Positions 1 to 34,599 of a stretch of 34,599 bases of DNA are shown piece by piece (the first letter of the stretch is position 1; each line of letters starts with the position of its first letter). Location: the NCBI GenBank assembly GCA_947258865.1, contig CAMYKC010000001.1, forward strand, positions 1 through 34,599, read 5' to 3'. Source of the stretch: an uncultured Lysobacterales bacterium. Its GTDB lineage: Bacteria > Pseudomonadota > Gammaproteobacteria > Xanthomonadales > SZUA-36. Below the pieces are notes generated by a model. The model saw only the letters and a list, made by a program, of their open reading frames with translations. It did no database searches and was not told the origin of the DNA. Position numbers and translations under genes: made by a program.

Positions 1-387
1 GCACGCCTTCATCTCGTTGAGCCGCTCGGATTTGTGCTCGATGACGCGAGGGTCAAACGCGCCGGCCTGGATTATCATGACCTGGCCGAAGTTTTCCGCT
101 ATAGAAATTGGCAGTTCTTCTTAGAACAAAATCCGGGCGCCCGGCTGTGGGCATTCTCAACCCGGGGCCACATGGCACATAGCCAGGCTGTCTTTCGTGC
201 CGGAGATGCCCTGGTCTTTGGCCCCGAAACCCGGGGGCTTCCGGATGAAATCCTGGAGGAAGCAGGCCGGGATCGCGTCCTGCGAATGCCGATGCTTGAT
301 AAAAGCCGGAGCATCAACCTGGCCAACGCGGTCGCGGTCGGCCTCTACGAAGCACTGCGGCAGCTCGATTACGCCGGACTGCACTAA
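1..387 (+). CDS. trmL: tRNA (cytidine(34)-2'-O)-methyltransferase TrmL, 3' part
   Basis: This is the C-terminal part of a SPOUT-class RNA methyltransferase; the 5' end lies before the window and the frame is open from base 1. TrmL 2'-O-methylates the wobble base of certain leucine tRNAs using S-adenosylmethionine. Visible family signatures are an LDDARVKRAGLDYHD segment (E. coli has the closely similar DDKRLRRAGLDYHE), the SAM-binding FGPETRGLP loop, and the C-terminal SRSINLANAVAV knot motif followed by YEALRQLDYAG. The TAA stop at 385-387 overlaps the end of the convergent gpsA by one base, so there is no terminator between them. The first visible ATG/GTG-type codon (GTG at 34) is internal and not the real start. 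Identification is firm. Confidence 0.93.
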   Translation, partial: ARLHLVEPLGFVLDDARVKRAGLDYHDLAEVFRYRNWQFFLEQNPGARLWAFSTRGHMAHSQAVFRAGDALVFGPETRGLPDEILEEAGRDRVLRMPMLDKSRSINLANAVAVGLYEALRQLDYAGLH

Positions 388-1427
388 CTGGTTTCGTGCT
401 TTTGCTCGCGAGACAGCAGATCCCTGACGCTCTGATGCGGATTCCATCCCAGGTGAATAATCCCATAAACCTGCTCGGCAATCGGCATCTCGACATCGTA
501 TCGTTGAGCCAGTCGCCAGACCTCTTCAGCCGTTTTCACGCCCTCCACGACCTGGCCGATTTCTGTCACCGCTTCATCAACCGTTTTTCCTGCGCCCAAA
601 GCGAGACCGAGTCGACGATTTCGGGAAAGGTCACCGGTTGAGGTAAGAACAAGATCACCCATTCCGGTCAATCCAGTCAGAGTCTGCTCGCGAGCACCCA
701 GGACCCGGCCCAAACGCATCATCTCGACGAGGCCGCGTGTGACCAGCGCTGCTCGGGCATTGTCACCCAATCCCATGCCGTCACAAATACCGGTAGCCAC
801 CGCCAGGACATTTTTTACCGAGCCGCCTAATTCGGCGCCGATGAGGTCATCGCTGGTGTACGCCCGGAAATTACCGCCATGAAGCGCCCTCGCGATCCGT
901 GCGCAATAGGCCGGCTCCGTTCCTGCCACGGTCACCGCTGTGGGAAGATTCGCGGCGACTTCTTTGGCAAACGAGGGGCCGGTGACAACCGCCAGGGGAC
1001 GTTCGTCCCCGAATAGCTTTTGCGCCGGCTCATGCAGAAACTGCCCAGTACCCGGCTCCAGGCCTTTGCAGGCCCAGGCGATCCCCTGGCCAGGTTTCAA
1101 CCAGGGTCTGATCTGTTCCAGGATGCCGACAAACGCATGCGAGGGGACGACGATCAATATTTCATCAGCGGCCCGAACCGCCGTTTCCAGATCCGGTTGA
1201 ATCTCCAGCTCGTCGGGCAGCGGATAATCCGGCAGGAAGCGTTCGTTGCAACGGGCTCTCGCAATGGCCTCGATGTGCTCGCGATCCCAATCCCAAAGAA
1301 CCGCCCGGGAACCAGACCGCAATAGCTGCATGGACAATGCCGTACCCCATGATCCGGCCCCCAGGACAGCGAACAACGGGCTGCTCGAAGCGGGGGTCTC
1401 TCGTTCAGTTTCGGCGCCCACGATCAC
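384..1427 (-). CDS. gpsA: NAD(P)H-dependent glycerol-3-phosphate dehydrogenase
   Basis: GpsA reduces dihydroxyacetone phosphate to sn-glycerol-3-phosphate in the cytoplasm, the entry point to phospholipid synthesis. The 347-residue product has an N-terminal Rossmann fold with GAGSWGTAL at about residues 23-31, then VTGPSFAKEVA and the catalytic-lysine segment GGSVKNVLAVATG. A helical substrate domain follows, with NARAALVTRGLVEM and a GLTGMGDLVLT stretch. Length is normal apart from about 15 extra N-terminal residues. The start is GTG (1425-1427) with no clear Shine-Dalgarno; it lies 5 bases after the secB stop, so translation is probably coupled to secB. A second GTG lies two codons further in. 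The order yibN-secB-gpsA matches E. coli. Confidence 0.96.
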   Translation of the reverse strand: MIVGAETERETPASSSPLFAVLGAGSWGTALSMQLLRSGSRAVLWDWDREHIEAIARARCNERFLPDYPLPDELEIQPDLETAVRAADEILIVVPSHAFVGILEQIRPWLKPGQGIAWACKGLEPGTGQFLHEPAQKLFGDERPLAVVTGPSFAKEVAANLPTAVTVAGTEPAYCARIARALHGGNFRAYTSDDLIGAELGGSVKNVLAVATGICDGMGLGDNARAALVTRGLVEMMRLGRVLGAREQTLTGLTGMGDLVLTSTGDLSRNRRLGLALGAGKTVDEAVTEIGQVVEGVKTAEEVWRLAQRYDVEMPIAEQVYGIIHLGWNPHQSVRDLLSREQKHETS

Positions 1428-1432
1428 GGTAG

Positions 1433-1975
1433 TCAGTCGTCGGTGGAAAACTCCGCAGCAACGGTCTCATCACTGCCTTCTTCAGCAGCGCCGCCCTCGT
1501 TTTGCTCATTGATCATTTGCTGCATCCGTTGTGCATACAGCTGTTCGAAATTTACCGGCTGCAGTGTCAGAGGAGGGAATCCGCCGTCTGCGACGAGTCC
1601 GGAAATCAGGGTCCGCGCATATGGGAACAGCGTGCTGGGGCACATGGTGTTCATGACGGCATGGCCGGCCTGCTCATTGAATCCGGAGATCAGGAAAATA
1701 CCCGCCTGCGCCACTTCAGCCAGGTAGGCTGTCTTCTCACCCACGGTGGCTGTAATCGTCACCGTCAACACGACTTCCTGGAGATTTTCCCCAAGGTCTT
1801 CAACGCGTTGGGATAGGCTCATCTTGACATCTGCCTGTCCGGCGTCCTGGAAAATCTGAGGTGCATTCGGTAATTCGAACGAGACGTCCTTGGTGTAAAG
1901 TTTCTGAATTTGAAACTGGGCGGAGGCCATGCCTTCCTGCGACATTACCTCGTCCTGGGTCTGCTCTTCTGCCAT
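1433..1975 (-). CDS. secB: Protein-export chaperone SecB
   Basis: SecB is a cytosolic tetrameric chaperone that keeps preproteins unfolded and hands them to SecA. The 180-residue product contains the family core: FQIQKLYTKDVSFELPNAP near residue 21, SLSQRVEDLGENLQEVVLTV, the AEVAQAGIF strand, and the CPSTLFPYARTLISGLVADG segment followed by PPLTLQPVNFEQLYAQR. The N-terminus (about 18 residues) and the acidic C-terminus (about 25 residues after MINEQNE) are variable tails, making it slightly longer than the E. coli protein. ATG at 1975 is preceded by a purine-rich AAAGAGTG. It sits in the usual place before gpsA, but a grxC gene, usual between yibN and secB in E. coli, is not present. Confidence 0.96.
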   Translation of the reverse strand: MAEEQTQDEVMSQEGMASAQFQIQKLYTKDVSFELPNAPQIFQDAGQADVKMSLSQRVEDLGENLQEVVLTVTITATVGEKTAYLAEVAQAGIFLISGFNEQAGHAVMNTMCPSTLFPYARTLISGLVADGGFPPLTLQPVNFEQLYAQRMQQMINEQNEGGAAEEGSDETVAAEFSTDD

Positions 1976-2038
1976 GGTTTGTTCACTCTTTTAGGTTTAG
2001 CCGCCCGTATCCGGGAACGGCAAAGAAAAATTATCTCA

Positions 2039-2464
2039 CTATTTCGTTGTCACCGGAAACTGGTCATTCCGCCACTGAGTCATACCGCCCTTGAGCACAG
2101 CCACGTCGGCCGCACCCAGTTTGCGCAGGCTATTGGCCGCCGCAGTTGCAGACTGGCCGGATTTGCAGACTACCAGCAGTTTCTTATCCTTCAGTTTAGT
2201 GATTTCCTTATCGGGATCAGCCAGTCGCGATGCCTGAAAGTTACGCGCATTCACGATATGGCCCTTGTTGAAATCAGCGGCTGATGAGATGTCGATAACG
2301 ACCGCGTCCTCATCATTGATCCACGGGACAGCTTGCGCCGGAGACAATTCCTTGAGGCCCTGAACCTTGCGCATCAACTCGGTCCAGATCAAGAGACCGA
2401 GCACAACGACAAAACCACCCACCAACAGCAGATGATTCTGTGCAAACTCAAATACCTGATCCAT
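2039..2464 (-). CDS. yibN: Membrane-anchored rhodanese-like sulfurtransferase (YibN type)
   Basis: A 141-residue protein with one N-terminal membrane helix (about residues 9-28, LLLVGGFVVVLGLLIW) and a cytoplasmic single rhodanese domain. The active-site loop reads VVCKSGQSATAAA, with the catalytic cysteine at about residue 109, and a typical AVVIDISSAADFNKGHI segment opens the domain. Rhodaneses carry persulfide sulfur on this cysteine; the in vivo partner of YibN proteins is not settled. The gene is first in the yibN-secB-gpsA minus-strand unit, with 63 bases to secB, and is divergent from gpmI across a 165-base intergenic region. This is the same arrangement as in E. coli, which supports the symbol. 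Confidence 0.88.
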   Translation of the reverse strand: MDQVFEFAQNHLLLVGGFVVVLGLLIWTELMRKVQGLKELSPAQAVPWINDEDAVVIDISSAADFNKGHIVNARNFQASRLADPDKEITKLKDKKLLVVCKSGQSATAAANSLRKLGAADVAVLKGGMTQWRNDQFPVTTK

Positions 2465-2629
2465 TTTGTAATCTCATTTATGGGATAATAATGGTAACCC
2501 ACAGTTGCCGGCTGGATCAGCAGATGAATGCGCGCGACCCGTCCGCCTGTGGGCCAATCACATCTGGAGTCTCTGAAAGCAAAATGCAAGTAATCACCGT
2601 GATCGAATTAAGCGCCCGGCGGAGAGGAA
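2465..2629. promoter_or_regulatory. Divergent intergenic region between yibN and gpmI
   Basis: This 165-base gap must hold the promoters for the minus-strand yibN-secB-gpsA unit and the plus-strand gpmI-envC-ctpA unit. I could not place a convincing -35/-10 pair. Two symmetrical elements are visible: CCCACAG at 2498-2504 pairs with CTGTGGG at 2547-2553, and an 11-base palindrome ATCAC-C-GTGAT lies at 2593-2603, about 26 bases before the gpmI start. The gpmI ribosome binding site GGAGAGG is at 2621-2627. No small ORF with a believable product was seen. Confidence 0.5.
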
Positions 2630-4177
2630 ATGAGTACCACCACTGAACGTAAAACCCTACTTCTGATGATCCTCGATGGCTGGGGTTATAGAGAGGAAAC
2701 TGAGAATAACGCCATCGCAATTGGGGATACACCCTGCTGGGACAGCATGTGGGAAAACGATCTGCACACGCTGATCGAAACTTCAGGTAAAGCGGTCGGC
2801 CTTCCAGACGGGCAGATGGGAAATTCCGAAGTCGGACACATGAATATGGGAGCCGGGCGGATTGTCTACCAGGACTTCACCCGCATTGCACAATCGATCT
2901 GCGATCGAAGTTTTCATCAGAATCCACAGCTCTGCCGTGCCATTGACGCCGCCAGCAACAGCGGCGGAACCGTGCACATCATGGGCCTGTTGTCCCCTGG
3001 TGGCGTTCACAGCCATGATGATCAGTTCATCGAAACCGTAAGGCTGGCCTCGGAGCGCGAAGCCAGGTCGATTGCCGTCCACGCCTTTCTTGATGGTCGG
3101 GATACACCGCCTCGAAGTGCTGAGTCCTCGATCAAAAGGATGCAGGCATTGGTGGACAGCATCCCGGGAGGATCCATCAATACGGTCTCCGGACGCTATT
3201 ACGCCATGGATCGCGACAAGCGATGGAACCGCGTTGAAAAAGCCTACCGGGCCATATCGCGGGCAGACTCCGGCCACCATTCGGAGTCTGCCATTCAGGC
3301 GCTGCACGAAGCGTACGACCGCGGCGAGAACGACGAATTTGTCCTGCCCACGGTAATCGGGCAGGCAGCGGGCGTCCGCAAAGGGGATACCGTCATTTTC
3401 ATTAATTTCAGAGCGGATCGCGCGCGCGAACTCACCATGGCATTCGTCAGCGATCCCTTCGAAGGCTTTGCCCGGGAAAAGATAGAACTCGCCGATTTTG
3501 TCTGCATGACGGAATACATGGCCGGTTTGCCCGTGTCTGTCGCATTTCCGCCGGACACGCTTCCGCGTCTCTTTGGCCAGGAGCTGGCCATGAAGGGGTT
3601 GCGTCAATTGCGCATCGCCGAAACGGAAAAATACGCACATGTCACCTTTTTCTTTAATGGCGGTGAGGAAACGCCGTTCCCGCTCGAAGAGCGCATACTG
3701 ATCCCATCACCTGATGTTGCCACCTATGACCTGAAGCCCGAAATGAGCGCACCCGAATTGACGGAGAAACTGGTGGAGGCCATACGGTCGCGTGCTTACG
3801 ATGTCATCATTTGCAATGTCGCCAATCCTGACATGGTCGGGCACACCGGAAGCCTTGAAGCCGCGTTGAAAGCCGTGGCCGCGGTAGATCGCTGCCTCGC
3901 CGAAGTCAAGGCCGCCATCGACGAGGTTGGGGGCGAATTACTCATCACCGCGGACCATGGCAATATCGAACAGATGAAAGACTTCAAGACCGGGCAAAGT
4001 CATACCGCCCACACAACCAATAAGGTGCCTTTGGTCTTTCATGGCCGCGCGGCAAAAATGGCCGAGGGCGGGTCGCTCAGGGACATCGCACCAACCATGC
4101 TGGCTCTGCTCGGATTGCCGAAGCCTGAAGAAATGACGGGCCGTTCATTGCTGGAGTTCGAAGGTGGTGATGTCTGA
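2630..4177 (+). CDS. gpmI: 2,3-bisphosphoglycerate-independent phosphoglycerate mutase
   Basis: GpmI interconverts 3- and 2-phosphoglycerate in glycolysis and gluconeogenesis through a phosphoserine intermediate, using two manganese ions. The 515-residue length is standard for the family. Visible motifs are LMILDGWGYRE (first metal aspartate), GQMGNSEVGHMNMGAGR with the phosphorylated serine at about residue 64, the substrate-binding HAFLDGRDTPP, INFRADRARE, and the C-terminal metal-binding ADHGNIEQM and SHTAHTTNKVPLVF. ATG at 2630 follows GGAGAGG with good spacing. It overlaps the start of envC by a few bases, beginning a compact gpmI-envC-ctpA-DJ-1 operon. Identification is certain. Confidence 0.98.
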   Translation: MSTTTERKTLLLMILDGWGYREETENNAIAIGDTPCWDSMWENDLHTLIETSGKAVGLPDGQMGNSEVGHMNMGAGRIVYQDFTRIAQSICDRSFHQNPQLCRAIDAASNSGGTVHIMGLLSPGGVHSHDDQFIETVRLASEREARSIAVHAFLDGRDTPPRSAESSIKRMQALVDSIPGGSINTVSGRYYAMDRDKRWNRVEKAYRAISRADSGHHSESAIQALHEAYDRGENDEFVLPTVIGQAAGVRKGDTVIFINFRADRARELTMAFVSDPFEGFAREKIELADFVCMTEYMAGLPVSVAFPPDTLPRLFGQELAMKGLRQLRIAETEKYAHVTFFFNGGEETPFPLEERILIPSPDVATYDLKPEMSAPELTEKLVEAIRSRAYDVIICNVANPDMVGHTGSLEAALKAVAAVDRCLAEVKAAIDEVGGELLITADHGNIEQMKDFKTGQSHTAHTTNKVPLVFHGRAAKMAEGGSLRDIAPTMLALLGLPKPEEMTGRSLLEFEGGDV

Positions 4178-5330
4178 CAGACCGGGTTTCCCAGTTCTTG
4201 CAGCCATATGGCTCCTGGCAGTTACCTCACCCTGCCTGGCCCAGGAACGCCAGAACAGTGATCGGGAACGAGCCGAGTCGAAACTTGTCCAGGTTCTCGA
4301 AGAAATCGACAATCTCAGGGAGCGACTGGAAGCTTCCCGAACCGAACAACATAAAGAACAGGGCCGGCTGAAAAAACTGGACCTCGAAATTCAGGAGGCC
4401 AATCTTGAATATCGCTCCCTGGACCGACAACGCCTTGGTCATCTCGAAGAACTGAAAACACTGGAAAAGCAGCGCGAAGATTATCTCGGCAGCCTGGACG
4501 AGCGCATGGACCGCCTCGCCGACCAGCTCAGATCTTCTTACCGCAACGGGAGACAGTCCAGAATGAAGCTGGTCCTGAACCAGGACAACCCGGTTAAACT
4601 TGGCAGAATGCTCGCATACTATGACTTCCTGAATCGAGCCCAGGTGAACAAGATATCCGGATTGAAAGAGGCATTGGCGACACTTGAGGGAATGCAACAA
4701 TCGATCAACACGGAACTGTCACGGATCGCTGAGGTTCAAAAGGAACAACAAGACGTCCTGGATCAACTGGGCGGGCAGCGGGAAGACCGAAAAGCCCTCC
4801 TCGTCGAATTATCCAGGCAGATCGATAGCGAAGAGTCACGGCTGCAGGAACTGCAACGAAATCGCAAGGATCTTGAAGCTTTGATCGAGCGCCTGGCAAA
4901 TGTCCTGGCCGATATTCCACCCGACCTGGGAAGCCATGTGGGTGTAGCAAAGCAAAAAGGCCAGCTGCCCATGCCGGTCAGCGGGCCCGTCAGGCACGCT
5001 TTCGGTCAACAGCGTGCAGGCGGATTGAAATGGCAAGGCTGGCTGATCGAAGCCATTGCAGGAACCGAAGTCGACGCCATAGCATACGGCAGGGTAGCGT
5101 TCGCCGATTGGCTACGTGGTTACGGATTGTTGATAATCATCGATCATGGCGAAGGATTTATGAGCCTGTACGGCCACAACGAAAGCCTGCTACGTGAAGC
5201 GGGCACCTGGGTGGAACCGGGCGATGCAATCAGCGTCGTTGGAAGCAACCCGGGGAATGACCAGGGATTGTATTTTGAAATCAGGAGAATGGGCAAAGCC
5301 CTTGACCCGGCAGCCTGGCTGACAAGATAG
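4170..5330 (+). CDS. envC: Murein hydrolase activator EnvC (degenerate LytM domain)
   Basis: A periplasmic protein with a signal peptide (hydrophobic run ending SPCLAQ at about residue 24), a long charged coiled coil (about residues 30-245) and a C-terminal LytM/M23 domain. EnvC-type proteins activate the septal amidases AmiA/AmiB during cell separation rather than cutting murein themselves. The LytM domain has lost its zinc ligands: the usual HxGxD position reads LKWQGW and the usual H-F-E reads LYFEIR, as expected for an activator. I chose ATG at 4170, which overlaps the gpmI stop by 8 bases; in-frame GTG codons at 4164 and 4167 are alternatives. The gpmI-envC linkage matches E. coli and Pseudomonas. 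The product is about 386 residues. Confidence 0.92.
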   Translation: MSDRPGFPVLAAIWLLAVTSPCLAQERQNSDRERAESKLVQVLEEIDNLRERLEASRTEQHKEQGRLKKLDLEIQEANLEYRSLDRQRLGHLEELKTLEKQREDYLGSLDERMDRLADQLRSSYRNGRQSRMKLVLNQDNPVKLGRMLAYYDFLNRAQVNKISGLKEALATLEGMQQSINTELSRIAEVQKEQQDVLDQLGGQREDRKALLVELSRQIDSEESRLQELQRNRKDLEALIERLANVLADIPPDLGSHVGVAKQKGQLPMPVSGPVRHAFGQQRAGGLKWQGWLIEAIAGTEVDAIAYGRVAFADWLRGYGLLIIIDHGEGFMSLYGHNESLLREAGTWVEPGDAISVVGSNPGNDQGLYFEIRRMGKALDPAAWLTR

Positions 5331-5334
5331 CCTT

Positions 5335-6723
5335 ATGACTTCTCAGCCGGATACTGCAAACAGGAAAAATGCGTTGATACTCATGATGGACAAGCAAATC
5401 TTAGTTAAAGCTTCATTCGCGGTGCTTTTGGGTCTTTCAGCCGCTATTCCACATGCGCTGGCCCAGGTTTCGGCCCAGGCAAAGCAGGCTGAAACAGCGC
5501 CGCGGGAGGTCGCGCAGCTGACGCTCGATGACTTGCGGACTTTCACGGACGTCTTTAACCAGTTGCGGAGAAACTATGTCGAAGAAGTAGATGACCGTGA
5601 ATTGCTCGATGCAGCTATTCGGGGAATGCTCATGGACCTGGACCCGCATTCGGAGTATCTGCCCAGGCAGGACTACAAAGATCTCGAAGACAATTCCAGA
5701 GGGCGCTACAGCGGCATCGGGATCAACGTGCAGGAAGAAGACCAGAGAATCGTGGTCAAGGCGGTCATCAACGACAGCCCGGCCGACCGCTCGGGTGTCA
5801 ATCCCGGCGATATCATTACCGCCATTGACGGCAAACCCGTCCGCGGCCGATACTTGCCCGACGCGATCGACGAGCTGATGGGCAAACCCAAAACTGAAGT
5901 GACCCTGACCGTCATGCCGCCGGGCGGTGAAGAACGTGAAGTAAGGGTTGAGCGCAAATACCTTCAGATTCCAACACTCAATTTCGAAATGCTGGACAAG
6001 TCTTACGGCTACTTCAAAATTGGCTTCTTTCACCGTGAGAGCGCTATCCACCTCGAGCAGGCACTGGAATCAATCAAGGATGACGAAATCATCCTGAACG
6101 GACTGGTACTGGATTTGAGAGACAATCCTGGCGGCGTATTACAACCGGCCGTGACCATGGCCGATGGTTTCCTCGACGAGGGTCTGATCGTCGCCATACG
6201 CGGCCGTAACTCAGCCATGCAGATGGAATTCAATGCTCGCCCGGGGCAGTGGCTGCCCGATATCCCGCTTTTCATCCTTGTCGATCGCGGGACCGCATCA
6301 GCCTCGGAGGTGCTGGCCGGCGCATTACAGGATCAGGGCCGCGCTCTGATTATCGGAGAACGGACGTTCGGTAAAGGATCGGTGCAGTCCGTGCTGCCCC
6401 TCAGGAACGGCGGTGGGGTCAAGCTGACCACCGCACGGTACTACACGCCCTCCGGCCGTTCGATCCAGGCCGAGGGCATTGAGCCGGACGTCGTTTACAG
6501 GGCAGCGGACGCTGCGGATGCTCCCGACCGTCGAATCCGTGAGGCCGACCTCGCCAGGCACCTTGACAGGGATTCGCAACTGGACACCGACGGCCCCCTC
6601 GAGACAGCTGATGCGCGGGTGGATTTCCCATTGGAAGAAGTGCTTGGCGTGCTCACCGACGCTGGAAAATTGAACGGCAGTAACGGGGCTGAGTCACAGC
6701 TCGACGCGGATGGCGGCCGATGA
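5335..6723 (+). CDS. ctpA: S41-family carboxyl-terminal processing peptidase (CtpA type)
   Basis: A periplasmic serine protease of the C-terminal processing family. In Pseudomonas the homologue degrades cell-wall hydrolases. It has an export signal, a PDZ domain with YSGIGINVQEED and DSPADRSGVNPGDIITAIDGKPV, and the S41 catalytic core: LRDNPGGVL, the serine in DRGTASASEVLAGAL, and the general-base lysine four residues later in the ERTFGKGSVQ block. The start is uncertain. ATG at 5335 lies 4 bases after the envC stop without a Shine-Dalgarno and adds about 17 polar residues before the signal peptide. TTG at 5374 (AGGA at 5362-5365) or ATG at 5383/5386 would place the signal peptide at the N-terminus and fits better. 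It overlaps the next gene by 4 bases. Confidence 0.93.
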   Translation: MTSQPDTANRKNALILMMDKQILVKASFAVLLGLSAAIPHALAQVSAQAKQAETAPREVAQLTLDDLRTFTDVFNQLRRNYVEEVDDRELLDAAIRGMLMDLDPHSEYLPRQDYKDLEDNSRGRYSGIGINVQEEDQRIVVKAVINDSPADRSGVNPGDIITAIDGKPVRGRYLPDAIDELMGKPKTEVTLTVMPPGGEEREVRVERKYLQIPTLNFEMLDKSYGYFKIGFFHRESAIHLEQALESIKDDEIILNGLVLDLRDNPGGVLQPAVTMADGFLDEGLIVAIRGRNSAMQMEFNARPGQWLPDIPLFILVDRGTASASEVLAGALQDQGRALIIGERTFGKGSVQSVLPLRNGGGVKLTTARYYTPSGRSIQAEGIEPDVVYRAADAADAPDRRIREADLARHLDRDSQLDTDGPLETADARVDFPLEEVLGVLTDAGKLNGSNGAESQLDADGGR

Positions 6724-7271
6724 GCCGGGTCCTGGTTCCATTGGCCCATGGTTGCGAAGAACTCGAGGCTGTCACGATCATCGACTTGCTGCGCCGGGCG
6801 AATATCGAGGTCATCGTGGCCGGCCTGGAAGACGGCCCCGTGACAGCAAGCCGCGGGGTAAAAATCATTCCGGACCTGTCACTCGACGAGGCACTGAATC
6901 TTGACTATGACATGATCGCGCTCCCGGGTGGCCTGCCTGGTGCCGACAACCTGGCCGCGGACAAGCGACTCAGCCGGCTGTTGCGGGACATGAACGAATC
7001 GGGGCGTCTGGTAGCGGCCGTCTGCGCCGCACCCAAGGTGCTTGCACGCAACGGCATTCTCGACGGTAAAAGAGCTACCGCTTTCCCGGGCGTCCTGCAA
7101 GAGGAAGCGCACCCGGACATTACCGGGGACGCGGTCACGCGCGACGGCCGGGTGATCACTTCCCGGGCTGCCGGGACAGCCATGGATTTTGCACTGGAGC
7201 TGATTGATGCCCTGGCGGGTGCAGAAGCCCGTCTGGCCGTTGAAAAGGCTCTGGTCCGGTCTCAGGACTGA
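6720..7271 (+). CDS. DJ-1/PfpI superfamily protein (YajL-like)
   Basis: A 183-residue cytoplasmic protein of the DJ-1/ThiJ/PfpI class I glutaminase-like fold. The nucleophile-elbow cysteine sits in VAAVCAAPKVLA at about residue 102. The conserved glutamate is in HGCEELEAVT (about residue 15), and the ALPGGLPGADNL loop and the TSRAAGTAMDFALELI C-terminal signature are typical of the DJ-1/YajL branch. Members are linked to protection from oxidative and carbonyl damage; the exact activity (chaperone, deglycase or other) is disputed. It starts within the end of ctpA (ATGA overlap at 6720-6723), making it the last gene of the gpmI operon, and its 3' end overlaps the convergent DUF1820 gene by 10 bases. 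Confidence 0.9.
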   Translation: MSRVLVPLAHGCEELEAVTIIDLLRRANIEVIVAGLEDGPVTASRGVKIIPDLSLDEALNLDYDMIALPGGLPGADNLAADKRLSRLLRDMNESGRLVAAVCAAPKVLARNGILDGKRATAFPGVLQEEAHPDITGDAVTRDGRVITSRAAGTAMDFALELIDALAGAEARLAVEKALVRSQD

Positions 7272-7600
7272 GAGCGATTAGGGGGCGAAACGGGGAACGG
7301 CGTGACTTTCTCGCCTGATTCCCGGTCCCGGATCAGGCACTGGCCGCGTTTATCCACTTCCTCCACGCGCAGCACGCTCTGGATCGGCAAATGAAGTACG
7401 CGGGCGTTATCAAACTCCTGCCGCATTTTCTCTTCGGTCGGGTCCACGACAATTCCGTCTGCCGTATCGAATACCAGGTCGGAAACTTCGATGAAACCCC
7501 AGAGACCGCTGGTTGTCACGCCCTCGCTGAACAGCTCGTAAACCTTGCCGTTGTTGAGGAAGACAATTTTATAAAGACAATTTTCTTTCATGTAGCTCAC
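7262..7600 (-). CDS. DUF1820 family protein
   Basis: A 112-residue soluble protein matching the DUF1820 family of proteobacteria by its pattern: LYKIVFLNNGKVYELF at the N-terminus, LWGFIEVSDLVFD, VVDPTEEKMRQEF and LPIQSVLRVEEVDKRG. No signal peptide or membrane helix is seen, and the family has no assigned function. I use GTG at 7600, preceded by GGGGGA at 7605-7610; ATG at 7591 is an alternative that loses three residues. It is the last gene of the minus-strand putA-gspA-gspB-rhomboid unit, 18 bases after the rhomboid stop. Its 3' end overlaps the plus-strand DJ-1 gene, leaving no space for a terminator. Confidence 0.85.
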   Translation of the reverse strand: MSYMKENCLYKIVFLNNGKVYELFSEGVTTSGLWGFIEVSDLVFDTADGIVVDPTEEKMRQEFDNARVLHLPIQSVLRVEEVDKRGQCLIRDRESGEKVTPFPVSPPNRSQS

Positions 7601-7618
7601 GCGATCCCCCGATTGAAA

Positions 7619-8305
7619 TTATAACCTTATTTGCGCCAGCGCCTTCGCCAACAGGGCAAAGCTGAGTCCCAGCGCAAAACCGGCCAGGTGCGTCCACCAG
7701 GCCACAGCGGCATTTATGGGGCCGAATGCCGTGTAAAGCAACTGCAATGTAAACCACGAGCCAATGACCAACAGGGCAGGCACGCGCGCGAACTGCAGGT
7801 AAAGGCCCAACGGCAGGAACAGGCCGATACGGCGCCGCGGAAAAAGGCCGAGATAGGCGCCAACCACTGCCGAAATCGCTCCGCTCGCGCCGATAATGGG
7901 TGTTTTCAACTCCGGCAGCCGCAGTGCCACGATCACATTTGCCAGCGCCCCACCCAGCAAAAAAATCGCCGACAATCCAGTGGATCCCAGCCGTTGCTCG
8001 ACTTTGATCCCGAATACCCAGAGGTAGGCAAGGTTGCCAAGCAAATGAAGCCAGCTTGCATGAACGAATAGCGCGGTCACGACGCTGGCGGCCGAGATAT
8101 CCCACCACGAGGACATTTCAGCATCGAGCAAGCCGGCGATGGCAGACGGCTGCATGCCGCCAACATCAATCATCGCCTGCTGCATGACCGGACTGAGGCT
8201 CGAATAAATGAAGAGTGCAAACAGGCAGACCAGGCTGATGGCGATGGTCACGAAAGGCGGGTGCGGCGGACTTTCCGACCAGTTCGTGACTATCCCGTTG
8301 TTCAA
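7619..8305 (-). CDS. Rhomboid family intramembrane serine protease
   Basis: A 228-residue inner-membrane protein with about six hydrophobic helices. The catalytic serine is in GASG at residues 139-142 (Ser141) and the partner histidine is in WWTHLAGFALG (His206). An HASWLHLLGNLAYLWVFG segment (residues 82-99) supplies the asparagine and histidines of the second helix. Rhomboids cleave transmembrane substrates within the bilayer; no substrate is implied by the neighbours. The gene lies 5 bases after gspB and before DUF1820 on the minus strand and is probably co-transcribed. The start ATG at 8305 gives a short cytoplasmic N-terminus before the first helix (about residues 18-36). Confidence 0.92.
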   Translation of the reverse strand: MNNGIVTNWSESPPHPPFVTIAISLVCLFALFIYSSLSPVMQQAMIDVGGMQPSAIAGLLDAEMSSWWDISAASVVTALFVHASWLHLLGNLAYLWVFGIKVEQRLGSTGLSAIFLLGGALANVIVALRLPELKTPIIGASGAISAVVGAYLGLFPRRRIGLFLPLGLYLQFARVPALLVIGSWFTLQLLYTAFGPINAAVAWWTHLAGFALGLSFALLAKALAQIRL

Positions 8306-8310
8306 GAGGA

Positions 8311-9120
8311 TCAGCCTTTTACAAGAAAACGATACTTCCTGTACAGGAAAATAGCGCCGTCTCTGCGAATTTCTTCCAGAACGACACCACCTTCCAGCTC
8401 GTCTTTTTCCATCAGCCTCTGGCCGTTTACCAGAAGGAACCGGTCCCCCGGTTTCTTCGCGAAGACCAGGACAGTAATTTTGATTACGGGCAGATCATCC
8501 CTGACCCCTTGAGGCATTTCCCAATAGTTGATCGGCTCAGCCAGGTGAGGTTCCATCCCCGATCGCCGGGATGTCTCCCGCTCCTGCTCCTGCTCCTGCT
8601 CCGGCTCCGGCTCCGGCTCGTTTGCGGCAGGTTGTGGTTGCTCTTTAGGTTCGTAGGCCGCAACAGCCTGGTTCAGCCGGGATTTCCGCACCGCACTCTT
8701 CTGTCCCTCTGGCGGCGAAGCGGATGCGGCCCCCGGTGTTGCAGCATCAGCCGGGAGTATCTCCACAGCTGTCCTTTGCCCCCGTTCGAATGTACCCTCC
8801 CCTGTGCCGGCAATCTGTGAACTATCTCGTTCGACTACAGCTTCTCCTGGTTCACCAGCCCCCTCCGTGGCGATTGCACTCGCAGCTTGCTCCGTTGCCT
8901 CGGACGCAGGGGTTAGCATGATCTGATCCGGCTCACGAAACTGTTGCCAGCCGATCCAGGCCATTGCAATGGCACTCAGGGTCATCATCGTAACCGGCAG
9001 CCACTGGTGCACCGTAGCTTCGCTGTGAGACGCGCTATCCACGTTGCTGTGGATATTGGGCGTTGTGCCCAACTGGCGTTGCTCTTCCGACTTCTTGAGT
9101 GCATCGAGCAGGATTGACAT
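8311..9120 (-). CDS. gspB: General secretion pathway protein B (GspB/T2SSB)
   Basis: A 269-residue bitopic inner-membrane protein. The N-terminus MSILLDALKKSEEQRQLG is the hallmark of GspB/ExeB-type proteins. One membrane helix follows at about residues 39-60, then a low-complexity periplasmic linker and a C-terminal T2SSB domain (about residues 198-269) with VIKITVLVFAKKPGDRFLLV. With GspA, GspB helps insert the type II secretin through the peptidoglycan. The linker includes a run of alternating Glu-Pro and Glu-Gln encoded by a hexanucleotide repeat at 8575-8616. It starts 3 bases after the gspA stop. No other type II secretion genes are in the window, so the core apparatus must lie elsewhere if present. 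Confidence 0.92.
   Translation of the reverse strand: MSILLDALKKSEEQRQLGTTPNIHSNVDSASHSEATVHQWLPVTMMTLSAIAMAWIGWQQFREPDQIMLTPASEATEQAASAIATEGAGEPGEAVVERDSSQIAGTGEGTFERGQRTAVEILPADAATPGAASASPPEGQKSAVRKSRLNQAVAAYEPKEQPQPAANEPEPEPEQEQEQERETSRRSGMEPHLAEPINYWEMPQGVRDDLPVIKITVLVFAKKPGDRFLLVNGQRLMEKDELEGGVVLEEIRRDGAIFLYRKYRFLVKG
8575..8616. repeat. Hexanucleotide tandem repeat inside gspB
   Basis: Seven consecutive six-base units (one CTCCCG, three CTCCTG and three CTCCGG on the plus strand) encode an alternating Glu-Pro/Glu-Gln/Glu-Arg stretch in the periplasmic linker of GspB. The unit is a multiple of three, so copy-number changes alter linker length without breaking the frame. Confidence 0.85.
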
Positions 9121-9123
9121 GGG

Positions 9124-10875
9124 TTACGAGTTCTCCTCCAGAGCCAGGATAAGCCGGGGCTCCGCGATGGTCGGCGCCATCAGGTGAATCAATGTATTCG
9201 GACCCACGATACCGTCAGCTTCCAGACCTTTCTGACGTTGAAAAGCCATCAACCAGGATTCGAAATCAGAATCGAAGACGCCACCACCACGCCAGGCGGG
9301 CTCTGCGAGCGACGCCAGTTCCATCACGATATCGACCGCCAATCCGGATTCACCTCGCCGAATTTCGACGGGCCAGTCGGGCGCCTGCGGCCAGACAACA
9401 ATGTATTCTCCAAGCCAGAACTTCTCCAGAGCATCGCGTGAAACATCAATCGGATCCTCACCCTGGCCGACAAGCAGACCCTGCTTGCTGAACCCCCTGA
9501 ATACCAGAAAACGGCTCTCTTCGCCCCTCAAAACGAGAATGACCGGCAATCCCAATTGCCGGATTCGAGACCAGTTTCCCTGGTGTTCGAGACAGGAATA
9601 GCCGGTGCCCGGCATGCCATCGCAGGCCAATTGGATGTCGCTGGCTTTATTCCCGTCCCGCCAAAGGTCTGCCATCGACTGCCAGGCATCGCGATGCTGT
9701 TCGTTCAGCCAGTCGACATCCAGGCTCATGCGCGGCTCGCGGGGTACTGCAGCTTGCCCGGAATATCCTCCCACGGGGTGATCAACTGCCGCGGCTGACT
9801 CATTTGCCGTCGTATCCGCGCTGGACGCAGGACCGGCCAATGGTTCAGCTTCAGTAATCACCGCGCCGGGGATTTGCCGATCGTCCGCGCCATGCGTGTT
9901 TTCCAGTTTCGCCGCGCTGACATTTCCGGAGTACTCACCCGGCTCGGACTTGAGCCTCTCCATGAGTGACGGCCCCCAGATCAGCAGGCTCATGATCACG
10001 AGCATGGCGGCCGACGCGGTAGCGACGACTGGCGGCCACATACTGGATCGCACATGGGCTTCGCTCGGTTGAACTTCGTTTGCCGCCGCGTTCACCATGG
10101 CTGCAGTCACCGAGCTCGATTCCCTGGCGTAAGCACTCGTGAGCGCGCGGTCCGCAATGATGTTGATGAGTCTGGGCACGCCGCCGGAACGGTGGTAAAG
10201 CGCCCGCAATGCAGACCTGCGAAACGGACTCTTTTCGGCGCCGGCCACCATCATCCGGTGCCTGACATAGGCATGTGTCTCCTCCTGGTTCAACGGGGCG
10301 AGGTGATACCGAGCCGTAATCCTTTGGGACAGCTGCCGTAAATTCGAGCGTTCCAACAGCTGCCGCAATTCGGGTTGCCCAAGCAGCACCATTTGCAGCA
10401 ACTTGTCCTTGGCTGTTTCGAGGTTGGTCAGTAACCGGATCTGCTCCAGCGCTTCCGGACTCAGGTTCTGAGCCTCATCGATCACGACGACCACGCGGTG
10501 TCCCCTGGCGTGTTGTTCCAGCAGGTAGCCGTTCAGTGCATCCACCAAAGCCTTATTGCTGTCCGTCTTACCCTTTGTGTCGATTCCCAGTTCTTCGCAA
10601 ATGGTAGCCAGCAGTTCCCGCGGGGTCATCAGTGGGTTCAGCACAAGGGCAATATGGGATTTTTCGGGGACCTGTTCCAGCAAGCAGCGGCACAGGGTTG
10701 TTTTTCCGGTCCCGACTTCGCCGGTCAGCTGAACGAACCCGCTGGCACCGCCTTGACCGACACCATATAACAGGTGCGCCAGGGCATCCCGGTGAGCTGC
10801 GCTCAGGTAAACGAACGCCGGGTCGGGCGTTATCGAAAACGGCGTTTCATTCAATCCAAAAAACTGCAGATACAA
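9124..10875 (-). CDS. gspA: ExeA/GspA-type AAA+ ATPase with peptidoglycan-binding domain
   Basis: A 583-residue inner-membrane protein. The cytoplasmic AAA+ domain opens with MYLQFFGLNETPFSITPDP and has a Walker A GEVGTGKTT (residues 52-60) and a Walker B VVVVIDEAQNLS. A single membrane helix (about residues 283-303) leads to a periplasmic part with a C39-like segment (around WQSMADLWRDG and YSCLEHQGNW) and a C-terminal peptidoglycan-binding domain ending FQRQKGLEADGIVGPNTLIHL. In Aeromonas, ExeA uses ATP and peptidoglycan binding to assemble the type II secretin with ExeB. It is followed by gspB after 3 bases and begins 12 bases after the putA stop, an unusual upstream partner. Confidence 0.92.
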   Translation of the reverse strand: MYLQFFGLNETPFSITPDPAFVYLSAAHRDALAHLLYGVGQGGASGFVQLTGEVGTGKTTLCRCLLEQVPEKSHIALVLNPLMTPRELLATICEELGIDTKGKTDSNKALVDALNGYLLEQHARGHRVVVVIDEAQNLSPEALEQIRLLTNLETAKDKLLQMVLLGQPELRQLLERSNLRQLSQRITARYHLAPLNQEETHAYVRHRMMVAGAEKSPFRRSALRALYHRSGGVPRLINIIADRALTSAYARESSSVTAAMVNAAANEVQPSEAHVRSSMWPPVVATASAAMLVIMSLLIWGPSLMERLKSEPGEYSGNVSAAKLENTHGADDRQIPGAVITEAEPLAGPASSADTTANESAAAVDHPVGGYSGQAAVPREPRMSLDVDWLNEQHRDAWQSMADLWRDGNKASDIQLACDGMPGTGYSCLEHQGNWSRIRQLGLPVILVLRGEESRFLVFRGFSKQGLLVGQGEDPIDVSRDALEKFWLGEYIVVWPQAPDWPVEIRRGESGLAVDIVMELASLAEPAWRGGGVFDSDFESWLMAFQRQKGLEADGIVGPNTLIHLMAPTIAEPRLILALEENS

Positions 10876-10887
10876 TGTATTTTCTCT

Positions 10888-13800
10888 CTAGTCTTCCAGT
10901 TCCAGGAGGCTCGCGTTGCCGCCCACGGCCGCGGTATTCACCGTCAATGTCCTCTCCGTTGCGAACCTGAACATGTAATGTGGACCACCGGCTTTGGGTC
11001 CGGTTCCGGAAAGTTTCTCCCCTCCGAACGGTTGCACGCCGACGACAGCGCCGATCATCGTACGGTTAATGTAACGGTTTCCGGCCCGGACGTGGTCTGA
11101 AATATAGCGTTGAGTTCGTTCAATTCTGCTGTGCACACCCAACGTGAGCCCATAATCGGTCCCGTTGATTTCCCTGATCACCCGGTCGAGATCTCTTGAA
11201 CGGTATCGGACAACGTGCAGAACCGGACCAAAAACCTCGCGTTCAAGTTGCCGGATAGAACCTATTTCGAACGCTCAGGGGGCGAAGAAGTACCCGTGAA
11301 GACTCGAATCCAGGGGAGCTCGGGCAATCAGGCGGTGTTCCTTTTCCATATCCGCGACGTGTGCTTGAAGAAAGCCAAGTGCTTCAGCATCAATGATCGG
11401 ACCGACGTCCGTGCTCAACAGGCAGGGGTTACCCACCACCAGTTCCTGCATCGCTCCGGCCAGTAAATCAATGATCCGGTCCGCTACATCATCCTGCAGA
11501 AACAATACCCGAAGCGCCGAACAGCGCTGGCCGGCGCTGTGAAAAGCACTGCGGATCACATCATCCACCACCTGCTCCGGCAGGGCCGAACTGTCCACAA
11601 GCATGGCGTTTTGCCCTCCGGTTTCCGCAATCAGTGTGGCCAGAGGCGCATCCCGGGCGGCCAGGCTGCGATTAATCAGGCGGGCTGTTTCCATTGAACC
11701 GGTAAACGCCACACCATCGATTCGAGGGTCTTCAGAAAGCCGGGCGCCCACCGAGGCGCCGTCGCCAGGCAAAAACTGCAGGGCTTGCCTGGGAATGCCC
11801 GCTTGATGCAGCAAGCGGACGGCATAAGCAGCAATCGCCGGCGTTTGTTCGGCTGGTTTGGCCAACACTGTGTTGCCGGCTGCCAGGGCGGCGCTGACCT
11901 GCCCGGTAAAAATAGCCAGTGGAAAATTCCAGGGGCTGATACAGGCAAAAACACCTTTGCCGTGAAGACTCCACTCATTGCGCTCCCCGGTTGGCCCGGG
12001 CAACAAGACCGGTTCCGAGAAATACTCCCGCGCCTGCACTGCGTAGTAGCGCAGAAAATCAACCGCTTCCCGGATTTCCGAAACCGAATCGTAGGCGGTT
12101 TTGCCTGCTTCCCTGATGCAGAGCGCCATCAACTCAGCGAAATTTGCCTCGATCAGATGTGCCGCATTTTCCAGCATCGCGGCGCGGTCCGGGGCTGCAG
12201 TCTTGTCCCATTCGGCCGAAAATGAGACGGCGGCATCAATGGCGTTGTCGATTTCCTCGGGGACAGTGTCGCAAATCGTTCCGACGACGTCGGTCAAATC
12301 GGCGGGATTCCTGTTGCCGGGAAGATCACCCGGGGCGGACCGAGGCGTTTGAGTCGCCAGTATCGGCTCAACGTCCCAGCATGCCCTGGCGAATGGCTGC
12401 ATGCTTGTTGCCAGGGCTTTCACATCGACATCACTGGAAAGGTTGACGCCCGTGGAGTTAAGACGATCCCCGCCGTAAAGAAGGGTCGGTAACGGGATGG
12501 CCGGGTGCGCCGCAGGGCTCGTGCCCGCCACCTTTGCAACCGAGTCGGCAGCGACTTCCTCAACCGGCAGACTTTCATCGACAATACGGTTGACAAAGGA
12601 GGTGTTGGAGCCGTTCTCGAGCAAACGCCTGACCAGGTAAGGCAGCAGGTCTTCATGACTGCCCACCGGCGCGTAAACGCGGCATGCGTGGCGAAATCCC
12701 TTCTCTTTCATCACCACGCCGTAGAGGTCTTTACCCATTCCGTGCAAACGCTGAAATTCGTAATCCAGCCGGTCGCCCGCCAGTTCCGCGACTGCGGCAA
12801 TGGTGTGCGCGTTGTGGGTGGCGAATTGCGGAAAAAAAGCCTGCCTGTTTGCCAGAACCTTGCGGGCGCAGGCGATATAGGAGACATCCGTATTGGCCTT
12901 GCGGGTGAACACGGGATATCCATCGTAACCCTCTACCTGAGCGTGTTTAATCTCTGCATCCCAATAGGCTCCCTTGACCAGCCGCACCGGAATGCGCCGG
13001 CCGCTTTTTGCCGCCAGGCTTGCGAGCAGGTCAATGACTGCCATTGTCCTTTTCTGGTAGGTTTGCAAGGCCAGCCCCATGCCATTCCAGCCGTCAAGGC
13101 CGGCGTCTGCCAGGACGGCGCTGAATACGTCGAGCGTCAGTGTTAAGCGATCGGCCTCCTCTGTGTCTACCGTCAGGGCAATCCGGTTAGACATTGCCAG
13201 ATGAGCGAGTTCCAGAAGCCTGGGGGTCAGTTCGCGCATCACCCGTTCACGCTGGTTAAATTCAAATCGGGGGTGAAGTGCGGAGAGTTTCACTGAAACA
13301 CTCGGCGCGGCGAATACATCGTCCGGCTTCTCCGAGGAACCGATCGCGTTGATCGCTGAGCGATAGGCGTCCATGTAGCGTTCCGAATCGGCGCCGGTCA
13401 GCGCCGCCTCCCCCAGCATGTCAAAAGAATACCGATAAACCCGGTTTTTTTTCTGACGGGAACGTTCAAGGGCTTCCTCGATGGTCCGCCCCATGACGTA
13501 TTGATGTCCCATAATGCGCATTGCCTGGCGGATGGCCGTTCGAACCATCGGTTCACCGCTGCGATTGACCAGCCGCTTCAATGCGGTCCTGAAATTGAAT
13601 TGCGTGCTTTCCGACAGGGCGACAAGCTTTCCGGTCAGCATCAAACCCCAAGTGGACGCGTTGACCAGCACCGACGAACTCTTTCCCAGGTGAGACTCCC
13701 AGTTGGCATCCCCCAGTTTATCGGCTATCAGTCTTTCCGCCGTGTCATCGTCAGGAATCCTCAGCAAGGCTTCGGCCAGGCACATCAATACAACGCCTTC

Positions 13801-14058
13801 TTCCGACGACAAGTCGTACTCCTGCATGAAGGCGTCCATCAGACCTTGCTCGGCATGCTGCATCCGAACCGAGGTGATGAGCGACTGGGCGGCCCGGTTG
13901 ACCCGATCCGTAGCCGCCGGGTCCATTTGGGCCTGCTGCAACAGGCTTTGTACGATGGTTTCCTCACCGGCATGGAAGTTGCGATCGATTTCGTCCCTCA
14001 GGGGAGTGGAGGATGCTGGGCTGGATATAAGAAAATCACAGACCTGTCGGTCATTCAC
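10888..14058 (-). pseudogene. putA: Bifunctional proline dehydrogenase/P5C dehydrogenase PutA, interrupted by an in-frame TGA
   Basis: PutA oxidises proline to P5C with FAD and then, after hydrolysis, to glutamate with NAD. The reading frame of 1056 residues has no N-terminal ribbon-helix-helix domain, so this PutA should not be a repressor. The proline dehydrogenase domain is visible (SVKLSALHPRFEF, LVKGAYWDAEIKHAQ, FATHNAHTI), as is the aldehyde dehydrogenase domain with ISPWNFPLAIF, AETGGQNAML and the catalytic cysteine in GQRCSALR (about residue 846). Codon 928 (11275-11277) is TGA. The same frame continues as AFEIGSIRQLEREVFGP and runs to a normal end with VGVQPFGGEKLSGTGPKAGGP. I chose GTG at 14058, preceded by AGGAG at 14068-14072; the open frame further upstream does not look like PutA. 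Confidence 0.9.
11275..11277 (-). other. In-frame TGA codon interrupting putA
   Basis: On the minus strand the codons read GCC CCC TGA GCG TTC GAA. Both sides are recognisable PutA sequence in one and the same frame, so no frameshift is involved. Arginine (CGA) at this position would need only one C-to-T transition. Without readthrough the product ends after 927 residues. It would lose the conserved EVFGP and the PFGG...SGTGPKAGGP region of the P5C dehydrogenase domain. The next in-frame start-type codon is GTG at 11181. Confidence 0.85.
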
Positions 14059-14277
14059 TGCACGGATCTCCTGATTTTGACTGCAGCCGCCCGGATACCG
14101 AGGCCAATGCTGCTTTATTCTGAAGGCGTTGAATCCATACAAGTTTACTCTCTGCCAGCGTGCAATAGAATATGGCGTGAAAAATATGAAGGTTTTCTTG
14201 CCCGGGACTCCGTAGCACGGATACAATTGGCGGCTTGGCTATTACGACCCTGAAAATGGCAACCGGGCAGTAATCCC
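14059..14277. promoter_or_regulatory. Divergent intergenic region between putA and the first cox operon
   Basis: These 219 bases separate the minus-strand putA start (GTG at 14058) from the plus-strand DUF2244 start at 14278 and must carry promoters in both directions. An open frame runs back from putA to 14226, but its translation has no resemblance to PutA, so I treat it as non-coding. The putA Shine-Dalgarno AGGAG (minus strand) is at 14068-14072. No other gene is seen here. Confidence 0.6.
14144..14171 (+). promoter_or_regulatory. Candidate sigma-70 promoter for the first cox operon
   Basis: TTTACT at 14144-14149 (4 of 6 to the -35 consensus) and TAGAAT at 14166-14171 (5 of 6 to the -10 consensus) are separated by 16 bases, about 106 bases before the DUF2244 start. 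This is a by-eye match only and there is no evidence for the start point of transcription. Confidence 0.35.
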
Positions 14278-14778
14278 ATGGTCGTAACATGGAAGAACTC
14301 TGACGGTTCCGCGGCGCACATCGAAGCCCGGGGAAACTTTTCGCTCGACGCCGGCGGGCTGGTCAACCTGCTGCTCGGACTGGGCGCGGTAAGCCTGCTG
14401 CTCGCCGGCTTGCTGGCATGGCAGGGTTTTTGGCCGGTATTGCTGATTGCGGTGATCCAGCTTGCCCTTATCGCCTGGATACTGGTCCGGGCGTGGGAAA
14501 GAGCCTGGGTTGCGGAAGTCATCGACATCGATCACGACCGGATTCTCGTGATGCAACAGAGGCACAAGAGAAAACGCCATTACGAACTGGATACCGCGTG
14601 GGCGGTCGTCGAGCTGAAACAGCCTGAAATTTCCTGGTATCGCCCGGAACTCCGGCTGAGATCCGGATCGATATCCCTGGAATTGGGCGGGTTTCTGACG
14701 AGTGAAGAAAAGCAGCAACTGGCAGAACAGCTGCGAAGCGCGATTGTTAAACACAGCGCCATGAAGGGTGCACTTTAA
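14278..14778 (+). CDS. DUF2244 membrane protein of the cox operon
   Basis: A 166-residue protein with two adjacent membrane helices (about residues 33-49 and 54-72) and a C-terminal cytoplasmic domain ending with LELGGFLTSEEKQQLAEQL. The early WKNSDGSAAHIEARGNFSLD and the hairpin followed by RAWERAW fit the DUF2244 family. Genes of this family often sit directly before cytochrome c oxidase subunit II in proteobacteria. Its role is not established; the position suggests oxidase assembly or stability. ATG at 14278 has only a weak Shine-Dalgarno. The stop is 20 bases before ctaC, so it is probably the first gene of the operon. Confidence 0.82.
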   Translation: MVVTWKNSDGSAAHIEARGNFSLDAGGLVNLLLGLGAVSLLLAGLLAWQGFWPVLLIAVIQLALIAWILVRAWERAWVAEVIDIDHDRILVMQQRHKRKRHYELDTAWAVVELKQPEISWYRPELRLRSGSISLELGGFLTSEEKQQLAEQLRSAIVKHSAMKGAL

Positions 14779-14798
14779 TTTCTGAGGCTTATTACCCG

Positions 14799-15959
14799 AT
14801 GAAAAAACAAAATACTTTCATTGTTGCCGCCGCGGTAACCGCAGCGGTGATCGCGGCATTCTGGCTGATACTTGCCGCGCCCGGATACACCGGAAATGAA
14901 ATCAACATGACGCGCGGCGTCACCTCCCAGTCGGTGATCAACTACCAGTTGCACATGATTATCCTCTGGATCTGCGTCATCATTGGCGTCATCGTGTTCA
15001 GCGCCATGTTCGTCTCGATCGTGCTGCACCGGAAGTCAAAAGGTCACGAAGCGGCGCAATTCACACACAGTACCAAGGCTGAAATCGTCTGGACCGTCAT
15101 CCCGGTGCTGATCCTGATTGGGATGGCCATACCCGCAACAACTGCCCTGATCAATATGGAAGTCGCGCCAGAAACCGAGATGACCATCAAGATCACCGGT
15201 TTCCAGTGGCGCTGGAAGTACGAATATATTGAGGATGAGATTCAGTTCATATCTTCACTCGATTCAAATTCAAACGCCGCCAGGCGCCTCGCGTCTGGAA
15301 CCGATCCGGAAGACGTGGATCACTACCTTCGGGAAGTGGACAAGCCGCTGGTACTGCCGACGGAGACCAAGATCAAATTCCTGATTACAGCCGATGATGT
15401 GATTCATTCCTGGTGGGTCCCGGCGCTCGGCTGGAAGCGTGATGCCGTGCCCGGCTTCATCAATGAGGCGTGGACAGAAATCATGGAGCCCGGCGTCTAC
15501 CGTGGCCAGTGCGCCGAGCTCTGTGGAAAAGACCATGGTTTCATGCCCATCGTGCTCAATGTTCTGCCGCACAAGGAATACGACGCGTGGGTGAATGAGC
15601 AAAAACAGCTCATGGCGCACGAGCAAGCCAACGTCGATCGGCTATGGAGCCGTGACGAACTGATGGAGCTCGGCGAAAACGTGTACGCCACTCAGTGCGC
15701 GACCTGTCACCAGGCTGACGGCCTGGGCCTGGCGCCGGCTTTCCCGGCGCTTGCGGGCAGCGAGGTGAGCAAGGGTCCGATTGGCGTGAACATTGACGTT
15801 GTGCTCCATGGCCGTGACGGTACCGCCATGCAGGCCTGGGGTAACATGCTTTCCGAAACAGATATCGCCGCTGCCCTGACTTATACGCGCAACGCTTTCG
15901 GTAACGAAACCGGCGATGTGATCCAGCCGCAAACCATCGCCCGCATCAAGAACGGATAA
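14799..15959 (+). CDS. ctaC: Cytochrome c oxidase subunit II with C-terminal cytochrome c domain
   Basis: Subunit II of an aa3/caa3 oxidase: it takes electrons from cytochrome c and passes them through CuA to heme a. In 386 residues there is an N-terminal hydrophobic stretch, two membrane helices (about 50-77 and 95-118), then the periplasmic cupredoxin domain. CuA ligands are visible as His203 ([10 protein letters not shown]) and Cys238/Glu240/Cys242/His246/Met249 in [12 protein letters not shown]. The aromatic QWRWKYEY patch lies at 136-143. A single heme c site CATCH is at 300-304, near the C-terminus. The fused cytochrome c makes this a caa3-like enzyme. The product ends 20 bases before ctaD; AGGA at 15967-15970 serves ctaD. 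Confidence 0.96.
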
Positions 15960-15979
15960 ACCAAACAGGAACAGATGAC

Positions 15980-17626
15980 ATGAGTATCGAGAGCACTCAT
16001 AGCCACGATAACGACGCCCACCCCGCAGCACCCGGCGATCACCATGATCACAAGCCGACCGGGTTTTTCAACCGCTGGTTGTTTACCACCAATCACAAGG
16101 ACATTGGAACGTTATACCTGGTCTTCGCCCTTATTATGTTCTTTATCGGCGGCGGCATGGCCATGGTAATCCGGGCCGAGTTGTTCATGCCCGGCCTGCA
16201 ACTGGTTGAACCTGATTTCTTCAATCAGATGACCACAATGCATGCCCTGGTCATGGTTTTCGGCGCAGTCATGCCGGCCTGGGTCGGGTTCGCCAACTGG
16301 ATGATCCCGCTGATGATCGGCGCGCCAGACATGGCGCTGCCCCGCATGAATAACTGGAGTTTCTGGATTCTGCCATTCGCATTCACGATGCTGTTGAGCA
16401 CTTTGTTCATGGACTCCGGCGGTCCGGCAGCAGGCTGGACACTCTATCCGCCCCTGAGCCTCCAGGGCGGCCAAAGCTTCGCTTTCGTCGTATTCGCCAT
16501 CCACATGATGGGAATTTCATCCATCATGGGTTCCATCAATGTTATCGCAACCATACTGAACATGCGGGCGCCGGGCATGACTTTGCTTAGAATGCCTCTG
16601 TTCGTCTGGACCTGGTTGATCACCGCGTACCTGTTGATTGCCGTGATGCCGGTTCTGGCCGGCGCGGTAACGATGTTGCTCACCGATCATTTCTTCGGCA
16701 CAAGCTTCTTCAACGCGGCTGGTGGTGGCGATCCGGTAATGTTCCAGCACATTTTCTGGTTCTTCGGGCATCCGGAGGTCTATATCATGATTCTGCCGGC
16801 CTTCGGCGTCGTATCGGAGATTATCCCGACCTTCGCACGCAAGCCGCTGTTTGGCTACGCGGCCATGGTCTTTGCAACGGCAAGTATCGCGTTCCTGTCG
16901 TTCATCGTCTGGGCGCATCATATGTTCACGGTCGGCATGCCGTTGATGGGTGAACTGTTTTTCATGTACGCGACCATGTTGATTGCCGTCCCTACTGGCG
17001 TGAAGGTGTTTAACTGGGTCAGTACGATGTGGAAAGGATCGATGACGTTCGAAACGCCGATGTTATTCGCCATTGGCTTTGTCGTTTTGTTCACCATTGG
17101 AGGACTGTCCGGCCTGATGCTGGCCATCGCCTCGGTGGACCTGCAGTACCACGACACCTATTTCGTCGTTGCACATTTTCATTACGTGCTGGTTCCGGGC
17201 GCCGTGTTCGCGTTGATGGCGGGAACGTATTATTGGCTGCCCAAGTGGACGGGCCACATGTATTCCGAGACCTGGGGCAAGATCCATTTCTGGGTTTCAA
17301 CCATTTCGGTCAACATTCTGTTTTTTCCACAACATTACCTTGGCCTGGCAGGCATGCCGCGGCGCATTCCCGACTATTCGACCCAATTCGCCGATTTCAA
17401 CATGATCTCTTCGATCGGTGGATTCATTTTTGGTGCATCCCAGCTGATATTCGTCGGCGTGATTGTCCATTGCGTGTACAAAAGCCGCAAGGCTGCGCAA
17501 GGCCTAGTCTGGGAAGGCGGCAAGGGCCTGGAATGGACGCTTTCATCGCCACCCCCTTACCATTCCTTCAACACACCGCCGTTGATCGATCCGACCACGA
17601 TTTCGCACCCTGAGGAAGCTCACTGA
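15980..17626 (+). CDS. ctaD: Cytochrome c oxidase subunit I
   Basis: The catalytic heme-copper subunit that reduces O2 to water and pumps protons. The 548-residue protein has twelve or more helices. CuB and heme ligands are seen in FGHPEVYIM (His264, Glu266, Tyr268), [10 protein letters not shown] (His313/His314) and VVAHFHYV (His399 for heme a3, His401 for heme a). D-pathway residues appear in [13 protein letters not shown] and the K-pathway lysine in PTGVKVFNW, so it is an A1-type oxidase. The N-terminal tail before the first helix is notably histidine-rich (six His within 25 residues). ATG at 15980 has AGGA nine bases upstream. It is followed after 2 bases by a 44-residue peptide gene. Confidence 0.97.
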
Positions 17627-17628
17627 AG

Positions 17629-17763
17629 ATGACTGTGGACATGACGCAGCAGGACAGCATCAGCAATAAGCGCAAACGGGCTGTGAGGACAGCCTGGGTG
17701 CTGGCCGTTATCGCTGCATTGATCTTCGTGGCTTTTATCCTCTCTGGAGTGCTGGGTTCCTGA
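17629..17763 (+). CDS. Small single-helix membrane protein of the cox operon (44 aa)
   Basis: A short ORF between ctaD and ctaG. It starts with ATG at 17629, after GAGGAA at 17612-17617, and ends with TGA at 17761-17763, one base before the ctaG start. It encodes 44 residues: a polar, basic N-terminus containing NKRKRAVRT, then one hydrophobic helix (about residues 23-42, AWVLAVIAALIFVAFILSG). This resembles the small assembly-type proteins annotated between subunit I and CtaG in other proteobacterial cox operons, but the match is by size, topology and position only. It fills the gap exactly, which supports a real gene. Its function is unknown; help with oxidase or copper insertion is an inference from context. 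Confidence 0.75.
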   Translation: MTVDMTQQDSISNKRKRAVRTAWVLAVIAALIFVAFILSGVLGS

Positions 17764-17764
17764 A

Positions 17765-18340
17765 ATGGTGAGAACGGATCAAGCAGAAAGGCAACCGTCG
17801 CACACAAAGCTGGTCCGCCGGCTCGTGTTGATTGCGATCGGCATGTTCGGATTCGGGTTTGCCATGTGGCCCCTTTACAACGTGTTCTGCGACCTGACCG
17901 GATTGGGTGGCCGGGGTGTCAAGGTGGTTGAAAATGCCGGCGAGTTGGAAGTTTCTGACCGGCAGATCAAGATCCGCTTCGATGCGACAGTCAATTCTGC
18001 CCTGCCCTGGGTATTTCAGCCAAAAGAGAAAGCGATGGTGGTTTCCCTGGGTGAAATGAGCGAGGCACTTTACCTTGCCATGAATGTGGCGGATGAACCC
18101 CTGACGGGCCGGGCGACCTACAATGTAACTCCGCCTGAAGCCAGCCTGTATTTCGTAAAAACAGAGTGCTTCTGCTTTACGGAACAGGTTTTGCTGGCAA
18201 ACGAAAGCAGGGAAATGCCGGTTTATTATTTCATTCAGCCGGATTTACCTGAACACATAAAGGAAATCACACTGTCTTACACGTTTTACCTTGACGACAA
18301 TACCAGCTCAGTCGCTCAGGCATCGTCGTCAGATCAATAG
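17765..18340 (+). CDS. ctaG: Cytochrome c oxidase assembly protein CtaG/Cox11
   Basis: Cox11-type copper chaperone that delivers copper to the CuB site of subunit I. The 191-residue protein has an N-terminal cytoplasmic stub, one membrane helix (about residues 19-38), and a periplasmic domain. The copper-binding cysteines are in the CFCF motif (Cys135 and Cys137), and another conserved cysteine is in YNVFCDLTGLGG just after the helix. Family segments PWVFQPKEKAM, YNVTPPEASLYFVK and PVYYFIQPDLP are all present. It lies one base after the 44-residue peptide gene, implying coupled translation, and 45 bases before ctaE. Confidence 0.95.
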   Translation: MVRTDQAERQPSHTKLVRRLVLIAIGMFGFGFAMWPLYNVFCDLTGLGGRGVKVVENAGELEVSDRQIKIRFDATVNSALPWVFQPKEKAMVVSLGEMSEALYLAMNVADEPLTGRATYNVTPPEASLYFVKTECFCFTEQVLLANESREMPVYYFIQPDLPEHIKEITLSYTFYLDDNTSSVAQASSSDQ

Positions 18341-18385
18341 CAAGACGGCATTCCAGGGCGCGACGAGGAATAACGAGGACTAGAA

Positions 18386-19255
18386 ATGGCACATCACGCT
18401 GACGATCAGTATTACGTACCCCACGGAACCAAGTGGCCGATTATCGGATCGCTGGGGATGATCACCATGCTGGCCAGCGCTGCATACTGGGTGAACGATT
18501 CCACCGTTGCCCCGTGGACTTTTCTGGCCGGTGCTCTGATTCTCATTTATATGGTGTTTGGCTGGTTCGGGGAAGTCATCCGGGAAAGCGAATCCGGCAT
18601 GTACAACGACCAGGTCGACACGTCGTTTCGCATGGGCATGCTGTGGTTCATCTTCTCGGAGGTCATGTTTTTCGCCTGTTTCTTTGGCGCCTTGTTCTAT
18701 GCCCGCGTGTTCGCAGTGCCCTGGCTCGGTGGCGAGGGAACCGGCGCCTACACCAACGAATTATTGTGGCGGGGTTACGAGTCGGTGTGGCCGACAGCGG
18801 GCCCTGATCAATTGGGTGGATCTTTCCAGACGATACCGGCGTTCGGTGTTCCTTTCATCAATACATTGATACTGCTTGCATCCGGCGTTACGGTCACCCT
18901 GGCACACCATGCGCTGAAGAAAAACAACCGCGGCGCGTTGGTTTCGTGGCTGCTCGCCACCGTGCTGCTGGGATTCGTCTTTGTTTTCTTTCAGATCGAA
19001 GAGTATAAGGAAGCCTATCAGCACCTTGGTCTGACCATGGGTTCCGGAATTTACGGCTCTACGTTTTTCATGCTGACCGGATTCCACGGGATGCACGTAT
19101 CGCTCGGCGCCATCATGTTGCTGGTCATCGCGATCCGCTGCATGCGAGGGCACTTCAATCCGGAACACCATTTCGGCTTCGAAGCCGTGGCCTGGTACTG
19201 GCACTTCGTGGACGTGGTCTGGCTCGGCTTGTTTGTATTCGTCTACGTGTACTAG
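18386..19255 (+). CDS. ctaE: Cytochrome c oxidase subunit III
   Basis: The third core subunit of the first oxidase. It does not carry redox metals but stabilises subunit I and supports proton uptake. The 289-residue, seven-helix protein begins with MAHHADDQYYVPHGTKWP and contains FGEVIRESESGMYNDQV, RMGMLWFIFSEVMFFACFF, LTGFHGMHVSLGAIML and the C-terminal AVAWYWHFVDVVWLGLF, all standard for long-form (mitochondrial-like) subunit III. ATG at 18386 follows GAGGA at 18375-18379 with six-base spacing. Downstream lies the opposite-strand DUF2909 gene, so the transcript must pass over it if SURF1 and later genes share this operon. Confidence 0.96.
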   Translation: MAHHADDQYYVPHGTKWPIIGSLGMITMLASAAYWVNDSTVAPWTFLAGALILIYMVFGWFGEVIRESESGMYNDQVDTSFRMGMLWFIFSEVMFFACFFGALFYARVFAVPWLGGEGTGAYTNELLWRGYESVWPTAGPDQLGGSFQTIPAFGVPFINTLILLASGVTVTLAHHALKKNNRGALVSWLLATVLLGFVFVFFQIEEYKEAYQHLGLTMGSGIYGSTFFMLTGFHGMHVSLGAIMLLVIAIRCMRGHFNPEHHFGFEAVAWYWHFVDVVWLGLFVFVYVY

Positions 19256-19309
19256 TCCGCTGCAGAAACAAACACGGAAACCAGGGCCCACCTGTAAGTG
19301 GATTTTGTA

Positions 19310-19555
19310 TCAATCGGGGCCGGTTGCCTGCTCTGGAACCTGCATACCGACAGGGCCGCCGCTGGGTTCAATCCAACCCATCTGATAAGCCCCCCAGAGG
19401 AATAGGAAAAGCAACAGGGAAAGTCCGATTCGCCACGTCAGCCTCTTGACCATGCGATCACCTTCGCCGTGATCCCTGACCAGGAAAATCATGGCAGAAC
19501 CCAGGCTGTACAGAATGACGAGAATGAATAGGATGATCAGGATTTTGATGGCCAT
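19310..19555 (-). CDS. DUF2909 twin-transmembrane small protein
   Basis: A short inner-membrane protein (81 residues from ATG at 19555) with two helices, IKILIILFILVILYSLGSAMIF and LTWRIGLSLLLFLFLWGAYQMG, separated by a charged loop DHGEGDRMVKR. This twin-helix pattern is that of the DUF2909 family, often found beside subunit III and SURF1 in gammaproteobacteria. The frame stays open to 19588, but the residues before MAIKI do not extend the family pattern. It is on the strand opposite to its cox neighbours, between ctaE and SURF1. Function unknown; the location suggests a role with the oxidase. Confidence 0.78.
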   Translation of the reverse strand: MAIKILIILFILVILYSLGSAMIFLVRDHGEGDRMVKRLTWRIGLSLLLFLFLWGAYQMGWIEPSGGPVGMQVPEQATGPD

Positions 19556-19621
19556 GATTGTCTCGATCAATAGTGTTTGTGCCTTCAATTATAGCCAAAC
19601 AGCCTTGCCTTGCGTGGAAGA

Positions 19622-20332
19622 ATGGTGAAATTCAGAACGTCGCTCAAACTGACCCTGCTCCTTTTTGCCCTGGCTCTGGGTTTTGCGCGGATGGGGCTAT
19701 GGCAACTGGACAGAAAAACAGAAAAAGAAGCCTTGTTCGAGCTCTACGACAATGCTCCGGTTTTGCAGCTTGAAGTGGCTATCGATCGCAAACAGCGTTT
19801 TGCACGCGTGGAGGCCTTTGGCCGCTATGACGCCACTCGTCATATTCTGCTGGACAACGCTATTTTCAATGGGCGTGCCGGTGTGTATGTGCTTACACCG
19901 TTTACTCTTGCAGACGGCACTTCCCTGCTGGTCAATCGCGGATGGCTTGCGCTGCCTGCCGATCGTCGCAGTCTGCCCGAAGTGCCAACCGACAACAGCC
20001 CGGTGACGATCAATGGCCGCTTGAACGCACTGCCAACTGACGGCCCCAGGATTGGAGAGCTGGATGTGCTTGCACGCAACCGCTGGCCCCAGCTCGTGAC
20101 CTATCTTGATCCGGAGTCGGTCAGCAAGGCACTCGACATGGAGCTGGCCAACTGGCTTGTGCAGCTCGATGCCTCGGATGCCAGCGGTTTCGAGGGAAGG
20201 GAATGGCAGGCCGCCGTAATGAAGCCACAGGTCCATGGTGCTTATGCCCTCCAGTGGTTCGCTTTGAGTATCGCCGCTATCATCATCTGGATTTCGCTGG
20301 CTGTGCGAAGCACGAAGGAAAAATATCCATGA
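19622..20332 (+). CDS. SURF1 family cytochrome oxidase biogenesis protein
   Basis: SURF1/Shy1 proteins assist heme a insertion into subunit I. The product (236 residues) has the family topology: an N-terminal helix (about residues 7-25), a periplasmic domain and a C-terminal helix (LQWFALSIAAIIIWISLAV). Signatures include LGFARMGLWQLDRKTEKEAL, GRYDATRHILLDNAIFNGRAGVYVLTPF and LLVNRGWLALPADRRSLP. ATG at 19622 is chosen; TTG at 19610 and GTG at 19625 are alternatives, and GGAAG at 19616-19620 would suit the GTG best. It overlaps the Sco-like gene by 4 bases (ATGA), so the downstream genes are coupled. Confidence 0.92.
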   Translation: MVKFRTSLKLTLLLFALALGFARMGLWQLDRKTEKEALFELYDNAPVLQLEVAIDRKQRFARVEAFGRYDATRHILLDNAIFNGRAGVYVLTPFTLADGTSLLVNRGWLALPADRRSLPEVPTDNSPVTINGRLNALPTDGPRIGELDVLARNRWPQLVTYLDPESVSKALDMELANWLVQLDASDASGFEGREWQAAVMKPQVHGAYALQWFALSIAAIIIWISLAVRSTKEKYP

Positions 20333-20919
20333 AATTCAGTCTCTCGCCGCGGTTTACCCTGGTCATTATTGCAACCTTGTTCTTCTTGCCGCTGGCCCTG
20401 GCATGGATGATGTTCCAGGGAATCATCGAGTTCAGCCCAGTTTCAACACGAAACCTGGGACAATTGGTTCAGCCCCCGATTGCGATCAATTGGAAGAATG
20501 ACGAGGCTGAAACCATGGGCGGCCACTGGGTCATTTTGCATGCAACACCGGACCCTTGCCCGGCTTCGTGCATCGAAGCGGTAACGGGTCTACGCCAGGT
20601 GCACAAGGCTGCAGGACGCAACCAGTCCCGTATTCGGGTCGCCTTGTTGCTGAGGCGCAGCCACGCGGAACTCTCGACTACCTTGAGCGAGATCTATCCA
20701 CCATTTCACATAATGAGTGAAGCAGACGGCGAAATCTGGTCAATCCTGGAACAGATCGCCAAATCATCGCCCTCCCCGTCGCGCGCAGCCGGTGGCAGCT
20801 ACCTGATCGATCCGCTTGGCCATATAATGATGTTTTACGAGACCGGTTCCGATCCGAATCATTTGAGAAAAGATCTGAAGCGCCTACTTACCTGGTCAAA
20901 ACTGGACGAACAGTCGTGA
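20329..20919 (+). CDS. Sco-like, thioredoxin-fold oxidase assembly protein with CxxxC
   Basis: A 196-residue protein with one N-terminal membrane helix (about residues 8-29) and a periplasmic domain. A DPCPASC segment carries a CxxxC pair just after the strand HWVILHATP, the position of the copper-binding cysteines in Sco1/SenC proteins. The C-terminal GGSYLIDPLGHIMMFYE resembles the ylidp.G strand of that fold. Similarity to Sco is weak elsewhere. The position between SURF1 and ctaA matches the uncharacterised gene there in Pseudomonas cox loci. Copper delivery to CuA or thiol reduction of subunit II is inferred. ATG at 20329 overlaps the SURF1 stop by 4 bases; the frame is open upstream but only antisense-like sequence lies there. 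Confidence 0.75.
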   Translation: MKFSLSPRFTLVIIATLFFLPLALAWMMFQGIIEFSPVSTRNLGQLVQPPIAINWKNDEAETMGGHWVILHATPDPCPASCIEAVTGLRQVHKAAGRNQSRIRVALLLRRSHAELSTTLSEIYPPFHIMSEADGEIWSILEQIAKSSPSPSRAAGGSYLIDPLGHIMMFYETGSDPNHLRKDLKRLLTWSKLDEQS

Positions 20920-21908
20920 AACCTGGATTACACCGCCTTGCGGTAATAGCCGCCATCGTTGCGTTCGTCGTAATCATGCTTGGAGCTTATGTGCGGTTGT
21001 CGCATGCCGGCCTGGGCTGCCCGGACTGGCCGGGATGTTACGGCCAGATGACGTGGCCTGTCGACACCAATGAGGTGGAACAGGCCAACATGGCGTTTCC
21101 GGAGCGGCCTGTCGAAAGCGTCAAAGCCTGGAAGGAAATGGTGCATCGCTACCTGGCCGGCTTGCTTGTACTTCTCGTTCTCGCAATCAATGTTGTTGCC
21201 TGGGTTTCCCGCCAAACCCGGGGTACAACGCGCCTGCTGGCAGGAATATTGTTGGTCCTGATCCTGTTTCAGGCTGCTCTGGGAATGTGGACCGTGACAT
21301 TAAGGCTTTTACCGGTCGTTGTCATGGGTCACTTGATGGGCGGTTTGGCTACTTTCAGCCTCTTGTTATGGCTCAGCTGGCAAACCGGAAGGACTGCCCG
21401 ATCGGAGAATAGCGGGTCTTTCATGCCGTTCCGATCCATGATCATCACCAGCCTTATTGTGCTGGTGCTGCAGCTGATGCTGGGAGGCTGGACCAGCGCC
21501 AACTATTCCGCACTGGCCTGCCCGGATTTCCCTAGCTGCCAGGGTGAATTTTGGCCAGATACCAACTTCAAGGATGGATTTGTCCTTTGGCGTGAAATCG
21601 GCGTCGATTACGAAGGCGGCGTATTGGATCTGCCCTCCCGAACGGCGATCCACATGGCTCACAGAATTGGAGCGCTCATCACGTTCCTGCTGCTTGGATT
21701 CCTGGCATTACGGCTTGTGCGATTCCCGGATTGCCGCCGGGGCGGGATCCTGCTGGCTGCGCTTCTTCTGATACAGGTGACGCTTGGGATTTTGAACGTA
21801 TTACTGTTTTTGCCGCTGCCCATTGCCGTGGCACATAATGCAACCGGTGCCCTGTTGCTGGCCGTGATGCTCTGGCTAACCCGACGTTCCGGGCTGCGTT
21901 ACGACTGA
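20916..21908 (+). CDS. ctaA: Heme A synthase (CtaA/COX15)
   Basis: CtaA oxidises heme O to heme A in the inner membrane. The 330-residue, eight-helix protein shows the duplicated four-helix arrangement and the conserved heme-ligand histidines: [39 protein letters not shown] and [13 protein letters not shown]. It also has the family N-terminal [19 protein letters not shown], with its cysteine pair, and the parallel second-half [11 protein letters not shown]. The start is GTG at 20916, overlapping the previous stop by 4 bases (GTGA). ctaB follows after 4 bases. Together they supply heme a for subunit I. Confidence 0.96.
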
Positions 21909-21912
21909 TCTG

Positions 21913-22788
21913 ATGTCGTCACTGGCCGGCCGATACTTTGAACTGTGCAAACCGCGGGTGGTTGCCTTGATCGTGTTCACGGCAATCGTCGGCATGTTTC
22001 TCGCGGTACCCGGCTGGCCGCCGCCCCTCCCTTTGATTGCCGGAACGCTGGGCATCGGCTTGGCCGCATCTTCGGCCGCCGCGATCAATCATCTGCTGGA
22101 CCAACGAATCGATGCCGTGATGGCGCGCACCCGCAACCGTCCCCTGCCGACGGGTCAGTTAACCATCACACAGGTGCTCACCTTCGCCTTTGCACTCGGC
22201 CTGCTGTCGATGGCAATTCTCATTATCTGGGTCAACGTGCTGACGGCGATGCTGACATTCTTCTCCTTGATTGGATACGCCATCATCTATACGGTCTGGC
22301 TCAAGCGGGCGACGCCGCAGAATATCGTTATAGGCGGCGCTGCGGGCGCGGCGCCACCCGTGCTGGGCTGGACTGCCATGACGGGGATGATCGATCACAA
22401 TGCGCTGTTATTGTTCCTGATCATCTACGTCTGGACGCCTCCGCATTTCTGGGCTCTGGCAATACACCGGCGGCGTGAATATGCAGCGGTCGATATCCCG
22501 ATGCTGCCGGTAACACATGGTGTTCGCTTTACTCTTTGGCACATTCTTTTTTATACAATCCTGCTGGTCATTGTCACTACGATGCCGTTTCTAACCGGCA
22601 TGAGTGGTCTACTCTATCTCGCCGGCGTGACCGTTTTGAATATTGGATTCCTCTGGTACGCATTACGCCTGCTGCTGAACCATGACGATGCCCTACCCAT
22701 GCAGACTTTCGGATATTCCATCATTTACCTGATGGTGCTGTTCATGTTTCTACTGGCCGACCACTATTTGCAAATGCTTCTGATCTAG
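21913..22788 (+). CDS. ctaB: Protoheme IX farnesyltransferase (heme O synthase)
   Basis: CtaB/CyoE adds a farnesyl group to protoheme to make heme O, the substrate of CtaA. This UbiA-type polytopic enzyme of 291 residues has the first conserved prenyl-diphosphate motif in [19 protein letters not shown] and the second aspartate/polar loop around [40 protein letters not shown] is the third typical block. ATG at 21913 lies 4 bases after the ctaA stop. It is the last recognisable gene of the first oxidase locus. No senC/sco1 gene follows, although that is a common next gene; gcvP comes instead. Confidence 0.96.
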
Positions 22789-22844
22789 GTAGGCGCCATG
22801 CGGTTGGCTTTGAAATAGAATATGCAGACGTTCAGGAAACCTTG

Positions 22845-25802
22845 ATGCAACGGCTTGCGTCCCTGCGGAGCAGATCGATCATGAAAAACAAGAAGCCTTC
22901 AGCCGCGCAAAACACCCTTCTTTACCGGCTGGAAGACCACAGCGAATTCATCATGCGGCATATCGGTCCGCGTGAAGAGCACGTCGAGCAGATGCTGGCT
23001 GAAATTGGTGTGTCTTCCCTGGATGAACTGATCGCCGGCACACTTCCGCCGTCCATTCAATTGGCGGAACCGCTCGATCTGCCGGATGCACAGAGCGAAT
23101 CCGAGATTCTTCTCCGACTGCACAAGATCGCAAGCAGGAACCGGGTTCAGCACAGCATGATCGGCATGGGCTATCACGAGACCATTCTGCCCACGGTCAT
23201 TCAACGGAACGTGCTTGAAAATCCGGGCTGGTATACCGCCTACACGCCCTACCAGGCAGAAATCTCCCAGGGGCGCCTCGAAGCCTTACTGAACTTTCAG
23301 CAGATGGTCAGCGATCTTTGCGGAATGCCCATCGCTAACGCTTCCCTGCTGGACGAGGCAACGGCCGCCGCCGAAGCCATGACCATGCTTCAGCGTGTCA
23401 ATCGGAAATCCCGGTCCAGCCGGTTTCTGGTGGACTCCGCTGTTCTTCCACAAACCCGGGATGTGGTGGAAAACCGCGCCCGGTATTTCGGGATCGATGT
23501 GGTGGTGGCCGACCCTGAAAAAGCGGTGGACGAGGGCGAATTTTTTGCTGTTTTGCTCCAGTATCCGGGCACGGACGGCGCACTGAAGGACTACCGGCAC
23601 ATCATCTCGCGTGCTCATGAAAAGGGCGCATTGGCGGCGGTAGCAACCGACTTGATGAGCCTGGTCCTGCTTACGCCCCCAGGTGAAATGGACGCCGACG
23701 CCGTGATCGGATCGGCCCAGAGGTTCGGTGTGCCGATGGGCTTTGGTGGGCCCCATGCCGCTTTTTTCGCAACTCGGGAGGCTTATAAGAGATCCCTGCC
23801 CGGACGGATCATTGGCGTTTCGCAGGACAGCAAGGGCCGCACCGCTCTTCGCATGGCTCTTCAGACCAGGGAACAACACATCCGCAGAGACAAGGCCACA
23901 AGCAATATTTGTACGGCACAGGCGCTGCTGGCGGTCATCAGCGGGTTCTATGCCGTCTGGCATGGACGTGAGCGGCTCAGGAAGATCGCCCGCCGCATCC
24001 ACCGGCTCAGTGGGTTGCTGGCTCATGGCCTGGCCGAACTGGGCTACAAGGGCCGTTCGGAACACTGGTTCGATACACTCAGCTACGACCTGGACGACGC
24101 GGAAGCCGAGGCCATTTACCGCAGGGCGCTGGACGCCGGGATCAACCTGCGCCGTGATGGCGGTATGCTGGGCATCAGTGTCAATGAAAAAACCGGCCGG
24201 GAGCACATAGAGAGTCTGCTCAAAGCATTTGCCGGCTCCGATTCCGTGCGCGGCATCGATGAAATCGAACATGAACTCGCTCCAGACTGGACTGCCATTC
24301 CCACCGCGCTGAGAAGGGAAAGCGATTTTCTTCAGCATCCTGTTTTCTATGAGTATCACTCCGAAACCAGCATGCTGCGCTACCTGAAGTGGCTCGAGAA
24401 CAAGGATCTGTCGCTGGCTCACGCGATGATTTCCCTTGGCTCATGCACGATGAAACTGAATGCAACGACGGAAATGATTCCAGTCACCTGGCCCGAGTTC
24501 AGCGACATCCATCCGTTTGCCCCGTCCGATCAGACAGCAGGCTACCAGCAACTGTTCAGTGAACTGGAGCGCATGCTGGTTACCTGTACGGGCTATGACG
24601 CCGTGTCCCTCCAGCCGAATGCAGGTTCGCAGGGAGAATACGCCGGACTCCTGGCTATCAAGGCTTACCACGAATCAAGGGGCGATACCGAGCGGGATGT
24701 CTGCCTGATTCCTTCTTCAGCCCATGGCACCAATCCAGCCAGCGCTGCAATGGCCGGGATGAAGATAATCGTGGTCAGGTGCGACGAAAACGGTAATGTG
24801 GATCTGGGCGACCTGCGGAAAAAGGCCATAGAAAACGCGGATCGCCTGGGTGCCCTGATGATCACCTATCCATCCACCCACGGAGTCTTCGAAGAAGATG
24901 TTCAGGAAATATGCAATGTGGTCCATGAACATGGCGGCCAGGTTTACCTGGATGGCGCCAATCTGAATGCCCTGGTCGGCTGCGCAGCACCGGGTAAATT
25001 TGGCGCTGATGTTTCTCATCTGAACCTGCACAAGACATTTTGCATTCCTCATGGCGGCGGTGGCCCGGGCGTCGGGCCGATCTGCGTCGGGAAACATCTG
25101 GAACCGTTCCTCCCCGGACATTCCATTGTCGACATGGGTGGGCCACATAAAAATAATCGCGCCATTGCATCCGCACCCTGGGGGAGCGCCAGCATTCTGC
25201 CCATATCCTGGGCTTACATCGCCATGATGGGCAGGGACGGGATGAAAAAGGCAACACAGATCGCGATCCTCAACGCCAACTATATCGCCAGCCGCCTTGC
25301 AAAAGCGTTCCCGGTTCTGTACACCGGGCGGAATGGCCGTGTTGCCCACGAATGCATCATTGACATTCGGCCGTTCAAGGAGTCCTGCGGCGTCACGGAG
25401 GAAGACGTGGCAAAACGCCTGATCGATTTCGGCTTCCACTCGCCGACGATGTCATTCCCGGTACCCGGAACCTTGATGATTGAGCCCACGGAAAGCGAAC
25501 CGCTGGCGGAAATTGACCGCTTCTGCGAAGCAATGCTGACAATTCGTGAAGAGATTCGCGCCATCGAACAGGGCCGGGTTGACGCTGTCGACAACGCGTT
25601 GAAAAATGCGCCGCACACGGCCGCCGACCTGGCGGCAGAATGGCCGCACGCCTATAGCCGTGAACAGGCGGCCTACCCGGTTTCCGGACTGTACCACGAC
25701 AAGTTCTGGGCGCCCGTTGGCCGGGTGGATAATGTCTTTGGCGACCGCAACCTGGTTTGCTCTTGTCCGCCGCCGGAAGCCTGGGTTACCGATCCCGATT
25801 GA
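22845..25802 (+). CDS. gcvP: Aminomethyl-transferring glycine dehydrogenase (P protein)
   Basis: The PLP-dependent P protein of the glycine cleavage system decarboxylates glycine and loads the aminomethyl group on the H protein. At 985 residues it is the single-chain form (P1 and P2 fused). Signatures are [17 protein letters not shown] near the N-terminus, [51 protein letters not shown], and the PLP lysine in [18 protein letters not shown] (about residue 730). ATG at 22845 follows AGGAA at 22834-22838; TTG at 22842 and ATG at 22881 are alternatives. No gcvT or gcvH is in the window. Its TGA stop (25800-25802) directly abuts the stop of the convergent subunit IV gene. Confidence 0.97.
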
Positions 25803-26171
25803 TTAGTGATGCGGTTGGGAAATTTCCTCAGCCGGGCCGAACGTTATCAGACGTGCAAGAAACGTATAGTCTCCCTCTATCGCCATCAGCGCAATGAAGA
25901 CCAACAGGCACAGCGGCGGAACAAGGATGGCATAGATCAGGGCCAGCCGTTCCCAAGCCATGTGCATGAATATGGCAATAATGGCGCCCGCCTTCAGAAA
26001 CATGAACAACAGTATGAGGGTCCACCGCAGCGCACCTTCCAGTTGGAAATAATCCACGGCATAGGAAAATCCACTGAGCACGAACAGCAGAATCCAGACC
26101 ACGATGTAAATACTCAAAGGGTGCTGTTGGTGTCCCTCGACCTGAGTCACTTCCGCCTGTGTCGTCGTCAT
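25803..26171 (-). CDS. Cytochrome c oxidase subunit IV, second oxidase
   Basis: A 122-residue protein with three membrane helices (starting near HPLSIYIVVWILLFVLSG, LILLFMFLKAGAIIAIFM and IYAILVPPLCLLVFIAL). The second helix ends in IFMHMAWER, matching the FMHMKxE feature of bacterial COX4/CyoD-like subunits. Such subunits stabilise the heme-copper core. I start at ATG 26171, six bases past the upstream subunit III stop; the longer frame from 26213 would overlap that gene. It is the last gene of the minus-strand oxidase operon. Its TAA stop is immediately next to the gcvP stop on the other strand, with no intervening base. Confidence 0.85.
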   Translation of the reverse strand: MTTTQAEVTQVEGHQQHPLSIYIVVWILLFVLSGFSYAVDYFQLEGALRWTLILLFMFLKAGAIIAIFMHMAWERLALIYAILVPPLCLLVFIALMAIEGDYTFLARLITFGPAEEISQPHH

Positions 26172-26176
26172 CTCAT

Positions 26177-26878
26177 TCACCACAAATAGAAAAACGCAAA
26201 AATAAATACCCATACCAGGTCGACAAAATGCCAGTAGAGACCGGTGATTTCGACCATTTCATAATTGCCGCCGCGATGACGGTCGTAGTAGCCCGTCCCA
26301 ACGCGGGTGGCGGTGACAATCAGGTAAATAACACCTGCCGAAACGTGCATGCCGTGAAAACCGGTGATCATGAAAAATGTCGAGCCAAACTGCGCTGCGC
26401 CCATCGGATTGCCCCAGGGCCTGACCCCTTCATCCACTATCAGCTTGGTCCATTCAAAAGCCTGCATACCGACAAACATCGCGCCCAAAGCGGCCGTCGC
26501 CAGCATCAGCAATACGGTCTTCTTCTTGTCGCGCCGGTATCCATAATTCACGGCCAGCGCCATGGTGCCGCTGGACGTTATCAGGACAAAAGTCATGATC
26601 GCGATCAGGATCAGCGGAATCGGCTCACCGCCAAAGCTGAGTGCAAACACTTCGCTGGGATTCGGCCAGGGAACTGTGGTTGTGATCCTGACATTCATGT
26701 ACCCAATCAGGAAACAGGAAAAAATGAAGGTGTCGCTGAGCAGGAAAATCCACATCATGGCCTTGCCCCAGGGCACATGAAAAGCCTGCTTGTCATCCGA
26801 CCAGTCGATAACAATGCCTTCGAGGCCTGTTTGTTCCGCCATTGCAGGCTCAGCTCCAGTCAATGATTGATCTGTCAT
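26177..26878 (-). CDS. Cytochrome c oxidase subunit III, second oxidase (paralogue B)
   Basis: A 233-residue, five-helix subunit III of the short bacterial type. Recognisable segments are GKAMMWIFLLSDTFIFSCFL, SSGTMALAVNYGYRRDKK, MFVGMQAFEWTKLI, FFMITGFHGMHVSAGVIYL and the C-terminal LYWHFVDLVWVFIFAFFYL, the standard final-helix motif. The N-terminal 35 residues are soluble. It lies 21 bases downstream of a second subunit III-like gene and just before the subunit IV gene on the minus strand. It keeps the canonical FHGMHV and WHFVD features more fully than its neighbour, so it is the more conventional of the two. Confidence 0.92.
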   Translation of the reverse strand: MTDQSLTGAEPAMAEQTGLEGIVIDWSDDKQAFHVPWGKAMMWIFLLSDTFIFSCFLIGYMNVRITTTVPWPNPSEVFALSFGGEPIPLILIAIMTFVLITSSGTMALAVNYGYRRDKKKTVLLMLATAALGAMFVGMQAFEWTKLIVDEGVRPWGNPMGAAQFGSTFFMITGFHGMHVSAGVIYLIVTATRVGTGYYDRHRGGNYEMVEITGLYWHFVDLVWVFIFAFFYLW

Positions 26879-26899
26879 ACCTTCATCCCCGGAATGTCC

Positions 26900-27514
26900 T
26901 CATGTCTTCAGCAACAGGGCGAACAGCACCAGCCAAACCAGCAACAGGTAATGCCAGTAGGTCGCACACAAGGTGACGCTGTGTCGAATTCTTTCCCTTT
27001 TGTTTTCCTGTCTCATACTGAAACCCAGGCGGCCCAGGAACCACATGCCACCCACCAGGTGCAGGGCGTGCAGCCCGGTAAACAGGTAGAAAAAAGCAAT
27101 GGCCGGATTACCCCAGGCGTAGAATCCGGCTTCGACCAGCTGATTCCAGGCCACCAGCTGCCCGGCGATGAATAGCAGTGTCAGCAAGGCGCCGGCAAAC
27201 AGAGAATTTCGCATACTCACCATTGCTTTTCGCCGCGCTGCGTTACTGGCCATTTGCAGTGCAACGCTGGCCAGCACCAGCACACCCGTGTTGAGCCACA
27301 GGATGCCTGGGTCTGCGAGGATCTCCCAATCCGGGAAGCGGCTCCTGGTGTAATAGCTGATCATGAACAGCAGAAACATGCTGCTGATCACAGCCAGGAA
27401 CATGAACAAACCGGTCCGGCCGGCCGAGTGGGCGGCGATGTATTCGCCGTGCAGGCCTTCCATCTCCCCGGCATGCTCCCAGGGTTTGGCGGTGATTTTG
27501 CGCAGCAAGTTCAT
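26900..27514 (-). CDS. Cytochrome c oxidase subunit III-like protein, second oxidase (paralogue A)
   Basis: A 204-residue, five-helix protein with subunit III organisation but a more divergent sequence: RTGLFMFLAVISSMFLLFM, NTGVLVLASVALQMAS, GQLVAWNQLVEAGFYAW, YLFTGLHALHLVGGMWFLG (in place of the usual FHGMHV) and ATYWHYLLLVWLVLFALLL at the C-terminus (WHYLLLVW in place of WHFVDxxW). The soluble N-terminus is about 33 residues. Its ATG overlaps the subunit I stop by 4 bases (27511-27514), so it is translationally coupled to the catalytic subunit. Two separate, complete subunit III genes in one operon suggest both may join the complex; this is inferred from order only. Confidence 0.88.
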   Translation of the reverse strand: MNLLRKITAKPWEHAGEMEGLHGEYIAAHSAGRTGLFMFLAVISSMFLLFMISYYTRSRFPDWEILADPGILWLNTGVLVLASVALQMASNAARRKAMVSMRNSLFAGALLTLLFIAGQLVAWNQLVEAGFYAWGNPAIAFFYLFTGLHALHLVGGMWFLGRLGFSMRQENKRERIRHSVTLCATYWHYLLLVWLVLFALLLKT

Positions 27515-29292
27515 GAATGCTCGCCTTCACCGCCGTCGTAGCTTGAGCCTGGATCCGTGGGTACGTCTTCCGGCGCCATGGTTTGCGGAATGTAGTCCTG
27601 TGACGCACCCGGGACACTGAAGTCATAGGCCCAGCGGTAGACCACGGGCAAGTCCGGTCCCCAGTTGCCGTGAACCGGCGGCGTCTGCGGCGTTTGCCAT
27701 TCCAGGGTGGTCGCTTTCCAGGGGTTGCCGCCGGAAGGCTTACCCCGCGTGCGGCTCCAGAACAGGTTGAACAGGAAAATAAGCTGCACCGCGGCAACGA
27801 AAAATGCCGCGATGGAGATTCCGGCATTCATGGCCTGGGCCGAATCAGGAATAAAGGAGGTATCGCCCATGGCGTAGTAACGACGGGGTAAGCCCAGGAT
27901 GCCCAGGTAATGCATCGGCAGGTAGATCGCGTAGGTACCGAACAAGGTCAGCCAGAAGTGAATCCGCCCAAGCCGGTCATTCAACATGCGGCCGGTGATT
28001 TTGGGATACCAATGATAGATCGCGCCGAAAATGACCAGTATGGGCGATACACCCATGACCATGTGGAAGTGACCAATGACGAAATAAGTGTCTGAAAGCG
28101 GCATGTCAACCGCCACGTTGCCCAGAAACAGCCCGGTGATGCCACCGTTGATAAAGGTGAAAATAAAACCGATGACGAACAGCATGGGTACCGTCAAGTG
28201 GATGTCACCGCGCCATAACGTCAGCACCCAGTTATACACTTTGAGCGCGGTCGGAATGGCGATTATCAGGGTCGTGGTGGCAAAGAAGAAACCAAAATAC
28301 GGATTCATGCCGCTGACGTACATATGATGCGCCCAGACAATGAACGATATGATCCCGATAGCCAGTATGGCCCACACCATCATGCGGTAACCAAAGATGT
28401 TTTTGCGTGCATGCACGGCAACGAGGTCGGAAATCACGCCAAAGGCCGGCAAGGCGACAATGTAGACTTCCGGGTGTCCAAAGAACCAGAACAAGTGCTG
28501 GAACAGGATGGGGCTGCCGCCGCTGTGCTCGGAAACTTCGCCCATCGACAGTAGGGCGGGCATGAAGAAACTGGTGCCCAGCACACTGTCCAACAGCAGC
28601 ATGATTCCAGTCACGAGCAGCGCCGGAAAAGCCAGAAGGCCCAAAATGGTGGCAACGAAAATCCCCCACACAGACAAAGGCATTCGCATCAGTGTCATGC
28701 CGCGGCAGCGGGCCTGCAGCACAGTGGTCACGTAATTCAGGCCGCCCATGGTGAAGGCCACGATAAACAGAACCAGAGACAAAAGCATCAGTACAATGCC
28801 GCCATTGTTCCCGGGTGTTCCGGGCAAAATGACCTGCGGCGGGTACAGAGTCCAGCCGGCACCGGTTGGCCCTCCCGAGATAAAGAAACTGGCACACAAC
28901 ACTATTACCGAAAGCAGGTAAACCCAGTAACTGACCATGTTCATGAACGGGAAAACCATGTCCCGTGCACCGCACATCAGGGGGATCAGGTAGTTCCCAA
29001 ATCCACCCAGCAATAACGCTGTCAGCAGGTAGATCACCATGATCATGCCGTGCATGGTGATCGCCTGATAGTACTCATCGGGTGAGATGAACGAAAAAGT
29101 ATCCGGGAAGCCCAATTGCAGGCGCATGATCAGGCTGAGCCCCAGCGCGACCAGTCCGACAGCGATGGCCGTCAAGGAATACTGGATGGCAATGACTTTA
29201 TGGTCCTGGCTCCAGATGTACTTGGTGACAAAGGTTTGGGGATCATGCAGGTGTTGCTCATGATCCCGGTCTGCTAATGCAACATATGCCAT
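27511..29292 (-). CDS. Cytochrome c oxidase subunit I, second oxidase
   Basis: A 593-residue catalytic heme-copper subunit clearly distinct from the ctaD product at 15980. Ligand motifs are TMHGMIMVIYLL (heme a His), [15 protein letters not shown] (CuB His with the cross-linked Tyr), WAHHMYVSGM (CuB His pair) and FVIGHFHMVMG (heme a3/a His). D-pathway residues appear in CGARDMVFPFMN and the K-pathway lysine in PTALKVYNW, so this is an A1-type pumping oxidase. The N-terminus (MAYVALADRDHEQHLHDPQ) and the 50-residue C-terminal extension, rich in Pro and Gly, differ from ctaD. It lies 21 bases after subunit II and overlaps the next subunit III gene by 4 bases. Confidence 0.95.
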   Translation of the reverse strand: MAYVALADRDHEQHLHDPQTFVTKYIWSQDHKVIAIQYSLTAIAVGLVALGLSLIMRLQLGFPDTFSFISPDEYYQAITMHGMIMVIYLLTALLLGGFGNYLIPLMCGARDMVFPFMNMVSYWVYLLSVIVLCASFFISGGPTGAGWTLYPPQVILPGTPGNNGGIVLMLLSLVLFIVAFTMGGLNYVTTVLQARCRGMTLMRMPLSVWGIFVATILGLLAFPALLVTGIMLLLDSVLGTSFFMPALLSMGEVSEHSGGSPILFQHLFWFFGHPEVYIVALPAFGVISDLVAVHARKNIFGYRMMVWAILAIGIISFIVWAHHMYVSGMNPYFGFFFATTTLIIAIPTALKVYNWVLTLWRGDIHLTVPMLFVIGFIFTFINGGITGLFLGNVAVDMPLSDTYFVIGHFHMVMGVSPILVIFGAIYHWYPKITGRMLNDRLGRIHFWLTLFGTYAIYLPMHYLGILGLPRRYYAMGDTSFIPDSAQAMNAGISIAAFFVAAVQLIFLFNLFWSRTRGKPSGGNPWKATTLEWQTPQTPPVHGNWGPDLPVVYRWAYDFSVPGASQDYIPQTMAPEDVPTDPGSSYDGGEGEHS

Positions 29293-29313
29293 TAATTTAC
29301 TCTCCTGCCGCCG

Positions 29314-30666
29314 TCACAGCGTGTTGATATAGGCCACCACGTCCCTGATGGCCTGCTCGTCACGCAACATTCCCGAAATCAGGGTCATTTGTTTTCCGTA
29401 CAGGTCCTGCGGGTGCGCACCGCGAATTCCCTGCCTGTAATTTTCCAGTTGCCTGGCCAGGTACCAGTCATCGGCGCCCTTGAGGGCAGGCGCATTCTGC
29501 GACCAGATGCCCTGCCCGCCGGAACCGTGGCACGACAGGCAGGTGGTGTATATCTTCTCGCCCCTGGCTGTGTCGCCACTGATTGTCTTTCGTGATTCCG
29601 AGTCAGGCAGTGAAGCGATATAGGCCGCCACGTTTGCGATTGCGGCATCGTCTGCGAGGACGGCCGCCATAGGCGCCATCTGTGCGCCAAATGCATCACC
29701 CGGGTCGCCTCCCCTCAGGCCGTGCTTGAAATTCATGAGTTGGCGCTCCAGGTACCAGGGCTGCAATCCGGTCAGCTTGGGCGCATTGAGCATTTCATTG
29801 CCTTCGCCACTGGCGCCGTGGCAGGCACTGCATACAGCGTATGAAGCCTTTCCGGCTGCCAGGGTGGGAGTTGGCCGTGCCAACACTTCGGCAAACGTCG
29901 GGTAGCCGGCCAGCCAATCCTCGAATGCGGCTTTTTCTTCGACTACCACCACTCCCCGCATCGCGAAATGCGCAATGCCGCAAAGTTCTTCGCACATGAT
30001 GTCAAAGCGACCTGGGCGGGTTGGTTTTAGCCAGACATACGGAACCATGCCGGGGATCAGATCCATCTTCACCCGAAACTGTGGGACGGTGAAATTGTGC
30101 AGCACGTCCTTGGAACGGAGGACAAATTTGTAAGGCTGGTTGATGGTCAGATGTAACTCGGGATTGGTAATGAGGATGTCATCCTGGCCGGCCGGATCGT
30201 CCGGCTTCAGGCCCAGGGGATTGTCCACCGTCATCAGGCCGATGTCGACCTGGCCCAGAACTCCATCTTCACCGGGGAAGCGGAAACTCCAATGCCATTG
30301 CTGGCCGACCACTTCCACGACCGCGGCATCGTCGGGCACTTCGATGATTCGAGCCCAGACCCAGAGGCCCGGCGCCAGCATGGCGATGACTCCTACCGAT
30401 GTAACGATGGTCAGCCACCACTCCAGCTTTTTGCTTTCCGGCTCGTAGTGGGCCTTCTGTCCCTGGCGGTGACGATATCGGATGATCACCCAGATCAGGA
30501 AACCATTCAGGGCGATGAAGACAACTCCGGTCACCCAGAAAGTAATATCAACCGTGAGGTCGATTGATGCCCAATCAGCAGCAAGTGGCGTAAACCACCA
30601 GGGGCTCAGGAAGTGAAAAAGAACAGTGATGACGACCAGTACAAGAATTCCTACAGCTATTCCCAT
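29314..30666 (-). CDS. Cytochrome c oxidase subunit II with two tandem cytochrome c domains
   Basis: A 450-residue CuA subunit. Three hydrophobic stretches (about 2-20, 41-63, 84-105; the first may be a signal anchor) precede a cupredoxin domain with CuA ligands His190 and Cys225/Glu227/Cys229/His233/Met236 in CEELCGIAHFAM, and the aromatic patch GQQWHWSFRF. Two class I cytochrome c domains follow, with CSACH at 279-283 and CLSCH at 376-380. The two are similar along their length (PWYLERQLMNFKHGLRG and DWYLARQLENYRQGIRG), so they arose by internal duplication. Heme c and CuA mark it as a cytochrome c oxidase, not a quinol oxidase. It is first of the structural genes in the second oxidase operon. 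Confidence 0.93.
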   Translation of the reverse strand: MGIAVGILVLVVITVLFHFLSPWWFTPLAADWASIDLTVDITFWVTGVVFIALNGFLIWVIIRYRHRQGQKAHYEPESKKLEWWLTIVTSVGVIAMLAPGLWVWARIIEVPDDAAVVEVVGQQWHWSFRFPGEDGVLGQVDIGLMTVDNPLGLKPDDPAGQDDILITNPELHLTINQPYKFVLRSKDVLHNFTVPQFRVKMDLIPGMVPYVWLKPTRPGRFDIMCEELCGIAHFAMRGVVVVEEKAAFEDWLAGYPTFAEVLARPTPTLAAGKASYAVCSACHGASGEGNEMLNAPKLTGLQPWYLERQLMNFKHGLRGGDPGDAFGAQMAPMAAVLADDAAIANVAAYIASLPDSESRKTISGDTARGEKIYTTCLSCHGSGGQGIWSQNAPALKGADDWYLARQLENYRQGIRGAHPQDLYGKQMTLISGMLRDEQAIRDVVAYINTL

Positions 30667-30690
30667 TTTCGCTTTCCTATTCTTGTCTGA

Positions 30691-31257
30691 TTATTCGGGG
30701 ACCTGGTCTGATTGCTTTCTGCGTCTCCTTCGCTCAACCCGGGCAAAGGGATTGATGAAGTGCACATCGGTGGCGGCATGTCGCGATTCCGGGTGCCGGT
30801 CACGCATCATTTGCTTGACTTGTTCACCCATTCCCTTGCGGGCATAGATCAAAATGAGGTACTTGCCCGCTTCGATGTCATCGTGGAATCGCTTCAGTTT
30901 TTGGTTCTCGCTGTCCATGCCCGTGAGGCCGCCCACCCAGGCCCCGAATAAGGTGGCTACCGCGACCAGGAAAAAATAGGCGATAACCGGTACGTTTGGC
31001 CCAAAGGGCTTGAACAGCATCATTCCACCAGCAGCCAGCACACCAGCGATGAAGCCGATGTTCGCCCCGATAAAACCATTGCGAAGGAGATCCTTGGTTT
31101 CCAGCCAGTTACTCGAGTGGAGTTTTTCTTTCTTCAACCCGGCTTCGTCTTTCGAAATGACGTGAACGTGCCAGTCTTCGATTCCCACGTCGTGAAGATC
31201 GTCGGAAATCTGATGTGTACTCACCAGAGAGGGTGCGAGATAGTACATGCATTTCAT
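30691..31257 (-). CDS. Uncharacterised membrane protein at the head of the second oxidase operon
   Basis: A 188-residue protein. The N-terminal ~58 residues look like a small soluble domain (MKCMYYLAPSLVSTHQISDD, then GIEDWHVHVISKDEAGL). A glycine-rich helical hairpin follows (about residues 62-81 and 90-110, the second ending FGAWVGGLTGMD), and a cytoplasmic C-terminal part contains EAGKYLILIYARKG and a very basic RVERRRRRK near the end. Overall it resembles the DUF1269-like or stress-protein-like membrane proteins, but I do not claim a family. It ends 24 bases before the subunit II gene on the same strand, so it is likely co-transcribed and may be the first gene after the promoter in 31258-31428. 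Function unknown. Confidence 0.7.
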   Translation of the reverse strand: MKCMYYLAPSLVSTHQISDDLHDVGIEDWHVHVISKDEAGLKKEKLHSSNWLETKDLLRNGFIGANIGFIAGVLAAGGMMLFKPFGPNVPVIAYFFLVAVATLFGAWVGGLTGMDSENQKLKRFHDDIEAGKYLILIYARKGMGEQVKQMMRDRHPESRHAATDVHFINPFARVERRRRRKQSDQVPE

Positions 31258-31428
31258 GGCTGGATCCCGGGTAAATTATTACGAAATCTGAATGTTTTAT
31301 TTAGTACTTTTTCCCTTATTATTTAACGTTTTGTGCGAATGATAATCACTAAAATTTGTGGGAGTGTCTCATATTTGTATTATCTTTAAAAGTATGCTGA
31401 AGTTGGCTTCGACGTTGATGTTGGCCAG
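31258..31428 (-). promoter_or_regulatory. AT-rich intergenic region upstream of the second oxidase operon
   Basis: This 171-base, strikingly AT-rich gap lies between the cupredoxin gene and the 188-residue membrane protein gene, both on the minus strand. It is the most likely place for the promoter of the second oxidase operon. At 31340-31354 the plus strand reads TGATAATCACTAAAA, which matches one half of the Fur-type 7-1-7 inverted repeat perfectly (TGATAAT) and the other half at 4 of 7 positions. I found no convincing terminator hairpin for the upstream unit and no short gene. Confidence 0.45.
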
Positions 31429-32082
31429 TCATGATCTTTTCAACCACCAGAGCGACGTCACGAAACCGAAGATCAGGGCCAGTGACGCGAGCAGAAGAGT
31501 GGGGGCCGGCAAATAACTGAATCGGTAGAACTCATCGCTGACGCCAGGCACGCCCCAGAGGTCTCCGCTGCCCTCCCCGACCACCAACTGGCCCCTCATG
31601 CCTTTCTCCATGTGTTGGGCCATGTCACAGTGAATCAGGAAGGTTTGATCGTCACCGGGAACGATGAAAGTGCCTTTCATGCTGTGCCCACCCGCCGCCT
31701 CGATATGGAACATGCCCGCGGGGTAGAGATACTTCGGAAGACCATGAACCATCCACTGGTGGCGCACCTCGTCCTCGTTTACGAAGGTAATTTCAATGCG
31801 GCTGCAGGGTTCCACCCGGACTTCATGCTGGCTCATACCAAAAATTCTCCCGGGATGCTCACCTGCGTAAGCCCGGCCAGCCCGAATATTGAATTGATAG
31901 TCCCGGCTGACCTTGTCGCAGTCGCGCGGGAGTGTGGCGTGGTTTTCATTCATGACCACACCGGCAGGTATTACCTCCATTTGGTGATGACCATGCTCCG
32001 TGTGGTCGACAACTTCCTGGCCATTGATTGATACGGGCAAGATAAGCAACACGCCGGCAAACCAGCGAATACCCCTGGCCAT
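31429..32082 (-). CDS. Exported single-domain cupredoxin with C-terminal membrane anchor
   Basis: From ATG at 32082 the product is 217 residues: a signal peptide (about 1-21), a His/Met-rich segment (DHTEHGHHQMEVIPAG, about 26-41), two cysteines (55, 93) possibly in a disulfide, and a cupredoxin domain with type 1 copper ligands His108, Cys152, His157 and Met162 (RHQWMVHG and HCDMAQHMEKGM). A final helix (about 193-213) ends in LWWLKRS. It should sit on the periplasmic face of the membrane and carry electrons or copper. The frame stays open upstream to 32202, but that part overlaps the multicopper oxidase gene and would bury the signal peptide. It lies 23 bases after that gene. Not a recognised named protein. 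Confidence 0.8.
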   Translation of the reverse strand: MARGIRWFAGVLLILPVSINGQEVVDHTEHGHHQMEVIPAGVVMNENHATLPRDCDKVSRDYQFNIRAGRAYAGEHPGRIFGMSQHEVRVEPCSRIEITFVNEDEVRHQWMVHGLPKYLYPAGMFHIEAAGGHSMKGTFIVPGDDQTFLIHCDMAQHMEKGMRGQLVVGEGSGDLWGVPGVSDEFYRFSYLPAPTLLLASLALIFGFVTSLWWLKRS

Positions 32083-32105
32083 CGATAGCCACCGCGCCGG
32101 CACGA

Positions 32106-33782
32106 TCAACCGCGCCGAACCCGGCTTATTGGCGCGGACAATAGAACCGCCGCAATGACACCGGCTGCCAGCGCCAGGCCCAGGACGCGCAGTAACATCC
32201 ACCCATCGAAATCTGCGTCCGAAAACAGGCCAGGCGCATAGCTCTCCCAGACGGGGATCTCTTTGCGATAGTAGGCTTGCGTGAAATAGTTGTCCCAGGG
32301 GACGCCACGAGTCCGTGGCCAGCCTGTCTTGTCCAGAAATTGTGAATAAACAATGGCGCTGATATTGCCACCCGGGCCTATGCCGTCGTTGGTGACGCCA
32401 CTGTACTGATGGTCGTGGAACAGCCAGATACCCGGACCATAGGCGTGCTTGCCGTCATTGGTCAGATCGAGCGCCAGGTCTGCGCGCTGGGAGGTGGCCA
32501 GCCAGACCACGTCCTGCGGCGACAGTGTACTGTGCGGCAACTCGATGCCGTCGCGATGCGTGACCGTAAACTTGTGGCCGTGCGTGTGTAAAGCGATTCC
32601 TTTCGCCCCTCCGTTGACTACTCGCAGCCGAATACGTTCGTCTTTTTCTCCAACGACCAGCGATTCTCTGAATGTGTAGGGAAAAGACCGTCCGTTCAAT
32701 GTAAAGAAGTCCGAAGATGAATCGGTGATGTCGTATTCCCGGTGCATCGCGCGCGTGATGATGCGGGGATCGTTATGCTGCTGGATACGTTCGCTTAGTT
32801 CTTTATCGAGATCAAGATAATGCAGGTCGTATTCACGGTCGAATTCTTCGCGCAATGCCCGGGATGGCACGCGTACCAGGCCGGCGCCGATATTCATGGT
32901 CTGAAGCCAATTGTCAGGCCGGTTTTCCTCGATGATGAACAGGCCCTGCAATCCCATCATCACGTGTACGTGGGGCTGGACGTGGCAATGATAAAACATG
33001 GTTCCGCTTTGGCGCGGCTGTAGTTCGTAGGTGCGCGCGTTGCCGGGCATCACCGGCATTTCGCTGGTGATTGGCACGCCGTCATTGCCTTCACCATCTG
33101 CGTCCACAAAGCCATGGTCCGCACCGTGCAGATGCAGTGTATGCGGCATGTAATGACTGTTCTCCAGCGTGATGCGCACCCTGTCACCCTGCTCGATCCG
33201 GATGGCGGGAGATGGCAGCCGCAGCGATCGCCTTGCCTGGTTGGACTCGAAATTCTCAACCGCCATGCCGACGAACTTTGGAGCGAAGACCCACAAACCA
33301 GGCCGGATTCCCGGCGCGATATCGTAGCGGGTGACCGGACCGCGGGTTAGCGCGGACCCCCCGTTGAGCTCTGCTACTTCGAGCCGGATATGGATTTCGT
33401 CGGGATCGCCATCGCCGTCCAGGTCGCGGCCCTTTTCTACCGCATCGGCCGCCAGGCCACTTTTCATCAGGGTGTTTTGCGAGACATTATTGCTGCCGCG
33501 CACGAAGGCTGCGACCGCGAAAGGATTATCTGCTGTACAGGAAGCGGATTCGCTGATTTCCAGGCCTTCTATCGACTGTCGGTCTCGCCAGCCCTCCGGG
33601 TCCGGTGGACAAAAGGGTTCAGGCGCGGTGACTTGCGTGGCCAACGACTCAGGAAGTTCGCGGAATCCCGCGGCGCCGAACCACTCAGTCAGTTTTAACC
33701 TGAGGGTCATGGGGTACCACTGGGGCGGGTAGGACACAATGGCCAACAACAGGGCCAGGGCCAGCACCCAGCGCCGATTCAT
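32106..33782 (-). CDS. Membrane-anchored multicopper oxidase
   Basis: A 558-residue exported oxidase with an N-terminal helix (about 5-18) and a C-terminal membrane helix (about 529-551) ending in RVRRG. Copper motifs in order are HTLHLHG (214-220), FYHCHVQPHVHVMMG (263-277), LHTHGHKF (398-405) and FHDH (455-458). The eight histidines of a trinuclear centre can be supplied, while the type 1 copper cysteine (Cys266) is in the first copper domain and not in the last, unlike laccases and CueO. An acidic loop DLDGDGDPDE (120-129) looks like a calcium-binding loop. It overlaps the upstream unknown gene by 4 bases and precedes the cupredoxin. The substrate cannot be read from sequence; copper or another metal ion is possible. 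Confidence 0.88.
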   Translation of the reverse strand: MNRRWVLALALLLAIVSYPPQWYPMTLRLKLTEWFGAAGFRELPESLATQVTAPEPFCPPDPEGWRDRQSIEGLEISESASCTADNPFAVAAFVRGSNNVSQNTLMKSGLAADAVEKGRDLDGDGDPDEIHIRLEVAELNGGSALTRGPVTRYDIAPGIRPGLWVFAPKFVGMAVENFESNQARRSLRLPSPAIRIEQGDRVRITLENSHYMPHTLHLHGADHGFVDADGEGNDGVPITSEMPVMPGNARTYELQPRQSGTMFYHCHVQPHVHVMMGLQGLFIIEENRPDNWLQTMNIGAGLVRVPSRALREEFDREYDLHYLDLDKELSERIQQHNDPRIITRAMHREYDITDSSSDFFTLNGRSFPYTFRESLVVGEKDERIRLRVVNGGAKGIALHTHGHKFTVTHRDGIELPHSTLSPQDVVWLATSQRADLALDLTNDGKHAYGPGIWLFHDHQYSGVTNDGIGPGGNISAIVYSQFLDKTGWPRTRGVPWDNYFTQAYYRKEIPVWESYAPGLFSDADFDGWMLLRVLGLALAAGVIAAVLLSAPISRVRRG

Positions 33783-34411
33783 CGTGTCACTCCTTGTTTG
33801 GACGGTGCTGGCGACGTACTCCGGTATCGGCGCATGGCCAGGAATGCCACGCCGGCCAGCAACAACACCAGCGGAAGAAGATAGCTGCGCCCGGATGCAC
33901 CGACCTCGAATGGAAACACGGCAGTGTACGTTGTCTGCTTGCTTGGATGTCCGGCTGAAACGATCCCGAGGTAAACGCCTTTTTCCTTGAAATCATATTC
34001 AATCTTGAGAGACGCATCCGGGCGAATGATGGGCGGCTGGTAGAAAACCGTATGCCGCTCAATATCTTCAAGGGCCTCAACGTGCTTGAGCTTGACGAAA
34101 CGGCCCTGCCCGGTCACATCCCGGATTATGCGGAAATCCACCGGGACTTCCTTCAGGCTCTGATGCAGATAATCGAGAACGAAAATGGTTTCTCCAATGT
34201 TTGGCAGTTGCTCGCAGAATTGCTCGTTACCACTGGAGCCTGGTTGATACGCGGTGAAGTGCGCCGAGTAGAAATCGATCCAGATGATGCAAATATCATC
34301 CTCGATCACCAGCCCTCCGCCTGCCTGGACCCCGGCAACAGGGCACAGCAAAAAAATCGCGCTCGAACAAGTGCGCAACAGGTATTTGCTGAATTTCCGG
34401 ATTCGGGACAC
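33779..34411 (-). CDS. Uncharacterised exported protein with C-terminal membrane helix
   Basis: A 210-residue protein of no family I recognise. It has a signal peptide (basic start, hydrophobic core, cleavage near VQAGGG at about residue 30), a mature domain with two cysteines (41 and 66), aromatic-rich strands (IIWIDFYSAHFTAYQPG), FVLDYLHQSLKEVPVDFRII, and a late beta-rich part with GVYLGIVSAGHP and YTAVFPFEVG that could be an immunoglobulin-like sandwich. A C-terminal helix (about 176-193) ends in MRRYRS. GTG at 34411 is preceded by GAGG at 34416-34419. Its stop overlaps the multicopper oxidase start by 4 bases, so the two are coupled and probably work together. Function unknown. Confidence 0.75.
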   Translation of the reverse strand: MSRIRKFSKYLLRTCSSAIFLLCPVAGVQAGGGLVIEDDICIIWIDFYSAHFTAYQPGSSGNEQFCEQLPNIGETIFVLDYLHQSLKEVPVDFRIIRDVTGQGRFVKLKHVEALEDIERHTVFYQPPIIRPDASLKIEYDFKEKGVYLGIVSAGHPSKQTTYTAVFPFEVGASGRSYLLPLVLLLAGVAFLAMRRYRSTSPAPSKQGVTR

Positions 34412-34599
34412 TGGGACCTCTATCTATCCATCAGCATCGAATGATGCTGGAAAAGGAGCCGGCTGTCTAAGTCTACCTGATCGGTATTCAGCAGCCGCAG
34501 AACCGCTATCGGATAATTCCCGTGGCCGGCGGCCATTCAATTGGATTTGGCGGCGGACGTTCTTGGGCCAGTGTTCCACCGGGATTTTTAGACAGAACG
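34412..34599. other. Right-end region without an assigned gene; 8-base inverted repeat
   Basis: No recognisable gene lies in the last 188 bases. Two minus-strand frames are open from the window edge (one to a stop at 34424-34426, another to a stop near 34507), but neither translation resembles a family I know, so I do not call a partial CDS. CTGTCTAA at 34463-34470 and TTAGACAG at 34588-34595 form a perfect 8-base inverted repeat spanning 133 bases. They could be ends of a miniature or decayed insertion element, or chance. Confidence 0.35.

Follow-up and report, generated by a model that had tools for sequence, protein, structure and literature searches.

A PmoD-family, multicopper oxidase, and cupredoxin gene unit as a probable partner of a two-heme caa3 oxidase in genomes without detected CuMMO

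The window, which is the whole stretch of 34,599 nucleotides that was analyzed, encodes on its minus strand a PmoD-family protein, a multicopper oxidase (MCO), and a cupredoxin, and sequence comparison makes it highly probable that these three form one module that is paired with a two-heme caa3 oxidase. That the module handles copper and is of the type found at the end of some pmo operons, here uncoupled from CuMMO and paired with the two-heme caa3 oxidase, is a proposal whose chances we regard as evenly balanced.

Organization of the three-gene unit and the neighboring oxidase operons

The PmoD-family gene (33779–34411, minus strand, 210 amino acids, GTG start) overlaps the MCO gene (32106–33782, minus strand, 558 amino acids) by 4 bases (33779–33782), and a gap of 23 bases (32083–32105) separates the MCO gene from the cupredoxin gene (31429–32082, minus strand). 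The product of the latter has 217 amino acids when counted from the ATG; the mechanical open reading frame begins further upstream, within the MCO gene. When terminators and promoters were sought in the three-gene unit, no clear signal was found. The preliminary description of these genes as one compact unit holds, as the PmoD-like protein, the MCO, and the cupredoxin are shared in exactly the same set of 8 of the 37 family genomes and in identical gene order, which is far beyond chance. The topology described for the three proteins was likewise borne out. Each has an N-terminal signal or anchor, judged from the sequence rather than by a signal-peptide program, and a C-terminal hydrophobic helix followed by a basic tail. 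By a simple hydropathy cut-off this helix is retained in 38 of 50 homologues of the PmoD-like protein, 45 of 45 of the MCO, and 42 of 43 of the cupredoxin.

Downstream of the unit and on the same strand lies a caa3 oxidase operon (25803–30666), confirming the caa3-type neighbor of the preliminary description. The operon, all on the minus strand, encodes subunit II with a CuA site and two heme c domains (29314–30666; Pfam COX2 and two cytochrome c domains), subunit I (27511–29292; Pfam COX1, TIGR02891), two COX3-family proteins (26900–27514 and 26177–26878; Pfam COX3 twice), and subunit IV (25803–26213; Pfam COX4_pro). Subunit II contains a complete CuA motif, Hx34Cx3Cx3Hx2M (residues 190–236), and two CXXCH heme sites (residues 279 and 376). 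The tandem COX3-family genes differ from each other, and the doubling is also seen in L030 and L031. No assembly genes are contained in the caa3 operon itself. A gene for a DUF1269-like membrane protein of 188 amino acids (30691–31257, minus strand; weak Pfam match, below the cut-off) separates the unit from the operon, and neighborhood clustering found it together with the oxidase operon in 8 loci. The window also contains a second, ordinary A-type oxidase operon (14799–22788, plus strand) with a single-heme subunit II, Cox11/CtaG, SURF1, CtaA, and CtaB, and the three-gene unit therefore adjoins an alternative oxidase.

The PmoD-family protein

The 210-residue protein had been described as unknown and has no match to any Pfam or NCBIfam family. 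A profile built from eight relatives matched PmoD of Methylocystis (PDB ID 6cpd) with an E-value of 8e-18 over profile positions 34–166 (hmmsearch), and by this match the protein is assigned to the PmoD family. Its predicted architecture of a signal peptide, a periplasmic domain with two invariant cysteines, and a C-terminal membrane helix is that of the PmoD/AmoD family. Unlike PmoD/AmoD (6cpd; PMC6189053), the window protein has a metal motif of the Cx9HxnC class (C41-x9-H51 ... C66) instead of Cx7MxHxnC, is found in genomes without CuMMO, and nearly always occurs together with a two-heme caa3. Among the homologues Cys-41 and His-51 are present in 49 of 50, and Cys-66 and His-83 in all 50. 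Residue 49 is Ser in the window protein and T, S, E, R, K, Q, or D in the homologues, with Met in 0 of 50; the CuA-forming Cx7MxHxnC set, which defines one PmoD subclass, is accordingly not present in the window protein. Without Met-49 the protein is not expected to form the kind of CuA site present in Methylocystis PmoD. A PmoD of the Cx9HxnC class bound copper and formed no CuA site (Fisher et al. 2018, PMC6189053).

A tree of PmoD sequences groups the CuMMO-free ones into one clade (support 98), which falls among the sequences of CuMMO genomes, close to those encoded in pmo operons; this placement is moderately supported and involves long branches. In L142 (8714–9706, plus strand) a PmoD-like protein is fused to a C-terminal YtkA-like domain; the genome concerned (G253) has caa3 and neither the window-type MCO nor PmoB.

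The multicopper oxidase

The MCO is type-C-like and, judged from its conserved ligands, has an intact oxygen site. It contains the Pfam domains Cu-oxidase_3 and Cu-oxidase_2, and its best PDB matches are 3g5w and 2zwn, with the alignment covering both domains; the type-C-like two-domain core comprises residues ~188–482. As in the type-C two-domain MCOs, represented by the N. europaea enzyme (3g5w) and a metagenomic laccase (2zwn), the type-1 ligands (Cys-266, His-273, and Met-276) lie in domain 1, and the trinuclear ligands come from both domains, with HCH at 265–267 in domain 1 and HDH at 456–458 in domain 2. The type-1 ligands and all eight trinuclear histidines (His-217, His-219, His-265, His-267, His-399, His-401, His-456, and His-458) are invariant in 45 homologues, and the type-1 Cys is found in domain 1 only, as is characteristic of type C. 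Unlike 3g5w and 2zwn, the window MCO has an N-terminal extension of ~185 residues and a C-terminal anchor, and it shares an operon with PmoD and a cupredoxin. The extension is strongly conserved and includes Cys-58/Cys-82 and a DLDGDGDPD loop at 120–128 (DxDGDGDxD in homologues). It has no Pfam or PDB match, and with it the protein is larger than the two cupredoxin domains to which type-C enzymes are confined. The conserved part of the extension (residues 58–185) corresponds to window positions 33228–33608, and its DxDGDGDxD loop resembles calcium-binding loops.

Several other identities were considered for the MCO and rejected, namely a CueO/CopA copper-resistance oxidase (38 and 48 bits, with NCBIfam cut-offs of 525 and 479), a copper nitrite reductase (37 bits, cut-off 296), and an ascorbate oxidase (score under the cut-off). 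The AlphaFold model of the MCO had a pLDDT of 49 and was set aside. In the MCO tree the sequences from CuMMO genomes, together with one fragment (G251), are separated from 46 CuMMO-free ones with a support of 98. As the type-1 site and the full trinuclear site are kept, the MCO should itself reduce oxygen, and the electron path of the preliminary description, leading from the substrate of the oxidase via the cupredoxin to caa3, is unlikely.

The cupredoxin

The third protein is, on the basis of its sequence and predicted fold, a small type-1-like cupredoxin for which copper binding is predicted. It has a His/Met-rich N-terminal tail, Cys-55/Cys-93, and the C-terminal helix, and its type-1-like ligand set (His-108 and C152-x4-H157-x4-M162) is invariant in 43 homologues. 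The AlphaFold model (mean pLDDT 84, confident in the core) matches the folds of two-domain laccases, auracyanin, and the cupredoxin domain of N2O reductase with E-values of ~1e-6. The cupredoxin fold and the Cx4Hx4M ligand spacing are shared with auracyanin and other small cupredoxins. Unlike auracyanin, the window cupredoxin has a His-rich N-terminal tail, additional conserved residues (Met-111, His-113, Met-124, His-126, and Met-158), and a C-terminal anchor. PDB sequence matches of the cupredoxin to AMP-activated kinase were judged to be due to chance. None of the three unit proteins has a Pfam match to PCuAC, Sco, CopC, or Cox11.

Conservation of the unit and its pairing with the caa3 oxidase

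A scan of one genome per species (84,980 species) resulted in 49 loci encoding the PmoD-like protein, with the MCO gene next in 46 of these and the cupredoxin gene then following in 42 of the 46; the remaining four stop at a contig edge. Two observations that the preliminary description had named as speaking against the unit, a 210-residue protein that is common without the copper proteins and genes that are scattered in relatives, were not made, as the MCO adjoins in nearly all loci and the CuMMO-free relatives keep the genes together. The carriers are mostly marine gammaproteobacterial metagenome-assembled genomes (Lysobacterales, Woeseiaceae, Halieaceae, and others), and the genomes are mostly drafts. 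PmoD and caa3 are present in L074 with no adjoining MCO gene and in G253 with no MCO found in the genome, and given these two cases the MCO may be dispensable. In L035 a divergent SCO1/SenC gene (7759–8352, minus strand) lies directly beside the unit as a further copper-loading neighbor. A broader sample of 299 Pseudomonadota genomes, in which alpha- and betaproteobacterial methanotrophs and nitrifiers are hardly covered, contained only two MCO carriers.

The caa3 subunit II was found in 10 of the 37 family genomes, comprising all 8 with the unit and 2 of the 29 others (p = 1.2e-6), and both unit-free genomes with this subunit are incomplete (65% and 83%). Within the genera g7 and g9 the unit and caa3 are either both present or both absent, and because of this co-variation the pairing is not explained by shared ancestry alone. 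The unit and caa3 are on different contigs in G001, G009, and G012 and ~34 kb apart in G018, and such co-occurrence without adjacency indicates that linkage alone does not account for the pairing either. The tie to the caa3 oxidase that the preliminary description had drawn from the location of the genes is thus supported by parallel presence and absence. The unit adjoins the caa3 operon in about a quarter of the loci; this adjacency recurs, with eight changes on the tree by parsimony, and the expected adjacency is, as a rough estimate, ~1% per locus. Among the further carriers caa3 subunit II was found in 26 of 28, with G081 having a contig-end fragment (L067) and G082 having none, and some of the matches are partial (residues 1–288 in G079 and G088, the diheme part in G072). 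Two-heme caa3 was present in 6 of 293 gammaproteobacteria, five of which carry PmoD, the sixth having a partial match, and in 2 of 10 CuMMO genomes. By this distribution the PmoD-family genes of the class pair with CuMMO or with a two-heme caa3, and almost never with neither.

Relation of the unit to CuMMO

PmoD/AmoD has been reported to be specific to methane and ammonia oxidizers, with its role unresolved (PMC6189053), and a published statement confines PmoD homologues to genomes with CuMMO. The CuMMO-free carriers contradict this rule. PmoB was not found in 35 of 36 tested carriers, including the genome of the window, and PmoA was not found in 18 of 19 genomes tested. The genome of the window (90% complete) has no PF04744 and no PF02461 match, and the single-contig genome G131 contains the trio but lacks both PmoB and PmoA. 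Apart from G131 the absence of PmoB rests mostly on draft genomes; assembly gaps are an unlikely cause, since the absence is consistent over 35 genomes. In the one exception (G078) PmoB was found, together with caa3 and a lone PmoD-like gene without an adjoining MCO.

In genomes with CuMMO the same three genes end two pmo operons, pmoC-pmoA-pmoB-pmoD-MCO-cupredoxin in L130 and pmoA-pmoB-pmoD-MCO-cupredoxin in L131. Two further CuMMO genomes contain the contiguous trio apart from pmo, and four others the MCO-cupredoxin pair apart from pmo. In a class-wide sample of 369 gammaproteobacteria PmoB was present in 10 and PmoD in 13, including all ten, and the window-type MCO was present in 8 of the 10 CuMMO genomes compared with 3 of the 359 others. 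The pmo operon of L131 is flanked by genes that, read from their translations, encode an AlkB-like monooxygenase, an aldehyde dehydrogenase, and a PQQ-type dehydrogenase (857–2176, 3851–5653, and 13651–15321), which suggests that the CuMMO of L131 may be a hydrocarbon-oxidizing enzyme.

The trio at the end of pmo operons, and pmoD adjoining an MCO gene in methanotrophs as recorded in two papers (PMC6189053, PMC6688271), replace the earlier view that no named system has this composition. The available text of the second paper also reports that M. capsulatus MCA2130 falls without copper (PMC6688271). The window shares the PmoD-MCO neighborhood with M. capsulatus MCA2130 and Methylacidiphilum Kam1, where it is copper-responsive in M. 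capsulatus; it differs in that those genomes have pMMO and, as far as that text extends, the cupredoxin and the caa3 partner enter the comparison on the side of the window only (PMC6688271). A literature search, covering few subscription papers, found no description of the trio or of its presence outside CuMMO genomes.

Possible function of the unit

For a role of the module in metalation the prospects appear close to even, if slightly on the lower side. In both partner enzymes, CuMMO and caa3, which are large and membrane-bound, the copper sites are accessible from the periplasm and need to be loaded from there. Copper loading is the simplest task that the two could have in common. The three anchored proteins would bind periplasmic copper, through the His-rich tail of the cupredoxin and the Cx9HxnC motif of PmoD, and the MCO, by means of oxygen, would adjust the oxidation state of the copper or keep the cupredoxin oxidized. 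PmoD and the cupredoxin would then pass copper to a large membrane enzyme, which would be CuMMO in methane or hydrocarbon oxidizers and the CuA and/or CuB site of caa3 here. More tentatively, a metalation pathway may have arisen at the end of pmo operons and been reassigned to a respiratory oxidase, with PmoD, the membrane MCO, and the cupredoxin loading the CuA/CuB sites of the two-heme caa3 and the MCO gating the transfer by oxygen. The proposed periplasmic copper supply to CuA would be like that of Sco/PCuAC, which load CuA in other bacteria (PMC9145763), although the unit proteins are unrelated to these loaders and have no sequence match to them. Several points weigh against metalation. 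With Cox11 already encoded in the window and Sco/PCuAC loading CuA elsewhere, it is not evident that another loader is required, and the missing Met-49 speaks against a Methylocystis-type CuA site in PmoD. L074 and G253 combine PmoD and caa3 without an adjoining or detectable MCO, and the type-1-like sites of the MCO and the cupredoxin would suit electron transfer at least equally well.

Given the type-1-like site of the cupredoxin, electron transfer is the main rival to metalation, and we consider it unlikely, with perhaps a modest chance of being correct. The cupredoxin, possibly with PmoD, would carry electrons to or from a partner such as the diheme subunit II of caa3 or the CuMMO of methanotrophs, and the MCO would be an oxygen-reducing side branch. 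The Cx4Hx4M site and auracyanin-like fold of the cupredoxin are consistent with this, as is the pairing of the unit with redox enzymes, and one published proposal is that PmoD may supply reducing equivalents (PMC6189053). However, a caa3 with fused hemes is already fed by cytochrome c, and an MCO acts as an electron sink when its trinuclear site is intact. We also know of no electron donor common to CuMMO and caa3.

Periplasmic copper defense or scavenging, in which the MCO as a cuprous oxidase or laccase would lower toxic Cu(I) and the link to caa3 would reflect aerobic, copper-rich habitats, is improbable. The CueO and CopA families of MCOs do have such a function (these are the best NCBIfam matches, all far under the cut-off), and the His-rich tail of the cupredoxin would fit it, but neither the near-perfect pairing with one oxidase type nor the location inside pmo operons is predicted. 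Hitch-hiking of the unit and the oxidase on one mobile or ancestral block with no common function, as the adjacency in part of the loci might suggest, is very improbable in view of the genomes with separate contigs or a distance of tens of kilobases and of the joint presence and absence within two genera.

If the metalation reading is true, PmoD-family proteins would serve in general to load large membrane copper enzymes with copper in an oxygen-linked manner, and this function would not be tied to the oxidation of methane or ammonia. The specificity rule is broken by a large clade of PmoD proteins from outside methane and ammonia oxidizers, nearly all of which occur with a defined respiratory oxidase. 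The caa3 oxidase offers a second partner enzyme of PmoD with a measurable copper content and thereby a new handle on the function of a long-puzzling family. PmoD function could be tested, free of the difficulties that methanotrophs pose, in CuMMO-free marine gammaproteobacteria; one carrier among them is on record under a strain name (Candidatus Litorirhabdus singularis IMCC14734, L083), and its match to caa3 subunit II spans residues 1–288 only. The undescribed MCO and cupredoxin are also regular companions of CuMMO, and this could be relevant to the activity that pMMO loses when it is isolated.
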